Source: an uncultured Cytophaga sp.
Lineage (GTDB): Bacteria; Bacteroidota; Bacteroidia; Cytophagales; Cytophagaceae
DNA length: 64,000 nucleotides
NCBI RefSeq assembly: GCF_937863595.1
Contig: NZ_CALMGQ010000159.1
Coordinates: 1-64,000 of the forward strand
Direction: 5' to 3'
Shown: positions 1-64,000 of the stretch, piece by piece
Position numbering within the stretch: the stretch's first letter is position 1
Layout: each line of letters opens with the position of its first letter
The notes under the pieces: generated by a model
Told to the model about the DNA's origin: nothing
The model's database searches: none
What the model saw: the letters and a program-made list of their open reading frames with translations, nothing else
Translations under genes and position numbers: made by a program

Positions 1-604
1 ATTAAATTAAACAATGTTTTTTCTTTTACATATTTTAAGTATGTAAAAACTGGATGAATCCTATGAACAATACAATCTTATCAATACAAGTAAAATGAGG
101 CCATACAAAGAATCATATAACATGTTACAACATGTAAAAAAAGACAGATCATATAATCAAAAATGTATCAAAATAATCAATCACAGCGCTTACAGTGATG
201 GATTCATCCTTATATATATTAAATAATTTATAAACAAGGGTTATAAAGCACATAGCCTATTGAATTTGACAGGATAGCTATATTAGAGTATCAACTTCGT
301 CAATTAATAGTAAAATAAAATGTAGTCAATGCAAAGAAGGGATGCTAAACTATAATTTTAAAAACAACTCAAAATAACTTATTTACTCTAAGAGCTAATC
401 GACTAGATGAATATGTTTTTAATCGTAAAATTATTCCGTATCTATTTTTTTATAAAAAAACATATTGAAATTCGAACAAATTGATTAGATTGAAAATATT
501 CAATGAACGAATAAATATCGTTCCGTTTAGGACTGAAAATAATAGATACAATCCAAATCATTAAAGACATTCCAGACTACTCTAATTTATTTAAATCTAC
601 ACGT
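1..604. other. Gene-free left edge
   Basis: This AT-rich stretch has no open reading frame I can support on either strand. A small hairpin (ACATGTT/AACATGT) lies near 120-135. No transposase remnant, RNA gene or clear promoter was recognised. It probably holds the upstream region of the gene starting at 605 and the tail of whatever lies left of the window. Confidence 0.5.
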
Positions 605-928
605 ATGATACAAAATAATTACGATACAGTAAGCGAGGCTGTAAACGACCTGCAAAAACAAGGCTACACCATTGACTTTGAAATGTTAGCTGAAAAAGAA
701 TGTTTGATTTGCCATACGACATCAACTGAATTATCTCCAGAAGATTTTGAAATAGATCATTTCTACCGATTCGAAGGAGATAGTGATCCAGGTGATGAAA
801 TGATTGTGTATGCGATTTCCTCGGAAAAGAATAATGTGAAAGGTATTGTTATAAATGCCTTTGGCCCTTATGCCGATGCTGCAACATCTTCCATTGTTAA
901 AAAACTTCATACACATCACAGCAAATAA
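605..928 (+). CDS. Small conserved Bacteroidota protein (PRPP-synthetase-like in name only)
   Basis: The 107-residue protein resembles a short family in Bacteroidota that databases often label phosphoribosylpyrophosphate synthetase. Recognisable family features are the DTVSEA..DL start, a central DFEIDHFYRFEG block and an IVYAISS..GIVINAFG..YAD block. It is about one third of the length of true PRPP synthetase, and I see no PRPP-binding loop, so the enzymatic name should not be trusted. It stands alone, is followed by a strong hairpin terminator, and has no signal peptide or membrane segment. The function is unknown. Confidence 0.75.
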   Translation: MIQNNYDTVSEAVNDLQKQGYTIDFEMLAEKECLICHTTSTELSPEDFEIDHFYRFEGDSDPGDEMIVYAISSEKNNVKGIVINAFGPYADAATSSIVKKLHTHHSK

Positions 929-935
929 ATGTATA

Positions 936-973
936 CGTGGTTCTAAAATAGTTAATCCAATTTTAGAACCACG
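936..973. terminator. Hairpin terminator after the 605 gene
   Basis: A perfect 14-bp stem (936-949 with 960-973) encloses a 10-nt loop. It begins 7 bases after the stop codon. The stem is AT-rich towards its tip and the following bases are T-rich. Confidence 0.7.
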
Positions 974-1014
974 TTTACAATATCATTTATTATGTACGAT
1001 CAAAATAAAATTTC

Positions 1015-1314
1015 ATGACGATTACACAAATAAAGGACAAACTGGAAACATCTACCCACCCTATTGCAAAATCGTTGCATCAAGGACCGGGATATAAGGT
1101 TTTAATTATTGGTTTCAAAAAGGGAATGATTTTAAAAGATCACAAAGCACACATACGATCAAAACTAACAGTCTTAGAAGGTTCTGTACGTTATTTTGAA
1201 GATACCAGAATAGTAACCCTAGGGAGATATGATGAAATAGATATCCCAGTTGAAAAAACCCATAATGTAGAAGCTCTAGAAGACAGCTTGTGCTTACTAA
1301 GTCAAGGAGATTAA
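1015..1314 (+). CDS. Small single-domain cupin protein
   Basis: A 99-residue protein that looks like one cupin barrel. After an N-terminal helix, strands run through HKAHIRSKLTVLEGSVRY (residues about 42-59, cupin motif 1 with H and E) and a second half with a proline/His turn (IPVEKTHNVEA). Family members bind a metal or act as small sensors; no substrate can be assigned. It is monocistronic, separated by terminator hairpins on both sides. No signal peptide is present, so it is cytoplasmic. Confidence 0.75.
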   Translation: MTITQIKDKLETSTHPIAKSLHQGPGYKVLIIGFKKGMILKDHKAHIRSKLTVLEGSVRYFEDTRIVTLGRYDEIDIPVEKTHNVEALEDSLCLLSQGD

Positions 1315-1721
1315 TATTACTGTGTTGATCTTATACATATAATATGTGGCTTAGGAAATATACATCATCTATTTTCTAAGCCACATATTAGGTTTAAATA
1401 ATAGGTTGTCCGTTTCTATTTTTTATTTTTTTTACAGATTTATAAATTCGCAATTTTCTCTCGTTTTTATAAACTTTGCATATTTATCCTTGATGAACGG
1501 CGTAAATAAATAGTAAAAGCCCTTGAAATGTATCAATATGCGATATTATAAACTTCAGAAAATATATTTTTTAATATAATTAGAATTATAAAAAACACAA
1601 TCAACTAATAATCATTTATTTATACTAAATTATAAAATTTCAAGAAATAAAATACATAGTAATGGAACGTTTCCAAACTGTTTTAATGTTTATCGTAATA
1701 TTGCAATATAAAGATAGGTAT
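1315..1721. other. Intergenic stretch with one terminator
   Basis: Apart from the hairpin at 1341-1389 this region holds no supported gene. A near match to the Bacteroidota -7 box (AAACTTTG at 1471-1478) may contribute to a promoter for the ArsR gene downstream, but it misses the consensus T-A start. Confidence 0.4.
1341..1389. terminator. Hairpin terminator after the cupin gene
   Basis: The arms 1341-1358 and 1372-1389 pair over 18 positions with one mismatch around a 13-nt loop. It lies about 27 bases past the cupin stop codon and is the likely end of that transcript. Confidence 0.65.
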
Positions 1722-2051
1722 ATGGGCGCATCTAAAACAGATCACTTTACAGATTATCAAAATGAATTAGCGACGCTTGCAAAAGCATTGGGCCATCCTG
1801 CACGAATAGCTATTATAGAATATTTGCTTGAAGTTGATACGTGCATTTGTGGAGACATTGTAAACGAATTACCACTTGCGCAACCTACGGTTTCGCAGCA
1901 TCTCAAAGAGTTGAAAAATGCGGGACTCATTAAAGGGAATATCGAAGGAAATGCTATTTGCTATTGTGTCAATGAGGATGCGATAGAAAAACTGAACACG
2001 TACATCACCCACATTTCTACCAAACTCTTAAAAAGAAATACCTGTTGTTAA
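1722..2051 (+). CDS. ArsR/SmtB-family metal-responsive repressor
   Basis: A winged-helix repressor of about 109 residues. The core is [18 protein letters not shown], then a TCICGDIV segment that matches the metal-binding CxC of ArsR proteins at the start of the third helix, then the recognition helix ([17 protein letters not shown]) and the wing. The C-terminus ends in NTCC, offering further thiol ligands. I start at 1722 rather than the in-frame ATG at 1662, because the extra 20 residues are hydrophobic and not part of the family, and the 1722 form begins where ArsR proteins normally begin. It lies 17 bases upstream of the arsM-type gene, so it probably represses that pair and is released by As(III). 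Confidence 0.85.
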
Positions 2052-2068
2052 TTTAAGCACCTACTACT

Positions 2069-2902
2069 ATGAATAAAAACGAAGAAATTAAAGAAATGGT
2101 TAAGCAAAAATACAGTGAGATTGCTTTACAAGATCAAGATATCAATGCAAGCTCTTGCTGTGGTAGTGGTGGCTGTAGCACTGAAGTATATAACATTATG
2201 AGTGACGAATATGGCCACTTAGATGGCTACAATCCCGATGCTGATTTAAAATTGGGTTGTGGTTTACCAACCGAGTTTGCAAAAATAAATAAAGGAAACA
2301 CGGTTGTTGATTTAGGAAGTGGCGCTGGCAACGATTGCTTTGTAGCCCGTCATGAAACAGGTGAATCAGGTAAAGTAATAGGCATTGATTTTACCGAAGC
2401 TATGATCGACAAAGCACGGAACAATGCAGAAAAGTTGGGTTTCAACAACGTTGAATTTAGACTGGGTGATATTGAAAAGATACCTATTACTTCAAATATT
2501 GCAGACGTAGTGGTGAGTAACTGTGTAATGAATTTGGTACCAGACAAAATAAAAGCATTTAGTGAGGTGTATCGCATTTTAAAGCCAGGCGGACATTTCA
2601 GCATTTCGGATATCGTACTAACAGGGGAACTTCCTGACAAAATAAAGAATGCAGCTGAAATGTATGCAGGTTGCGTTGCCAGTGCCATTCAAAAAGAAGA
2701 CTATCTTCAGATTATAAAAGATGCAGGTTTTAAAAATAGTGTTTTACAAAAAGAAAAACCCATTATCGTACCAACTGACATCTTAAAAAATTATTTAACA
2801 AAAGAAGAAATAGAAACATACACCGCAGCTAAAACAAATATTTATAGCATAACCATATATGCAGAAAAAGAAGTGAGTTGCTGCGAACCTAATTGTTGTT
2901 AA
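2069..2902 (+). CDS. arsM: Arsenite S-adenosylmethionine methyltransferase
   Basis: This 277-residue class I SAM methyltransferase methylates As(III) stepwise towards volatile or less retained products. The SAM-binding glycine loop VVDLGSGAGND is at about residue 75. The conserved thiolates expected for ArsM are visible in LKLGCGLP (about 65), VVSNCVMNLV (about 152) and MYAGCVAS (about 203). An N-terminal SSCCGSGGC cluster and a C-terminal SCCEPNCC tail add extra cysteines. It directly follows the ArsR repressor with 17 bases between, forming a two-gene arsenic operon without an ArsB/Acr3 pump in view. Confidence 0.92.
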   Translation: MNKNEEIKEMVKQKYSEIALQDQDINASSCCGSGGCSTEVYNIMSDEYGHLDGYNPDADLKLGCGLPTEFAKINKGNTVVDLGSGAGNDCFVARHETGESGKVIGIDFTEAMIDKARNNAEKLGFNNVEFRLGDIEKIPITSNIADVVVSNCVMNLVPDKIKAFSEVYRILKPGGHFSISDIVLTGELPDKIKNAAEMYAGCVASAIQKEDYLQIIKDAGFKNSVLQKEKPIIVPTDILKNYLTKEEIETYTAAKTNIYSITIYAEKEVSCCEPNCC

Positions 2903-3077
2903 CGAATAAATGGATTAAAAATAAGACGTACTAGATTATTTTGTAAAACAAAGATTCAATGCGTTCGATTTTAAGTCTCTACAGGTAGGATTGTTAAATA
3001 GAAAACACGACAAAAAACCTTAACTTACATATAGAAATTACGAATCACAATACATATTAAACCAATAAATAAATAGC

Positions 3078-3548
3078 ATGAAAAAAACATTATTTATAGC
3101 AATGAGTACGATAGTTTTGTGGAGTTGTACAAATACTGCTGAACATTCAGAGCACAATCATGAAGGACACAATCACGAAGGACACAATCATGAAGGACAT
3201 AGCCACGAGGAACAAGCTACCACCCTTGAATTAAATAAAGGAGAGAAATGGGTTGTAAATGCTGAAATGAAACCCTATGTTTTAAAAGGTGAAGAATTGG
3301 TAAATACCTACATTGAAAACAATCAAAAAACATATAAAATTCTTGCAACAGAACTTAAAGAACAGAATTATCAACTTATTAAAAGTTGCACAATGGATGG
3401 CGATAGTCACGATGCATTACACAAATGGTTGGAACCACATTTAGAATTAGTGAAAACATTGGATACAGAAACAGATGCTTCAAAAGCACAAGAAATTATT
3501 CTTCAATTACAAAATTCCTATACAGAATACCATACAACTTTTAATTAA
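3078..3548 (+). CDS. His-repeat lipoprotein, probable periplasmic metal-binding protein
   Basis: A 156-residue lipoprotein: a Lys-rich start, a short hydrophobic stretch and an LWSC lipobox with lipidated Cys at about 17. Residues 26-45 are four near-exact HNHEG-type repeats (coded by 15-nt units at 3153-3212), a typical divalent-metal chelating strip. The rest is predicted helical and carries a CTMDGDSHDALHKWL motif with more His and Cys. Such repeats bind Ni, Zn, Co or Cu; which one cannot be told. It lies 17 bases ahead of the cytochrome b561 gene and is probably cotranscribed with it. Confidence 0.75.
   Translation: MKKTLFIAMSTIVLWSCTNTAEHSEHNHEGHNHEGHNHEGHSHEEQATTLELNKGEKWVVNAEMKPYVLKGEELVNTYIENNQKTYKILATELKEQNYQLIKSCTMDGDSHDALHKWLEPHLELVKTLDTETDASKAQEIILQLQNSYTEYHTTFN
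3153..3212 (+). repeat. Four 15-nt tandem repeats coding HNHEG units
   Basis: Units start at 3153, 3168, 3183 and 3198. The first three differ at single synonymous positions; the fourth is more diverged. The array can change copy number in frame and so change metal-binding capacity. Confidence 0.85.
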
Positions 3549-3565
3549 TTTGCACACTATTTATT

Positions 3566-4132
3566 ATGGTAACACAAAAAAAAATCACTGTATTTCATCG
3601 ATTTCTCCATTGGATTATGGCGCTCGCGATGTCCATCCTATTTATAACAGGATTTCTTCGCATGTATTGGATGAATAAAAAACATGTCATAGCAATTATT
3701 GAAAGCAAAACACTTACATCTCCAATAACAGATGAACAAATGTCTGATATTGCAAAAGCAATTCGTGCACCGATGTGGGAATGGCACGTCATATTTTCTT
3801 ATGTTATGATTATCGCTTTCATAATACGAATTGTTTACATGGTTGCAAAAGGTATTCGATTTCCAAATCCATTTAATTCTGCGCTTACTTTAAAAGATCG
3901 TTTACAAGGTTTCACGTACATTTACTTTTATGTATTCGTTTTCATATCTGCAGCTACAGGTGTATGTATAGAAAAGGGATTTTTCACACAGTGGAAAGAA
4001 GGCATTGAAACGATACATAAATTAGGTATCTACTGGTTTCCAATATTCATCTTACTACATATAATAGGGATTGTAGCAGCGGAGTATTCGAATAAAAAAG
4101 GCATCGTATCCAAAATGATTGGAGGAGATTAA
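3566..4132 (+). CDS. Cytochrome b561-type membrane haem protein
   Basis: A 188-residue four-helix membrane protein of the bacterial cytochrome b561 / Ni-Fe hydrogenase b-subunit type. Helices lie at about residues 8-30, 70-94, 112-134 and 152-172. Histidines in or next to them (HRFLHW near 11-15, WEWHVIF near 73, HKLG near 150, LLHIIG near 163) are suited to bind two b haems. Such proteins pass electrons between quinol and a periplasmic partner. The partner here may be the metal-binding lipoprotein encoded just upstream, which is inference from spacing only. Confidence 0.8.
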   Translation: MVTQKKITVFHRFLHWIMALAMSILFITGFLRMYWMNKKHVIAIIESKTLTSPITDEQMSDIAKAIRAPMWEWHVIFSYVMIIAFIIRIVYMVAKGIRFPNPFNSALTLKDRLQGFTYIYFYVFVFISAATGVCIEKGFFTQWKEGIETIHKLGIYWFPIFILLHIIGIVAAEYSNKKGIVSKMIGGD

Positions 4133-4264
4133 TAAACAGAAACATGTTAAATTGTATATGTTTATTTCTAATTGTTAATTCAGTACCGTTTAAATTGTAT
4201 TTTACAGTACGCAAATACATCAATTTGATTTAAATAGCATCCATCAATATCATTTGTAAGTAAT

Positions 4265-4305
4265 CATGCTAGATATGTTATCACATGTATAACATACCTA
4301 GCATG
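4265..4305. terminator. Hairpin downstream of the cytochrome b gene
   Basis: Arms CATGCTAG-A-TATGTTAT and its complement pair over 16 bases with one internal mismatch and a short loop. It lies 130 bases after the cytochrome stop and about 60 bases before the next gene, and probably separates the two units. Confidence 0.5.
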
Positions 4306-4367
4306 AAATCTAGTGATAGAATGCAAATAGTTTATTATGTACGTACTTTTTAATTACAACATCTAAC

Positions 4368-5111
4368 ATGTTTACCCATCAAGGAAAAACAAGGACTATA
4401 AATCACAATAAGAAGATTGCAGCCTTGCTTTCTTTCGTTGCAGGTGTGGTTAATATTGCAGGATTTTTATCGGTACAGCAATTAACGACAAATGTAACTG
4501 GTCACTTTGCTTATTTTATTGACGAAGTATTTAAATTGAATTTTGCAGAAAGTATAAATTTCTTTTTATACATTTTATTTTTCTTTCTAGGTTCGTTTGT
4601 ATCAAGCATACTTATTGAAATCATAAACCGAAAAAATAAACGACTGGTTTATATCATACCTGTAATTTTTGAAAGCATTATCCTATTTACAGTTGCATTT
4701 GTTGGTCACAAATTCATTTATGAATATGGAAATATTATTGCATTGAGCTTGCTATTTGCGATGGGCTTGCAAAACTCGCTCGTAACACGCATTTCAGATG
4801 CTGTGGTACGAACAACACATTTAACAGGACTATTCACCGATTTAGGAATCGAGCTCTCTCAGCTTTTCTTTAATAAGACAGTGGAACAAAAAAACAAATT
4901 AACTACTACTATCCGTCTCCGCCTTCTCATAATTTTCTTTTTCTTTTTCGGAGGAATAGTTGGTGGTGTGCTTTATACATCATTAGAAATGTATGTATTC
5001 ACCATACCCGCTACCCTACTTTTAATAGGCTTAGTATACGATGGCATTCGATACCGAATTTTATACTGGAGTAGAAACTGGAAGTCGAACGTATCCTCAA
5101 ATGATGAATGA
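4368..5111 (+). CDS. YoaK-family (DUF1275) membrane protein
   Basis: A 247-residue integral membrane protein with about six hydrophobic helices. The N-terminal part has the family features: a helix with SFVAGVVNIAGFL, then TNVTGHFAYF and later a QNSLVTRISDAVVRTTHLTGLFTDLG block. DUF1275 members are of unknown function. The next gene, a VIT-type metal transporter, begins 48 bases after the stop, so the two may form one unit. Confidence 0.82.
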   Translation: MFTHQGKTRTINHNKKIAALLSFVAGVVNIAGFLSVQQLTTNVTGHFAYFIDEVFKLNFAESINFFLYILFFFLGSFVSSILIEIINRKNKRLVYIIPVIFESIILFTVAFVGHKFIYEYGNIIALSLLFAMGLQNSLVTRISDAVVRTTHLTGLFTDLGIELSQLFFNKTVEQKNKLTTTIRLRLLIIFFFFFGGIVGGVLYTSLEMYVFTIPATLLLIGLVYDGIRYRILYWSRNWKSNVSSNDE

Positions 5112-5159
5112 TTGTTTAAAATGCAAAAGGAATATTATGTAATTTTTAATTCGAACACC

Positions 5160-5867
5160 ATGAAACCAACTACAATTGACAATTATCTAGACAACCATTA
5201 CATACACCGAAGCAATTGGCTACGCGCAGCTGTATTGGGTGCAAACGATGGTATTATTTCATTATCAAGTTTGGCTATTGGTGTCGCTGCGGCAAGTTCT
5301 GCCAGAGAACCCATCGTATTAGCTGCCGTAGCGGGATTGGTTGCAGGCGCACTATCCATGGCTGCCGGAGAATATGTATCCGTCAGCTCCCAAACCGATA
5401 CCGAAAAAGCGGATATTGAAAGAGAAAAACAAGAACTGGAAGAGATGCCCGAACTTGAGTTAAATATGCTGGCTCAAATATATGAGAACAGAGGTCTAAA
5501 AAAAGAAACGGCGATGCAAGTAGCCATAGAGTTTACAGCAGTAGATGCATTGGGCGCACACATGCGCGACGAGTTGGGTATAAACGAAATAAGTCAAGCA
5601 AATCCCATACAAGCTGCCTTAGCGTCGGGCGCCTCTTTTACCGTAGGCGGGGCCTTACCACTATTTGTGATTCTTTTCGCACCTGTTATAGGAATGGAAT
5701 ATTGGCTGTATGGATTCACGATACTTTTTCTAATAATCTTAGGTCTCTTTTCTGCAAAGACTGGTGGTTCAAGTATAGGTAAATCGATCCTACGCATAAC
5801 GATTTGGGGAACACTTGCAATGGGCTTGTCTGCTTTGGTAGGTTATCTATTTGGAGTTAATGTGTAG
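5160..5867 (+). CDS. VIT1/CCC1-family Fe(II)/Mn(II) transporter
   Basis: A protein of about 235 residues of the vacuolar-iron-transporter family, moving Fe2+ or Mn2+ out of the cytoplasm. The N-terminal helix pair carries the family motif WLRAAVLGANDGIISLSSL, followed by AGLVAGALSMAAGEYVSVSSQ. Then comes a soluble Glu-rich metal-binding helix region (EKADIEREKQELEEMPELEL) and three more membrane helices. I start at the ATG at 5160; the frame is open back to a TTG at 5112, but that extension lacks family similarity and abuts the previous stop. There is no fused ferritin-like domain. Confidence 0.88.
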   Translation: MKPTTIDNYLDNHYIHRSNWLRAAVLGANDGIISLSSLAIGVAAASSAREPIVLAAVAGLVAGALSMAAGEYVSVSSQTDTEKADIEREKQELEEMPELELNMLAQIYENRGLKKETAMQVAIEFTAVDALGAHMRDELGINEISQANPIQAALASGASFTVGGALPLFVILFAPVIGMEYWLYGFTILFLIILGLFSAKTGGSSIGKSILRITIWGTLAMGLSALVGYLFGVNV

Positions 5868-5894
5868 CGTTAAGAAAAAAATCCCCTTACAATT

Positions 5895-6464
5895 ATGAAA
5901 TTATCTGTTTTAACGATCTGTTTTATACACCTATTTCAATTTACATCTTTTGCACAGAAAGAAAATACTGCAGCAATTTTTATGCATCACATGAATGAAA
6001 TTTTGGACACTACTGATGTTTCATTAATTAGAACATATTCATTAAAAAAGGTATTAGGCAATTCATCAGAAAAAACTTTTCTAGAAGATCATATTCAGTT
6101 CATCTTAAAGACAGCAATAGATTCGGCTTACATTTCAAAAAAGGAAGAAAAAGAGTTGCGTAAACAATACACGATTTTATTAAAACCATTTGATTGGAGC
6201 TCTGTTAATGAATGGAATAAAAATGTGTCCATTATTGACAGTATTTCATTTACAAAAGAATCAAAACCTATTTGTCAATACATTTCCCATCCAATAACAA
6301 GCAAAGACAGTCGTGTATGGCTAACTCTAACTAGTAGAAATTGGTCTAACATAAGCACTTTTACGAGCATAAATATATATGAATTAAAAGATAAAAAAAT
6401 GAAGTGCATCTATCATGAAACCATTTCAATAAAGGATAGTTGGATTGATAGTATCGGGTGGTAA
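5895..6464 (+). CDS. Secreted protein of unknown function
   Basis: A 189-residue protein with a clear signal peptide (a hydrophobic stretch, cleavage likely after SFAQ at about residue 20). The mature part is mixed alpha/beta with no motif I recognise; it has two cysteines far apart. It follows the VIT gene by 27 bases and is closed by a very strong terminator. It may be co-transcribed with the transporter, but no function should be inferred. Confidence 0.65.
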   Translation: MKLSVLTICFIHLFQFTSFAQKENTAAIFMHHMNEILDTTDVSLIRTYSLKKVLGNSSEKTFLEDHIQFILKTAIDSAYISKKEEKELRKQYTILLKPFDWSSVNEWNKNVSIIDSISFTKESKPICQYISHPITSKDSRVWLTLTSRNWSNISTFTSINIYELKDKKMKCIYHETISIKDSWIDSIGW

Positions 6465-6527
6465 TAAATGAGTTGCTTTGTATTTTTTATTAAAGAAATA
6501 TTTCACCGAATTTCAAACTTAGGTGCG

Positions 6528-6587
6528 AATATTCTACCATTAAGATTTAAATTTATTCTTAAATTTAAATCTTAATGGTAGAATATT
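6528..6587. terminator. Very long perfect hairpin terminator
   Basis: Arms 6528-6554 and 6561-6587 are perfectly complementary over 27 bases with a 6-nt loop. A run of T follows at 6589-6595. It ends the VIT-side transcript and insulates the carotenoid operon. Confidence 0.85.
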
Positions 6588-6735
6588 ATTTTTTTAATCG
6601 ATTTTAATTGTAAACGAATAAAGACCCCACTTTTTATCCACTAAACCCTTTTTTTACCATCTATTAATGAACACTTTAACTACTTAACTGTTATATTACT
6701 AGTTGCTCATCAAAACAATTGAGCAAGAAGTGTTT

Positions 6736-8208
6736 ATGATAAAAGTAGGTATAATTGGTTCCGGGTTTTCGAGTTTGTCTTCCGCTTGTTATTTGGCGCA
6801 ATCAGGCTATGAAGTGCATATATTTGAACAACATACAAACGTAGGTGGTAGAGCTCGGAAATTTACCGAACATGGATTTACCTTTGATATGGGCCCAAGC
6901 TGGTATTGGATGCCGGGTGTGTTTGAAAATTTCTTTGCAGACTTTGGAAAAAAGGTTTCAGATTACTACACGCTTCAACGCTTAGATCCCTCCTATCAAG
7001 TTTTTTTCAAAGACAGCATTGTAGATATACCTGCAGATTTAAATGCATTAAAAGAATTATTCGAATCTTGGGAACCAGGAAGTGCAAAGGCCTTAGATAC
7101 ATTCTTAGTAGAAGCCGCATTCAAATATAAACTGGGCATGGAAAAAATTGTGCTCAAACCAGGCAAAAGCATTACGGAGTTTTTCGATTCAGAAATTATA
7201 TTGGGTGCTTTAAAGATGCATATTTTCAGTTCCTTTGATTCCTATACCAAAAAGTTTTTTAAAGACGATCGTATTCTAAAATTACTTGAATTCCCCATAC
7301 TATTTCTGGGTGCTACTGCACAAACAACCCCTGCATTATATAGCTTAATGAATTATGCAGATATCAAATTAGGTACTTGGTATCCGCAAGGTGGCATGCA
7401 TAAAATTGTGGAAAGCATGGAAAAATTAGCACGTGAACTGGGTGTGCACATACATCTAAATTCGAAGGTTGAAAAAATACATGTGGTAGATGGAAAAGTG
7501 GAAGGAATATCCCTGGAAGGAAATAAAAAAATCTCCTTAGATAAAGTTGTAGCAGGTGCAGATTATCATTTTGTTGAAACGAAATTATTAGAAAAAAAAT
7601 ACCGCAAATATTCCGATTCGTATTGGGAGTCTCGACAAATGGCTCCTTCCAGCTTGATATTCTATTTAGGCATTAACAAAAAGCTTGAACGCGTGCAACA
7701 TCATTCTTTATTTTTTGATGAAGAATTTGATTTACATGCACAGGAAATCTATACGGATCCGAAGTGGCCGAGCAAACCTCTATTCTATGTATGTACACCA
7801 AGTGTTACTGACAATACAGTTGCACCAGAAGGTTGCGAAAACATGTTTATTTTAATGCCACTTGCAACTGGCATTGAAGATAATGAAGTATTGAGAGAAA
7901 AATATTATTCCATCATAATGGATCGCTTGGAAAATAGAATTGGACAAAATATTCGTGATCATGTGGTATTTAAAAAGAGTTATGCCATCAAGGATTTTAA
8001 AAGTGATTACAATGCTTTTAAAGGAAATGCCTACGGTTTAGCAAATACATTGAAACAAACAGCAGTTTTAAAACCGTCGATTCTAAACAAAAAAGTTTCT
8101 GGTTTGTTCTACACAGGACAGCTAACTGTTCCAGGACCAGGAGTTCCGCCAGCTATTATTTCAGGAAAGATTGTCGCACAAGAGTTAATTAACAAAGATT
8201 TGGTATGA
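6736..8208 (+). CDS. crtI: Phytoene desaturase (CrtI type)
   Basis: A 490-residue FAD flavoenzyme that desaturates phytoene towards lycopene. The N-terminal dinucleotide fold is VGIIGSGFSSLSSACYLA followed by the ..FEQ...GGRAR motif; a TFDMGPSWYWMP segment follows. The C-terminal FAD contact is PGPGVPPAIISG at about 470. I start at ATG 6736; the open frame extends to a TTG at 6703, which would place 11 unrelated residues before the Rossmann strand. It is first in the carotenoid operon and overlaps crtB by 4 bases (ATGA), so translation is coupled. Confidence 0.93.
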   Translation: MIKVGIIGSGFSSLSSACYLAQSGYEVHIFEQHTNVGGRARKFTEHGFTFDMGPSWYWMPGVFENFFADFGKKVSDYYTLQRLDPSYQVFFKDSIVDIPADLNALKELFESWEPGSAKALDTFLVEAAFKYKLGMEKIVLKPGKSITEFFDSEIILGALKMHIFSSFDSYTKKFFKDDRILKLLEFPILFLGATAQTTPALYSLMNYADIKLGTWYPQGGMHKIVESMEKLARELGVHIHLNSKVEKIHVVDGKVEGISLEGNKKISLDKVVAGADYHFVETKLLEKKYRKYSDSYWESRQMAPSSLIFYLGINKKLERVQHHSLFFDEEFDLHAQEIYTDPKWPSKPLFYVCTPSVTDNTVAPEGCENMFILMPLATGIEDNEVLREKYYSIIMDRLENRIGQNIRDHVVFKKSYAIKDFKSDYNAFKGNAYGLANTLKQTAVLKPSILNKKVSGLFYTGQLTVPGPGVPPAIISGKIVAQELINKDLV

Positions 8209-9041
8209 AAGCACTTTTTGACAACGCATCGCACTTTTGCAGCAAATTGATAACCAAGCATTACAGCACATCGTTTTCAATGGGAATCAATCTATTGTCT
8301 GCTGAAATACGTCCCGCTATCTATTCCATATATGGCTTCGTACGTGTAGCCGATGAAATTGTAGATTCCTTTTTTGAATACAACAGTGCAGAATTATTAG
8401 CTGAATTTAGAAAAGAAACAGAACTGGCTTTAAAAAGAAGAATCAGTACGAACCCGATTTTACATGCCTTTCAAGAAACGGTTCATACATACAATATTGA
8501 TAGAGCACATATAAAAACATTTCTAGATAGCATGGAAATGGATTTAAACAAAAAGATATACGAACAGGATGGCTACGAACAATACATCGTTGGTTCTGCA
8601 GAAGTTGTAGGACTAATGTGTTTAAATGTATTTTGTTTGGGAGATAAAAAGTTATACAATTCCTTAGAATTTTCAGCAACGCGTTTGGGATCTGCATTTC
8701 AAAAAATAAATTTCCTGAGAGATTTAAAAGCAGATTATGAAGTGTTGGGTCGCAGCTATTTCCCAGGAATAAATATTTCAGAATTTGACGAAACGGTAAA
8801 AAAACAAATTGAATTAGATATTCTTAAAGACTTTAAAGATGGTTTGGAAGGAATAAAAAAACTGCCTCGCAGAGCACGATTTGGGGTGTATGTTGCATAC
8901 TATTATTATATCTGCTTATTCAACAAAATAAAGGGAGTAAAAGCGCAGCAAATTATGTCTCAACGCATACGTATTTCTAACCCTAAAAAGGTAGGGCTAC
9001 TTTGCTTTTCGTATGTGCGCTATCAGGCAAATGTGTTATGA
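8205..9041 (+). CDS. crtB: Phytoene synthase
   Basis: This 278-residue trans-isoprenyl diphosphate synthase-like enzyme condenses two geranylgeranyl diphosphates to phytoene. The two Asp-rich sites are visible: VRVADEIVD at about 46-54 and NFLRDLKADYEVLGRSYFP at about 168-186, the latter with the family GRSYFP ending. The ATGA overlap with crtI and another with the following gene give tight coupling. Confidence 0.92.
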   Translation: MKALFDNASHFCSKLITKHYSTSFSMGINLLSAEIRPAIYSIYGFVRVADEIVDSFFEYNSAELLAEFRKETELALKRRISTNPILHAFQETVHTYNIDRAHIKTFLDSMEMDLNKKIYEQDGYEQYIVGSAEVVGLMCLNVFCLGDKKLYNSLEFSATRLGSAFQKINFLRDLKADYEVLGRSYFPGINISEFDETVKKQIELDILKDFKDGLEGIKKLPRRARFGVYVAYYYYICLFNKIKGVKAQQIMSQRIRISNPKKVGLLCFSYVRYQANVL

Positions 9042-9556
9042 TAAAATCTGTTTTATGCACATTTATGGTATTCATGTGTTTCGTAATTTCGGCACAAGTA
9101 CATTTGATAGAATTAAGAACAAATTTAGATAAAGTCCAATCGAATAAGGAATATGCTATAAAGTTATATAATGAACTTCAGTCAAGTGCATTGACTACTG
9201 TTGAAATGGGCTATTTGGGCGTAATTGAATCCATGCTAGCCACGCATACGAATGATCCAATGAAGAAAATTTCGTATTTTAATGCTGGGAAAAACAATTT
9301 AGAAAATTCCATTCTTAAATTGCCAAACAATACCGAACTCAGATATTTGAGATTGATGTTACAACTAAATATTCCTTCGGTATTGGGATATTCAAAAAAT
9401 ATAGAAACAGATAGAAGTTTTATAATAAAGACAATTGCTCATCAAAAAAATGAATTAGGTAAAGAACAATATCTACGTATGGTAACAACACTTATCGAAA
9501 ATGGAGATTGCTCTAACGCTGAACAAATACAATTACAAAAGTTAACACGTGAATAA
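9038..9556 (+). CDS. Secreted helical protein of the carotenoid operon, unknown role
   Basis: A 172-residue product starting at ATG 9038, which overlaps the crtB stop; the longer open frame from 9002 lies inside crtB. It has a signal peptide ending near FVISAQ. The mature part is helical with pairs resembling degenerate tetratricopeptide repeats. I do not recognise the family. It overlaps the idi start by 8 bases, so it is certainly part of the operon. A role in pigment placement or membrane organisation is only a guess. Confidence 0.7.
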   Translation: MIKSVLCTFMVFMCFVISAQVHLIELRTNLDKVQSNKEYAIKLYNELQSSALTTVEMGYLGVIESMLATHTNDPMKKISYFNAGKNNLENSILKLPNNTELRYLRLMLQLNIPSVLGYSKNIETDRSFIIKTIAHQKNELGKEQYLRMVTTLIENGDCSNAEQIQLQKLTRE

Positions 9557-10082
9557 AAAAGAATACGTCATTTTGGTAGACCAATCCGATACTGAAATTG
9601 GTTCTATGGAAAAATTGGAAGCACATGAAAAAGGAATTTTGCATCGTGCTTTTTCAATATTTCTATCAAATTCAAAAGGCGAATTGTTATTGCAACAACG
9701 CTCTGAAAAAAAATACCACTCGCCTTTAAAATGGACCAATACATGTTGCAGCCATCAACGGCATAGTGAAACAACATTAGATGCGGCACAACGTAGACTT
9801 CAAGAAGAAATGGGTATACAATGCCATGTAAAAGATGCGTATACGTTTTTATACAAAGCAGATGTGGGTGATGGATTAACAGAACACGAATTAGACCATG
9901 TTCTCATTGGTACTTTTGATAATGAAACCATTCCGTTTAATACAGATGAAGTACAAGCAACAAAGTTTGTCTCTATCGATTGGATAGACAATGAAATCAA
10001 ATCGAATCCAGATCAATTTACTAAATGGTTCTTAATAACCTTTAACGATTTTAAAAAGCACCTTCATGGAAATTCTAATTAA
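9549..10082 (+). CDS. idi: Isopentenyl-diphosphate isomerase, type 1
   Basis: This 177-residue Nudix-fold enzyme interconverts IPP and DMAPP and feeds the operon's substrate supply. Visible motifs are KWTNTCCSH with the catalytic Cys (about 67-68), AAQRRLQEEMGI (Nudix-like helix with metal-binding Glu) and ELDHVL. The start is GTG at 9549, inside the 3' end of the previous gene; the first residues NKKEYVILVDQSD fit the family start. It overlaps crtZ by 17 bases. Confidence 0.92.
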   Translation: MNKKEYVILVDQSDTEIGSMEKLEAHEKGILHRAFSIFLSNSKGELLLQQRSEKKYHSPLKWTNTCCSHQRHSETTLDAAQRRLQEEMGIQCHVKDAYTFLYKADVGDGLTEHELDHVLIGTFDNETIPFNTDEVQATKFVSIDWIDNEIKSNPDQFTKWFLITFNDFKKHLHGNSN

Positions 10083-10536
10083 TATTGGCATCGTCATTGG
10101 CACATTTTTATTTATGGAATTTACAGCCTGGTTTGTACATAAATACGTGATGCACGGGATATTCTGGTTTTTGCACGAAGACCATCATGTTATAGGGGAA
10201 GACAAAATATTTTTTGAAAAGAACGATTGGTTCTTTGTGATCTTTGCAATACCAAGCATCATCTTATTTTATGTAGGTACGATGAATGGCTTTGATTATC
10301 GCTTTTGGTTGGGCACAGGAATTTTCATTTACGGAGCAGCCTATTTCTTTGTTCACGACTTATTCATACATCAACGTATAAAAGCATTGACACGCTCAAA
10401 AAATGTCTATTTGATGTCGATCCGAAAAGCGCATAAAATGCACCATAAACATCTTACAAAAGAGCAAGGAGAATGTTTTGGCATGTTGTTGGTTCCTTAT
10501 AAATATTGGGCTGAAGCAAAAAAATCTAAAAACTAA
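10066..10536 (+). CDS. crtZ: Beta-carotene hydroxylase (CrtZ type)
   Basis: A 156-residue membrane di-iron hydroxylase of the fatty-acid-hydroxylase superfamily. The four His clusters expected for CrtZ are present: HKYVMH, HEDHH, HDLFIHQR and HKMHHKH. It adds 3-hydroxyl groups to beta-carotene, giving zeaxanthin. It sits between idi and the cyclase, which supplies its substrate. Confidence 0.92.
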   Translation: MEILINIGIVIGTFLFMEFTAWFVHKYVMHGIFWFLHEDHHVIGEDKIFFEKNDWFFVIFAIPSIILFYVGTMNGFDYRFWLGTGIFIYGAAYFFVHDLFIHQRIKALTRSKNVYLMSIRKAHKMHHKHLTKEQGECFGMLLVPYKYWAEAKKSKN

Positions 10537-10543
10537 TAGTGTA

Positions 10544-11248
10544 ATGAATAGCATGTATACGTATTTATTGGTCAATCTATTTTCACTTTCAGTACCCCTG
10601 TGGTGGAGTTTTGATTCTAGAATTCAATTACATAAAAATTGGCCTGCATTGTTTTTAAGCATTGCCATAGCTGCAGGTGTATTTATTACATGGGATGCCG
10701 TTTTTACTTCATGGGGTGTTTGGGGCTTCAACGGAAAATATTTATTGGGGTATTATATCTTTGGTTTACCGATTGAAGAATGGATGTTTTTTTTCTGTAT
10801 CCCCTATGCATGTATCTTTTCGTATGAAGCATTGAGGTATTTCTTTCCTAAAGATTATTTTGCTAAATCGAGCACCTACATTACACTTGTATTGTCTGTT
10901 GTTCTATTAGTAATTGGATGCTTACATTTGGATAAAGCATATACGGCATCAACCTTTATAGCATTCCCTCTATTCTTGTTAAGCTTACAATTTATTTTCA
11001 AAGTAGATTACTTAGGCCGTTTTTATCAAACCTACCTATTCATACTTATTCCGTTTTTAATCGTTAACGGAATCCTAACAGGTACGGGTTTGGATGAAGA
11101 AGTTGTTTGGTACAATCCTGCAGAAAATTTGGGCATACGTATTTTAACCATACCAATTGAAGATACGTTTTACGGAATGTTTTTAATCTTATTGATCCTT
11201 TCGATTTTTGAAAAATTCAAGAAGAAAATAATTATTGAAGCAAAATAA
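10544..11248 (+). CDS. Lycopene cyclase, fused CrtYc-CrtYd membrane type
   Basis: A protein of about 234 residues with roughly seven membrane helices. Two internally related halves are visible, each with a Pro-Ile-Glu core: GLPIEEWMFF (about 76-85) and TIPIEDTFYG (about 204-213). This is the pattern of the lycopene cyclase domain used by Bacteroidota, Actinobacteria and fungi, here with both halves in one chain. The start at ATG 10544 is preferred; the open frame from 10478 lies inside crtZ. It is the last gene of the operon. Confidence 0.88.
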   Translation: MNSMYTYLLVNLFSLSVPLWWSFDSRIQLHKNWPALFLSIAIAAGVFITWDAVFTSWGVWGFNGKYLLGYYIFGLPIEEWMFFFCIPYACIFSYEALRYFFPKDYFAKSSTYITLVLSVVLLVIGCLHLDKAYTASTFIAFPLFLLSLQFIFKVDYLGRFYQTYLFILIPFLIVNGILTGTGLDEEVVWYNPAENLGIRILTIPIEDTFYGMFLILLILSIFEKFKKKIIIEAK

Positions 11249-11554
11249 ATACATTGGAATAAGATCCGGTTGCAGGTAGAAAAGACACACCCAGAGTGAG
11301 ATTTAGAAGAAGTCAAATAGATTAATACCAATTCCTACTACAAAATAGTCCATTTTTATATTTGGGTATATCATAACCTAAGCACCAAGCTACTCGTTGT
11401 TGTGCCTTTTCTGGCCAACAACCTGGCAAAGTCAAAATATATTTTGAACTATTTTGAATTTAGATTTGGTATAAGTACTTTCTGTGACGCCAGTCAAATA
11501 AGAGTTAAACCTAATGAATTCATTATGCATAATGAATTATGTTTTTTTAAGAAC

Positions 11555-11735
11555 GCCCCAGTCGGGGTCTAATATTTGAAGTAAAATAATATCCACTAAA
11601 GACATACGCGAAATCGCAAAGGGGTTAAGCGCTATATAAACCGTAAATATAAATGCTCCCTTCGGGAGCGCGTGTATGATTGTTGTTTTGTTTGTGCTAT
11701 AAAGATATGACCCCGCTGGGGTCAGTGCTGAAATA
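11555..11735. repeat. Cluster of hairpin modules with changing stem sequence
   Basis: Three short stems occur in series: GCCCC-AGTC-GGGGT, GCTCCC-TTC-GGGAGC and TGACCCC-GCT-GGGGTCA. Two of them sit beside ATAAA/AATATTTGA-type text. The stems differ in sequence but each pairs perfectly or nearly so, so the structure and not the sequence appears to be kept. The same module style recurs inside the 48561-48898 element. Confidence 0.6.
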
Positions 11736-11906
11736 GAAAGCGTATATGTTCGGTATAAAACCAAAAATGTTTGCGTATATATAGTGCATCTCGCAGGGAA
11801 CAACAGTCGTTCACTAAACGAAATTAATTCTTAACTCATAATTCAATGTCGTTTCCTTAAGACTTAGCTTGCTAATTTTAATTGCAATCTCAATGATTCA
11901 TAATAC

Positions 11907-11995
11907 CCGTCACATAAATGTGACGGCAATGAAAGCCGAGTAGCTGTCAAATAATCCTCTGAACAGCTTTCATTGCCGTTGGCTTTAGCCAACGG
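11907..11995. repeat. Palindromic element with GGCAATGAAAGC arms
   Basis: The left arm is a small hairpin (CCGTCACA/TGTGACGG) followed by CAATGAAAGC; the right arm is the reverse, CAGCTTTCATTGCCG followed by a hairpin (TTGGC/GCCAA). Bases 11964-11994 are an exact 31-nt inverted match to 56074-56104. Confidence 0.75.
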
Positions 11996-12088
11996 ATAAA
12001 GAATAAATCCCTACTAAAAATATTAAGGAAACGAAATTAATTCTTAATTCTTAATTCATAACTCATAACTCATAACTCATAATTAAAT

Positions 12089-13231
12089 TCAATCCCCATC
12101 CGTATCGCCATAAGAAATAATCACTCCGACAGCAGAAGGCAAATCAACTTTCATCAATGTGATTAAATTCAACATTTCTTGAAATGCGTTTTGTACAGCT
12201 TGTTTTCCAGCAGGGTTTTGAATTGCTATTGATATTGGGCCTGGAATAAGATTTAATTTAGTTTGAACCAATTCAATTTCGTCTCCAATTTGTTTGCTCA
12301 AATCCGTCCTTCCTATTGCTATTAAATAATCATCAAATCCTTGTCCATCTATGCCTGCAGGTGAAATACCTTTATACAATTTACGCAACGCTTCCATGCT
12401 TGCTTTAGCCAGAACAAGTGAAGAATCTGAATGATACCCTTCACTTCTAAATGGATACACATTTGCATTATCAATCACAACGTTTTGACTAATATTAAGT
12501 GGCAAACCGAGTTTGTAATTTTTAATATTTTCTAAATCGGCAACCATCATATTGATGGTTTGAGAAGTTGAGCTACCTAAATCCAGGCCTGTATTATTTG
12601 TATACAACGTATTAAAAGGCGAAGGGCCAGAAGTCCAATCGCTATATGTACTATTAACTCTCGTTTTTAAGTTCGCACTCAGTGCTTTTAAAAAATTACA
12701 CCTTTTGATCGCTAACGAAGATATTTGAAAGGAATCAACAATTTGTTCTGCGCTCAAACTTTTCCAAAACAATAGATAATCAATTGCAGGAAATCCAGAA
12801 TAGGAAGCACTATTTGTTGCAGGTATTGTTGTGCTGCCTTGAATGATTTTATTTTTCACAAGTGCTGTATCTGTTGGAAATACATTCACCATTTTCGTCC
12901 CTAAATTAATATTACTAGCTGTAGCCGGACCAAATTCAAAACTAGCAACATACTCCCATGCAACATAGCTCACATAAAATTTCGTTCTAAGTTCCATCAA
13001 ATTTTCTGTAGAAGGAGAACCTGTAAAAACGTTTACCTGTGCATCAAATGCATTTATAGCATCGTTTAATGCTTGATATCTTGGCACAATAATGTTGTTA
13101 CCAAGGTTCGAAACCAATGGCTTACGATCTGCCGTTACCAAAGTAGATTTTTCATCTTTCGATGGCTTGCATGAAATAAGAATTATAGCACTTATAAGCA
13201 TGCATAAAAATAAACGCATAAAATTTCTCAT
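12089..13231 (-). CDS. Imelysin-like lipoprotein lacking the GxHxxE motif
   Basis: A 380-residue lipoprotein (lipobox LISC at about 21) of the imelysin/peptidase M75 fold, probably in the periplasm or on the outer membrane. It corresponds to the second imelysin of the known imelysin / di-haem cytochrome / imelysin gene set. Where the first imelysin of this locus has the GxHxxE signature, this one reads SGFPAIDYLLF, so His is Pro and Glu is Asp. The metal site is thus altered and peptidase or Fe-binding activity may be lost. It is last of three minus-strand genes, 17 bases after the di-haem gene. Confidence 0.82.
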   Translation of the reverse strand: MRNFMRLFLCMLISAIILISCKPSKDEKSTLVTADRKPLVSNLGNNIIVPRYQALNDAINAFDAQVNVFTGSPSTENLMELRTKFYVSYVAWEYVASFEFGPATASNINLGTKMVNVFPTDTALVKNKIIQGSTTIPATNSASYSGFPAIDYLLFWKSLSAEQIVDSFQISSLAIKRCNFLKALSANLKTRVNSTYSDWTSGPSPFNTLYTNNTGLDLGSSTSQTINMMVADLENIKNYKLGLPLNISQNVVIDNANVYPFRSEGYHSDSSLVLAKASMEALRKLYKGISPAGIDGQGFDDYLIAIGRTDLSKQIGDEIELVQTKLNLIPGPISIAIQNPAGKQAVQNAFQEMLNLITLMKVDLPSAVGVIISYGDTDGD

Positions 13232-13248
13232 TTTGTTGAATATTTAAT

Positions 13249-14697
13249 TTATAATGATTGTAAGAATTTAAGGATTGCTGCACGGTCTAGTGCATTCATA
13301 TTAAGAAATGCATTTTTAGAAAATTCACCTTCCCCGCCATGCCAAATGATTGCTTCAGATATGCTGCGTGCTCTACCATCATGCAATAGGAAACTGCCCC
13401 CATTATTTACAGTATTAATCAAACCTAAACCCCACAAAGGAGGTGTTCGCCACTCGTTACCTGTTGCAAGAAAATCAGGCCTTCCATCTGCTAAACCACT
13501 GCCCATATCATGTAATAACAAATCCGTATAAGGTCGAATCTTTTGATTGCTTAAAGCAGGCACATCATGTGCACCTGTTTCAAAATAAGGTGTGTGGCAA
13601 CTTGCACATTTTGCTTGACGAAATAATTCTTTCCCTCGTAATACATCTTGGTCGTTCCAGTTTCTTCTTGCAGGTACTGCGAGTGTTTGACAATAAAATA
13701 CCAATTGATCAAAATCATTTACTTGTACTTCTGGATCTCCACCTGTTGGCCAAGTTCCATAATCGGTAATTTGTTGCCCTGTTAAATTTTGATTGGGAAA
13801 CAAGGTTGTTGTAAGGCCCATATCCCCGATAGATGCCCCAGCTACTTGTTGCAAAATGGTTGGTTGATTTGACTTCCAACCAAAACGTCCTAAATCAACT
13901 GTATTTGTTTTATAATTCCACACATAATTTGGTTTACCAGAAATGCCATCCCCATTTATATCCGAAGGATCTGCGTTCGCAAGGATGTCTGCAACAGAAA
14001 TTGCTTCAAGCAAACCTAGACCTGGTAATTGTTGTGCCAAGCGTGGGCTCGTCATTATACCTGCACTCAATTCTCCATAACCTAAGTCTACAAATGTATA
14101 TATGGGATCTCTTAATTCGTAGCTTATTCCATCTGCATATTTACCAGAAATAATGCTATAGGTTACATTCACCGTACCTTCAGGAATAGCAGTCATATCT
14201 GCACCTGCATAAATTGCATGATTGCTTAATTGATCGCCATATTGTGGATCGCCTAGTGGGCCGCCGTGTTCATTTTCACCAGGAATACTTAAGCGAAACA
14301 ACAAACCATTTAAATCATCTCCTGGGTTCATTGGTGGCAAACCTCTTCCATCTAATTTATGACAGCCCGAACACGATCTAGAATTAAAAAAAGGGCCGAT
14401 GCCATCTATTGCTGTAGTAGTAGCAGGTGCTACAACCCAATTGGTTTTAAAAACAGAATTACCTAATGAGAATTTATTTTTTTGGTATTGCGTCAAATTC
14501 TGGGCAGGGAAACCAAATGCATTCATCGTTGCATCAAAAATGGTTGTCGTTCCACCTGCATATTCTTCATCTACTTCCGCTTTATTACTAACAACGGTAT
14601 TGGGCACTGGTGCATCTGGATTGTGTCTACAAAATTGCATCGTTGTTATCGTCACAAATAAAATAATGGAGAGTATGAATCCAGACTTTTTTAACAT
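13249..14697 (-). CDS. Di-haem cytochrome c, thiol oxidoreductase-like (COG3488 type)
   Basis: A secreted protein of about 482 residues with two c-type haem motifs, SCSGCH (about residue 110) and CASCH (about 375). It has the layout of the predicted thiol oxidoreductase / di-haem peroxidase family that travels with imelysin genes. Family text such as GRGLPP and FRQAKCASCHTPYF is seen. I start at ATG 14697; an upstream TTG at 14709 is less likely. The N-terminus has a hydrophobic export signal ending in MQFC, so it could also be lipidated. It presumably does redox chemistry during iron capture with the flanking imelysins. Confidence 0.88.
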   Translation of the reverse strand: MLKKSGFILSIILFVTITTMQFCRHNPDAPVPNTVVSNKAEVDEEYAGGTTTIFDATMNAFGFPAQNLTQYQKNKFSLGNSVFKTNWVVAPATTTAIDGIGPFFNSRSCSGCHKLDGRGLPPMNPGDDLNGLLFRLSIPGENEHGGPLGDPQYGDQLSNHAIYAGADMTAIPEGTVNVTYSIISGKYADGISYELRDPIYTFVDLGYGELSAGIMTSPRLAQQLPGLGLLEAISVADILANADPSDINGDGISGKPNYVWNYKTNTVDLGRFGWKSNQPTILQQVAGASIGDMGLTTTLFPNQNLTGQQITDYGTWPTGGDPEVQVNDFDQLVFYCQTLAVPARRNWNDQDVLRGKELFRQAKCASCHTPYFETGAHDVPALSNQKIRPYTDLLLHDMGSGLADGRPDFLATGNEWRTPPLWGLGLINTVNNGGSFLLHDGRARSISEAIIWHGGEGEFSKNAFLNMNALDRAAILKFLQSL

Positions 14698-14738
14698 AAT
14701 TGTATTCAATGAGAAGATTTATAATTTCATTGTTTAAT

Positions 14739-14782
14739 AAGTTTGCCGTTATCTCACAAAACTGCGAAATAACGGCAAACTT
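14739..14782. terminator. Hairpin between first imelysin and di-haem gene
   Basis: Arms 14739-14752 and 14769-14782 (AAGTTTGCCGTTAT and complement) are perfect over 14 bases. It lies between two co-directional minus-strand genes, so it could lower expression of the two distal genes or end a separate transcript. Confidence 0.6.
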
Positions 14783-14839
14783 ACTATTAAATATTGTAGT
14801 AATATTGAATCTATCATCAACACGTATTACAATACTAAA

Positions 14840-16021
14840 TTAATTTATAATCATACCTAATTTTGCCCCAGCAGCCTTATATTCAGCAGCTTCATCATGT
14901 AAAGCATTTATCGCATTCTGAACACGAATTCTACCTGCTGCATTCGTACTTACAATTTCATTGTCAAATGGTGGATGAATTGCGTTCACAGCTATATCCG
15001 CATCATAAATTTTAGATAATACAAGATCATTTAAATTTTTATCCGTAGCCTTCACCAAATCAGATAAACTTGCTCCTTCTACAACAGAGCCATCAATACG
15101 AACATACGTTCCAATGTACACATTACGAATACCTTTTTGACCAAGAATAATATCGTTGTGTGTTTGATCACTAAAGCAAGATTGTTCATTTTCTTGTCTA
15201 CCTGCATCGTCCTCTGCGTCTAAGGCAACTTGCATACGTTCAACAGAAAGTTCACCATCCGTATAACGATACACACCTGTTAAAAAATTAGAAATTGCTT
15301 GATTCGGATTTGCAACAAACGATGCTCTGTAATTTTGCGCATTGGGTTTCCAATCGTTTTTTAAAGTATTTAAATTGTCGATTAATAAATCAATACACGC
15401 TAATAAGTAAGCAGCTCTTCTATCTTGATTGGATGCCGTACCACTGCCTCCAACGATGTAATCCGTATACGGTCTATCGCCAGGACCATCAACCGAAAGA
15501 TCTTGTCCCCACAATAAAAATTCAATTGCATGATAGCCACAACTTACACTTTCTTCACCTGCAGTTTGATTGTTGGCTTCGATGATATCTTTATTAATCG
15601 TTGGAAATGCCGTTGCATCATTTATAATTCCTGTATTTGCATTGGTTACGATGTAATCGATATACGATTCGTCTAAGGGCCAAGAATTTAATAATCCTTC
15701 CAAACCTCTTGCATCATCAATAGGACCGTTGTAAAAACGAAATGCTTCACTTTGAATGTATGGAGTTCGTGCTGCTAAATAGGCAGCGCGTGTATTTTCT
15801 AAACCACCTTGAGAGGGATTTGCAACAAAACTCTCTGCTGCTGTTTTTAGTTTATTAGCCGCTATCCATGAATCTTCGTAGGTAGCAAAAACCACATTTG
15901 AATAATTTTCAGCAACAAATGCTTGTGGGTTTGGTACAATGGCTGTATCGTTATTTCTGTCCTTACAAGAAATTTGAGTTAGTAAGGCTGCTGTAACAGC
16001 TAAAAGGTATATTTTTTTCAT
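14840..16021 (-). CDS. Imelysin-family iron-regulated lipoprotein (IrpA type)
   Basis: A protein of about 393 residues starting at ATG 16021, which gives a proper lipoprotein signal (MKKIYLL...TQISC); an in-frame ATG at 16042 would spoil it. The imelysin signature GYHAIEFLLWGQDLS is intact and carries the GxHxxE metal-binding motif. A second C-terminal block (QNAINALHDEAAEYKAAGAKLG) fits the paired four-helix fold. Members bind iron or act at the cell surface in iron uptake. It heads the three-gene iron locus and has a good candidate operator 44 bases upstream. Confidence 0.88.
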   Translation of the reverse strand: MKKIYLLAVTAALLTQISCKDRNNDTAIVPNPQAFVAENYSNVVFATYEDSWIAANKLKTAAESFVANPSQGGLENTRAAYLAARTPYIQSEAFRFYNGPIDDARGLEGLLNSWPLDESYIDYIVTNANTGIINDATAFPTINKDIIEANNQTAGEESVSCGYHAIEFLLWGQDLSVDGPGDRPYTDYIVGGSGTASNQDRRAAYLLACIDLLIDNLNTLKNDWKPNAQNYRASFVANPNQAISNFLTGVYRYTDGELSVERMQVALDAEDDAGRQENEQSCFSDQTHNDIILGQKGIRNVYIGTYVRIDGSVVEGASLSDLVKATDKNLNDLVLSKIYDADIAVNAIHPPFDNEIVSTNAAGRIRVQNAINALHDEAAEYKAAGAKLGMIIN

Positions 16022-16064
16022 TGGGAAGAATTGAATTTTCATTTCCCAAAACTAAGTATATTTA

Positions 16065-16081
16065 TTTAGACTTATTATAAA
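16065..16081 (-). promoter_or_regulatory. Candidate iron operator upstream of imelysin operon
   Basis: Read on the minus strand this is TTTAT-AATAAGT-CTAAA. It matches the TTTAG-N7-CTAAA palindrome of the haem locus at 9 of 10 fixed positions, and the site at 28406-28422 at nearly all of its 17 bases. It lies 44 bases before the imelysin ATG. Confidence 0.6.
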
Positions 16082-16141
16082 TAGATACAATTATTTTAAA
16101 AATAAATCACAAACAACTAATTATCAATTATTTAATACTAA

Positions 16142-17128
16142 TTATTTTTTATGCGATATTCCTTCGGCAATCATTCCACTTACAATCAATTGCAAGGCAT
16201 GATACAACATCAACGGTAAAAGTACTAGTCCCAACATCAATGGATCGGGAAATAAAGCCTTCCCCATTACAGCTCCTTGAACGAGGGATTTTTTGGAACC
16301 ACAAAACAATACAGCAATCCGATCTTCTCGATTTAATTTCAACGCAATGGAAAGTACATACATAATTCCGAACATGCTTAAAAACAATACCAGCATCGCA
16401 ACAGAAATTAAAAGGATCTCTGCTATTGAAAATCCGACAAACATATCCCCAGCTACGGATTCACAAAAAGAAGTAAACACAATTAACAATATGATCGTTT
16501 GATCAAATAAGCGTAGTGCATTTTTATAGCGTTCGGTGAAGCGACCCAACCAGTGATGCAACAACAATCCTGCGATGACAGGCATCAATACTTGAAAGCA
16601 CAACTTGATAATGACTGCTGTAGTATCCATATCGGCATGCATGTCGTCCATAAATAATGCCATCCAAAGCGGTGTTATAAACACGCCCAATATACTTGAT
16701 ATGCTAGCATTGAAAATGGCAGCTGTCATGTTCCCTCCTGCAATGGAAACCATTACGACAGAAGATGAAACGGTAGACGGCAAGGCAGCTACATAAAAAA
16801 CGCCCAGCCAGATTAAATCATCTCCCATGTTCCCAAAAAAAGTATGAACCAGAATAATTACCAGCGGAAATAAAAGGAAGGTGCTGGATTGTATCAAGAG
16901 ATGTAAGCGCCAATTGAATAATCCCGCCTTTAATTTCTCTGGACTTAATTTCAATCCATAAAAAAAGAAAATCACAGACACTCCATATTGAGCAATCTCA
17001 GAAAGCGGAAGCACACTATCGGCACTTCCCCAAGAAGGAAAATAAAAAGCCAACACAACAACAGCCACCAAACCAAAAAAGAAACCGTTAAGGCCAAACT
17101 TTGCAAGTATGTTCGTTGGTTTTGTCAT
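16142..17128 (-). CDS. SBF-like (bile acid:sodium symporter family) transporter
   Basis: A 328-residue membrane protein with about nine or ten helices of the SBF-like family (YfeH/RCH1 type). Recognisable parts are the FFYGLKLSPEKL loop after helix 2, VAALPSTVSSSVVMVSIAGGNMTAAIFNA in the middle and LFCGSKKSLVQGA near residue 270. It likely moves an organic anion or affects ion balance; the substrate is unknown. It is transcribed alone on the minus strand, 98 bases upstream of a palindromic element. Confidence 0.85.
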   Translation of the reverse strand: MTKPTNILAKFGLNGFFFGLVAVVVLAFYFPSWGSADSVLPLSEIAQYGVSVIFFFYGLKLSPEKLKAGLFNWRLHLLIQSSTFLLFPLVIILVHTFFGNMGDDLIWLGVFYVAALPSTVSSSVVMVSIAGGNMTAAIFNASISSILGVFITPLWMALFMDDMHADMDTTAVIIKLCFQVLMPVIAGLLLHHWLGRFTERYKNALRLFDQTIILLIVFTSFCESVAGDMFVGFSIAEILLISVAMLVLFLSMFGIMYVLSIALKLNREDRIAVLFCGSKKSLVQGAVMGKALFPDPLMLGLVLLPLMLYHALQLIVSGMIAEGISHKK

Positions 17129-17234
17129 GAATGGAATTGGTTGTTGATTTATTTAGAGTTTTTCTTTCATCTGATATCATGGTCTGTATTCACCATAGTC
17201 GTCAAACCAAGAAAATTGTAGATACCAATAACAG

Positions 17235-17409
17235 GTGGTTGGTAGTTTACGCAAAAGAACAATTTCGCATTATCTATAATACTGCTGCGTAAACGTACCG
17301 AACGGCATGTTTTGGTTCTACTGAAAATAAGCCGTAAGGTTCGGTACGTTTAAGTGTTTGTTCTTTATGTTTAACCTCTACTAATTATTACACTTAAATT
17401 ACCAACCAC
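17235..17409. repeat. Palindromic intergenic element with nested hairpin
   Basis: Outer arms GTGGTTGGTA (17235-17244) and TACCAACCAC (17400-17409) are complementary. Inside, a perfect 14-bp hairpin pairs 17290-17303 with 17339-17352. The structure sits in the gap between the SBF transporter and rlmF, with no coding content. Confidence 0.7.
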
Positions 17410-17501
17410 TAGAGTATGAAATGCAAATCACTCAAGTTGACGGTTATTCTGTTACTCAAAGACAAGAGTGTAGTGACACACAGAAAACGGATTAGGAAAT
17501 A

Positions 17502-18506
17502 CTAAATACCAACTTCTTCAACATTCTTCCACCTTTCATTCCGCCATATTGCTTGGGCTTCTTTGGAATGAAAAGTCCACGCTACCAATCGACTTGATTT
17601 ATTACCTTGCCCCATCGGGATTGTGCGCACATCAAAGGGTGCTAACAATTCTAGCTGGGCATAAAACTTCTCCAGATTTGCTTGTTTTGAAACCAAGGTT
17701 GAAAACCATAAAACTGAAGTAGAAAACTTTTTGCTTTCTCGAATCATATTGCGAATGAAATTCAATTCGCCACCATCGCACCACAACTCATTTTTTTGTC
17801 CTCCGAAATTCAATTCTGTTTTTGTAACTTTTTCACTTTTGAGATTGCTTAATTTACGCAAGGTTCCTTCGGCTGCAGCTTCAGCAGATACATGAAACGG
17901 CGGATTACAAATCGTAAGGTCAAACTTCTCTCCTTCAGCTATCACACCAAAGAATATATCTTCGGGATGCTTCTGTAAACGTAATGTTACATGATCTTTG
18001 AGAACGTCATTTGCTTCTACAATATGTTTTGCTGAAGCAATTGAAATTGGGTCGATATCCGAACCCACAAAACTCCAACCATATTCTTTAACGCCTATAA
18101 TAGGATACACACAATTGGCACCTACTCCAATATCCAAGCATCGAACATGAGCACCTTTGGGTATGGTCTGTTTAAAACTCGTGCCCAATAATTCTGCTAT
18201 ATGGTGTATGTAATCTGCCCTACCTGGTATTGGCGGACATAAATATCCTTCGGGGATACTCCACTCTGTGATGTCGTAGTAGTGTTTCAACAAAGCATTA
18301 TTCAAACAGGTAACAGCAGCGGGATTAAAAAAATCAATCGATTCATCCCCATAAATATTCGTTGTTACATATTGCGCCAATTCGGGTAAGGAAGAAATCA
18401 ATACAGGAAAATCATAGCGCTCCCGATGTTTATTATTGGGGTGCATTTGATGTTTCACTGTGGGATGCTCTTTTTTCTTATTTTTATTATTCTTCTTATC
18501 GGACAT
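17502..18506 (-). CDS. rlmF: 23S rRNA (adenine1618-N6)-methyltransferase
   Basis: A 334-residue SAM methyltransferase that modifies A1618 of 23S rRNA. The N-terminus is basic (KKNNKNKKKEHP), followed by HPNNKHRERYDFPVL, typical of RlmF. The SAM site is CLDIGVGANCVYP at about 128, and the N6-adenine catalytic motif NPPFH is at about 208. It is monocistronic. Confidence 0.92.
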   Translation of the reverse strand: MSDKKNNKNKKKEHPTVKHQMHPNNKHRERYDFPVLISSLPELAQYVTTNIYGDESIDFFNPAAVTCLNNALLKHYYDITEWSIPEGYLCPPIPGRADYIHHIAELLGTSFKQTIPKGAHVRCLDIGVGANCVYPIIGVKEYGWSFVGSDIDPISIASAKHIVEANDVLKDHVTLRLQKHPEDIFFGVIAEGEKFDLTICNPPFHVSAEAAAEGTLRKLSNLKSEKVTKTELNFGGQKNELWCDGGELNFIRNMIRESKKFSTSVLWFSTLVSKQANLEKFYAQLELLAPFDVRTIPMGQGNKSSRLVAWTFHSKEAQAIWRNERWKNVEEVGI

Positions 18507-18740
18507 GGCACTATACTTAATGTTCGCGTTTCAATCATAATTTATCAAACAACGCTTTGGAACAATAAAGATACTAAAAATAAGCTACTCTGAACAAGGG
18601 CTCTATACTACAAAGTATTTCGTTCGTTAAAAGACCTATTTAATTTCAGTTTTCCAATAAAGAACACAGAAAATGTGGTTACAATAACATGCACAGATGT
18701 TTTTAATCGTTTTTTTACGAATCAAATCCCATAAAAAAGA

Positions 18741-18770
18741 ACCGCTCTTCTTATTTCTAAAAAGAGCGGT
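18741..18770 (-). terminator. Terminator of the haem operon
   Basis: A 9-bp stem (18741-18749 with 18762-18770, ACCGCTCTT) lies just past the hmuS stop. On the minus strand it is followed by a U-rich run (TTCTTTTTTA), as expected for intrinsic termination. Confidence 0.8.
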
Positions 18771-18797
18771 CCAGACAATTAAACAATTAAAAAATAA

Positions 18798-19835
18798 CTA
18801 AATAGTTTTCACTAATTCGCGCCACGCGTTTAATTCTGGTTTACCTGGCTTACGGAAACCAAAAAACTGAACAACCATTTCGCGGTCTTTGTTAAAGCAT
18901 TCGATCGAAGTAACATCCCCATCGTTGGTTGGTTTTCGTACTACCCACGTATCAGTAATTTCATCCATATTTAAATGCATGTTAAAATCAGGATCTAAGA
19001 CATTCAACCAGTTGTCCATTACTTTAACAGAATTTATTACGTCTTGGTGTATTTGAATATTGCCTTTACTTCCAGCAAATATCATAATCTGCATTTTATC
19101 ATTCAGTGCAGATTCTAACAAACCAACCAGTTTTGATTTATCCGATTTGCGTGTAAATGTTTTATCCGCAATTTCGAGTGCACGTAAGCGGTTCAATTTG
19201 AATTTGCGTAACATAATAAAAAAATCATGTGTATCTTCAAGGCCCGCCCAAGCTGCAATGAAAGCAGCTTCATCAATATGTTCTTCAAACGTTGGAGCAA
19301 TATCGGGCGTAATTTCAAGTTCAGTAGATTGATCTGCTGCACGGTAATTATCAACAAGTGTTTGATACGCTTCGAGGTTACCACCATCTTCCAAAACATA
19401 TATCTTTGTAACAGCAACACCTGCTGCATCAAAGAATTGAATATTTTTCATCGTACCACGAGGTGATTTAACTTCAGCAGCAAATGCGAATTTCCAGAAG
19501 TTAAAGAATGCACGTGCTTCAATCGTACCAATCAATGTGCCTACTTTATGTGCTTTGCCTTGAACATCAATCTTGTCAAAAGTTCCTTTGTGTTCTAATA
19601 CACAACCATCATTTCGAGTAAGTGACATTACACGACCTAAGCTTGGTAATTCTTTATACAATTCAGAGAAATCACCTTCTAATTTAATTACTCCTGAGCC
19701 AACTTCTGTAGCTAACAATTCTGCTTCACTAACACCAAGTACTTTTGCGGCATCACGAATACGTTTCTTTGGAAATTCAACTTTAAATTGATTCCAGCGT
19801 TCTGCTAACGCGATTTGATTTGTTGTTGTTATCAT
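18798..19835 (-). CDS. hmuS: Haemin-degrading / haem-trafficking factor
   Basis: This 345-residue cytoplasmic protein of the HemS/HmuS/ChuS family receives haem from the ABC importer and passes on or degrades it. Two internally similar halves are seen, each ending in an FF/FW-rich strand (ARAFFNFWKFAFAAEV near 113 and MVVQFFGFRKPGKPEL near 325). The N-terminal RIRDAAKVLGVSEAELLAT block is typical. It is last in the operon and its 5' end overlaps hmuV by 53 bases. Confidence 0.9.
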   Translation of the reverse strand: MITTTNQIALAERWNQFKVEFPKKRIRDAAKVLGVSEAELLATEVGSGVIKLEGDFSELYKELPSLGRVMSLTRNDGCVLEHKGTFDKIDVQGKAHKVGTLIGTIEARAFFNFWKFAFAAEVKSPRGTMKNIQFFDAAGVAVTKIYVLEDGGNLEAYQTLVDNYRAADQSTELEITPDIAPTFEEHIDEAAFIAAWAGLEDTHDFFIMLRKFKLNRLRALEIADKTFTRKSDKSKLVGLLESALNDKMQIMIFAGSKGNIQIHQDVINSVKVMDNWLNVLDPDFNMHLNMDEITDTWVVRKPTNDGDVTSIECFNKDREMVVQFFGFRKPGKPELNAWRELVKTI

Positions 19836-20664
19836 TATATTTAGGATTAATTGTTTGATTCATTTTAAATGAACTTGAATCTGGTATAATTAATAATTGA
19901 CCAGAAACAGGATCGTTTATAAGATGTATATCTAAGCCATATACACGCTTTATACGTTCCTTTGTGAAAACTTCTTCTGCTTTACCATAAGCCTCCACAA
20001 AGCCCTTATTTAATAACAATACCTTATCGGCATATTGGGATATTAAATTCAAATCGTGCAATACCGCAATTACACAGTAACCAGCTTTAGCCATACGAGT
20101 TGCGGTTTGCAAAACAACTTGTTGATGATATAAATCTAAACTTGAAACGGGTTCGTCAAGGAAAAGATATTTAACAATGCCATCTTCATTTTTATCAATT
20201 TTCCAGATCTGTGCTAATACACGTGCCAATTGAACACGTTGTTGCTCCCCTCCAGACAATGTTGAATACACCCGTTTTGCTAAGCCTACAATATCCATTG
20301 CATTCAACACTTCGTTCACAATCATCGTGTCTTCTGGATTGGGATGTTCTTTAAAATATGGATACCGTCCCATCATTACAATTTCTTCTACTTGAAAAGG
20401 TAAACCTGTTGCAAAGGATTGAGAAAGCACCGCGCGAATTTTAGAAAGTTCTTTAACATCTTGATAGTATAAATCAGACCCATTCAAGCAAACACAACCC
20501 GTATCAAGATTTGTTTTTTCAGAGAGTGCTCTCAACAAAGTCGATTTACCCGCTCCATTCGGACCAGCAATAACGAGTAACTCACCTGCATGAGCATGCA
20601 GAGATATACCATTCAACAATGTTTTAGTACCTACAGATAGTGTTATATGAATTGCATCTACCAT
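19783..20664 (-). CDS. hmuV: Haem ABC transporter ATP-binding protein
   Basis: A 293-residue ATPase with Walker A GPNGAGKST (about 34), signature LSGGEQQRVQLAR (about 137), Walker B YLFLDEP (about 166) and switch HDLN (about 203). The GRYPYF segment fits the FecE/HmuV branch. The chain runs about 35 residues beyond the usual end (Asn/Lys-rich), and this extension is what overlaps hmuS. It shares one base with the hmuU stop. Confidence 0.92.
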   Translation of the reverse strand: MVDAIHITLSVGTKTLLNGISLHAHAGELLVIAGPNGAGKSTLLRALSEKTNLDTGCVCLNGSDLYYQDVKELSKIRAVLSQSFATGLPFQVEEIVMMGRYPYFKEHPNPEDTMIVNEVLNAMDIVGLAKRVYSTLSGGEQQRVQLARVLAQIWKIDKNEDGIVKYLFLDEPVSSLDLYHQQVVLQTATRMAKAGYCVIAVLHDLNLISQYADKVLLLNKGFVEAYGKAEEVFTKERIKRVYGLDIHLINDPVSGQLLIIPDSSSFKMNQTINPKYNDNNNKSNRVSRTLESI

Positions 20665-21734
20665 TATATAAACTGACTTTCTTTTTTATGTTTTAACAAA
20701 ATCCAAGCAAATACAGGAGTACCAATCAATGCAGTAATCACTCCGATCGGCAACTCGGCAGGTGCTACAAGTATACGAGCTAATAAATCTGAGCCTGTTA
20801 AAAGTAAGGCACCCGCTAAAGAAGAACCTATCAGAATATACCGTTGATTAAATCCGCCCAACATGCGCAATACATGTGGCACAACCAAACCTACAAACCC
20901 AATCATACCAGCAACAGCAACAGCAGAACCTACAGCCATAGTAGATAAAATGATAATTTGTATTTTCAATCGATCTACCGATACGCCTAAATAAATAGCT
21001 TCTTTTTCGCCCAGAGAAATGGTATTTAACGCTTTTGACAATCGTGGCAACAACACAATCGGTATTAAAATAAAAGGAAGTATGGTGATTACAGTATTCC
21101 AACTGGCACCACCCAAACTGCCTAAAGACCAAAATGTAATATTTCGCAACTCTGCATCTGTAGCATAATACGTAACCAAACCTATAAAAGAACCGCACAA
21201 GGCGTTAATCGCAATTCCTCCCAACAACATTGTTGTAACATTTGTCTTTCCATTTGTTCTAGAGACTTTAAATACAAGAAAAGATGTTAAACAGGAACCT
21301 AAAAATGTTACGACATTTAAGGTATAATAACCTACCATACCTTCAATCAAATAATAATACGGAGTAGCTGAAAGGGTAGATAAAAAAACAATGGTAAGGA
21401 CTGCACTTAAAGATGCGCCTGCAGAAATGCCGATTAAACCTGGATCTGCTAATGGATTTCTGAATAAGCCCTGCAAGGCAGCACCAGACAAAGCCAATCC
21501 TGCACCGATTAACAAACCAAGCAATACACGTGGTAAACGAATGATCCAAAAAACATTATATTGGCCTTCATCAAATGCTACAAGGTTATAAATACCAATC
21601 TTATGTAACACAATAGATATAACTTGCGAAGGAGAAATATACAATGCACCATTCCCTGCTGATAGCAACATGAAAGCTACTAACAGGAACGCAAGTGCAA
21701 TAAGAATAATACGCTGTTTAGATGTAATTACCAT
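20664..21734 (-). CDS. hmuU: Haem ABC transporter permease
   Basis: A 356-residue FecCD-type permease with about ten membrane helices. Family text is clear: RLPRVLLGLLIGAGLALSGAALQGLFRNPLADPGLIGISAGA near 70-110, and GMIGFVGLVVPHVLRMLGG near 280. It forms the inner-membrane channel with HmuV. It starts 7 bases after hmuT ends. Confidence 0.92.
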   Translation of the reverse strand: MVITSKQRIILIALAFLLVAFMLLSAGNGALYISPSQVISIVLHKIGIYNLVAFDEGQYNVFWIIRLPRVLLGLLIGAGLALSGAALQGLFRNPLADPGLIGISAGASLSAVLTIVFLSTLSATPYYYLIEGMVGYYTLNVVTFLGSCLTSFLVFKVSRTNGKTNVTTMLLGGIAINALCGSFIGLVTYYATDAELRNITFWSLGSLGGASWNTVITILPFILIPIVLLPRLSKALNTISLGEKEAIYLGVSVDRLKIQIIILSTMAVGSAVAVAGMIGFVGLVVPHVLRMLGGFNQRYILIGSSLAGALLLTGSDLLARILVAPAELPIGVITALIGTPVFAWILLKHKKESQFI

Positions 21735-21741
21735 AATGAGA

Positions 21742-22614
21742 TTATTGCAATTTTGAAGAAAGTTCGATCATTGCTTTTCCTAAGCGCGGACCAAATCCAG
21801 TTAATAATTGTCCATCCATGCTAATTACTTTTTTATTTTTACCAGCAGTTGTTTGTGCAATTCCTTGAACTTTTAACAATCCATCGACGCCACCAATACT
21901 TTCCAAACCGCTATCGAATAATAAAATCACATCTGGATTTGCAGCAATCAAAGCTTCGGATGTTAAAGGCTTAAAATCTGCAAATGAAGTAACTGCATTT
22001 TGTCCGCCAGAAAGTTCAATCACCTTTTCAACAGAAGTACCTGTTCCAGAAACCATCATACTACCTGCGCCACGTGCATATATAAATAATACTTTCTTTT
22101 TAACTTTAGGTTTTTTTACCAGCGCAATATCTTTATCAAGTTGTGCAATCAATTCGGATGCTTTTGCAGATTGTTTAAAATACACGCCTGCTTCACTAAT
22201 TAATTTCTTCGTTCCTTCAACAGAAAGTTCTTGTTTAAATAAATAGGTTTTAATGTTTGATGCCGTTAATTGTTCTATTAAAGTTGATTTCAAATCATTT
22301 TGCATACCTACAACTAAGTTTGGAGATAGCGCTATAATACCTTCTGAAGAAACAGAACGATTGTGGCCAATTTTAACTACTTTTTCTAAGGATGCTGGGT
22401 ATGAACTCGTAACATCAACACCAACCAAAGAGCTTTCCAAACCTAAGGCACAGATAATTTCACTCATAGTACCATTGACAGAAACAATTTTCATTTCTGA
22501 TGATGAATCCGATTTCATCCATGTAGCACTTAGGGTAAGCAAACTGAATGTGATGGGAATAATCAATACATACGCAATGGATGCAATAATTTTTTTAATT
22601 GAGGTATAAGGCAT
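21742..22614 (-). CDS. hmuT: Haem ABC transporter periplasmic binding protein
   Basis: This protein of about 290 residues belongs to the class III binding-protein fold (BtuF/HmuT) and delivers haem to HmuU. An N-terminal hydrophobic signal or anchor precedes the first lobe (IVSVNGTMSEIICALG); ALSPNLVVG marks the end of the first subdomain and ANPDVILLFDSGLESIGG the second lobe. The start is ATG 22614; the frame is open to a TTG at 22623. Its start overlaps the end of the preceding small gene by 20 bases. Confidence 0.9.
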   Translation of the reverse strand: MPYTSIKKIIASIAYVLIIPITFSLLTLSATWMKSDSSSEMKIVSVNGTMSEIICALGLESSLVGVDVTSSYPASLEKVVKIGHNRSVSSEGIIALSPNLVVGMQNDLKSTLIEQLTASNIKTYLFKQELSVEGTKKLISEAGVYFKQSAKASELIAQLDKDIALVKKPKVKKKVLFIYARGAGSMMVSGTGTSVEKVIELSGGQNAVTSFADFKPLTSEALIAANPDVILLFDSGLESIGGVDGLLKVQGIAQTTAGKNKKVISMDGQLLTGFGPRLGKAMIELSSKLQ

Positions 22615-22933
22615 ATCGATCAAATAGGTTAAGTTTAAAATCAGCTTGTTTAAGTAGTATTTGAATTTCTAATATTTCTTTCTTAGTAAAAGAATAAAAC
22701 AAGGCATTCCATTCCGTTCGAATATGTATTCTTTTCTCAAATGGAAAGTCCTTGAAAAATGCTTTAGGATTAAGATTGAAAACATTTTTACTAAATTTAT
22801 TGAAATATTTTTTACACATAGATTGTGTTATATTTTTATAACAGAATACAACTTTTTCTGCACACGAATCACAGGTATATATTTTACCATTTGGAGATTC
22901 ACACAATATATTAATGGAACAAAATTCACTCAT
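22595..22933 (-). CDS. Small cysteine-rich protein in the haem operon
   Basis: A 112-residue cytoplasmic protein. The N-terminal half is a small Cys cluster (FCSINILC, then TCDSCAEKVVFC) that could hold zinc or a redox pair; the C-terminal half is helical. It may belong to a Bacteroidota family of unknown function (DUF6686-like, from memory and uncertain). It lies in the middle of the hmu operon, 5 bases after the VOC gene and overlapping hmuT, so a role in haem uptake or sensing is reasonable but unproved. Confidence 0.65.
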   Translation of the reverse strand: MSEFCSINILCESPNGKIYTCDSCAEKVVFCYKNITQSMCKKYFNKFSKNVFNLNPKAFFKDFPFEKRIHIRTEWNALFYSFTKKEILEIQILLKQADFKLNLFDRYALYLN

Positions 22934-22938
22934 CTAAT

Positions 22939-23298
22939 TTAAAGACTTTCGTTAAATACTAATTTATTCCCAAATGGATCTGTTACCTCCATCGTTAAAG
23001 CATTCCAGAGAGTATGTTCTATTGTTGGTTTATAAAACAAATAATTTTTATCTACTAATTCTGCATGAAATTCTTTTAAAAAAGAAAATTCAATAAATAC
23101 CTTAGCACCAGGACTGCAATCTCCATGATGTTCTGTTAAATGTATTTTAACAGAATCACTCGATATCTGAATATATCTAGGCATTCCGGGAGCATCTACA
23201 TGCTCCCAGTCTATATTAAATTCCAACCAATTTATATAGAAGTCGAATGCCTTCTGATAATCAAAGATGCGTATTACTGGAATCGCAAAATGTTTCAC
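22939..23298 (-). CDS. Glyoxalase/bleomycin-resistance (VOC) fold protein
   Basis: A 119-residue single-domain VOC protein. The layout is the same as the bleomycin-resistance-like branch: IPVIRIFDYQKAFDFYINWLEF at the start, HLTEHHGDCSPG in the middle and EVTDPFGNKLVF at the end. His and Glu in these blocks could form a metal site. The start is GTG 23298. Its place inside the haem operon, between a HmuY protein and the importer, is unexpected. A haem-related binding or stress role is inference. Confidence 0.8.
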   Translation of the reverse strand: MKHFAIPVIRIFDYQKAFDFYINWLEFNIDWEHVDAPGMPRYIQISSDSVKIHLTEHHGDCSPGAKVFIEFSFLKEFHAELVDKNYLFYKPTIEHTLWNALTMEVTDPFGNKLVFNESL

Positions 23299-23314
23299 GT
23301 TTTAAAGAAATAGT

Positions 23315-24655
23315 CTATTTAACAATTAATTTTTGTTGATAGAGCTTACCCTCCGACTCTAGAATTACTACATAAATTCCTTGAACAAGATTTAAATTAG
23401 TCAGTTGCATCGTTGAGTTATTAATTGCAGCAGCATAAACTTCATTGCCTATCAAATCCATAATTTTAAGACTACCTGTATCTACATCTGAATCGATCGT
23501 TAATTCAGCAGATGAAGAAGAAATTGGATTTGGATACATTGAAATAACTTTTGATGAAGTTGTTAAAACAGATGTAGGTATTTCAGGCAAGGCGACATTT
23601 TCAGTGAATGCATATCTGAAGGTCAAATATTTGCCTACACCCGTATAGGCTGGACCTGTTGTGGGTACATCCGAAGGAGCCCCTTGATAATAATTTAATA
23701 TTTGCAGTTTTACATATTTACTATCCTGTACTTTCAAAAGAATTATTTTATCAGCAATTGGTAAAACAGTATGCGGACCGCTAAAATCTGAACCAGGGTA
23801 ATAAGTATACCAGCTACCAGAACCACTAATACTATTCAATGTATAACCAGTGGTAGGTGCTTCAATTATAGATTCAAATGTAGATGGTGTAAGGTATTGA
23901 GCTGCAACAGTGCCTGGACCTTTCGTACCTCCATTAAACAATACTGTTGTTCCACTGAAAGCAATATCCCATTTTAAAGAATTTGAATCTGCTGCCGCAA
24001 CCTCTTCCCCAGTAGCAAAACTAAAGAAGGTATACTTACCTGTGCCTTTATCTGATCCTAAATCTGAAACAGTATATGTATCATTGAATGCATCTGTAAC
24101 ATCAGACAATATATATTTAAATGTATAATATTTAGCAACACCATCATATGCGGGACCAGTAGTAGGTACTTCTGATGGAGCACCTTGATAGTAATTCAAT
24201 ATTTGAAGTTTTACATAGCTTCCATTCTCCAATTTTACAAGAATGATCTTATCCGAAATAGGGATAATTGTATGCGGTCCACTATTTCCTACTCCTGGAT
24301 TGTAATCATACCAACTGCCATTACCACTAAGACTATTCAATGTATAATCCGAAGTAGGTGCCTCTGAAATAGCCTCAAATGTAGAAGGTGTAATGTATTG
24401 AGCCGCAACGGTGCTTGGCCCCTTCGTACCACCATTAAACAAAATTGTTGTACCGCTGAAGGCAATATCCCATTTGTTAGAATTTGAATCTGCTGCAGCA
24501 ACTTCTTCGCCTGTAGAAAAACTAAAGAAGGTAAATAATTTTGTTCCTTTATTTGCAGCTAAGTCTGATATGGTTGTGGTCGTGCTGAATGTTTGTCCGT
24601 AAGATGCATATATAGACAATACGAACACGAATAATGTATGTAGTTGTTTTTTCAT
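23315..24655 (-). CDS. Tandem HmuY-domain protein with T9SS sorting tail
   Basis: This 446-residue secreted protein starts at ATG 24655 with a signal peptide ending in SYG. An open frame extends 44 codons further upstream but runs into the preceding gene. Two HmuY-like domains of about 170 residues follow each other and are very similar (shared GEEVAAADSNS, KWDIAFSGTT, NGGTKGP, VKLQILNYYQGAPS). A His in the SGPHT segment is present in both. The last 70 residues form a type IX secretion tail (YPNP, then QGIYVVILESEGK..QQKLIVK). HmuY proteins bind haem and hand it to the HmuR receptor; here two copies are exported or attached to the surface by T9SS. Confidence 0.88.
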   Translation of the reverse strand: MKKQLHTLFVFVLSIYASYGQTFSTTTTISDLAANKGTKLFTFFSFSTGEEVAAADSNSNKWDIAFSGTTILFNGGTKGPSTVAAQYITPSTFEAISEAPTSDYTLNSLSGNGSWYDYNPGVGNSGPHTIIPISDKIILVKLENGSYVKLQILNYYQGAPSEVPTTGPAYDGVAKYYTFKYILSDVTDAFNDTYTVSDLGSDKGTGKYTFFSFATGEEVAAADSNSLKWDIAFSGTTVLFNGGTKGPGTVAAQYLTPSTFESIIEAPTTGYTLNSISGSGSWYTYYPGSDFSGPHTVLPIADKIILLKVQDSKYVKLQILNYYQGAPSDVPTTGPAYTGVGKYLTFRYAFTENVALPEIPTSVLTTSSKVISMYPNPISSSSAELTIDSDVDTGSLKIMDLIGNEVYAAAINNSTMQLTNLNLVQGIYVVILESEGKLYQQKLIVK

Positions 24656-24698
24656 GATTTGAATTATAGAAAATTTGATAGATTGATTGATAGATAAA

Positions 24699-25304
24699 TT
24701 AAAATTGTCTTGTACCGTTACTTTGATACACATATCTAAATGTATAATATCTAGAAACATCTGTATTAACAGGTGCTGCAGGAGCATTTTGATAATAATT
24801 CAATATTTCCATTTTAGCATAGGTATTATCATTTGTACGTATTACAATAGCCCTACCAGGAATAGCCGAAATAACGTGTGTTGTTGAATTGTAATTATAC
24901 CAACCGTTTGCAGAACCTGTTGAAATGGCATAAGCAGATGTAGCATCTTGGATATAACCAGTTGAAGGAGCTGTTGTTAAATTTTCAAAAAGTCCCGTAT
25001 ACAACTGAACTCCTACGGTACCAGGACCGCTTGAACCGCTATTGGTAATAATGGTTGTTGCATTGAATGCGATATCCCATTTTGTAGTTGCAGAATCTGT
25101 AAAGGGTACAACAACATTGTTTTTCAAACTGAAGAAGGTAAAATGTCCATTACCACCCGTTTCAGGATTCGCTGCTAAGTTACGCACAACAAGTGCTGTA
25201 CTTGTGCTTGCTGGGACTGGAGCATCTTCCTTTTTATCTTTACAGGAATAAGAAAGAATTGCAACACATGCAATTAAAATGTTCGTATATATTTTTGTAG
25301 ACAT
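24699..25304 (-). CDS. hmuY: HmuY-like haem-binding lipoprotein
   Basis: A 201-residue lipoprotein with lipobox SYSC at about 21 and one HmuY domain. The shared blocks with the next gene are FTFFSLKNN, TKWDIAFNATTI, SGSSGPGTV and KMEILNYYQNAP. It begins 2 bases after the receptor stop, the classical hmuR-hmuY pair of Bacteroidota (known best from Porphyromonas). It probably sits on the outer membrane surface and passes haem to the receptor. Confidence 0.88.
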   Translation of the reverse strand: MSTKIYTNILIACVAILSYSCKDKKEDAPVPASTSTALVVRNLAANPETGGNGHFTFFSLKNNVVVPFTDSATTKWDIAFNATTIITNSGSSGPGTVGVQLYTGLFENLTTAPSTGYIQDATSAYAISTGSANGWYNYNSTTHVISAIPGRAIVIRTNDNTYAKMEILNYYQNAPAAPVNTDVSRYYTFRYVYQSNGTRQF

Positions 25305-25306
25305 AA

Positions 25307-27652
25307 TTATTTTTTATTTATTTTTAATTGAAGGGACGTATAATACAATCGCCCTGGAATAGAAGAAATGTATTGAGGGTTTTTATAATTAAAGACATTA
25401 TCCATACCTACTTGTAAGGTAAACCAGGATGTAATTGTTTTTCCAACAGACATATTTGCCAACCAATATCCCTTTACGTATTCATTATCTACATCTAAAA
25501 TCAAGTTGCCATTCATATCACCAAATCCATATCGACCTCTATAAATGGCACGTATAGAAGCACTCCAACCCGTATTTTTATTTAAATAAAATAATTTAAA
25601 ATTCGCCATGTGCTTGGATCTATTAAATAACCCGCCATATTCTTTTTCTGAAATAATAGAAGTAACATAGGTAATAGGATCACGCGCATAATATTGCCCT
25701 TCTGCAATATCTTTAACAACTTCTTTATTTTTTGCTATCAAATATTGATAGCCTGCACTTATAGAAAAATGCTTATGAAACTGATATGCTAAATTTGTTT
25801 CAACACCTTGCGTAAATACTTTGGAAACATTATAATAAGTATACACCGATTGCCCGTTGGTTTTCATTGCAATGGCAGATGTTTCAATCATATCATTTAT
25901 ATCATTTCTGAAAACATTCAATTGCCAATTCATTTTTTTAGAGAAGTCAACATTCCAACCCACGTTTATAGCTACAGAACGCTCTGCAGTGATAGGTTTT
26001 AAAGTAGTTGGATCAATGAATGTTTGAGCAATCAAACCTTGTTGTTCCAACTGGGTGTATTGTGCCAAGACCTCCTCCGACCCAAATACACTATAACCTG
26101 CAACAGGATTTGTGAAATTGAGATATAGCTGGCGAAAGTCTGGGGCTTTAAAACCTTTTCCGACTGAAGCGCGGAATGTAATTTTTTTCGTAGCATTGTA
26201 TTTAATAGATAACTTCGGACTCAATTGTTTTCCATACACACTGTGCACATCGTACCTAAATCCTGCAATAATATTAATCTTCGATAGTGGTTTCCAATCG
26301 TGTTGTACATAATAAAATGTACTATTGAATCTTTTTTTATCGGTATAACGCGTTGCACTTACAGATTCGAAGGTTACACCCGCGCCAAGTATGGTTTCAT
26401 TTTTTTTATTCCAAGTTTTAGATCCAATCAACTCCGGTCGATTAAACGTTTGATTGAAATAACTATCATCGTACAAACTACCATCCGCAATATTTGTCAT
26501 AACAGCACTCGTATGATAAAAGGTGGAATACATTTTTAATAAAAGGCGTGTATTTGAATTAAGTGAATAAGAAATTTGAGGTAATAGATTCCAATCATAT
26601 TGATTCCCTACTTGATTGATCTTATAATCAATCCCATTTTCTGAAAAAGAAATATTTGAATTCTGATCTTCGAAAAAACCACGTGCAAATAGCGATGCCT
26701 TCAGCCTTGGGTTAAAACGATACGCTACTTTTTGTTGCAGTGTATAATTGTGATATGCAGGGACTGTTTTATCTTCCGTATCTGGAACTAAATCATAACC
26801 TGAAGTTGAATATCTATTGGCAAATGCAGAGTAACTAAACTTCTTTGTGCGAAAAAAACCATCCAATGAAACATCACTCGTATTATTTGTACCGTAGCGT
26901 GTACGAAGTCCAACACCGGCTTTTTCTGTTGGCTCTTGTGTAATTATGTTGATGACACCTGCTAAAGCTTCGCTTCCATATAAACTAGAAGAAGGGCCTT
27001 TAACAATTTCAATTTGTTTGATATTACCAACAGTCATTCTAGATAAATCAAAAGTTCCAGCTGTTCTGCCTATTAATGGAGCACCATCAATCATAATCAT
27101 GGTATACTCTGGATTGAAACCTTGCAATTGAATTCCCGTTCCGTGATCGTTAATAATAGCCAAACCCGTTTGCTCTTGTAATACTTCACTTAGGCGCATA
27201 GAACCCATTTGCTTTATTTGGCTTTCTGTAATAATCGTAACCGGTATGGGAGAATCTTGAATACTTTTTTCTGTTTGCGTTCCTGTAACAACAATTTCAG
27301 GTTGATCTGATTTGGCTTGCGTATGTAAAACTATTTCATGAACTTGATCTGAATGCACATCCACCAATTGCTCTACTGTTTCAAACCCTAGTTGAGCAAA
27401 GACCACCGTATATTTTCCAGGCTTAACAGCATGTATGCAGAATATGCCTTTTGAATCGCAATTAGTTCCCATTGATGTTCCCTTCAAATAAACCAAAGCA
27501 AACTCGACAGGTTGTGAACTATCCGAAACAATTTTACCTTTAATGATTCCGTTTTGAGCAAATGCTGAAATGGAACTAAATAAGGCAATGATTAAAATGA
27601 TATGTATAAATAGCTTTTTGATAATCTTATTATTTAGATTGATTCTAAACAA
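25307..27652 (-). CDS. hmuR: TonB-dependent haem receptor
   Basis: A 781-residue outer-membrane receptor. Order of parts: signal peptide to about residue 32 (AFAQ), carboxypeptidase-regulatory-like domain (about 34-115), plug (about 125-235, with the VLQEQTGLAI and MIDGAPLIGR blocks), then a 22-strand barrel ending in LQLKINKK. No ATG precedes the signal peptide in this frame; TTG at 27652 is the only usual start codon between the upstream stop and the signal peptide. It heads the nine-gene haem operon, which continues with gaps of 2-43 bases or overlaps to hmuS. Confidence 0.88.
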   Translation of the reverse strand: MFRINLNNKIIKKLFIHIILIIALFSSISAFAQNGIIKGKIVSDSSQPVEFALVYLKGTSMGTNCDSKGIFCIHAVKPGKYTVVFAQLGFETVEQLVDVHSDQVHEIVLHTQAKSDQPEIVVTGTQTEKSIQDSPIPVTIITESQIKQMGSMRLSEVLQEQTGLAIINDHGTGIQLQGFNPEYTMIMIDGAPLIGRTAGTFDLSRMTVGNIKQIEIVKGPSSSLYGSEALAGVINIITQEPTEKAGVGLRTRYGTNNTSDVSLDGFFRTKKFSYSAFANRYSTSGYDLVPDTEDKTVPAYHNYTLQQKVAYRFNPRLKASLFARGFFEDQNSNISFSENGIDYKINQVGNQYDWNLLPQISYSLNSNTRLLLKMYSTFYHTSAVMTNIADGSLYDDSYFNQTFNRPELIGSKTWNKKNETILGAGVTFESVSATRYTDKKRFNSTFYYVQHDWKPLSKINIIAGFRYDVHSVYGKQLSPKLSIKYNATKKITFRASVGKGFKAPDFRQLYLNFTNPVAGYSVFGSEEVLAQYTQLEQQGLIAQTFIDPTTLKPITAERSVAINVGWNVDFSKKMNWQLNVFRNDINDMIETSAIAMKTNGQSVYTYYNVSKVFTQGVETNLAYQFHKHFSISAGYQYLIAKNKEVVKDIAEGQYYARDPITYVTSIISEKEYGGLFNRSKHMANFKLFYLNKNTGWSASIRAIYRGRYGFGDMNGNLILDVDNEYVKGYWLANMSVGKTITSWFTLQVGMDNVFNYKNPQYISSIPGRLYYTSLQLKINKK
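27633..27649 (-). promoter_or_regulatory. Iron-type operator overlapping start of haem receptor
   Basis: The palindrome TTTAG-N7-CTAAA is perfect in its fixed bases. It begins 5 bases downstream of a TAnnTTTG box and covers codons 2-7 of the receptor frame. A repressor here would block promoter clearance for the whole operon. Confidence 0.7.
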
Positions 27653-27654
27653 TA

Positions 27655-27662
27655 CAAAAGTA
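27655..27662 (-). promoter_or_regulatory. Promoter -7 box TACTTTTG of the haem operon
   Basis: On the minus strand TACTTTTG fits the Bacteroidota -7 consensus TAnnTTTG. A TTG lies 20 bases further upstream, fitting the -33 element. Transcription would start within a few bases of the TTG start codon of the receptor, so the message is nearly leaderless. Confidence 0.7.
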
Positions 27663-27751
27663 GATTCTTAAATTGAAGGCTGCAATACTTAAAAAAGTGG
27701 GTTTTTGTATACCAAAAAAACAGTAGTACACTACCCTAATTAACTGAATAA

Positions 27752-28390
27752 TTAAGAACGAGAAACAATTTTATTATCTAAAGCCCAAATTATCAAATCT
27801 GTAGACTTTTTAACACCTGCTTTTTTCATAATATTTCTACGGTGCGTAGCGATCGTCTTTTCACTAATAAATAAAATATCTGCTATTTGTTCGTTTGACC
27901 TTCCTTTACAGATGTAGCGTAAAACTTCTAATTCCCTGTCGGAAAAGCTAAAATCTGAAGTGGCATTATTTAAAAGTCCTTTTAATAAAAGTTGCGTAAT
28001 ATCCCCCACAAAATATTCTTTGTTATTATGTACTTGCTGTATAGCATATAACAACTCTTCTTTTAAAACATTTTTTCTTAAAAACCCTGTTACTCCAGCC
28101 CGAACAGCCATAACTAAGGGTAATTCACAGTCACAGTCTGAAATAATTAGAAATTTTAACCTTGGATGTTTGAGCTTTAAATCTTGAATAAGATCACGAA
28201 CGGGTTCTTTACATAAATTCAATTCAAAAATAAGCACATTTGGATTAGAAGAATCAATATTATTATGCAAATGAACCAAATCGCTCGATTCTCCAACAAT
28301 TTGAATGTGCTCCGCCCCCGCTAATGTTCCTTTAACACCCTCTCTAATAAGATAATGCTCGTCTGCTATAAATACTTTTATATTATCCAT
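27752..28390 (-). CDS. NarL/LuxR-type response regulator with Glu at the phospho-site
   Basis: A 212-residue regulator: receiver domain (about 1-122) and LuxR-type HTH (about 145-208; FSFSDRELEVLRYICKGRSNEQIA, then ISEKTIATHRRNIMKKAGV). In the receiver the acidic pair is AD-E (10-11), the switch Lys is in LRKN, but the phospho-acceptor position reads LIFELNL, so Glu-56 replaces Asp. It may be permanently active or controlled without phosphorylation. No histidine kinase is adjacent. Its promoter carries the same operator as the haem operon that follows it, so iron-linked expression is likely. Confidence 0.85.
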   Translation of the reverse strand: MDNIKVFIADEHYLIREGVKGTLAGAEHIQIVGESSDLVHLHNNIDSSNPNVLIFELNLCKEPVRDLIQDLKLKHPRLKFLIISDCDCELPLVMAVRAGVTGFLRKNVLKEELLYAIQQVHNNKEYFVGDITQLLLKGLLNNATSDFSFSDRELEVLRYICKGRSNEQIADILFISEKTIATHRRNIMKKAGVKKSTDLIIWALDNKIVSRS

Positions 28391-28405
28391 ACTACATTCA
28401 TACTA

Positions 28406-28422
28406 TTTAGAATTAGTCTAAA
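28406..28422 (-). promoter_or_regulatory. Iron-type operator at response regulator promoter
   Basis: Perfect TTTAG-N7-CTAAA, extended to ATTTAG...CTAAAT. It begins 3 bases downstream of the TACATTTG promoter box on the minus strand, the same geometry as at the haem receptor. Confidence 0.7.
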
Positions 28423-28425
28423 TGG

Positions 28426-28433
28426 CAAATGTA
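28426..28433 (-). promoter_or_regulatory. Promoter -7 box TACATTTG of the response regulator
   Basis: TACATTTG on the minus strand matches TAnnTTTG and lies 36 bases before the ATG. No well-placed TTG was found for the -33 element; a T-rich run lies closer than usual. Confidence 0.55.
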
Positions 28434-28449
28434 GCATATATTAAGCAAA

Positions 28450-28492
28450 AATCCTTGCACTATTTAGAACTAGACTAAATAATACAAGGATT
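28450..28492. promoter_or_regulatory. Second operator nested in a hairpin
   Basis: A second perfect TTTAG-N7-CTAAA (28463-28479) is framed by further complementary arms AATCCTTG (28450-28457) and CAAGGATT (28485-28492). It lies just past the siderophore operon stop codon and upstream of the response regulator promoter. It could serve as a distal operator, a terminator, or both. Confidence 0.6.
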
Positions 28493-28518
28493 AATATTAC
28501 ATGGAAAAACCATGTTTA

Positions 28519-30342
28519 TTAACAAGAAGAGACTCTGTTTTCGGCTGCAGGATTTGTAAGCACGCCACAAATTTCTGGAACTGGAATTGATGCTTCTTCC
28601 GAGTATCCATAGGTTAATAATCGAACCCGATTAATACAAACCCGAATAAATTCAGGAACAAATAAATCGAATTGTTCGTAGCGATCTTTTAATTCGGGAT
28701 GTTGTTTTTGATACCCATCTATAACTTCGGCAACATTTTTCCAAAATACTTTTTCGTCTAAGCCCACATAACTATGGAACACATTTGATAAATACCTAAA
28801 TACTCCATCAAACACACCCGATAAAATAAATAGTGTAGCATATTCATCATCAATATCTCGTAAAATATGTTGGGCTTCTTTTGGAGCTTCTTTTTTCCCA
28901 TCTTGTGTCAGAACAATTTCTTCTACAAAATCTTTAATGATAATGCGAACGGGAACATAATCCTGAATTACCAAAATTGTATTCTCACCATGGGGACTGA
29001 AGAAAAATTTATGCTGATAGAAAATATGAAGTATCGGCGTTAAGTATGCGTTCAAATAGCTCTTCAACCAATGTTCAGCAGTTAAGCCCGACTTACGTAT
29101 CATTTCGGCTGTAAACGATTTTCCGTTTTCATCCACATACAGCAACGATGCCATGGTCATGATGCGTTCGCCTTCATTCAAATAGTTTGAAGCACTCTCT
29201 CTCCAAATTGCACCCAATAATTCTTTGTAATGATACGGACCATTTTCAACTTGTTCGTAATGTTTATGCTTATAGCCAATTGTTGCTACTTCACCTAGCA
29301 ATGTAAATCCAAGTCGTTTCAGAAAAGGATCTGTCATTAACTTACTTTTTACCCAGGTTGTTATAAAAGGTGCAATTGAAAGTTTCGCCGGGGATAATCC
29401 GCGGTATACAGATGTATTTAAAATTGAGATTGCCGTTTTAACATACATTTTTTCTGGTTTGTCAATATTGAAAAATGTTCGAATTGACTGTTGCGGCGCA
29501 TAGCTATCATTCCCTTTTCCAAGCGGTATGATGTATTGATTGGCAATATCGCCTGCAAATAAAAATGTCAATTTATGTTTCCATTGCCATTCGTGCACAG
29601 GTAAAAATAAATAATCATTCGGATCCACTTCATGCGAAAAAAGTACGGCATTAAACGCATCCTGCAGATCAATGCCCAATTCCTCTTGCATCAAACGTGG
29701 GTAATCGTACTCACAAGTATGTGCATATAATGCCTTGTTTTTGTGAACACCCAACCAAAATAAGCTTGTCATCTTACTCGCTTCGGGTACAAAATCTAAA
29801 TAATCTTCATAGCTAAAACCAATACGTCCCTTATTAACTGTAGCCCAGGGATGTCCATCCATTTGGTGTTCAATAACCGTGTACGTAGCATCAATTAAAA
29901 GATGTGCATCAATCCTGCCTTGTGCTAAAATAAATGCATCGGCGTATAAGGTATTATATGTTTCTTCAATAAATTTTGATAGTGTTAATGGTTTTACACC
30001 AAGTGTTTCCTTCATATCTAAAAAGAATTGAATAACATCTACCTTAGATTCCGGCTTATCATTTACATATTTAACAACCGAACTGGGATCAAGATGCCAA
30101 TAATCCATCGCGCGGTACTCTCCAGAAAATGTATAATAAACAGTAGGGCTATCTGTCGCCAATTGAAAATTTACACGTGCTGTTTCTGTTTTAGTTCGTA
30201 CAGGTTGGATCAAACATTCATGTAAAAATTCGGAAAATACTTTTGTAATATGTTTGCGGTTGACCCGATTCCAGACATCTTTTTTAAGGTGTTTAATACC
30301 TGTCTGAATATCATGACCAATTAAATTATCGGAATGATTCAT
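28519..30342 (-). CDS. NIS siderophore synthetase, AlcC/DesD (type C) like
   Basis: A 607-residue IucA/IucC-family enzyme that adenylates a carboxylate and forms amide bonds with a hydroxamate amine. It has the type C text: GHPWATVNKGRIGF (about 165), PVHEWQWKHKL (about 248), QQSIRTFFN (about 283), YVKTAISILNTSVYRGLSP and SPHGENTILVIQD (about 443), then CINRVRL near the end. AlcC and DesD work on N-acyl-N-hydroxy diamines. It is the last gene of the minus-strand siderophore operon and overlaps the MFS gene by 17 bases. Confidence 0.9.
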   Translation of the reverse strand: MNHSDNLIGHDIQTGIKHLKKDVWNRVNRKHITKVFSEFLHECLIQPVRTKTETARVNFQLATDSPTVYYTFSGEYRAMDYWHLDPSSVVKYVNDKPESKVDVIQFFLDMKETLGVKPLTLSKFIEETYNTLYADAFILAQGRIDAHLLIDATYTVIEHQMDGHPWATVNKGRIGFSYEDYLDFVPEASKMTSLFWLGVHKNKALYAHTCEYDYPRLMQEELGIDLQDAFNAVLFSHEVDPNDYLFLPVHEWQWKHKLTFLFAGDIANQYIIPLGKGNDSYAPQQSIRTFFNIDKPEKMYVKTAISILNTSVYRGLSPAKLSIAPFITTWVKSKLMTDPFLKRLGFTLLGEVATIGYKHKHYEQVENGPYHYKELLGAIWRESASNYLNEGERIMTMASLLYVDENGKSFTAEMIRKSGLTAEHWLKSYLNAYLTPILHIFYQHKFFFSPHGENTILVIQDYVPVRIIIKDFVEEIVLTQDGKKEAPKEAQHILRDIDDEYATLFILSGVFDGVFRYLSNVFHSYVGLDEKVFWKNVAEVIDGYQKQHPELKDRYEQFDLFVPEFIRVCINRVRLLTYGYSEEASIPVPEICGVLTNPAAENRVSSC

Positions 30343-31492
30343 ATCTATGATGTTTGCGTTTAAATGAGATACTTGTGATTATAATTATTGAAAGAAAGAA
30401 TAAAGATATAAGGAATGCAATATCAAACTGAACAGCTAAGCCAAGTACTGCAATTTGACTACCTGTATACAATGGCGCTATGAGATAAGCAGTATTCTGA
30501 ATTGCGTGAATTAAGCCATACCATACAGCAACATGTCCGCTACTTACTGATTCAAAAAATAACAAATCGAGATACACACATAAATAGAACAACAAAAATC
30601 CATACACAATCCGAATAAGGCATGTAAGTATAAATAGCATTTCAAATTGTTGCGCATATACACTGGCTGCGAAACAAAAGGCAATAATCATCATGGTTGC
30701 ATTTGAGGGCAAACGGCTTTCTTTTTTAAAAATAAAATAGAAAAGAATAACAGAGAAACTAGGCAGTATAAATAAACAGCCTGCTTCTAAAATAGTATAT
30801 CGGTAGTTTATTTGATTCAAAATAAAATCAGTATAAAAAGGTCGAAGTGTTGTTGATACGAAATAGATAAAAAACGTAAGGATGGCAATCCGAATAAATG
30901 TATAAGCAGATATAGAATATTCTTTGCGATCAATATTTTCAGTAGCTGCAAGCACAGTATTCGGAACTAAAAAATAATAGCTGATAACCATCTGTAAAAA
31001 ATCAAATGCAGCTATTATAAAAAATATATGTTGAATATTAAATTGTTGGATCCAGAGACTACTTATTAAGGCAGAACAGATCATGCCTACATTTAAAATA
31101 ATCCCCAGTATACTAATCTCTTTATATCTTGAACAGCTGTGCTGAATAAGATGCGGATAAATAAGTAGGTAGCTTGCTTTAAAAAAAACCATCAGTAACG
31201 ATAACACTAAAAATAATGTATAGCTGTTACAATATGCAGAGGCAATGCATATAATACCTGCCATACCTTGCGTACATACAAGTATGTTTCTTAAAGAATA
31301 TCGTTTACTGACAATTGCCCAAATAGGATATGCACCCATAAATACAATTCTACAGGCTGCAATATACCAACCCACAGTATTGGAATCCTGTATATCAAAC
31401 ACCTGTTTGAAATACATAGGATAGTATGGTGCAAGTAATGATTCTGCAAAAATTGCGAGAAACGAAATGATAAATAAGATAGAACGATTCAT
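30326..31492 (-). CDS. MFS transporter of the siderophore operon
   Basis: A 388-residue membrane protein with about twelve helices and major-facilitator layout; the N-terminal half has AESLLAPYYPMYFKQVF and an RIVFMGAYPIWAIVSKRYSLR loop between helices 2 and 3. Its place between the monooxygenase and the second synthetase suggests export of the finished siderophore, or import of the iron complex as for RhtX. Sequence alone does not decide which. Confidence 0.8.
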   Translation of the reverse strand: MNRSILFIISFLAIFAESLLAPYYPMYFKQVFDIQDSNTVGWYIAACRIVFMGAYPIWAIVSKRYSLRNILVCTQGMAGIICIASAYCNSYTLFLVLSLLMVFFKASYLLIYPHLIQHSCSRYKEISILGIILNVGMICSALISSLWIQQFNIQHIFFIIAAFDFLQMVISYYFLVPNTVLAATENIDRKEYSISAYTFIRIAILTFFIYFVSTTLRPFYTDFILNQINYRYTILEAGCLFILPSFSVILFYFIFKKESRLPSNATMMIIAFCFAASVYAQQFEMLFILTCLIRIVYGFLLFYLCVYLDLLFFESVSSGHVAVWYGLIHAIQNTAYLIAPLYTGSQIAVLGLAVQFDIAFLISLFFLSIIIITSISFKRKHHRYESFR

Positions 31493-31653
31493 TCATAATT
31501 CGTTACATTCTTACACGTAATTGGTCGAAAAGACACAAACACGGAGCAAAAACGGTTCATTACTTCTTTTTTAATAACATGCATGTGGTTTGCAAAAAAG
31601 GCACAACGATGGTCACTTGAAATAATAATTAATAATAGGAGACGGTTCATCAA

Positions 31654-32988
31654 TTAGTTTTTATTAACAAAGAGTTCTGCAATTTCATTGACCAATGGAG
31701 TTGCTGTGAAATTCTGAAATGCAATACGTTTTTCAACTTTATAGTATTCGTACCCTAAGATTGTATTAATAATACTGGCGTTTCGATAAGCGCCCATACC
31801 CAAATCTGGCGTCACAAAACCATGTGTATACAATTCTCCATTCTGAATAAAAATGGTATTATTACCCTTATCAATCGAGTAATTACGGGCTGTAAGATAT
31901 TTACCGCTTTCGGTAACATTGATCAGCGACCGAATTGCATCCAAACATTTCGGTATGCTGTAACTATATCCTGTTGCTAATATTACGGCATCGGTTACGT
32001 TGGTAAAACCACGCTCCTGCTGAGTGTGATAAAAGTGCAAACGAATACGCTTATCAGGAGTTTCTTCCATGGAAAGCAATTCAGAGCAAGGAGATAAGGT
32101 TACAGGTAAGTTTTCTTCGTCTACACTTTGCTGATAGAGCGTATCATAAATACTATTTATCAGATCGTAATTAATTCCTTTGTACAAGGAATTTTGCCCT
32201 TTAAGAATCGATTCACGTTTAGATGCTGGCAATGCATGGTAATGATCTACATATTCCGGCGACGTTAACTCAAGCGTCAACTTCGAATATTCCATTGGAA
32301 AGAAACGATCCGGTCTGCTAAACCAATTCAATTCTGCTTCTTCATTTCGGTTTTGAAGCAGGTCGTTAAATACCTCAGCAGCACTTTGTCCAGAGCCAAT
32401 CACCGTTACAGATTTGCGCGCTGAAAATTCTTTTTTATTCAATAAATAATCGGATGCATGACACACATACTGTGCATACTCCGGTTTTACATAAGAAGGA
32501 AGTTTTGGCGTATTACCAACACCGAGCACAATATTTTTTGTTGTATACCAATTCGCTTCGTCTGTAATAGAATTCTGTATCAGTACACTATATAGTTTAC
32601 TGGTTTCATCATAGCTTATCGTAACAACTTCGTGCCCAAACCAGCAGTTTTCTAATTGACTCAATACCCATTGGCAGTATTTATTGTATTCTTTTCTCAG
32701 CATGAAGAAATCTTCTCGTATATAAAATTTATACAAGCGATCAACTTCTTTTAAATAATTCAAAAAACTAAACGGACTGCTTGGGTTGGCCATTGTTACA
32801 AGATCCGCCAAAAACGGAACTTGTAAGGTAGCATCATCAAACATCAAACCGGCATGCCAGTTAAATTCTTTTTTCCGATCAATAAATAAACAAGTAAGAT
32901 CTTTGATTGGATGTGTCAATGCGGCAAGACCCAAATTAAAGGGGCCAATACCAACACCAATGATATCATATATAACTTCTCTACTCAT
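31654..32988 (-). CDS. Diamine/ornithine/lysine N-monooxygenase (RhbE/AlcA/IucD type)
   Basis: A 444-residue FAD- and NADPH-dependent enzyme that hydroxylates the free amine of a diamine or amino acid. The FAD motif is IIGVGIGPFNLGLAAL (about 9-24), the substrate loop is LQVPFLADLVTMANPSSPFSFLNYL, the NADPH motif is VTVIGSGQSAAEVF (about 194) and the closing motif is DAVILATGYSY (about 336). With the neighbouring decarboxylase and AlcB-like domain the expected substrate is a decarboxylated diamine such as cadaverine, putrescine or diaminopropane. It starts 1 base after the fusion gene ends. Confidence 0.92.
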   Translation of the reverse strand: MSREVIYDIIGVGIGPFNLGLAALTHPIKDLTCLFIDRKKEFNWHAGLMFDDATLQVPFLADLVTMANPSSPFSFLNYLKEVDRLYKFYIREDFFMLRKEYNKYCQWVLSQLENCWFGHEVVTISYDETSKLYSVLIQNSITDEANWYTTKNIVLGVGNTPKLPSYVKPEYAQYVCHASDYLLNKKEFSARKSVTVIGSGQSAAEVFNDLLQNRNEEAELNWFSRPDRFFPMEYSKLTLELTSPEYVDHYHALPASKRESILKGQNSLYKGINYDLINSIYDTLYQQSVDEENLPVTLSPCSELLSMEETPDKRIRLHFYHTQQERGFTNVTDAVILATGYSYSIPKCLDAIRSLINVTESGKYLTARNYSIDKGNNTIFIQNGELYTHGFVTPDLGMGAYRNASIINTILGYEYYKVEKRIAFQNFTATPLVNEIAELFVNKN

Positions 32989-32989
32989 G

Positions 32990-35422
32990 CTATACCAAAT
33001 CAGAGAATACGTTTTCTAAAATAGTTGCATTCGGAAATTTTTCCTTGTACCATTCGCGCTCGCAGAATGTAAGGTTGGCCGTCTTATGAGGCATTGTTAG
33101 TACCTTTTGAAATTTGAATCCAAGTCTTGTAACCAACATATGCATGGGTTTTGCATTTACATCTGCTTCGCCAATACATTTACCCACTTCTTGTTGATTG
33201 AATATATACTCCATCACGGCCTGAGAAAGCTGCATCGTATATTTTTTATTTTTATCTGTAGGTGCAATCAGTAAATGTGCACCATAATCTGTTGGAAGTG
33301 CATCGTAATATTTCCCTACACTATCACGCATTGGCCAATAAGGTTCCATCGTGAAAGTAGCTTCTCCATTGATCTCACCAACTAATGAATGTGAATACTC
33401 TGCATCCATCAACATAATATAAAATTCTTCCAGTTCGCGAATAGGCCCATCCATTTTCCAGAATGCTTTGGTATGTTCCATATTAAACCACTCATGCAGC
33501 ATGCTCAAATCTCTAGATAGATCAAAACCACGAAGCGTAATCGTTATGTCCTGTTCCGGAAAATATTTTACATGTAGTATATCTTTTGTTTTAGGTTTGA
33601 TCAAACTCGGACAGAAGTACCGATACATAAATGGATTTGGATACTCATTATACACTGCAGGGTTTTCAATTGGCTGGCGTGCTTCATCCATATTCTGAAT
33701 GGTTGTAAGTAAATTTCCTTTAACATACCAATCGCGTGTATTGAGCATGTAGTATACAAAACCTGTCGTATCCTTCAGCTTAATTGCTTCTAACTCTTCT
33801 GCAACAATATCTAGTAATATGTATTCGGAAATTAATTTGTTTACACCAAATGCATTTATCAATCCTAAAATATTATTATACATAATATAGTATGTATACT
33901 TCGGATGAATCATTTCTTCTGGAACAATAGACATACTGCGTTCGGCCAGATCGGGCACTTGAGATACTAATTCTTCTGCTTTTCCTTCTCTAAAAAAATA
34001 TCCCTGATTATCGCGAAATAACAATTTAGATGGATAGCCAAGAGCATCCATCTCCAATAACACATTCTGTTGATGTGCTTCGCACGCCAGTCCGTATTGG
34101 TTATAAATTCCAACTAATGGAAGCACACTTACTTGAATATATTTGCGCATCCAGTTTACAGATGCTTCTTCTATTGTAACATCCGTATTTGCAGCAATAC
34201 GTTCTATGATGTTTTTGATACGTGCTGGCTGATCATAAATTCCATCTTGTGAAAGACTGGCAATCAACGAAACATTTCGGCCTGCATCTTCTTTGTAAAA
34301 TGAATTTATTCGAACAACGGTATTGAAGCCTTCGATCCAAGCATTGTCCCCTCCTTTGATCATAAAGAATCCAGGGTCTGAAACAAATTCAAGCTGAGGA
34401 TAATCAGCCGCAAGATTCTCACCCCATGCGGTCTTCATCAAGCGACTGATATCATATCCTCTCCATAGCTCGCGTTCAAGATTTATGCGTTCAGAATTTG
34501 TAATTTTAACATGCAATGAAAATTTAAACATGTATGGAAAATCTTTGCTATATACCGTACGTACAGAAGACGTAGGTGTAAAGAGCGGACCAGCTTCTCC
34601 CAGATATTTCAAATCACCTTTTAATAATAATTTCTGTACCTGCACATCATTCATAAGATGCAATGCTTCCCACGGGTGACATGGAATTACGATATCGGAA
34701 TTATGATTAATCAGATCTTTTATCGTCTGCGATGTTCCTGAATCATTCAACAAGGTTTCTTTTAATACGTCAGAAACAGGATTTTCTAATGTACTTTGCT
34801 CATTCACAATGTCCGGATCTGCTAAAAAATAATGCAATTGAAACGATTCACTGCACTCCGGCGAATACTGAATCAATGCTGCTTCGTTGAAACCCATACG
34901 ACTTTTCGCAACGGGATGCATCTGATGACCTAACAACAACGATTGCTCTGCCTCAATAAAAGATTGAATGGGTTTATTGATATTTTTTAATTTTCCTTTT
35001 CCTTCAGCATAATTTAAATATGCTATTGTATTCAACAAACTTTCTGCAACACGACTTCTTAAAACAGCATTGTCTGCATCATGAAGTTCTTCGATATAAG
35101 CAACAAAGGTTTGAAGTGGAATCGTTACGAATGCATCTTCTCTCGAATTTCTGGTGATAACAGGAAAACGAAATACATGACGCCCTGTTGGTGAGAAATA
35201 ATCTACGGCGCAGTAAATTTCTTTTTCAGAAGATGTGTTTTTAATTTTAATCCATTCAAAATTACCCGATTCATTCATATATGCAGCCAAAGCAGGATCA
35301 TGCTGTGGCACGTGGTTGAATTGATGCCAACATGTATGCTCCTTTAAGAAACAGTTGATAATGGTAGAGAATACATAATTTGTACTCCATTGTTTTTTAT
35401 TAATTATTTCGTGCGTATTCAT
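32990..35422 (-). CDS. Fusion of NIS synthetase and GNAT hydroxylamine acyltransferase
   Basis: An 810-residue two-domain protein. Residues about 1-615 are an IucA/IucC synthetase with type A/RhbC-like text (HPVAKSRMGF, IPCHPWEALHLM, PTSSVRTVY, KFSLHVKITNSERI, EAHQQNVLLEMD). Residues about 640-805 are an AlcB/RhbD/IucB-type acyltransferase (LRGFDLSRDLSMLHEWFN, AHLLIAPTDKN, MHMLVTRLGFKFQKVL) that acylates the hydroxylamine. In most clusters these are separate genes. The start overlaps the decarboxylase end by 23 bases. Confidence 0.9.
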   Translation of the reverse strand: MNTHEIINKKQWSTNYVFSTIINCFLKEHTCWHQFNHVPQHDPALAAYMNESGNFEWIKIKNTSSEKEIYCAVDYFSPTGRHVFRFPVITRNSREDAFVTIPLQTFVAYIEELHDADNAVLRSRVAESLLNTIAYLNYAEGKGKLKNINKPIQSFIEAEQSLLLGHQMHPVAKSRMGFNEAALIQYSPECSESFQLHYFLADPDIVNEQSTLENPVSDVLKETLLNDSGTSQTIKDLINHNSDIVIPCHPWEALHLMNDVQVQKLLLKGDLKYLGEAGPLFTPTSSVRTVYSKDFPYMFKFSLHVKITNSERINLERELWRGYDISRLMKTAWGENLAADYPQLEFVSDPGFFMIKGGDNAWIEGFNTVVRINSFYKEDAGRNVSLIASLSQDGIYDQPARIKNIIERIAANTDVTIEEASVNWMRKYIQVSVLPLVGIYNQYGLACEAHQQNVLLEMDALGYPSKLLFRDNQGYFFREGKAEELVSQVPDLAERSMSIVPEEMIHPKYTYYIMYNNILGLINAFGVNKLISEYILLDIVAEELEAIKLKDTTGFVYYMLNTRDWYVKGNLLTTIQNMDEARQPIENPAVYNEYPNPFMYRYFCPSLIKPKTKDILHVKYFPEQDITITLRGFDLSRDLSMLHEWFNMEHTKAFWKMDGPIRELEEFYIMLMDAEYSHSLVGEINGEATFTMEPYWPMRDSVGKYYDALPTDYGAHLLIAPTDKNKKYTMQLSQAVMEYIFNQQEVGKCIGEADVNAKPMHMLVTRLGFKFQKVLTMPHKTANLTFCEREWYKEKFPNATILENVFSDLV

Positions 35423-36923
35423 TGCCTATGTTTTTTATTAGTTCTAAAATGATTGAAATGTCTTTTGTATTTGTAACCGGATTGAGAATGGTAAACTTCA
35501 GGTATACGTCGTTATTTACTTTTGTACTTGCCACAAGTGCCTTGCCAGAATCCATCAGTTTTTTACGAATGAATTGATTCAATGTATTAAGCGCTGCAAC
35601 CTTTTTAGAATATGGGTTGTATCTAAATAGAATGGTGCTGATCTCCGGCTGATTTAACAATTCAAAGTCAGGATCCTTATCAATTATAATAGCAGTTTGT
35701 TTGGCGGTGTAAATAATCTGATCAATGTACTCGCCCAACACATCTTTACCCATCAAGCGCAACGTGAACCAAAGTTTTAATGCATCAAAGCGACGTGTCG
35801 TTTGTATCGTTTTATTTACCTGATTCGGATAGCCGTCTTTCTCCTGTTCAATTGGATTAAGATAGTCGGCATGATAGCACATCAGTCTCAAGGTATCTTT
35901 ATCGCTTACCAATAAAGCGCTAGAGCTTACAGGTTGGAAAAATGATTTATGATAATCAACCGTTACAGAATTCGCGAATTCAATTCCGTTCAATTTATAT
36001 TTATGATTATCACTCAACATCAGTCCGCAACCATAAGCAGCATCTACATGGAACCAAGCGCCATACACCTGTGCCAATTCTCCCAACTCAATTAATGGAT
36101 CGATACTTCCAAAATCCGTTGTACCAGCGGTTGCAACAATTGCAATCGGAATATTTCCTTGTGCAATTTCTTTTTCCATCAATATTTTTAATTCCTTGGT
36201 ATTCATTTTAAACCGATTACCAACAGGAACACAAACAACCGCGTTCTCTCCTAAACCAAGTATGCTACATGCCTTTTTAATACTGAAATGACTTTTCTCT
36301 GAACAGAATACACGAAAACGTTTTGCATCTGCTGGCAAGCCTTCTATTTTTACATTATAAGCTAAGGTGCGGTTGATATAATAATCACGCGCCATAAGCA
36401 AAGCCATTAAATTGGATTGTGTACCACCGCTTGTAAATACGCCATCTGCAGAAGGCCCTAAATGTAATTGGTCACAGGTCCAATCAATCAATTTCATTTC
36501 CATCAAGGTAGCTCCAGCACTTTGATCCCATGTATCCATTGACGAATTCAATGCACTTATAATAACTTCAGCTGCAAGTGTTGGGGTAACAACGGGACAA
36601 TTTAAATGCGCAATGTATTTGGGTAAATGAAAAGACACTGCATGCTGGCAATAAAGTGCTTTTACTTCTACCAACAACTCATCAATGCTTGTACTTGTTG
36701 TATTGAAATCTATTGCATGAACTGCAGGTTTTAAATCGGCCGGATTAATTCCTGAAAACGGTTGATTCGCATTTCTAAAATGTGTCGTTACAAAATCAAT
36801 GGTTTTCTGCAATATCTTCGCATAATGATTAATATTTGCCTCTTGATGATTCATGATATGAATCTGGTTGCTCTTATTTCGTACAAACAAACTGCCTATC
36901 GAATTTCTTACTTTTGTATACAT
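35400..36923 (-). CDS. PLP-dependent decarboxylase, RhbB/DesA type (DABA, lysine or ornithine)
   Basis: A group II pyridoxal-phosphate decarboxylase of about 507 residues that makes the diamine precursor. Visible: GGTQSNLMALLMARD, ATAGTTDFGSIDPL, WFHVDAAYGCGLM and the PLP lysine in VTVDYHKSFFQP. Similar genes open the rhizobactin 1021 and desferrioxamine clusters. I choose ATG 36923, because a GAGGA-type ribosome site lies before it and the TACTTTTG promoter box at 36952-36959 excludes the longer frame from 36980; ATG 36854 is also possible. It is first in the operon. Confidence 0.88.
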   Translation of the reverse strand: MYTKVRNSIGSLFVRNKSNQIHIMNHQEANINHYAKILQKTIDFVTTHFRNANQPFSGINPADLKPAVHAIDFNTTSTSIDELLVEVKALYCQHAVSFHLPKYIAHLNCPVVTPTLAAEVIISALNSSMDTWDQSAGATLMEMKLIDWTCDQLHLGPSADGVFTSGGTQSNLMALLMARDYYINRTLAYNVKIEGLPADAKRFRVFCSEKSHFSIKKACSILGLGENAVVCVPVGNRFKMNTKELKILMEKEIAQGNIPIAIVATAGTTDFGSIDPLIELGELAQVYGAWFHVDAAYGCGLMLSDNHKYKLNGIEFANSVTVDYHKSFFQPVSSSALLVSDKDTLRLMCYHADYLNPIEQEKDGYPNQVNKTIQTTRRFDALKLWFTLRLMGKDVLGEYIDQIIYTAKQTAIIIDKDPDFELLNQPEISTILFRYNPYSKKVAALNTLNQFIRKKLMDSGKALVASTKVNNDVYLKFTILNPVTNTKDISIILELIKNIGNEYARNN

Positions 36924-36951
36924 ACAATTTTCCTCTAGTGTGAGTATGTGA

Positions 36952-36959
36952 CAAAAGTA
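36952..36959 (-). promoter_or_regulatory. Promoter -7 box TACTTTTG of the siderophore operon
   Basis: Minus-strand TACTTTTG with a TTG 18 bases upstream fits the Bacteroidota promoter. It lies 28 bases before the chosen ATG and so fixes the start of the decarboxylase gene. No perfect TTTAG-N7-CTAAA lies next to it, so control may be mainly through the AraC protein. Confidence 0.65.
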
Positions 36960-37113
36960 TGCTGAAAACAGCCGTTGCAATGTGCATTTCGGGAAAAATT
37001 ATGTTCCATTCCGAATTTTGAATTATTAAAATAATACAATTTTAAAATATAGAAAAATAAACTAATTTAACTATTTCAAGAACATATTACTGTTATTTAT
37101 AATTAAATAGGCA

Positions 37114-37121
37114 TAATTTTG
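37114..37121 (+). promoter_or_regulatory. Promoter -7 box TAATTTTG of the AraC gene
   Basis: TAATTTTG matches TAnnTTTG, 58 bases before the ATG. Downstream, at 37144-37160, TTTAG-ACTAATT-AAAAT shares its first 12 bases exactly with the 28406 operator read on the minus strand, but its right half is degenerate. Confidence 0.5.
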
Positions 37122-37179
37122 ATTATTTCAATAATTAAATTAATTTAGACTAATTAAAATTAACTACAATAAATTCAAA

Positions 37180-38187
37180 ATGAAAAACTTTACCATTCAC
37201 GATTTTCTAAAAAAAGTAAGTTCAAGCCTTTCTGCTGAATATACACTTGAAAATAAAGTAAGCAAGGTGGTAATTAATCATCTGCAAGTTGAAGGAAGTA
37301 TCATAGGAATTGAAATTGATAAAGGAATTACATTCACCATACATGATTTAATTATTAAAGAACCTTTAATATTTAAATCATTAATAGATATTGAATATTT
37401 CAAACTCAGCTTTTATCTAGAAGGTGATTATACTGTGGGAACAAACTACACGGAAGAAGAAGAGTCAATACAGAAAGGAATCTGTAGAGGATTGTTTTTT
37501 AAAAAGGGTGCGATCAATACAATTCTACCAAAACAAAAACGCATCTACTCAATTGATATCAGCTTTCATAAACCTGTTATCAGAAAATTGCTTGCTACGA
37601 TGCCGGGTACAGAAGAAACACGAAGAAAAATTAAATCTTTTTTAGAGAGTTCAGAAAACGTTATTTTCAAAAGTCAGATTCCTGTTCAGATATATCAAAT
37701 TTTGAATTCAATTACAGAAACACTTGCTAAAACGGACGATCATCCTATTACACAAAAATTACAATTACTATCACAAGCATTAAACTTAGTTAAAGAGATC
37801 ACTGTTTCTACGGAAGAACTGTTGGACAATTCAATCAAACAAGCCTACCTAACCTCTCTGGATATCCCAAAACTATTGCATGCAAAAGAATACATTGATC
37901 AAAATATAAGCACACCCACAACCTTAAAAGAGCTTTCGAAGATTGTCTGTTTGAATGAATTCAAATTAAAGAAAGGATTCAAAGAACAATTCAATACCAC
38001 CGTACATAATTATATTGTAGAGCAGCGCTTATGTACATCGTGTGTGATGTTAAAAGAAAAAAGCTGTCCGATCAGTGAGATTGCTTACGCCATCGGCTAT
38101 CAATGCCCTAGCAAATACATACACTCGTTCCGTAAGAAATTTGGAGTAACGCCAGGCAAATATAGGAAGTTAGTGGTAGCTGCTTAA
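37180..38187 (+). CDS. AraC-family regulator of the siderophore locus
   Basis: A 335-residue regulator. The N-terminal two thirds form a ligand-binding region with no strong motif. The C-terminal 100 residues hold two HTHs (TLKELSKIVCLNEFKLKKGFKEQF, then SEIAYAIGYQCPSKYIHSFRKKFGVTPGKYRK). It resembles PchR and RhrA-type activators that respond to the ferri-siderophore. It is divergent from the biosynthesis operon and faces the receptor gene beyond, the usual place for such an activator. Confidence 0.88.
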   Translation: MKNFTIHDFLKKVSSSLSAEYTLENKVSKVVINHLQVEGSIIGIEIDKGITFTIHDLIIKEPLIFKSLIDIEYFKLSFYLEGDYTVGTNYTEEEESIQKGICRGLFFKKGAINTILPKQKRIYSIDISFHKPVIRKLLATMPGTEETRRKIKSFLESSENVIFKSQIPVQIYQILNSITETLAKTDDHPITQKLQLLSQALNLVKEITVSTEELLDNSIKQAYLTSLDIPKLLHAKEYIDQNISTPTTLKELSKIVCLNEFKLKKGFKEQFNTTVHNYIVEQRLCTSCVMLKEKSCPISEIAYAIGYQCPSKYIHSFRKKFGVTPGKYRKLVVAA

Positions 38188-38234
38188 TCATCAAATGCAC
38201 CTTACAGAAAACACATCTACCTACTTAGAAAAAA

Positions 38235-38262
38235 AATAGTGGCGCTTTTTTGCACCACTATT
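38235..38262. terminator. Bidirectional terminator between AraC and DUF4397 genes
   Basis: Arms AATAGTGGCGC and GCACCACTATT pair with one mismatch around a T-rich loop. It lies between two convergent genes, with A-run before and T-rich text after, so it can work both ways. Confidence 0.7.
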
Positions 38263-38291
38263 TACTCAAACAGATCAATTTCAAACAAAGA

Positions 38292-39050
38292 TTATTTTAC
38301 CACTTGATCTTCATGAACAATTAATTTATAACTCCCTACTGTTCCGTGACCGAAAATAACATACGTAAAATGCTCGCCTTCGGTACCAAGCGCTTTATCT
38401 GTTGGAGCATACACAATATGTGTAGAACCTGATTTATAACCCGCAAGAGGCTCATCCGTTTCAGTACCTGATTCAATTATTCTCCACTGCGCTTCAATAC
38501 CAGCTGTGTAATTTCCAAATGCACTTGCAGTACCAAAAGCTATATTTTCATGCGTACCAGTAACCGTTGCCCACAATGCATATGTTGGATAATATGCTTG
38601 AGAAGAAATAGTTTTAACAATACTTGAATCGTATACATTCAAATAACGATAGGCAAACTGCCCCGTTGGCGCTGGCGTTCCAATAACATCTTCAATTACT
38701 GTTACGGAAGGCTGTGCTGATGTACCATAAACAACAAGGGTATAGTACTTGTCTTGTTCAATCGTTACAGGCAATGTTTTGGAAGTACCACCGATAGTAA
38801 ATATTAAATTGTGCGTACCTTCGGTAGTTCGTATATACGCCGAATAAGAGTCTGAACCAACAGTAGCTATGGCATCATTGTCCAACTTGAATGAAATGGC
38901 CGAAGAATTATCACTTATCGCATTCACAATAAGTACGCTGGTATTTTTAGGAATTACTAGTGTAGGAGCTGGTGCATCCTCATTATCTTTTTTGCAAGAA
39001 ACAAATAGTGAACTGGCAATTGCAAACGCAAGGATATAATATTTAAACAT
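38292..39050 (-). CDS. DUF4397-domain lipoprotein
   Basis: A lipoprotein of about 252 residues starting at ATG 39050 (MFKYYILAF...LFVSC lipobox, Cys about 18); an in-frame ATG at 39077 would put nine polar residues ahead of the signal. The mature part is beta-rich with the DUF4397 pattern (SVLIVNAISDN, YTLVVYGT). Such lipoproteins are common in Bacteroidota and of unknown role. It is divergent from the siderophore receptor; a TATTTTTG promoter box lies at 39075-39082 on the minus strand. Confidence 0.8.
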   Translation of the reverse strand: MFKYYILAFAIASSLFVSCKKDNEDAPAPTLVIPKNTSVLIVNAISDNSSAISFKLDNDAIATVGSDSYSAYIRTTEGTHNLIFTIGGTSKTLPVTIEQDKYYTLVVYGTSAQPSVTVIEDVIGTPAPTGQFAYRYLNVYDSSIVKTISSQAYYPTYALWATVTGTHENIAFGTASAFGNYTAGIEAQWRIIESGTETDEPLAGYKSGSTHIVYAPTDKALGTEGEHFTYVIFGHGTVGSYKLIVHEDQVVK

Positions 39051-39240
39051 AGTTTTATTTTGTTTTATTTCCTGCAAAAATATTACTACTTATATAGTAT
39101 TAGATGTGCCAATTTGTATAAAAAATATACTAAAACGGACTATTACATTATACGAATTCGCCTATTATAAATCCGTTTAGGATTAATTCAACTCCAAAAC
39201 ATTAGCGAAATTTGACTTCCCAATTCAATTAGATTCATCC

Positions 39241-41574
39241 ATGCGTATATTCTTCTTAATTCTATTCATTCAAACGTATTGTTTCAGTGCGTCGTCCCAA
39301 AATCAAGTATCAGGCTTTATTTACTCCCGTACAGATTCAACGAGTATCCCTTTTGCATATCTACGATTAGAACATAAGGGCTTACAAATCCAACAGAATA
39401 CGACTGATGAAAATGGGCATTTCATTTTCACGAATCTAACCGACAGCTCATATCAACTAACTGTAAGGGCTTTAGGTTTTAGATCTACTTCACAAATTAT
39501 ATTAAATGCAAATGTTTACAAGATATATCTAGAAGAAAATCCAGCAGAAGAAATAACTGTATATGCAGACCGATTTGGAAAGCGTGAAGAAGAAGTTATT
39601 TCAATAACCATACTCGACAATAAAAAAATCATAGAACAAACATCAATAAATTCCAACCTGAATGAAATGTTAAGTAAAACAGTACCTGGTATGGCTGTTA
39701 GCACAGAGTCTGCCAGCACATATGGGCAAGGCATACGAGGTAGAGACATGTTGGTATTGATTGATGGAGTTCCTCAATCCACGCCTGTACGAAGTTCATC
39801 TCGTGAGTTACGATCTATTGATGTATCTGCAATTGAACAAATTGAAGTAGTACGAGGAACAACTGCATTATATGGTTATGGTTCAACAGGTGGTATTGTA
39901 AATATGGTTACTAAACGACCGCTCTATAACAAAGACACGATTCAATTTATAAGTTCGATTTCTGGAAATACGTCATTGGTATTTAACAACGATGCGTATT
40001 TAAAAAGCAGTCCGCTGGGTGGTAGGCTTTCTCAACAAATCTCTGGACAAAAGAAAAATGTGTATTTCAATTTGGGAGGTACTATTGAACATATCGGAAA
40101 ATACTATGATGCAAAAGGATCCACAATTCCGCTTGATCCTTTGGGGCAAGGCGGCATGGCAAATACGAACAATTATAATATTCAGGGAAAGCTCGGCTAC
40201 AACATTGATTCTGCATCATCCATTGAGGGTTCCGTAAATTATTACAACAGTTTACAAACTGCCGGATATAATGCAGTTGCCGGAGTATACGGTGTTTCAA
40301 AAGCTACAGCCAGAACACGCGGGGCTTATCCTGATGAATTGGGAACAGCCAACAAAACATTGAACACAACACTTCGGTATAGAAACAATACATTTATCGG
40401 AAAAACATCATTGAACGTTTTGGCTTACTACCAACAATCGTACGCACGTTTTCCATACGATCCCAACTCTGCGTATTTTCCGGCATTTAATGGAAATACA
40501 TCCGCACAAACCTATATTGAATCAGACAAAATCGGTACTCGCATCGATTTTAAAACAAAAACACCATTGAAAGGAAATTCGCTAGACTATGGTTTAGACA
40601 TTATTTCAGACATCACAACGCAGCAATTAACAGATGGCAGAGTTTGGGTGCCGCCAATAACTCAATTGAATCTGGCTCCTTTTATACAAATGCAACAGAA
40701 ATTTCGAAAAGTAATTATCCGGGGTGGCGCACGTTATGAAACAATACAGCTAAAAGTTTCTGACTTTACAACATTAAGCACTACTACACCTGGCCATTTT
40801 GTTGAAGGTGGAACACTTCAATACAATCAACTATTATTTAATGCAGGCATTCGTTACAATATTGTTCGTTATTTTTCTCCGTTTGCTTCTTTCGGACAAG
40901 GGTACGCAACTACAGAAGTAGGCCGTGAATTAAGACAAACAGCAGCAACAAAAGTTACCGATTTAAAACCTAAAGCTCAATTAGTAAATAATTATGAAAT
41001 GGGATTTGATTCGCGAATCGGAAAACGATTACTGGTTTCTGCAGTTGGATTTTATAACACATCCAAGTTTGGTGTTACGCTAATCGGTACATCTCTTGAT
41101 GTACAACGTGCTCCCGAACATGTATATGGAGTAGAATCAGAAGTTACGTACACACTAAAAAAATGGCAATTTAATGCGACGGCTTCGTATGTAGAAGGAA
41201 AAGTAGATTACGAAAACGATGGTACATATAATAACTATCTGCAGGGAACGCGCATTGCACCACCTAAGGTTACAGGAAAAATATCATACGACGTCACACA
41301 AAAAATCCGTATAATTGCTCAAGGCGTATACGCTGGGAACAGAAAGCGATTCGACAATCAAGTACAGAGTTTTGGTATGGGCAATGTCAATTCGTATACC
41401 TTGTTTGACTTGATTGTAAATTACAAAATCTGGAAAGGAGATTTAAGTTTGGGTGTAAACAATGTATTAAATACCTTCTACTTCCCTGCCATCTCTCAAT
41501 TTGCAGCAGCTAGTTTATATTACGTAGCAGGTCGGGGACGTACTGCTTCAATCACTTATACCATCCGATACTAA
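39241..41574 (+). CDS. TonB-dependent siderophore receptor
   Basis: A 777-residue outer-membrane receptor with signal peptide (to about SASSQ, residue 19), a carboxypeptidase-regulatory-like domain (about 22-100), a plug (about 105-225, with MLSKTVPGMAV, IRGRDMLVLIDGVPQ and VVRGTTALYGYGSTGGIVN) and a barrel ending in an aromatic residue (TYTIRY). The plug is of the FhuA/FecA type used for ferric siderophores. It is probably the receptor for the product of the adjacent cluster and is followed after 2 bases by the PepSY protein. Confidence 0.9.
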   Translation: MRIFFLILFIQTYCFSASSQNQVSGFIYSRTDSTSIPFAYLRLEHKGLQIQQNTTDENGHFIFTNLTDSSYQLTVRALGFRSTSQIILNANVYKIYLEENPAEEITVYADRFGKREEEVISITILDNKKIIEQTSINSNLNEMLSKTVPGMAVSTESASTYGQGIRGRDMLVLIDGVPQSTPVRSSSRELRSIDVSAIEQIEVVRGTTALYGYGSTGGIVNMVTKRPLYNKDTIQFISSISGNTSLVFNNDAYLKSSPLGGRLSQQISGQKKNVYFNLGGTIEHIGKYYDAKGSTIPLDPLGQGGMANTNNYNIQGKLGYNIDSASSIEGSVNYYNSLQTAGYNAVAGVYGVSKATARTRGAYPDELGTANKTLNTTLRYRNNTFIGKTSLNVLAYYQQSYARFPYDPNSAYFPAFNGNTSAQTYIESDKIGTRIDFKTKTPLKGNSLDYGLDIISDITTQQLTDGRVWVPPITQLNLAPFIQMQQKFRKVIIRGGARYETIQLKVSDFTTLSTTTPGHFVEGGTLQYNQLLFNAGIRYNIVRYFSPFASFGQGYATTEVGRELRQTAATKVTDLKPKAQLVNNYEMGFDSRIGKRLLVSAVGFYNTSKFGVTLIGTSLDVQRAPEHVYGVESEVTYTLKKWQFNATASYVEGKVDYENDGTYNNYLQGTRIAPPKVTGKISYDVTQKIRIIAQGVYAGNRKRFDNQVQSFGMGNVNSYTLFDLIVNYKIWKGDLSLGVNNVLNTFYFPAISQFAAASLYYVAGRGRTASITYTIRY

Positions 41575-41576
41575 AT

Positions 41577-42971
41577 ATGTCTATTCAAAAAAAACAGATT
41601 TATTTAATACATTCTTGGGCAGGCATACTTGCAGGTATTGGTTTATTGATCTTATCCGTAACCGGATCTGTTTTATGTTTTAAAGAAGAACTGGAGCCAA
41701 TTGTTTATCCTGAATTATATGCTTTTGAAGGTGCGCAACCCATACAAACATATGATGTATTGTACAAAGAAGCTACAGCGAAATATACAGACTACTTTCT
41801 ATTGCGTATCTACCCTCCTACTTACAGCAATGAAACATATAAAGCCTATATGTTTAAAAAAGATAATATCGAAGAAGAAATTCACATCTATTATACAAAA
41901 GCAGGTTGGCAGCAACTACCAGACCGCTGGCTACATGTAGTAGAAGACTTGCATATTTATTTATTAATGACGCGCTATACTGGCATGGTCTTTAATTTCA
42001 TACTAAGCTTCTCATTGGTTTGTGTAAGTATAACTGGATTCTGGATCTACAGAAAATCAATCTACAAGATTCTATCTTTCAATTCTAAATTTGAACTAAA
42101 ATCACTTGTCAATTGGCACAATAATATTGGATTGCTATCCCTTGCATTTTGCTCGTTGATGGGCACGACAGCTTTGATTATCACCTTCCCTTCTGCATTC
42201 AGCGGACCAATAAAGCCGTCCATTTTACAGATAGAAGCTATTAACTATAATATAGATATGATGCTCGCTAAATCCATTTCGTATAAATCAGACAGCACAG
42301 AGCGATTAAACAACATTACGTTACTGAAAGATAAAATTCAATTTCATTACAATACCCCTACCTATAAGAACGGCGCAATAGGAGAATTTACACGTGTATT
42401 ATTAGATACAAAAACCGGTGAAAAAATAAAGCTCTCTGGCAAATCCGAAACTGAATTAATGAAAGCATTAAATAGTTGTGTATCGTTTCACTTCGGAAAT
42501 TTTGGTGGATGGACTACAAAGATTATTTATTCTTTGAGTGGGATATTCGTATCAATCCTTGTTATTTCTGGTGGATTATTGTATTTCAAACGAACAAAAA
42601 AAATAAGTTGGAACAAAAAAATAGACATTGAAAAACCAATAGTTGGTTCTGCAAAAAAACGTTTTATTCAAGTACTTAAATACTGGATGGTTATTTATAT
42701 TTCATTTTTCAGTATTGGTTTGCTATTCGGATTATTTATGGGACAACCTATTAAATCAGGATTATACTTAACTGTTTTATTATTATTCCCTTTTATATTG
42801 AATCTTATATTTTTAGTACTCTTCCTACTAATGTATCATATAATACGATTGATTCGAAGAAAAAAAACAACACAATTTATTTCTGCATATAGCAGCCTTT
42901 CTTTGTATTTTTTTACACCAACGTTCGTCTGGTATGTTATTATGTATTTCCTCCCTAATATTCATTTTTAA
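41577..42971 (+). CDS. PepSY-associated membrane protein (PiuB-like)
   Basis: A 464-residue inner-membrane protein of the iron-regulated PepSY-TM group. The first helix is HSWAGILAGIGLLILSVTGS, followed by a long periplasmic part, a central helix pair (VCVSITGFWIYRKS and WHNNIGLLSLAFCSLMG), another pair and an extra C-terminal hydrophobic block. Conserved His residues near the helices could bind haem; homologues are proposed to reduce the iron of imported siderophores. Its 2-base spacing from the receptor shows a joint operon. Confidence 0.85.
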   Translation: MSIQKKQIYLIHSWAGILAGIGLLILSVTGSVLCFKEELEPIVYPELYAFEGAQPIQTYDVLYKEATAKYTDYFLLRIYPPTYSNETYKAYMFKKDNIEEEIHIYYTKAGWQQLPDRWLHVVEDLHIYLLMTRYTGMVFNFILSFSLVCVSITGFWIYRKSIYKILSFNSKFELKSLVNWHNNIGLLSLAFCSLMGTTALIITFPSAFSGPIKPSILQIEAINYNIDMMLAKSISYKSDSTERLNNITLLKDKIQFHYNTPTYKNGAIGEFTRVLLDTKTGEKIKLSGKSETELMKALNSCVSFHFGNFGGWTTKIIYSLSGIFVSILVISGGLLYFKRTKKISWNKKIDIEKPIVGSAKKRFIQVLKYWMVIYISFFSIGLLFGLFMGQPIKSGLYLTVLLLFPFILNLIFLVLFLLMYHIIRLIRRKKTTQFISAYSSLSLYFFTPTFVWYVIMYFLPNIHF

Positions 42972-42987
42972 TATACGGTTTCGCAAA

Positions 42988-43023
42988 AAAGCCTCAATAG
43001 ATTTTTATGTCTATTGAGGCTTT
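42988..43023. terminator. Bidirectional terminator between PepSY and helicase genes
   Basis: A perfect 14-bp stem (42988-43001 with 43010-43023) with A-run before and T-run after separates two convergent genes. Confidence 0.85.
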
Positions 43024-43041
43024 ATTTATATAATGTTGATT

Positions 43042-44415
43042 TTAATATCGGTTTGGCTTGATGATTGTCGCTCCTTTATCGCTTTCAAACTTTGGTGTAA
43101 TGCGGGCAATTTCAATCTTTACTTTTCTACCTTTTATTTTTTCTTCTTTCACCAATTTAATAACCGACTCTACCTTTGAACGTTTTACCGCCGCATACGC
43201 AAACTCGTCTTTTACTTCAATCAAACCTAGTTCGTCTTTTTCTAACAAACCTTTTTTAGATAAGAATCCTACGATATCAATTTTATTAATTTTGTCTTTT
43301 TTGCCTGCACTGATAAACAAGGTTTCCCATTGAGGCAATAATGGACGAATTTTTTCATCCGACAATTTTAAAATATCAGGTTTAGACGTAATGTAATCGG
43401 GTAACAATACATCTTTGTGTAACAACATATACGCAGTGCCTGTTGAACCCATACGTGCTGTACGTCCGTTTCTGTGTGTAAATGCATCTATCTTATGCGG
43501 CATTTGATAATGAACCACATGCTTTACATCTGGTATATCAAGGCCTCTAGAAGCAAGATCGGTTGTTACCAACACATTGGTGCTGCCGTTTCTGAATTTC
43601 GTTAAAGTACTTTCACGATAGCGTTGATCCAAACCACCGTGGAAATTATTATTTATAATTCCATTATCGGTTAAGTAGGTACACACATTTTCCACTTCGT
43701 CGCGTTGGTTGCAAAACACAATCACCGATTCGTTTCCAATCTGACAAAGCAAACGCAATAAGGTATCAAATTTATCTTTTGAATCTGAAAGAACTGTTTT
43801 AACAGACAAACCGCTCGCTTGTCCGGTGATGTAATTCAAGGTAACAGGAGACTGCATCCCTGTGAATTCAGGTATCTTGATCGCTTGTGTCGCAGAAGTT
43901 AAGATGCGTTTTTTTACGTTCGTAAGTTTCCCTATAATGATTCCCATGTCTTCTTGGAAACCCATTTCAAGGGATTTGTCAAACTCATCTAATACCAATG
44001 TTTTCACATCGTCTAGATTTATATTTTTACGATTGATGTGATCCACAATTCTACCGGGTGTACCAATTAAAATTGCAGGCGACTGTGCAAGATTATTCTC
44101 TTCCACATCCATCGGGTGGCCGCCATAACAGCAGGTTACTTTAAAACCTGTTTTCAAACTTTTGAAAACACTTTCAATTTGTAAAGCCAATTCTCTCGAA
44201 GGCACTAAAACCAACGCTTGTATCGCATTTGAAGAAACAGATAGTTTTTCAAAAACGGGCAATAAGAAACCCAATGTTTTCCCAGAACCTGTTGGCGATA
44301 GTAAGATTACATCACTTGATTTGGCATTTGCCGCAAGCGAATCTTCTTGCATTTGATTTAAGGATTCGATGGATATGTTGGCGAGCAGTTGCTCAATGGT
44401 TGGTTTATCGGACAT
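43042..44415 (-). CDS. DEAD-box RNA helicase with DbpA-type RNA-binding domain
   Basis: A 457-residue helicase probably acting in 50S ribosome assembly or RNA turnover. Motifs: SPTGSGKT (I), PSRELALQ (Ia), TPGRIVDH (Ib), LDEFD (II, Phe in place of the usual Ala), SATQ (III), TDLASRGLDIP (V) and HRNGRTARMG (VI). The last 75 residues (INKIDIVGFLSKKGLL ... GRKVKIEIA) form a DbpA-like RNA-binding fold. It is monocistronic. Confidence 0.9.
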   Translation of the reverse strand: MSDKPTIEQLLANISIESLNQMQEDSLAANAKSSDVILLSPTGSGKTLGFLLPVFEKLSVSSNAIQALVLVPSRELALQIESVFKSLKTGFKVTCCYGGHPMDVEENNLAQSPAILIGTPGRIVDHINRKNINLDDVKTLVLDEFDKSLEMGFQEDMGIIIGKLTNVKKRILTSATQAIKIPEFTGMQSPVTLNYITGQASGLSVKTVLSDSKDKFDTLLRLLCQIGNESVIVFCNQRDEVENVCTYLTDNGIINNNFHGGLDQRYRESTLTKFRNGSTNVLVTTDLASRGLDIPDVKHVVHYQMPHKIDAFTHRNGRTARMGSTGTAYMLLHKDVLLPDYITSKPDILKLSDEKIRPLLPQWETLFISAGKKDKINKIDIVGFLSKKGLLEKDELGLIEVKDEFAYAAVKRSKVESVIKLVKEEKIKGRKVKIEIARITPKFESDKGATIIKPNRY

Positions 44416-44453
44416 GTCTTATTGTTCTTTCTTAATAAATTACTTCTGTTAGA

Positions 44454-44645
44454 AAATTCCAAGTAACAAAAAACAAATTCCAAACAACTAGAATAAACGC
44501 TTTTTTTGATATTAGAATTTCAAAAAGAATATTTTTTGATTATTTATACTGAAAACTCTTTATTGTGGTTTTTAAAAGATAAACCAGAATAAAGAGTCTT
44601 TGTTATTTCTTCCGTTTGGAATTTGTTTTTTGTCTTTTGGAATTT
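44454..44645. repeat. 192-bp inverted-repeat element
   Basis: Terminal arms of about 33 bases (starting AAATTCCAA and ending TTGGAATTT) are complementary with about three mismatches. A second nested hairpin (ACTCTTTATT with AATAAAGAGT) sits in the right half. It fills the gap between the helicase and rimO and has no coding potential. A partial copy of one end is found at about 52812-52837. Confidence 0.7.
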
Positions 44646-44651
44646 AAGTTC

Positions 44652-45965
44652 CTACTTAACGATCTCACCAAACAAATCAAACTCCGCAGCATCGTTTATT
44701 TTTACATTCGCAAAATCACCTACGCGCACGTACTGATCTTTAGCAGACACCATTACTTCGTTATCTACCTCCGGACTGTCATGCTCGGTACGACCGATGA
44801 AGTAACCGCCTTCTTTGCGATCGAACAATACTTTGTAGGTATTGCCAATTTTTGCTTCATTCAATTCAGCAGAGATGCCTTCTTGAATCGCCATAATTTC
44901 AGCCTGACGTTCTTCTTTTACTTCTTGCGGAATTGTATCTTCCATTGAATACGAATGCGTATGCTCCTCGTGCGAATACGTAAATGCACCCAATCGATCA
45001 AAGCGTTGCTCTTCCACAAACGAACGTAATTCGTCAAATTCTTTTTCTGTCTCGCCCGGGTGACCAATAATCATCGTGGTTCTGAAAGCAATACCAGGAA
45101 CTTTATCACGAATGGTTTTGATTAGGTCTTCTGTTTTCGGACGGTCAATTCCTCTGCGCATCAACTTCAGCATTTCAGTTGATCCGTGCTGTAGTGGCAT
45201 ATCAATATACTTACAAATATTACTACGCTCTGCCATTACATCCAATACATCCAATGGAAAGCCTGATGGGTAGGCATATTGCAAACGAATCCAATCGATG
45301 CCTTCTACATCGGATAGGTTTTTTAATAAGTCTGACAGGTTTCTTTTTTTATAAATATCAAGACCATAATACGTAAGATCTTGTGCAATCAATATCAATT
45401 CTTTTGTTCCTTTTGCAGCCATGTTTTTCGCTTGCTTCACCAAATCTTCCATCGGTGTAGAAACGTGCACGCCACGCATTACAGGAATGGCGCAGAATGA
45501 ACAGGGACGATCGCACCCTTCTGCAATCTTCACATACGCATAATGGGACGGAGTAGTTAGCAAACGTTCCCCAATCAATTCATGCTTGTAATCTGCTTTG
45601 AATTTTTTAAGGATCGCAGGCAATTCATTCGAACCGAAAAATGCATCTACTTGAGGCATCTCTCTTTCTAGATCGTCTTTGTAGCGTTGGGATAAGCACC
45701 CTGAAACATATATTTTATCAATCAATCCATTTTCTTTCGCATCTACATAACGTAAGATGGTATCAATGGATTCTTGTTTTGCATTATCAATAAAGCCACA
45801 GGTATTGATGATAACCACATTCGAATTATCTTTCTTCGATTCGTGTTCAGCCTCAATTCCATTGCCGCGCAATTGCGTTAATAGATTTTCGGAATCAACT
45901 AAATTTTTAGAACAACCAAGCGTTACAATATTAACTTTCGTTGTTTTATTTCCTTTTACTTTCAC
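44652..45965 (-). CDS. rimO: Ribosomal protein uS12 methylthiotransferase
   Basis: A 437-residue radical-SAM enzyme that adds a methylthio group to an Asp of ribosomal protein S12. The N-terminal cluster cysteines are in TLGCSKNLVDSE, NTCGFI and SGCLSQRY; the radical-SAM triad is CDRPCSFC; a TRAM domain closes the chain. The start is GTG at 45965, the only start fitting the family. It lies 12 bases after the lipoprotein gene, at the end of the ftsY-side group. Confidence 0.93.
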   Translation of the reverse strand: MKVKGNKTTKVNIVTLGCSKNLVDSENLLTQLRGNGIEAEHESKKDNSNVVIINTCGFIDNAKQESIDTILRYVDAKENGLIDKIYVSGCLSQRYKDDLEREMPQVDAFFGSNELPAILKKFKADYKHELIGERLLTTPSHYAYVKIAEGCDRPCSFCAIPVMRGVHVSTPMEDLVKQAKNMAAKGTKELILIAQDLTYYGLDIYKKRNLSDLLKNLSDVEGIDWIRLQYAYPSGFPLDVLDVMAERSNICKYIDMPLQHGSTEMLKLMRRGIDRPKTEDLIKTIRDKVPGIAFRTTMIIGHPGETEKEFDELRSFVEEQRFDRLGAFTYSHEEHTHSYSMEDTIPQEVKEERQAEIMAIQEGISAELNEAKIGNTYKVLFDRKEGGYFIGRTEHDSPEVDNEVMVSAKDQYVRVGDFANVKINDAAEFDLFGEIVK

Positions 45966-45977
45966 GTTAGGTATTTT

Positions 45978-46493
45978 TTATTCTGTGTATGTTGCATTAT
46001 AATCGATGTAAATCGTTACATCACTAACCGAGTCTTTATAAACTGTTACTGGTAAAAACAATCCATCATCGCTTATATGCGAATACAATCGATTGTTTTC
46101 ATCAATGAAGATGGAATACATTCCTGGTGGTAAACTACCAGCAAAATTTCCATTTTTATCTGATTTAATGGAATCCAACACTTCTGTATGTATAGAATTC
46201 ACAAAGGTTCCGTAAGAAAGATCTACTTCTTGTAAACCTGTTAACGGATAGAAATATATTTTACGCTGAACGCCCACTGCCGTTCCGTTACTTAATAAAT
46301 GTCCTTTCAAATCGAAGGTCCCTTCTTTGAAAATAACTTTACCTTTAACGCCCTGTTTCGGTTCAGCGGGGTCGGTTTCTCTATTTGTATTAAACGACAA
46401 TTGACTCTCTCTGCATGAAACAAAAAGAATCAACCCTAAAAAAAATAATTGTAATTTATTCAGCACCTTGAAACAACGAATCAACAAATTCAT
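45978..46493 (-). CDS. Lipoprotein with beta-sandwich-like domain, unknown role
   Basis: A protein of about 171 residues starting at ATG 46493, which puts a lipobox (ILFVSC) at about residue 27. The open frame continues 32 codons upstream into ftsY but that part is not a signal sequence. The mature part looks like a carboxypeptidase-regulatory or transthyretin-like fold (VKGKVIFKEGTFDLKGH, then NGNFAGSLPPGMYSIFIDENN). It overlaps the ftsY end by 38 bases. Confidence 0.72.
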   Translation of the reverse strand: MNLLIRCFKVLNKLQLFFLGLILFVSCRESQLSFNTNRETDPAEPKQGVKGKVIFKEGTFDLKGHLLSNGTAVGVQRKIYFYPLTGLQEVDLSYGTFVNSIHTEVLDSIKSDKNGNFAGSLPPGMYSIFIDENNRLYSHISDDGLFLPVTVYKDSVSDVTIYIDYNATYTE

Positions 46494-47418
46494 GTTTATT
46501 AAATACTTGCAGATCTTCCATTCTTTCTCCAACTCCAATATATCGAACAGGTATTTGAAACTGATCTGAAATTCCAATAACAACGCCACCTTTAGCGGTA
46601 CCGTCTAATTTCGTAATTGCTAAGGAAGTAACAGCTGTTGCTTTTGTAAACTCTCTAGCTTGTATAACAGCATTCTGCCCTGTACTTCCATCCAACACCA
46701 ACATAACATCATGCGGCGCTTCGGGAATAAACTTTTGAATCACACGTTTAATTTTAGAAAGTTCATTCATTAAGTTCACTTTCGTATGCAACCTGCCTGC
46801 TGTGTCTATAATCACTACATCAGCCTTCATATCTACGGCTTGTTTCACTGCATCAAACGCAACTGCTGCAGGATCAGTATTCATTCCGTGCGCAATAACA
46901 GGTACGCCAACACGCGCTCCCCATAATTGCAATTGTTCAACAGCTGCTGCTCTAAATGTATCCGCAGCACCCAAGACAACTTTTTTACCATGTTTGTGAT
47001 AATGGGATGCGAGTTTGCCAATAGTGGTTGTTTTGCCAACACCATTTACACCAACAACCATAATTACATACGGAACACCATTTGTTTCAGGGATTTCAAA
47101 TTCTTGATTATCAGGAATTGCATCTCCAACCAACAAGTTAACAATTTCTTCTTTTAGAATTTTATTGAGATCACTTGTGCTTACATACTTGTCTGTTTTA
47201 GCACGATCTTGTATGCGACCAATAATTTTCAATGTCGTTTCAATTCCCACATCAGAAGAAACCAATACTTCTTCCAAATTATCCAAAACCTCATCGTCCA
47301 CTTCGGTTTTACCCAGAATAGCCTTACTCAGTTTTGAAAAAAAACTGGTTTTGGTTTTTTCTAATCCTTTATCTAATGTTTCTTTTTTCTCTTTTGAAAA
47401 AAAACTAAATAAACCCAT
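46456..47418 (-). CDS. ftsY: Signal recognition particle receptor
   Basis: This 320-residue SRP GTPase docks ribosome-SRP complexes at the membrane. A short charged N-terminus and the NG domain are present: GVNGVGKTTTIGKLA (about 124), DTFRAAAVEQL, DTAGR, TKLDGTAKGG and the closing IGVGERMEDLQVF. It is the compact form without a long acidic A domain, as usual in Bacteroidota. Confidence 0.95.
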   Translation of the reverse strand: MGLFSFFSKEKKETLDKGLEKTKTSFFSKLSKAILGKTEVDDEVLDNLEEVLVSSDVGIETTLKIIGRIQDRAKTDKYVSTSDLNKILKEEIVNLLVGDAIPDNQEFEIPETNGVPYVIMVVGVNGVGKTTTIGKLASHYHKHGKKVVLGAADTFRAAAVEQLQLWGARVGVPVIAHGMNTDPAAVAFDAVKQAVDMKADVVIIDTAGRLHTKVNLMNELSKIKRVIQKFIPEAPHDVMLVLDGSTGQNAVIQAREFTKATAVTSLAITKLDGTAKGGVVIGISDQFQIPVRYIGVGERMEDLQVFNKHEFVDSLFQGAE

Positions 47419-47476
47419 AATTGCTTGTTTCTAAATCAATAAGCTACTTTCAAGCTACATAACAAATATAAAACAA

Positions 47477-47500
47477 AAAAAGTCCCAAAAGGGACTTTTT
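47477..47500. terminator. Terminator upstream of ftsY, end of ribosomal protein group
   Basis: AAAAAGTCCC (47477-47486) pairs with GGGACTTTTT (47491-47500) around AAAA. It ends part of the rpmB-rpmG-DUF4295 transcript before ftsY. Confidence 0.75.
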
Positions 47501-47527
47501 CCATAAGATTATGCAACCGTAAAAGAA

Positions 47528-47683
47528 TTACTTTTTCAAAGCTTCTTGAACATCTGCAATTGGAACTATTTCTTCTTTGAAAGAATATGCACCGGTTGTT
47601 TTTAGTTTTACTGCTCTAATTATTTTCGAGAAACCTTTGTTAGGATCTGTACTCTTAAGAGACGCAACTACCTTCTTTGCCAT
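47528..47683 (-). CDS. DUF4295 small basic protein
   Basis: A 51-residue basic protein beginning MAKKVVASLKSTDPNKGF and ending DVQEALKK. It is the small DUF4295 protein found next to rpmG in most Bacteroidota; the context suggests a ribosome-linked role but none is known. It begins 12 bases after rpmG ends. Confidence 0.88.
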   Translation of the reverse strand: MAKKVVASLKSTDPNKGFSKIIRAVKLKTTGAYSFKEEIVPIADVQEALKK

Positions 47684-47695
47684 AGTAGTAAGTGA

Positions 47696-47878
47696 TTATT
47701 TAATTTCTTTGTGAAGTGTATATTTTTTAAGAACCGCGTTGTATTTTTTCAACTCGATACGCTCTGGCGTATTCTTACGGTTTTTAGTTGTTATGTGACG
47801 GCTTGTACCAGGTAAACCTGTAGCTTTGTGCTCTGTACATTCCATGATAACTTGGATTCTGTTTCCTTTTTTTGCCAT
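47696..47878 (-). CDS. rpmG: 50S ribosomal protein bL33
   Basis: A 60-residue L33 of the type without the zinc CxxC pairs: [17 protein letters not shown], then [20 protein letters not shown] and [15 protein letters not shown]. It lies between rpmB and the DUF4295 gene, 5 bases after rpmB. Confidence 0.95.
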
Positions 47879-47883
47879 GATTA

Positions 47884-48126
47884 CTAATATTTTTTAAGGT
47901 AACCTAAAGCTGAAGCTTTTTCCAAAACTGCAGCCAAACCTTTTGAACTAATGGTCTTAATCGCTTTTGCAGATAACTTTAATGTTACCCATCTGTTTTC
48001 TTCGGAAAGGAAGAAACGCTTCTTCTGAATATTAGGTGCAAATGTTCTCTTCGTCTTATTGTTCGCGTGAGATACATTGAACCCTGATTTTGTTTTCTTT
48101 CCTGTTATTTGACAAACTCTGGCCAT
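47884..48126 (-). CDS. rpmB: 50S ribosomal protein bL28
   Basis: An 80-residue L28 with the family start [20 protein letters not shown], then [15 protein letters not shown] and [14 protein letters not shown]. First gene of the ribosomal group on the minus strand. Confidence 0.95.
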
Positions 48127-48434
48127 GACAATACAATTCTAAATGCTAATAGGGTTGCAAATATCTGAAAAAATCCCTTAAAGACCAAGCCGTACTCTAA
48201 AATTATTGTTAAAAATCACCTATTGTGGAAAAAAGAGCTAAATAAGTGCCCTATTCGTCAAATTTAGCATTTTAAAAGAATACGATTTCAATGTATGTAA
48301 TGCCCCCTCCCTAATAAAACGTAAAATATACAGCTAGTTTACGTTTTCAAAATTGGTACAACATTACGATCCATACCCTTGCTCATTAAGGATCGCAATA
48401 AAAATAATCCAGTTTATATCTAAAAAGGATCGGT

Positions 48435-48500
48435 TATAGTAACTGTATAGTAACTGTATAGTAACTGTATAGTAACTGTATGGGAACTGTATGGAAACCA
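48435..48500. repeat. Tandem array of 11-nt units
   Basis: Four exact copies of TATAGTAACTG run from 48435 to 48478, followed by two degenerate copies to 48500. The period is close to one helical turn, so each unit presents the same DNA face. Confidence 0.9.
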
Positions 48501-48560
48501 TATAAGAAATACTAATTAGAGATTATTAGAAAAGTGCAAAACTGTTATATCTAAGCTCTT

Positions 48561-48898
48561 TTACCTCGGTCTGTGTCACACCACAGCCGTCAACTTAAGC
48601 TTTTATTCAGAATTGGATATACGACTACGCTGGAGTCGATTTGTTTCTGGCTATGTTTTACTATAAATATTTGATTCCTCTGGAGCCATTTCTAACAATC
48701 ATTAGTTTAAATTTGACAGTTTCGTTTTAAAACATGGAAATTTATATCAAACTATAAACTTAATAAAACTTTAACCTGTTGGTAATGAATCCGGAGGAGT
48801 CAAATATTTATAAAATGGAATATATAAGAATTACCGACTCCAGCGGAATCACACATTTCCTTAGGTTAACGGCTATGGTGGCACACAGACCGAGGTAA
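48561..48898. repeat. 338-bp imperfect palindromic (MITE-like) element
   Basis: The ends TTACCTCGGTCTGTGT and ACACAGACCGAGGTAA are exact complements; the similarity runs about 39 bases inwards with about five differences. Internal modules are also mirrored: GCTGGAGTCG near 48630 and CGACTCCAGC near 48836, and TATAAATATTTGA near 48665 with TCAAATATTTATA near 48800. No target-site duplication or transposase is seen. Confidence 0.75.
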
Positions 48899-48976
48899 CG
48901 TAACAAAGAAATGCTATATTAACATCCGTACCATTATTTTACACATCTCTCCCATCCTTCTTCCATCTATTTTTTG

Positions 48977-48984
48977 TACCTTTG
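48977..48984 (+). promoter_or_regulatory. Promoter -7 box TACCTTTG of rocD
   Basis: TACCTTTG fits TAnnTTTG and lies 66 bases before the rocD ATG. No clear -33 TTG is at the usual distance. Confidence 0.55.
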
Positions 48985-49050
48985 TAAGCCGTTTTGAGGC
49001 TTTAATGGATCAACGGCTATACTATAAAAATACTTTAAAACAATCACATT

Positions 49051-50283
49051 ATGAACACTACTGTATCTCTTAGTCAGCAGGCTATCGAACTTGAAGATAA
49101 ATATGGCGCACATAACTATCATCCGCTTCCGGTGGTTTTAGCCAAAGGAGAAGGTGTTCACGTTTGGGATGTTAACGGAAAGCATTATTACGATTTCCTT
49201 TCTGCATACAGTGCCGTAAACCAAGGCCACTGCCACCCACGTATTATCAATGCGATGATTGAGCAAGCGCAAAAATTAACGCTTACGTCTCGTGCATTCT
49301 ACAACGATAAATTAGGTGAAGCAGAAAAGTTCATCTGTGATTTATTCGGTTACGATAAAGCATTATTAATGAACTCAGGCGCGGAAGCAAATGAGTCTGC
49401 TATAAAATTAGTGCGTAAATGGGGATACCAAGTAAAAGGCATCCCAACAGATAAAGCGGTGATTGTTGCCGTAGAAGGAAACTTCCACGGACGTACAACA
49501 GGAATCATATCTGCCTCTACGGATCCTGATTCAAGAAATAACTTCGGTCCGTTTATGCCGGGTTACCACATCATTCCTTACAATGATGTTACAGCTTTGG
49601 AAGAAGCACTTAAGAATCCAAACGTTTGTGGCTTCTGGGTTGAGCCGATTCAAGGCGAAGCAGGTGTGTTTGTACCAGGCGATGGCTATTTGAAAAAAGC
49701 ACAAGAATTATGTACACAATACAATGTAATCTTAATGATGGACGAAGTACAAACAGGTTGCGGCAGAACAGGTAAATTAACAGCTTGCAATCACGAAGGC
49801 GTACAACCTGACATGTTGATCTTAGGAAAAGCAATCTCTGGCGGAACATATCCTGTATCGTGTGTACTTACTTCAGATGAAATCATGTTGACTATTAAGC
49901 CGGGCGAACATGGTTCTACCTACGGTGGAAACCCATTGGCCTGTGCGGTTATGGTTGAGTCCTTAGCCGTTTTGATGGACGAAGGAATGATTGACAATGC
50001 AGCTGCCATGGGAGAAATTTTCCGCGACAGAATGAATGCATTGAAAGAAAAATGCGATCACATTACATTGGTTCGCGGTAAAGGATTGTTAAACGCAATC
50101 ATCATCAAGCCAACAGCAGATGGACGTACTGCATGGGATGTATGTATTAAACTTATGGAAAATGGTTTGCTTGCAAAACCAACCCACGGCGACATCATTC
50201 GTTTTGCACCTCCATTGGTTATCAATGAAGACCAAATAAATGAGTGCTGCGATATTATTGAGAAAACATTGATGAGTTTCTAA
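49051..50283 (+). CDS. rocD: Ornithine--oxo-acid aminotransferase
   Basis: A 410-residue class III PLP aminotransferase converting ornithine and 2-oxoglutarate to glutamate semialdehyde and glutamate. Visible: [12 protein letters not shown] at the start, [18 protein letters not shown] (about 110), EPIQGEAGV (about 197), [12 protein letters not shown] (about 231) and the PLP lysine in [13 protein letters not shown] (about 259). It stands alone and is followed by palindromic repeats. Confidence 0.93.
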
Positions 50284-50284
50284 G

Positions 50285-50415
50285 AAGTACTAAGTACAGA
50301 GTACCAAGTACGGAGTACTCTAATGCTAGGAAATTCAAATACATATTTAAGATTTAAAATTTAAAAAGGAGTTTTAAGTACTTTGTACTCCGTACTCAGT
50401 ACTTAAAACTCCTTT
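50285..50415. repeat. Palindromic GTACT-rich repeat and hairpin
   Basis: The left part carries several GTACT/AGTAC words; the right part has a perfect 18-bp stem (50365-50382 with 50398-50415) whose loop contains its own GTACTCCGTAC near-palindrome. It lies directly after rocD and before hemB and may act as rocD terminator. Confidence 0.65.
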
Positions 50416-50434
50416 AACACTTTACACTAACAAA

Positions 50435-51403
50435 ATGCGCCGTCCAAGAAGAAACCGTAAATCAGAAGCTGTTCGTCAGTTGGTAAAAGAACACCGTGTA
50501 TATACCGAAGATCTTATGTTCCCACTTTTCTTAACAGGTGGAACAAATATTAAAACAGAGATTGCTTCGATGCCGGGTATCTTGCGTTTTTCAGAAGATA
50601 ATCTATTACGCGAAATCGACAGCTGTATGAATTTAGGCTTGCGCTCGTTTGTATTGTTTCCGCACTTTCCGGACGATGTAAAAGATTCACACGGATCCAT
50701 TAGTTATCAAGAAAACATGTACTTGAAAGCCATTCGTGAAATCAAAAAACGTTTCCCGGAATGCTGTTTGATGACGGATGTTGCGCTTGACCCCTACTCT
50801 TCTGACGGGCACGATGGAATCGTAGTGAATGGTGAAATTGTAAATGACCCCACATTAATTGTGTTGGGCAAAATGGCGGTTGCACAAGCGCAAGCGGGTG
50901 CAGACATCGTCGGACCATCAGATATGATGGACGGTCGCGTTGGTTTTATTCGTGACATGTTAGATGACAACGATCTTACCAACACATCCATCATGGCCTA
51001 CACGGCAAAATATGCAAGTGCTTTTTACGGTCCGTTTAGAGATGCCTTAGACTCTGCTCCCAAAGCAGGCGATAAAAAAACCTATCAAATGGATCCCGCA
51101 AATGTTACCGAAGCCTTGCTTGAAGCAGAGTTAGACGTGCAAGAAGGTGCAGACATGATTATGGTTAAACCTGCCCTAGCCTATTTAGATGTTATCAAAA
51201 CCTTATACGATCAATTTGATTTACCAATAGCAGCCTACAACGTAAGTGGAGAATATGCGATGGTAAAAGCCGCTGCAGCCAACGGTTGGTTAGATAACGA
51301 CAAGGTGATGCTTGAAACTTTATTGAGCATGAAACGCGCCGGGGCGAAGATTTTACTGACTTACTTTGCGAAGGAGTTTGCTGAGAAGGTAAGGTATTTT
51401 TAA
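50435..51403 (+). CDS. hemB: Delta-aminolevulinic acid dehydratase (porphobilinogen synthase)
   Basis: This 322-residue enzyme joins two 5-aminolevulinate molecules in haem synthesis. The Schiff-base lysines are in AYTAKYASAFYGPFRDA (about 190) and MVKPALAYLD (about 246). The metal loop reads DVALDPYSSDGHDGI, with Asp where zinc enzymes have Cys, so it is the Mg-dependent type. The start RRPRRNRKSEAVRQLV fits the family. Monocistronic. Confidence 0.93.
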   Translation: MRRPRRNRKSEAVRQLVKEHRVYTEDLMFPLFLTGGTNIKTEIASMPGILRFSEDNLLREIDSCMNLGLRSFVLFPHFPDDVKDSHGSISYQENMYLKAIREIKKRFPECCLMTDVALDPYSSDGHDGIVVNGEIVNDPTLIVLGKMAVAQAQAGADIVGPSDMMDGRVGFIRDMLDDNDLTNTSIMAYTAKYASAFYGPFRDALDSAPKAGDKKTYQMDPANVTEALLEAELDVQEGADMIMVKPALAYLDVIKTLYDQFDLPIAAYNVSGEYAMVKAAAANGWLDNDKVMLETLLSMKRAGAKILLTYFAKEFAEKVRYF

Positions 51404-51410
51404 GAGTATT

Positions 51411-51470
51411 CAAAGCACTACGGAATAATATACACCAGTCACCGCTTCGCTAAAGACTTGCGCAAGTGGG
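51411..51470 (+). repeat. REP-like unit, copy 1
   Basis: A 60-nt unit with core ACACCAGTCACCGCTTCGCT followed by AAAGACTtGCGC. It shares nearly all of about 38 core bases with copy 2 at 52706. It can fold as AGTC...GACT around CGCTTCGCT. Confidence 0.75.
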
Positions 51471-51529
51471 ATTAATTTCATAAAAAGTACAAGCAGTGTA
51501 CGGCTGTAAACAAACATTAATTTTTAATT

Positions 51530-52324
51530 ATGAAGCATCAAAATAGATATGATATTTTCATTGACAAACTAACCCAAGAGTTTGCTCAAATAACAAATTT
51601 CAACCTAATTCAAGAAGATAAAAAAGGAAAGGAAATTTTTAATTTTATTGTAAAGAGATTTGGAGAGATACACTCATTCAAAACTCTTTTCACCAACTAT
51701 TATATTCTTGCTGCTTCAAAATCAGTAATTGACGATGCTAATGAAATACAAAAATCGAAATACAAGCACTTATTAGTAATTTCTAAAGAAGACTTAAAGG
51801 AAAATTATTATGAAACTATTCGATTGGGATACATCGGCATGTTTCACAAATATGAAAATTACGTTAATGATGTGATTGTTAATGCTGAATTATTAATTTC
51901 GGAACTTAACGAAACAAGCACATCATTAACAAAATACATAGAGCTAACTTTTAATTATAAAATTAAAGACTGGAAAAATTCATCTTCGATTAATCGTTTA
52001 AATTGGATAACAATTTGCAATAAGCATTATGATGGATTTCCAAAAAAAGAACCAAAACATGTCTCTTATATCCATCTCCCTGAAAACGAAAAGATAAAAC
52101 TTACCAAAGAAGACTTTATTCAAGATATCGACATATTAATAAAACATTATAATTTAATTCTTCAAATAGTGTTCACCCTTGCACTCTATAAAACAACATT
52201 TGATGGAAAGGACTTTACTATTAATGAATTCACAGATTTAGAATTACATCAAAAAATCATTGATGGAAAAAATCAAATGCATGAACAAGCATTGAAGTTA
52301 ATCGAATTAAGCAAAGAATTTTAG
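51530..52324 (+). CDS. Unknown 264-residue protein, possibly HEPN-like
   Basis: A soluble, mainly helical, Lys/Ile-rich protein with codon use and AT content more extreme than the hemB gene before it. I do not recognise the family with certainty. A central helix with RLGYIGMFHKYENYVNDV and a later NRLNWITICNKHYDG segment resemble the Arg...His/Asn-KH motifs of HEPN-type RNases and relatives. It is followed after 80 bases by an antitoxin-like HTH gene, and the pair is flanked by REP-like direct repeats, which suggests an accessory toxin-type or defence gene. This is inference. Confidence 0.6.
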   Translation: MKHQNRYDIFIDKLTQEFAQITNFNLIQEDKKGKEIFNFIVKRFGEIHSFKTLFTNYYILAASKSVIDDANEIQKSKYKHLLVISKEDLKENYYETIRLGYIGMFHKYENYVNDVIVNAELLISELNETSTSLTKYIELTFNYKIKDWKNSSSINRLNWITICNKHYDGFPKKEPKHVSYIHLPENEKIKLTKEDFIQDIDILIKHYNLILQIVFTLALYKTTFDGKDFTINEFTDLELHQKIIDGKNQMHEQALKLIELSKEF

Positions 52325-52404
52325 CAAGAACAACCTCGGCGACATTCTTGATTAGGAAATATTTTTTATTTTTTCAATATTAGATTATCATAAATAATAG
52401 ACTT

Positions 52405-52701
52405 ATGAAAAAGCTACCCAACATTCACCCCGGAGAAGTGTTAATGGAAGAATTTTTAATTCCAATGGAAATTTCTTCGTACAGACTGGCAAAAGAAATC
52501 GGCATTCCGCAAACACGTGTAAGCGAAATTACCAAAGGACGTAGACGCATTACCGCGGACACTGCTTTACGCCTTAGTAAATACTTTGGCAACAGTGCTA
52601 AATTCTGGCTGGGCTTGCAAGATGATTACGATATTGAAGAAGAAGGTCAATTGATTGCTGAAGAATTGAAAGCGATTAAAAAAGTGGTGGTGGTTAAATA
52701 G
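52405..52701 (+). CDS. higA: HigA/VapI-type XRE antitoxin, without HigB
   Basis: A 98-residue protein of the HigA addiction-module family: NIHPGEVLMEEFLIPM at the start, an HTH (SSYRLAKEIGIPQTRVSEITKGRRRITADTA at about 24-54) and the FGNSAKFWLGLQDDYD ending. HigA normally follows a 90-residue HigB RNase gene; none is present here. The 264-residue unknown gene occupies that place. It may be an orphan regulator or part of a different toxin pair. Confidence 0.85.
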   Translation: MKKLPNIHPGEVLMEEFLIPMEISSYRLAKEIGIPQTRVSEITKGRRRITADTALRLSKYFGNSAKFWLGLQDDYDIEEEGQLIAEELKAIKKVVVVK

Positions 52702-52705
52702 TAGT

Positions 52706-52765
52706 CAAAGACTACAGAATGATACACACCAGTCACCGCTTCGCTAAAGACTGGCGCGAGTGGTG
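52706..52765 (+). repeat. REP-like unit, copy 2
   Basis: Same orientation as copy 1, bracketing the 51530-52701 gene pair. The core ACACCAGTCACCGCTTCGCT is identical. Confidence 0.75.
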
Positions 52766-52778
52766 GTTTAGTTTATCA

Positions 52779-52815
52779 TTAACGTCGTCGAGGTTTAAAA
52801 CCTCGACGACGTTAA
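52779..52815. terminator. Near-perfect 37-bp palindrome
   Basis: TTAACGTCGTCGAGGTTT and its exact complement are separated by a single A. A fragment of the 192-bp element end (TTTGGAATTTGTTTTTTGTC) follows at once. It could form a cruciform or a terminator before the acetyltransferase gene. Confidence 0.6.
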
Positions 52816-52859
52816 CGGTTTGGAATTTGTTTTTTGTCATTTGTTGTTTAATTTCCACC

Positions 52860-53306
52860 ATGCGTATCGAAATCCAAAAACTTAGCCCCTACCACATAGA
52901 CGAATTCATTGAATTGCTAGATCTATTTGAAGAGGTATTTGAAATAAAAAACGTCCAAGCTCCGAGTAGAATGTATTTGGAAGGATTGTTAGAAAAAGAA
53001 GATTTCTATGTTTTTGTTGCCGTATCTGAAGGAAAGATTGTAGGCGGACTTACTGCTTACAGTTTAATGCAATATTATTCAGAAACGCCCTTGGTATATA
53101 TTTATGATATAGCGGTGAGCAAACGGTTTCAAAACAAAGGCATTGGTAAAAAACTCATTTTAGGTATTAAAGATTATTGTCAAGAAACGGATGTGGAAGA
53201 AATATTTGTACATGCTATTGAAACAGATGAGCACCTGCTTGATTTTTATCGTTCAACTGGTGCGCAATCTCAAAAAGTCGTACATTTTTATTATCCGATG
53301 GGTTGA
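52860..53306 (+). CDS. GNAT acetyltransferase, AAC(3)-I-like
   Basis: A 148-residue single-domain acetyltransferase starting at ATG 52860; the longer open frame from 52719 reads through repeats. Key text: VAVSEGKIVGGLTAYSLMQYY, then YIYDIAVSKRFQNKGIGKKLI (acetyl-CoA loop, about 80-100) and DFYRSTGAQSQKVVHFYYP at the end. The order is that of the aminoglycoside 3-N-acetyltransferase I branch, but true substrate is unknown and resistance should not be assumed. Confidence 0.83.
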   Translation: MRIEIQKLSPYHIDEFIELLDLFEEVFEIKNVQAPSRMYLEGLLEKEDFYVFVAVSEGKIVGGLTAYSLMQYYSETPLVYIYDIAVSKRFQNKGIGKKLILGIKDYCQETDVEEIFVHAIETDEHLLDFYRSTGAQSQKVVHFYYPMG

Positions 53307-53404
53307 AGACTCTCATACGAAACCTCATAGGTGTGTTATCCATCACCTGATGTTTAATTATTAAAGCTGTATATCTAACAGAGAAAACCTCTAAAGTTTT
53401 TGAC

Positions 53405-53450
53405 AACAAAAATGCTCTACCTAACATTCGTCAAGTAGAGCATTTTTGTT
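53405..53450. terminator. Bidirectional terminator
   Basis: A perfect 16-bp stem (53405-53420 with 53435-53450) ends in a T-run on both strands. It separates the convergent acetyltransferase and T9SS protein genes. Confidence 0.85.
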
Positions 53451-53466
53451 ATTTAATAAGAATGGA

Positions 53467-54972
53467 TTATTTACTTAAAACAACACGTCTGTTTTCGGTT
53501 ACACCATCTACAGTGAGTTTAAGGATATAAACACCTGCAGAATAGTTTCCTAAATCCAACTGAGTTTCGCTCGAAATCATTTCAGTTAAAAGTGTCTTTC
53601 CATTCAATTCAATCAATTCAACACGAGTACTAGTCGTAATGTTTGAAACATTCAATACATTCTGCGTAGGATTTGGGAATAATTGAATCGTACTTAAAGC
53701 AGAAGTATTCGTAGTTGCCGTAGTAGTATTATTTTGAACACAAATAGTAAAGGTATTTGAAGTAGTACTTGTATAATAATTAGACACTTTTATAAAATAG
53801 GTAGTACCGATAGATAAATTATTAAGTGTCGCAACTTCAGCGCCACCCATTAATGGATTTTCATCTACACATTGAATAGGTGCCCCTCCACAAGTAGAGA
53901 AAACACCTACTATAGCATCTATATTATCTGAAGGAGCTGCAGTTACTGTTGCCGAACTAGCAGTTGCTGTAAATTTATAAAAAACATCTAAAAAGCCTGG
54001 GCATTGCGTTGTTATGGTTGATGTTGTAGCGTTTGCAAGCGTACCTAAAACTGGATTTGCGCAAGTTGTAGTGGGCGTTATTGAAATAGCACCTGAGCAT
54101 TCATCATTCATTGGAGTGGTAACCACATTGGGTGTACTTGAAATACATATCGTAAAATCAAAACTTGTCGGCAAAAACGATATACCATAATCTGCTACTT
54201 TAATATAATACGTCTCCCCAACAATCAAGTCTGACAAGTACAACAGTTCATTTTCGCCATCACTTGTATTGTCTGCACAATTAATATATGTACCGCCACA
54301 TTCACTGTATGCATTCAACATAAGGTCAATACCAACACCAGCTGTTGCTACGACTGTTGTCGTAGGTGCATTTGCCACAAACTTATAAAAAACATCTGAA
54401 TTGCCATTTGCGCAAGAAGAAGTTGTAAGAACTGTTGTAGTTGCATTTAATAAACTACCAGACACTACTGGTGAGCAGGTAATTGAAGGAGTCAATAATG
54501 TTGCCGTTGCACACTCATCATTAATTGGACGCAACACATTTACAACACAAATTGTAAAATCAGAGTTTGCAGGTAGCATTGCCAAATAATTTGAAACTTT
54601 AATATAATAGGTTGTACCTAGGGTTAATTCTTTTAACTTTAAACGTTCGATACCTCCCGATTTTGTTTGGTCTATACAATCAATATAAAATGATCCACAG
54701 GCATCAAATACACTTAATTTCAAATCTAAACTAGAATTTTCAGCAGGTGCTAAAGTAACGTCAACCGCAACGGCTGTAGCCACGAATTTATAGAATACAT
54801 CAAAATAACCACTACAATCCGTTGTTATAGTTGTGGTGGTAGCACCCGTTAATGTTCCACTGGTTGTTTGACACGTATTCGCGGGCGTTAAGGTAAGTGC
54901 TGACGAGCATTCATCTTGCGCAAAAGAACTAACGGTTGTTAAAAAACTGATTAGTAAAAGTACTTTTTTCAT
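53467..54972 (-). CDS. T9SS-exported protein with three repeated beta domains
   Basis: A 501-residue secreted protein with signal peptide (to SFAQ, about 19). Three similar domains (about 20-145, 150-280, 285-415) share the pattern DECS..A..LTP..C...SGTL.NAT..T, DVFYKF.A and TYYIKVSNY, and each holds paired Cys. They look like bacterial pre-peptidase C-terminal (PPC)-type domains. The final 75 residues are a T9SS tail (LFPNPTQN, GVYILKLTVDG, RRVVLSK). It has no catalytic part, so it is probably a surface or extracellular binding protein. Confidence 0.83.
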   Translation of the reverse strand: MKKVLLLISFLTTVSSFAQDECSSALTLTPANTCQTTSGTLTGATTTTITTDCSGYFDVFYKFVATAVAVDVTLAPAENSSLDLKLSVFDACGSFYIDCIDQTKSGGIERLKLKELTLGTTYYIKVSNYLAMLPANSDFTICVVNVLRPINDECATATLLTPSITCSPVVSGSLLNATTTVLTTSSCANGNSDVFYKFVANAPTTTVVATAGVGIDLMLNAYSECGGTYINCADNTSDGENELLYLSDLIVGETYYIKVADYGISFLPTSFDFTICISSTPNVVTTPMNDECSGAISITPTTTCANPVLGTLANATTSTITTQCPGFLDVFYKFTATASSATVTAAPSDNIDAIVGVFSTCGGAPIQCVDENPLMGGAEVATLNNLSIGTTYFIKVSNYYTSTTSNTFTICVQNNTTTATTNTSALSTIQLFPNPTQNVLNVSNITTSTRVELIELNGKTLLTEMISSETQLDLGNYSAGVYILKLTVDGVTENRRVVLSK

Positions 54973-55355
54973 AGAATATGATTTTTTCTCGAAGGTAATA
55001 AATAAAATTTTAGATTATTGAAATTTGAATGATAAGATTTCCAGTTCAATTTTAAATTTAATTGAACATTGAAATAATCACATTAAAATATTAGAACAAC
55101 TTGAATACAACATGTTAAAAGCAACATTTAAAACAAAACTATATTATGTTAGCTTTTCCACAAAAAATATTCATGAATATGTGAACTAAAAAATCATCTC
55201 CGCAAGAGTGGCATTTCCTACCAAATAGGGAGTAATAAATACCTATTAAATCACGTATATCAGTAATGGTCTATCTTAAGTAAATTTTCTGCGTTTAAAA
55301 TCTGGCTAATGACGTGATAGATTTTATTTTTTGGGGAATTTATGTTTTGATTTTT
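54973..55355. other. Gene-free AT-rich stretch
   Basis: Nothing is recognisable here except a near match to the -7 promoter consensus (TACCTTCG on the minus strand near 55000) before the T9SS protein gene. No hairpin repeats of the families seen elsewhere are present. Confidence 0.45.
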
Positions 55356-56030
55356 TCACTTCAGCCCCCAGGTCATCTCCTTCTTCCACTTCGGTCCGGG
55401 TCTTTTTTCAACCGTAAAACCTGCGGCTCGTAAGGTTCTTTTAAAGACAGACTGCGCACAGTAGGTTGTGAGTATACCGCCGTGAATCAAACTATCATAT
55501 ATCTTTTTAAAATTCGTTTCTGACCAAATATCATCTTGATGGTTTGGGGCAAAGGCATCAAAGTAACAAACGTTGAATGTATTTATAGGCAAGGATTTTT
55601 CTTCTAGTGTAGTCTTATATTTATAGATTGTAAAGTATTCAGACAGTTCCACTTTTTCTTCCCAAGCAGCTGCATGCAAGCGTTTGAAGCGCTCGGAAGA
55701 TTCGGGTTCGCCTAAAAGAGATGGATAATTTAACTGAGAAGTTACTTCTTCGACTATCGGATAGGGTTCCAACGTATGGTATTCAACCTTCAATTTTAAT
55801 GCCTCAGCTTTATTCCACGTAAGTAAGGCGTTAAGACCTGTACCGAAGCCCACTTCAAGTAAGACAACTTTTTCAAGTTCTTTAAAAATTAATAAACCGT
55901 GTTCAATGTATACATGTATGGATTCTTGAAAGGCTCCGTGTTTGGAATGGTAGGATTCATTCAATACAGAATCAAACAAGGTGTGTGAGCCGTCGCGGGA
56001 GAATACAAGCGAGATGTTGTTGGTGGACAT
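55356..56030 (-). CDS. mnmD: tRNA mnm5(s2)U34 methyltransferase, stand-alone
   Basis: A 224-residue SAM methyltransferase equal to the methylase half of MnmC. Family text: DGSHTLFDSVLNESYHSKHGAFQES at the start, LEVGFGTGLNALLT (SAM loop, about 58), YFDAFAPNHQDDIWS (about 154) and the ending GFTVEKRPGPKWKKEM. It completes wobble-uridine modification in tRNA. No FAD-dependent MnmC domain is attached, as usual for the stand-alone form. Confidence 0.9.
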   Translation of the reverse strand: MSTNNISLVFSRDGSHTLFDSVLNESYHSKHGAFQESIHVYIEHGLLIFKELEKVVLLEVGFGTGLNALLTWNKAEALKLKVEYHTLEPYPIVEEVTSQLNYPSLLGEPESSERFKRLHAAAWEEKVELSEYFTIYKYKTTLEEKSLPINTFNVCYFDAFAPNHQDDIWSETNFKKIYDSLIHGGILTTYCAQSVFKRTLRAAGFTVEKRPGPKWKKEMTWGLK

Positions 56031-56073
56031 GGGTGGTATTGAGCGTTAAAGTTATTTGCAATTTCACTTAATT

Positions 56074-56104
56074 CGTTGGCTAAAGCCAACGGCAATGAAA
56101 GCTG
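56074..56104. repeat. GGCAATGAAAGC hairpin repeat, second copy
   Basis: A small hairpin (CGTTGGCT/AGCCAACG) followed by GCAATGAAAGCTG. All 31 bases are the exact reverse complement of 11964-11994. Confidence 0.8.
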
Positions 56105-56245
56105 TGTCGCGGATTATAAGAGCAACTTTTCAGCTTTTTAAATCATCCAATTTATTAAATCAACCTTTAAGGCAAGATTCGGCACGTTTAATTGCAACAA
56201 AAGTTGATTCATAGGCATTCGTATATTCAATTAAACTACCAACCA

Positions 56246-56872
56246 TCATACATAAAAGTTTTCGACATTTAACTCTTTCTTTAGTTCCTGCATTTTTCCA
56301 GAAGGCATTATATCACTTTTAAAAAGAATTGTTCGAAATTCATATTTCCCCATATATTCTTTCACGATAATACCTCGTTTGTAATATTCTTTCCAGATCG
56401 GAATTAAATTATTTAATTCATCCGTTGTTACTATCAAAAATTTAATGTGAATTGGTAGACAAGAATCAATATGAATTTCAATCTGCGCAAGCCCATTATG
56501 TGTGATATCTTTATAGCCAAATGAATCACCTTGAATATAATTATATCTCAATTTTAACTTTTGAATATTCGATACTGGAAGTGTTTCTTCTGTACCATTA
56601 TTCATCCATTGTATAAAATCTAAATCAAAAATAAGTTGCCCTACAATATCAGTTTGCTTTGCCCAGTCACCGTAATATTTCCTAGTTGCAGACTTTCCAA
56701 ACAATAAGATGGGCAATACGATGAAAAAAATCAATAATGGATGAAGGTCAACTACTTTAATCAGGAACACAATAAGCCCAACCGATATAAAAGCAAAAAT
56801 CATAATAGCTACAGAACCATCTCTATCTACGATATCCTTATCGGGTCTTATTTGCTTAAAGGAAGTTTGCAT
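56246..56872 (-). CDS. Membrane protein of unknown function
   Basis: A 208-residue protein with two adjacent hydrophobic helices (about 22-40 and 44-60) and a soluble C-terminal part of about 145 residues with alternating strands and helices, which might be a PH-like fold. I recognise no family motif. It stands between repeat elements and has low-GC composition. Function unknown. Confidence 0.6.
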   Translation of the reverse strand: MQTSFKQIRPDKDIVDRDGSVAIMIFAFISVGLIVFLIKVVDLHPLLIFFIVLPILLFGKSATRKYYGDWAKQTDIVGQLIFDLDFIQWMNNGTEETLPVSNIQKLKLRYNYIQGDSFGYKDITHNGLAQIEIHIDSCLPIHIKFLIVTTDELNNLIPIWKEYYKRGIIVKEYMGKYEFRTILFKSDIMPSGKMQELKKELNVENFYV

Positions 56873-56914
56873 CGAAAGTATACAATTGAAATATCACTGT
56901 TGTAATAAACAAAT

Positions 56915-56966
56915 GCAGTCATTGACTGCAAAATAATAGACACGAGTCTGATTCGTTCGCCAGAGA
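56915..56966 (+). repeat. REP-like unit, copy 3
   Basis: Begins with hairpin GCAGTC-ATT-GACTGC, then AAAATAATAGACACGAGTC, and a degraded right half. Lies between the membrane protein and the wHTH-like gene. Confidence 0.7.
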
Positions 56967-56971
56967 GAGGT

Positions 56972-57223
56972 TCACCCAGCAATTTTCTTCAATACTTTTT
57001 CATCCGTAATTGTAATGGCGCTCTCTTGCATATTGATGATTTTCTCACCAATAAATTCAATCAATACATTCTCCGTAAACTCTTGAGGTAACCCTGCCAT
57101 TCTAGATAAATCTGGTAAAGATATTGTCATCGGTTCTTTTTCTTCTCCCGTACTAATATAAACAGCGTATATTTCTAATATTGCTTTCGCTAGTTGCTGG
57201 CGCTCTTTTTTTAATGGATTCAT
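56972..57223 (-). CDS. Small winged-helix-like protein
   Basis: An 83-residue cytoplasmic protein. Helices 1 and 2 are followed by ISLPDLSRMAGLPQEFTENVLIEFI and a short strand pair (NMQESAITITDEKVLKK), a layout like the C-terminal wHTH of Crp-type regulators without the sensor domain. It could bind DNA, but the evidence is only this pattern. REP-like units flank it on both sides. Confidence 0.6.
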   Translation of the reverse strand: MNPLKKERQQLAKAILEIYAVYISTGEEKEPMTISLPDLSRMAGLPQEFTENVLIEFIGEKIINMQESAITITDEKVLKKIAG

Positions 57224-57269
57224 AAATTTGAAATCGACTTAAATAAATGTAATGAGGTTTATACAAAAC

Positions 57270-57315
57270 GCAGTCGAAGACTGCAAAATAATAGATACGA
57301 GTCTAAAGTGAGCTC
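57270..57315 (+). repeat. REP-like unit, copy 4
   Basis: Hairpin GCAGTC-GAA-GACTGC, then AAAATAATAGATACGAGTC, with the right half degraded into AAAGTGAGCTC. Same orientation as the others. Confidence 0.7.
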
Positions 57316-57318
57316 TAG

Positions 57319-58224
57319 CTATTCTTCACCAAAATAATCATTATCTATACGTTTAATCTCAAACGTATTTACTTTAGATACAGCTAAATTGAAATCAATC
57401 ATTAAATCAGTTAATTGTTCCCCATCAATTAATACAATTTTTGTATCATTTTTAGGATGATATTCCTTAGCCTCATTCGTAAATCGTGAAGTTGTAATAA
57501 AAACACCTTTCTTCGCTCCTTGTCCTGCTAAAGCCCCAATAAACTTTTGAATTTCTGGCCGACCAACAACGCCTTCCCATCTTTTCGCTTGAATATATAT
57601 TACATCTAAACCCAATCTGTCTTCTTTAATAATCCCATCAATCCCTTCATCGCCTGAGCGACCAATTGAACGACCAGCATCTTGAATAGAACCACCATAA
57701 CCCATTTTGACTAACAGCTCGACAACTAAACTTTCGAAAAAAGATGGGGTGCAACTTTTTACTTTTAACAATAATTCTTGAGAAAGGTTTTTTCGAATAG
57801 TCAAATAACTACTTTCCAAAATTTCTTCTGGTGTAGCGTCGGATTGAGTGTTATCAATATCTACAGAAATACCTTCATCTTTTGAACGTCCTGTCCTTTC
57901 TAAAAAAGCAGGTAACGTTTTCAAAATTTTAATAGTTATTTCGGTTGGGTTATCCTTAAGGAATTGCTTTCCGGCTTCTGTAATTTTAAAACTACTTCGT
58001 TTAGTATTTTCAAGCAATCCTGCCATTTTGAAATAAGACTTAGCCCATGCAACTCTATTAGGAAATGTTTTAGCAACACCACTTGGTAAGTATTGATTTA
58101 ATTCCTCTTCACTCAATTTGAAATGAGCTGCTATCTTCTCATTTGTTTCAGAAGTTGTGTGCTCTAATCCATCAGAAATAATGTTTAAAAATGGACGCAT
58201 TATTTTTTGAAAATCTGGAATCAT
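57319..58224 (-). CDS. mrr: Mrr-family restriction endonuclease
   Basis: This 301-residue protein has an N-terminal winged-helix Mrr_N domain (about 1-95: RPFLNIISDGLEH ... ITEAGKQFL) and a C-terminal PD-(D/E)xK nuclease domain (about 165-285). Catalytic text is visible: FESLVVELLVKMGYGG, then the D of GDEGIDGII and IYIQAKRW as the QxK strand. Mrr enzymes cut methylated foreign DNA, so no partner methylase is needed and none is seen. It is flanked by REP-like units at both ends. Confidence 0.92.
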   Translation of the reverse strand: MIPDFQKIMRPFLNIISDGLEHTTSETNEKIAAHFKLSEEELNQYLPSGVAKTFPNRVAWAKSYFKMAGLLENTKRSSFKITEAGKQFLKDNPTEITIKILKTLPAFLERTGRSKDEGISVDIDNTQSDATPEEILESSYLTIRKNLSQELLLKVKSCTPSFFESLVVELLVKMGYGGSIQDAGRSIGRSGDEGIDGIIKEDRLGLDVIYIQAKRWEGVVGRPEIQKFIGALAGQGAKKGVFITTSRFTNEAKEYHPKNDTKIVLIDGEQLTDLMIDFNLAVSKVNTFEIKRIDNDYFGEE

Positions 58225-58258
58225 TATATTTAATCAATAAAGGTAATTACACAAAACG

Positions 58259-58318
58259 CAGTCAAAGACTGCAAGAATAATAGATACGAGTCCCGCTTCG
58301 CTCAAGACTCGCGCCAGA
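58259..58318 (+). repeat. REP-like unit, copy 5 (most complete)
   Basis: Both hairpins are intact: GCAGTC-AAA-GACTGC and CGAGTC...GACTCG around CGCTTCGCT. It is joined by AAGAATAATAGATA. This copy best defines the family. Confidence 0.8.
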
Positions 58319-58361
58319 AATAACCAGAAATATTCAGCATTAATTAAATGGTAGCGCAAAC

Positions 58362-58528
58362 CAGTTGTTGGTGGACGGCATGAATAACTCTTCGCTATTT
58401 TCAAATGTGTATTGGCCTAAACACCAACAACCGCATAAATAGTTCGATATTCAATCAGTTGTTGGTGAACGGCGTGAATTATTCTTCACTAGTTTCAAAT
58501 GTGCACAGGCCGAAACACCAACAACAGC
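58362..58528. repeat. Two direct copies of a 73-nt palindrome-ended unit
   Basis: Copies at 58362-58434 and 58456-58528 agree at most positions. Each starts CAGTTGTTGGTG and ends CACCAACAAC, so each can close on itself as a 10-bp stem with a long loop. Confidence 0.8.
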
Positions 58529-58597
58529 GTAAGTGAGTTAGCAAACACTGACCACTATTTACTGACCACTGAACACTATTTCCCACTGACCACTTTC

Positions 58598-59362
58598 TTA
58601 AATATCCCCCTTACACAAGAACCCTCCATTCAATAAGTTCTCTTTATTATACATAAACATAGAACCATCCGGGTTTGTTAATGTTCCGCCTGCGGCTTCT
58701 AATACTGCTTGGCCAGCAGCTGTATCCCACTCCATCGTTGGACCAGCACGGTAATATAAATCTGCAGCTCCTTCTGCTACTAAACAAAATTTGATTGAAC
58801 TGCCTGTAGTAATAAAATCCGTCACTTTATAATCCGCCAATACTTTTGCTTCGTCTTCTGAACTGTGCGAACGAGAACCAACCGCGGTACGACCTTGCTC
58901 TTCAGCCTTCCTTACTGTAATTGGCGTTTCTATTCCGTCTACAATTTTAAATGCACCTTTACCAACAACACCTGCATAAAGCGTGTCTGTTACTGGAATA
59001 TATACAACACCCATAACCGGGCGATTATTTTCCATTAAGGCAATATTTACTGTAAACTCGCCATTGCGTTTGATAAATTCTTTGGTACCATCCAATGGAT
59101 CTACCAACCAATATCTCTTCCAATCTTTGCGTTCTGCGTAGGGTGTTCCTTTTCCTTCTTCCGAAATCATCGGTATTTCTGGAAACTCACCTTTCAGTAA
59201 GGAATAAATTACTTGGTGTGCATTTTTATCGGCGACCGTTAAGGGAGATTTATCGTCTTTAATTTCAATTAAATCTGTAAAATCAGGTATAGCATACACT
59301 TCCATGATTGCTTTTCCGGCTACCATGCTGGCAATAATTGCATTCTCAAGTAAATTATTCAT
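58598..59362 (-). CDS. cysQ: 3'(2'),5'-bisphosphate nucleotidase
   Basis: A protein of about 254 residues of the inositol monophosphatase fold that removes phosphate from PAP/PAPS. Metal-binding motifs: ISEEGKG (about 68), DPLDGTKEFI (about 87) and MEWDTAAGQAVLEAAGG (about 211). The start is ATG 59362; TTG 59365 adds one residue. It is divergent from cysCDN, whose products make PAPS and so PAP. Confidence 0.92.
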   Translation of the reverse strand: MNNLLENAIIASMVAGKAIMEVYAIPDFTDLIEIKDDKSPLTVADKNAHQVIYSLLKGEFPEIPMISEEGKGTPYAERKDWKRYWLVDPLDGTKEFIKRNGEFTVNIALMENNRPVMGVVYIPVTDTLYAGVVGKGAFKIVDGIETPITVRKAEEQGRTAVGSRSHSSEDEAKVLADYKVTDFITTGSSIKFCLVAEGAADLYYRAGPTMEWDTAAGQAVLEAAGGTLTNPDGSMFMYNKENLLNGGFLCKGDI

Positions 59363-59565
59363 CAATTTTATTTTTATTTTCTATTCTGCAATTTAAGAAA
59401 ACTCCCTTACAATCTTTTGAAAAACTCATGCGTATCCAAACTCTTAATGGTAGGCTTTCTATAAGTCCATATTTTCGCTCTTTCTACTTAGCGTTCATTT
59501 TCAACAAAATGCTTTTTACTAGGCATTTAATTGCCAGAATAATGTGTTTTTAAGGCAAAAAGTCG

Positions 59566-59573
59566 TATTTTTG
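59566..59573 (+). promoter_or_regulatory. Promoter -7 box TATTTTTG of the cysC operon
   Basis: TATTTTTG fits TAnnTTTG, 23 bases before the cysC start. Confidence 0.55.
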
Positions 59574-59595
59574 AAATCGGTTTCAAATAAAGATT

Positions 59596-60189
59596 GTGAA
59601 TCACATACATCCTATATTCGATAAAATCCTTCAACGCGAGGATAAAGAAGCGCAGTTAAAACAACATTCCATTGTAATATGGATGGTTGGCTTATCTGGT
59701 TCAGGCAAAAGTACACTTGCAAAAGCATTAGAAAAAGATCTCTACGAACGTGGCTTTTTAACCACCTTATTAGATGGCGATAATCTTCGTACAGGCATTA
59801 ACAACAACTTAGGTTTTACCGAAGCAGACCGCACCGAGAATATCCGTCGTGCTGCTGAGACTTCTAAATTGTTTGCAGCGTGTGGCATCATCACCATTTG
59901 TTCGTTGATCAGTCCTACGGAAGAAATTCGTTCGATGTCTAAAAATATCATTGGCGAAAAGGATTATTTCGAATTGTTTATTCATACACCTATTGAAGTA
60001 TGCGAACAACGCGATGTAAAAGGCCTTTACAAAAAAGCACGTGCAGGCGAAATTAAAAACTTTACAGGCATTGATTCTCCATTTGAACATCCTACGCATC
60101 CTTCGTTAGAAGTACGTACCGATTTACATAGCTTAGAAGATTGTTTGCAACAAATATTAACGGCTATCCTTCCTAAAATTTCTTATTAA
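59596..60189 (+). CDS. cysC: Adenylylsulfate (APS) kinase
   Basis: A 197-residue kinase making PAPS from APS and ATP. P-loop MVGLSGSGKSTLAKAL (about 31), then LDGDNLRTGINNNLGF, ADRTENIRRAAE, and DVKGLYKKARAGEIKNFTGIDSPFE. The start is GTG 59596, 16 bases short of the family's usual P-loop distance with no ATG nearby. First of cysCDN. Confidence 0.93.
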   Translation: MNHIHPIFDKILQREDKEAQLKQHSIVIWMVGLSGSGKSTLAKALEKDLYERGFLTTLLDGDNLRTGINNNLGFTEADRTENIRRAAETSKLFAACGIITICSLISPTEEIRSMSKNIIGEKDYFELFIHTPIEVCEQRDVKGLYKKARAGEIKNFTGIDSPFEHPTHPSLEVRTDLHSLEDCLQQILTAILPKISY

Positions 60190-60208
60190 TTTTGTATTCC
60201 AATAGATT

Positions 60209-61114
60209 ATGAATTCATATACACTATCCCATTTAAAACAACTTGAGTCTGAAGCCATCTTTATGATGCGTGAAGTTGCTGCTCAGTTTGAGAGACCAGC
60301 ACTTTTGTTTTCAGGTGGAAAAGATTCAATTGTAATGGTACGTTTAGCTCAAAAGGCTTTCTTTCCTGCAAAGATTCCTTTCCCTCTTGTTCACGTAGAT
60401 ACAGGACACAACTTTGTTGAGACCATAGAATTTAGAGATAAAATGGCGCGCGAAGTTGGGGCGAATCTAATTGTACGTTACGTACAAGACTCAATCGACC
60501 AAGGTCGTGCGGTAGAAGAAAAAGGACCCAACCCAAGCCGTAACGGTTTGCAAACGATTACGCTTTTAGATACGATCGAAGAATTTAAATTTGATGCGTG
60601 CTTTGGTGGCGCACGTCGCGACGAAGAGAAAGCACGTGCGAAAGAACGTTTCTTCTCACACAGAGACGAATTCGGTCAGTGGGATCCTAAAAACCAACGT
60701 CCAGAATTGTGGAATTTATACAATGGTAAAAAACAACAAGGTGAAAACTTTCGAATTTTCCCATTAAGCAACTGGACAGAAATGGACGTGTGGCAATACA
60801 TCTATTCTGAAAAATTAGACATACCAAGCATTTACTTCACACACAAAAGAGACATCATTAACCGTGGTGGTACCTTGCTGTTCAGCTCACCATTCGTTAC
60901 GTTAATGAAAGGTGAAAAAGTTGAAAATATGCAAGTTCGTTTCCGTACGGTTGGTGACATTACATGTACAGGTGCTGTTGAATCAGATGCAGCAACATTA
61001 GAGCAAGTAATACAAGAGGTTGCTACTGCGCGTCAAACAGAACGTGGTACAAGAGCTGATGACAAACGTTCGGAAGCAGCGATGGAAGATCGTAAGAAAC
61101 AAGGTTACTTTTAA
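60209..61114 (+). CDS. cysD: Sulfate adenylyltransferase subunit 2
   Basis: This 301-residue catalytic subunit makes APS from sulfate and ATP. PP-loop FSGGKDSIVMVRLA (about 33), HVDTGHNF, FGGARRDEEKARAKER (about 132), and the ending RSEAAMEDRKKQGYF. It follows cysC by 19 bases. Confidence 0.95.
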   Translation: MNSYTLSHLKQLESEAIFMMREVAAQFERPALLFSGGKDSIVMVRLAQKAFFPAKIPFPLVHVDTGHNFVETIEFRDKMAREVGANLIVRYVQDSIDQGRAVEEKGPNPSRNGLQTITLLDTIEEFKFDACFGGARRDEEKARAKERFFSHRDEFGQWDPKNQRPELWNLYNGKKQQGENFRIFPLSNWTEMDVWQYIYSEKLDIPSIYFTHKRDIINRGGTLLFSSPFVTLMKGEKVENMQVRFRTVGDITCTGAVESDAATLEQVIQEVATARQTERGTRADDKRSEAAMEDRKKQGYF

Positions 61115-61143
61115 TTTAAGCGTTTAACGCAGAAAAATATATT

Positions 61144-62430
61144 ATGCATCAGACTACAGAACCCATCACAAACGAAAGTTATTTAAACATGGACTTACTT
61201 CGCTTCACTACTGCTGGTAGTGTAGATGATGGTAAAAGTACATTAATTGGTCGTTTGTTATTTGACTCAAAGGCAATCTTTGAAGATCAGATGGAACAAA
61301 TTGAAGAAATCAGTACACGTAAAGGTAAAGGTTATGTTGACCTTTCTTTATTAACAGATGGTTTACGTGCAGAACGCGAACAAGGCATCACCATTGATGT
61401 TGCGTACCGTTACTTCGCTACACCAAAACGTAAATTCATTGTTGCAGATACTCCTGGTCACGTACAATACACACGCAACATGGTTACGGGTGCATCTACA
61501 GCCAATTTAGCAATCATCTTAATTGATGCACGTCACGGTGTGATTGAGCAAACTTGTCGCCACTCATTCATCGCGTCTTTATTGCAAATCAAACACGTTG
61601 TTGTATGTGTAAACAAAATGGACTTGGTTGATTTCAGTGAAGAGAAATTCAACAAAATTCGTGAAGAGTATACAAACTTCGCATCAAAATTAAATATTCC
61701 GGATATTCGCTTCATCCCAATCTCTGCATTGATGGGCGATAACGTGGTAGAACCTTCTAAAAATACACCTTGGTACCAAGGTGGCACATTGATGTACACA
61801 TTAGAAACAGTTAACATTGCTTCTGATTTGAACATGATTGATTCTCGTTTCCCGGTGCAGTATGTAATTCGTCCACAGTCGGACGAGTTTCATGATTTCA
61901 GAGGCTTTGCTGGTAGAGTTGAAGGTGGCGTATTTAAACCTGGCGATGAAGTAATGCACTTGCCATCTGGTTTAACTACTAAAATCAAAACAGTAGAAAC
62001 TATGGATGGTCAGTTGGAAGAAGCCTTCCCTCCGATGTCTATTACTATGACGCTAGAAGACAATATCGACATCAGCCGTGGAGATATGATTGTTAAACCA
62101 AACAATCAGCCAGAATCGGGTCAAGATATTGAACTCATGCTTTGTTGGTTGAATGAAAAGAAAATGAACCCAGGCGGAAAATATGTTATTAGACATACAA
62201 CTAAAGAAGCGCGTTGCGTAATTAAAGAAGTACGTTATAAAATGAACATCAATACGCTTCACAAAATTGAAGATGATAAAACTATCGGATTGAACGATAT
62301 CGGTCGTGTATTGATTCGTACAACAAGCCCATTGTTCTACGATAGCTACAATAAAAACCGTATCACTGGTAGTGTTATTTTGGTAGATGAGTTTACCAAC
62401 GAAACAGTAGGTGCTGGTATGATTTTATAA
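61144..62430 (+). CDS. cysN: Sulfate adenylyltransferase subunit 1 (GTPase)
   Basis: This 428-residue EF-Tu-like GTPase drives CysD. G motifs: GSVDDGKSTLIGRLL (about 26), DTPGHVQYTRNM (about 106) and VNKMDLV (about 160). It ends at the EF-Tu-like third domain, with no fused APS kinase, in agreement with separate cysC. No cysH or cysIJ gene is in view, so PAPS may serve sulfation or a pathway encoded elsewhere. Confidence 0.95.
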   Translation: MHQTTEPITNESYLNMDLLRFTTAGSVDDGKSTLIGRLLFDSKAIFEDQMEQIEEISTRKGKGYVDLSLLTDGLRAEREQGITIDVAYRYFATPKRKFIVADTPGHVQYTRNMVTGASTANLAIILIDARHGVIEQTCRHSFIASLLQIKHVVVCVNKMDLVDFSEEKFNKIREEYTNFASKLNIPDIRFIPISALMGDNVVEPSKNTPWYQGGTLMYTLETVNIASDLNMIDSRFPVQYVIRPQSDEFHDFRGFAGRVEGGVFKPGDEVMHLPSGLTTKIKTVETMDGQLEEAFPPMSITMTLEDNIDISRGDMIVKPNNQPESGQDIELMLCWLNEKKMNPGGKYVIRHTTKEARCVIKEVRYKMNINTLHKIEDDKTIGLNDIGRVLIRTTSPLFYDSYNKNRITGSVILVDEFTNETVGAGMIL

Positions 62431-62449
62431 TCTGATCGTACTTTATTTT

Positions 62450-62482
62450 AAAAAGCCTCGGTTGAAAAATTGGGGCTTTTTA
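62450..62482 (+). terminator. Terminator of the cysCDN operon
   Basis: AAAAAGCCTC pairs with GGGGCTTTTT (one G-T type mismatch) around a 13-nt loop, with T-run after. It lies 20 bases after the cysN stop. Confidence 0.8.
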
Positions 62483-62533
62483 ATTACCTCAAAAGAAATT
62501 TTTAATTTAATAAATACCAAATCAAACCCAGTT

Positions 62534-62854
62534 ATGAACGGAAAAAACATTGCCCTACTATCCTATATTCCTTTCTTAGGATGGATCATTGCTTTTGTTT
62601 TGTATTTTGAAAGCAAAACCAAAGACTCCATTGCACGTTTTCATTTGCGCCAAACCTTGGGCTTGCAAATACTATTTTTAGGTGGCTCCATGATCTTAGG
62701 TTTTTTCAGAGTATATTTCCTTCTTTTCCCTTTTGAAATCATTTGTTTCGCACTTTGGATAGTCGGTCTATTAAATGCTTTGAAAGAAGAACAAAAGCCC
62801 GTGTTTTACATTGGACATTATTTTCAAGAGTGGTTTAAAAATTTCATTCGCTAA
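62534..62854 (+). CDS. DUF4870/Tic20-like small membrane protein
   Basis: A protein of about 106 residues with three hydrophobic helices. The start ATG 62534 gives MNGKNIALLSYIPFLGWIIAFVLY, the family opening; the longer frame from a TTG at 62462 lies in the terminator. The SIARFHLRQTLGLQ segment after helix 1 is typical. Function unknown. Confidence 0.8.
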   Translation: MNGKNIALLSYIPFLGWIIAFVLYFESKTKDSIARFHLRQTLGLQILFLGGSMILGFFRVYFLLFPFEIICFALWIVGLLNALKEEQKPVFYIGHYFQEWFKNFIR

Positions 62855-62891
62855 TACATACGATTATTAAAAATTATAGCGTTATACCGAC

Positions 62892-63026
62892 ATGAAAAAA
62901 AGATTCATTGTATTGATAGCGCTTTTCGCACTAACTTTTAACAGTTGTAAAACGAATAGTACAACTCCAGGCCAGTATAATGGAAAGATAACAAAACAGC
63001 AACCTTGCGCACAGGGTTGTAAGTAG
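62892..63026 (+). CDS. Tiny lipoprotein with C-terminal Cys pair
   Basis: A 44-residue peptide: MKKRFIVLIALFAL, lipobox FNSC at residue 19, a Thr/Gly/Asn linker, and the end QPCAQGCK with a CxxxC pair. The mature lipopeptide is only 26 residues. It follows the DUF4870 gene by 37 bases. The signal is convincing, the role unknown. Confidence 0.7.
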   Translation: MKKRFIVLIALFALTFNSCKTNSTTPGQYNGKITKQQPCAQGCK

Positions 63027-63298
63027 AATTTCATTCCTAAAAATACATTCTTTCAAACGATTGTCTCTTTTAATTCAAAAACATCTGAATAAAAGACACA
63101 TTTTTTATAGTTAAACACTATTACTGCTACTTTCTTTCCGATTTCATAATTTAAATGACAAAAGGCATGCTATTTATCTTCGTTCTTTTTAAAGATTTTA
63201 GTATGTTCGTAATAGCTAATTGATGTGTGCGATCTAACGTTTCATTATAATTCGTTTCAACGTCTTACATTAAAATCCAATTCTACTACGATATTTAT

Positions 63299-64000
63299 AT
63301 GCGATACAAATTCATTTCTAAAATGAGAATATCTATTACCTTTCTCATCTTATTTTTATCCCTTTCCGTGTTCGCACAAAATACATCAAAAACAACCTTA
63401 ACTACTTGCTCAAAAAAAACAGATGCTTTGTGGGCCTTGCTTCAAAAAAAACATGTTGCACCAATTCAATTCAATAAAGAAGTTGCACAACAAATAATTG
63501 AATTACTATTGAATGATTTGGACTATAGAAAGATTCACTTTTATGAAACAGACAAACAAAATTTATTAATTCAAGTTCAGAATATTAGTCCAAAATCTGC
63601 GGATGATTTATGCAAACTAGTTTCAACAATTTCAGACTTGTATCAAACTAGAATTAAAGAGTCTCAAACAATTCTGAATGCATTAACGACTAAAGAATTA
63701 GACTTTAAAGAAAACGAGATTATTACGTTCTCTACTGCAGAACAACCATTCATGGAGTCGAAAGAAAAAAAGGTAAATCGTTGGAAGCGTTACATAAAAA
63801 TGATACTGCTCAATGAAGCTTATTATGCAATTGACTCCATTCATATAAACGACGCTACGGCCCCCAAGAATTTTATGTCCAATAATACGGATATAAAAAA
63901 CAGCATTATTAACAAAGAGCTAAAAAAGATTGAAGCTTTATTAAACCCCTCAAAAACGTTCCTTGCAACTATTGAAGATGCCTTACTGAATGCAATCTGC
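63299..64000 (+). CDS. N-terminal part of a probable C-terminal-processing protease (S41), cut by window edge
   Basis: The open frame starts at ATG 63299 (or 63323) and runs off the window; 234 codons are seen. A signal peptide ends at SVFAQ (about 34). The following helical region has the pattern of the N-terminal domain of Prc/tail-specific proteases (TDALWALLQKKH, then ELLLNDLDYRKIHFYETD, and ITFSTAEQPF). The PDZ and catalytic domains would lie outside the window, so the call is a fair guess. Confidence 0.6.
   Translation, partial: MRYKFISKMRISITFLILFLSLSVFAQNTSKTTLTTCSKKTDALWALLQKKHVAPIQFNKEVAQQIIELLLNDLDYRKIHFYETDKQNLLIQVQNISPKSADDLCKLVSTISDLYQTRIKESQTILNALTTKELDFKENEIITFSTAEQPFMESKEKKVNRWKRYIKMILLNEAYYAIDSIHINDATAPKNFMSNNTDIKNSIINKELKKIEALLNPSKTFLATIEDALLNAIC

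Follow-up and report, generated by a model that had tools for sequence, protein, structure and literature searches.

A putative Fur box at iron-related promoters of Cytophaga and its one-base difference in spacing from sites before DtxR-family genes

In the window, the 64-kb stretch of DNA analyzed here, the palindrome TTTAG-N7-CTAAA recurs beside a haem uptake operon, a response-regulator gene, and an imelysin operon. Which protein reads it, and how far beyond these genes does its regulon reach? A pattern search of the window recovered three perfect copies (27633–27649, 28406–28422, and 28463–28479) and one 9/10 copy (16065–16081), at the positions given in a preliminary description of this DNA. 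The same description had put the number of perfect matches arising by chance at well under one; window shuffles set the expectation at 0.20 against the three observed, with at least three found in 0 of 100 shuffles. Sites with one mismatch number nine against 6.1 expected, which is not significant, so that only cross-genome comparison speaks for the 9/10 copy at the imelysin operon. Window shuffles and conservation together led us to reject a chance origin for the palindromes.

The palindrome and its promoter context

The comparison covered the genome of this window (G000) and its relatives G001, G002, G013, G018, and the more distant G009; G000, G001, and G002 represent three Cytophaga species, with G001 the closest relative as judged by its response regulator (77% identity). 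Comparison of orthologous promoters refines the motif to TTTAGAATNATTCTAAA, which occurs, as such or in close variants, at the same places at the response-regulator and haem promoters of G001, G002, G013, and G018 (the haem-type site of G002 standing at hmuY). Five genomes keep the box at the response-regulator promoter, and four of these keep it at the haem promoter too. This consensus is identical to the putative 19-bp Fur box of Riemerella anatipestifer, 5'-ATTTAGAATTATTCTAAAT-3', found no more than about 100 bp from the start codons of hmuR and other iron genes; purified Fur shifts promoters carrying that box, hmuR among them, in EMSA (PMC5609570). The four window copies differ from the consensus by one to three mismatches, and a matrix trained on other genomes only places them, in the order 28405, 27632, 16064, and 28462, at ranks 1–4 in the window, where four sites score at least 16 against 0.09 expected. 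We therefore regard the palindromes as very probable, though putative, operators of Fur in Cytophaga species. Against this reading, a second Riemerella study, which reports Mn2+-dependent Fur binding to TonB-receptor promoters, cites the classical Fur box instead (PMC7976709).

The best matrix score in the window belongs to the box at the response-regulator promoter (28405–28423, ATTTAGAATTAGTCTAAAT), which begins 3 nt downstream of TACATTTG; the corresponding promoters of G001 and G002 carry a perfect TTTAGAATTATTCTAAA. The haem operon box (27632–27650, ATTTAGATTGATTCTAAAC, rank 2) lies 5 nt downstream of TACTTTTG; its position and geometry are matched in G001, G013, and G018. The preliminary description had noted a TAnnTTTG box 3–5 bases before two of the copies, and these two spacings bear it out. 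The rank 3 box (16064–16082, ATTTAGACTTATTATAAAT) precedes the imelysin operon, with its imelysin, di-haem oxidoreductase, and imelysin genes (12089–16042, minus strand); it recurs at the same place in G002 and, in a weaker form with three mismatches, in G001. Boxes overlap the haem, imelysin, feoAB, and sufB promoters, lying 0–9 nt past TAnnTTTG at haem, feoAB, and sufB. We also scored the half-conserved copy that had been noted at 37144–37160 before an AraC gene; the site is there (37143–37161), as a weak and uncertain box of rank 6 in the window (score 12.8, with 0.92 sites expected at scores of at least 12).

The haem operon runs on the minus strand from a TonB-dependent receptor gene (25307–27652) through genes for two HmuY-like proteins, a glyoxalase-like protein, DUF6686, a periplasmic binding protein, a FecCD permease, an ABC ATPase, and HemS/ChuX (18798–25304). 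No ATG precedes the signal peptide in the receptor frame; a candidate TTG start abuts the Fur box, in G001 as well, and the haem transcript may therefore be nearly leaderless.

The second box upstream of the response regulator

The fourth-ranked copy (28462–28480, score 17.5) is a weaker Fur-box-like palindrome, 57 bp upstream of the promoter-proximal response-regulator box and nested in a terminator hairpin. It makes up the loop and the inner part of the stem of an 18-bp hairpin that has a T tail on the minus strand (28450–28492); this hairpin has the features of an intrinsic terminator and follows a siderophore operon (28519–36980, minus strand: PLP decarboxylase, IucA/IucC-GNAT, lysine/ornithine monooxygenase, MFS exporter, and IucA/IucC). 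An AraC-family regulator gene (37180–38187, plus strand) is divergent from this operon. The block of siderophore, AraC, TonB-receptor, and PepSY genes (28519–42971) separates dbpA from the response regulator in the window; G001 lacks it there.

The copy might thus be a terminator stem with no operator role, a reading to which we give somewhat less than an even chance. It fits the 18-bp stem with its T tail (shuffle z-score −7.3) and the inner bases of the copy, which deviate from the Fur consensus (score 17.5); yet a box persists at this distance in G001 and G002. G001 has a palindrome 58 bp from the response-regulator box, enclosed in another hairpin (23 bp) that follows dbpA. G002 also keeps one at 58 bp; its neighbor there is a divergent nucleotidyl-transferase gene, and the fold contains no long terminator hairpin. 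A box at 57–58 bp is thus shared by three Cytophaga species, each with a different gene upstream, which makes an operator role probable as well. On the simplest reading, the 28463 copy is probably a second, conserved operator, and terminators arose around it.

Candidate regulators and half-site spacing

Two Fur-family genes are encoded in G000. One (C133), whose product is closest to Fur, stands between a spoT/relA homologue and purA; Flavobacterium psychrophilum has a single Fur homolog, likewise with purA downstream. The product of the other is closest to PerR. The genome also gives three DtxR-family hits.

The preliminary description had judged the symmetric TTTAG/CTAAA form to resemble DtxR/MntR-type boxes more than a Fur box, and near-identical half-sites do stand before genes of that family (e.g. 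TTTAGG-CTAT-CCTAAA before mntR, and TTTAGGCTATCCTAAA in G000), at N6 spacing. Perfect N6 sites precede 9 of the 13 DtxR-family genes in the family set; 27 DtxR loci sampled across the order contain 21 perfect N6 sites, none at N7, and 0–1 at every other spacing, and no DtxR-family site across the order reaches a Fur-matrix score of 12. Of the iron-gene sites examined in the family, nearly all match best at N7, and feoA loci across the order, with one mismatch allowed, peak at N7 (20, against 4–14 at other spacings). The window sites do not match, in motif and spacing together, those before the genome's own DtxR-family genes (N7 against N6), and on spacing we reject a DtxR/MntR-family repressor as their binder, leaving this suggestion a very small probability. 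It was nonetheless a near miss: the consensus is the EMSA-tested Riemerella Fur box (PMC5609570), but the DtxR/MntR genes have the same half-sites, at N6. From the position of the N6 sites alone, DtxR/MntR proteins would be their binders. Elsewhere, a perfect TTTAG-N6-CTAAA lies ahead of ispG (gcpE) in each of the three Cytophaga genomes (L166:2076, L171:2133, and L172:2089), and a gene for a Mn/Zn-type ABC transporter substrate-binding protein (L095:2373-3210) lies downstream of an mntR-like gene.

Fur-family boxes resemble each other. That the palindromes are operators of the PerR-like protein, responding to peroxide rather than iron, is nevertheless highly improbable: its gene adjoins a peroxiredoxin gene and its product could read a similar box, but the box sits at genes for iron and haem uptake, and in Riemerella it is Fur that binds it (PMC5609570).

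Fur thus remains the preferred binder, and the Fur encoded in the spoT/relA-fur-purA order would be both binder and repressor in this genome. With sufficient iron, Fe2+-Fur would occupy the 19-bp box, which overlaps the transcription start just past the Bacteroidota -7 box, and would bar RNA polymerase from the haem, response-regulator, and imelysin promoters; iron shortage would free them of Fur. The upstream response-regulator box, 57–58 bp away, would be a probable second Fur site that also became part of a terminator. The Fur regulon proposed here is an ordinary switch.

Extent of the regulon and relation to known systems

The genome-wide scans were pattern searches only. The whole genome (3.97 Mb) holds nine perfect TTTAG-N7-CTAAA copies, three of them in the window; the cores of the other six are all non-consensus and four of the six lie within long open frames, and we consequently rejected the plain palindrome as a genome-wide marker. 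A consensus search allowing two mismatches gave 18, 17, and 17 sites in G000, G001, and G002, against 12, 5, and 6 for a reversed control; the small excess in G000 counts against the Fur reading. These searches place the box at feoAB promoters in all three Cytophaga species, at the sufB promoter in G000, and, in G002, at the promoters of an unlinked hmuY and of the imelysin operon. A further two-mismatch site, flanked by an AraC gene and a TonB receptor gene (L064 of G000), lies 7 nt past a TAnnTTTG box. Across the order, feoA loci yield 13 sites scoring at least 16 against 0.2 in shuffles, and 18 scoring at least 12 against 0.6; hmuY loci reveal less, probably because other genes often come before HmuY. 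Of the 'local iron regulon' first described, the shared iron-gene operator with fixed promoter geometry holds and 'local' does not, as further boxes outside the window stand before feoAB and sufB and at a TonB receptor; the predicted regulon is genome-wide.

The response regulator of the window (27752–28390, minus strand) is of the LuxR/NarL type (Pfam Response_reg and GerE). By alignment it has Glu at the phospho-Asp position, as do its counterparts in G001, G002, G013, and G018; G009 has Asp. The haem promoter is directly preceded by 17-bp repeats (ACCANTTTTTNAGTATT-like), whose proximal copies are 24 bp apart in G000, G001, G013, and G018; in the window they are the two direct repeats CCACTTTTTTAAGTATT and ACTGTTTTTTTGGTATA (27684–27724, minus strand), a candidate activator site. 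A repeat matrix trained without G000 ranks these two second and fourth, and hmuY of G002 has one strong copy upstream. The tandem repeats may be sites of the Glu response regulator.

Taken together, these observations suggest a two-part proposal, for which we consider the chances evenly balanced: that in the Cytophagales, Fur and an unrelated DtxR/MntR-type protein read the same TTTAG/CTAAA pentamers, while a single base pair of spacing (N7 against N6), along with the inner bases, keeps the two apart; and that in Cytophaga, Fur controls an atypical Glu response regulator that may activate the adjacent haem operon via the tandem repeats, making a feed-forward loop. In the literature we found nothing direct on a Bacteroidota MntR site, a Cytophaga Fur regulon, or a comparison of Bacteroidota DtxR and Fur regulons, and the one-base relation between Fur and MntR sites may be new. 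Near-identical probable operators one base apart would offer a clean natural case for how metalloregulators avoid cross-binding. The flavobacterial Fur box is here extended to the Cytophagales with promoter-level detail, and the motif can be used to predict iron regulons in a large group with few tested Fur sites.

The closest known system is the Fur box of R. anatipestifer, which has the same 19-bp consensus (PMC5609570); Cytophaga belongs to a different order, the Cytophagales, its gene set differs in including the response regulator and imelysin genes, and the case here is made from sequence. DtxR/MntR-type operators share the TTTAG/CTAAA half-sites, found here before DtxR-family genes, but combine N6 with an R-N4-Y core where the Fur sites have N7 with AAT-N-ATT. 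The classical Fur box of E. coli can be read as a 7-1-7 repeat, TGATAAT-N-ATTATCA. Like the box described here (TTAGAAT-N-ATTCTAA), the classical form (GATAATGATAATCATTATC, in E. coli and others) is an odd-centered inverted repeat; its outer half-site is TGATA, whereas that of Cytophaga is TTTAG.
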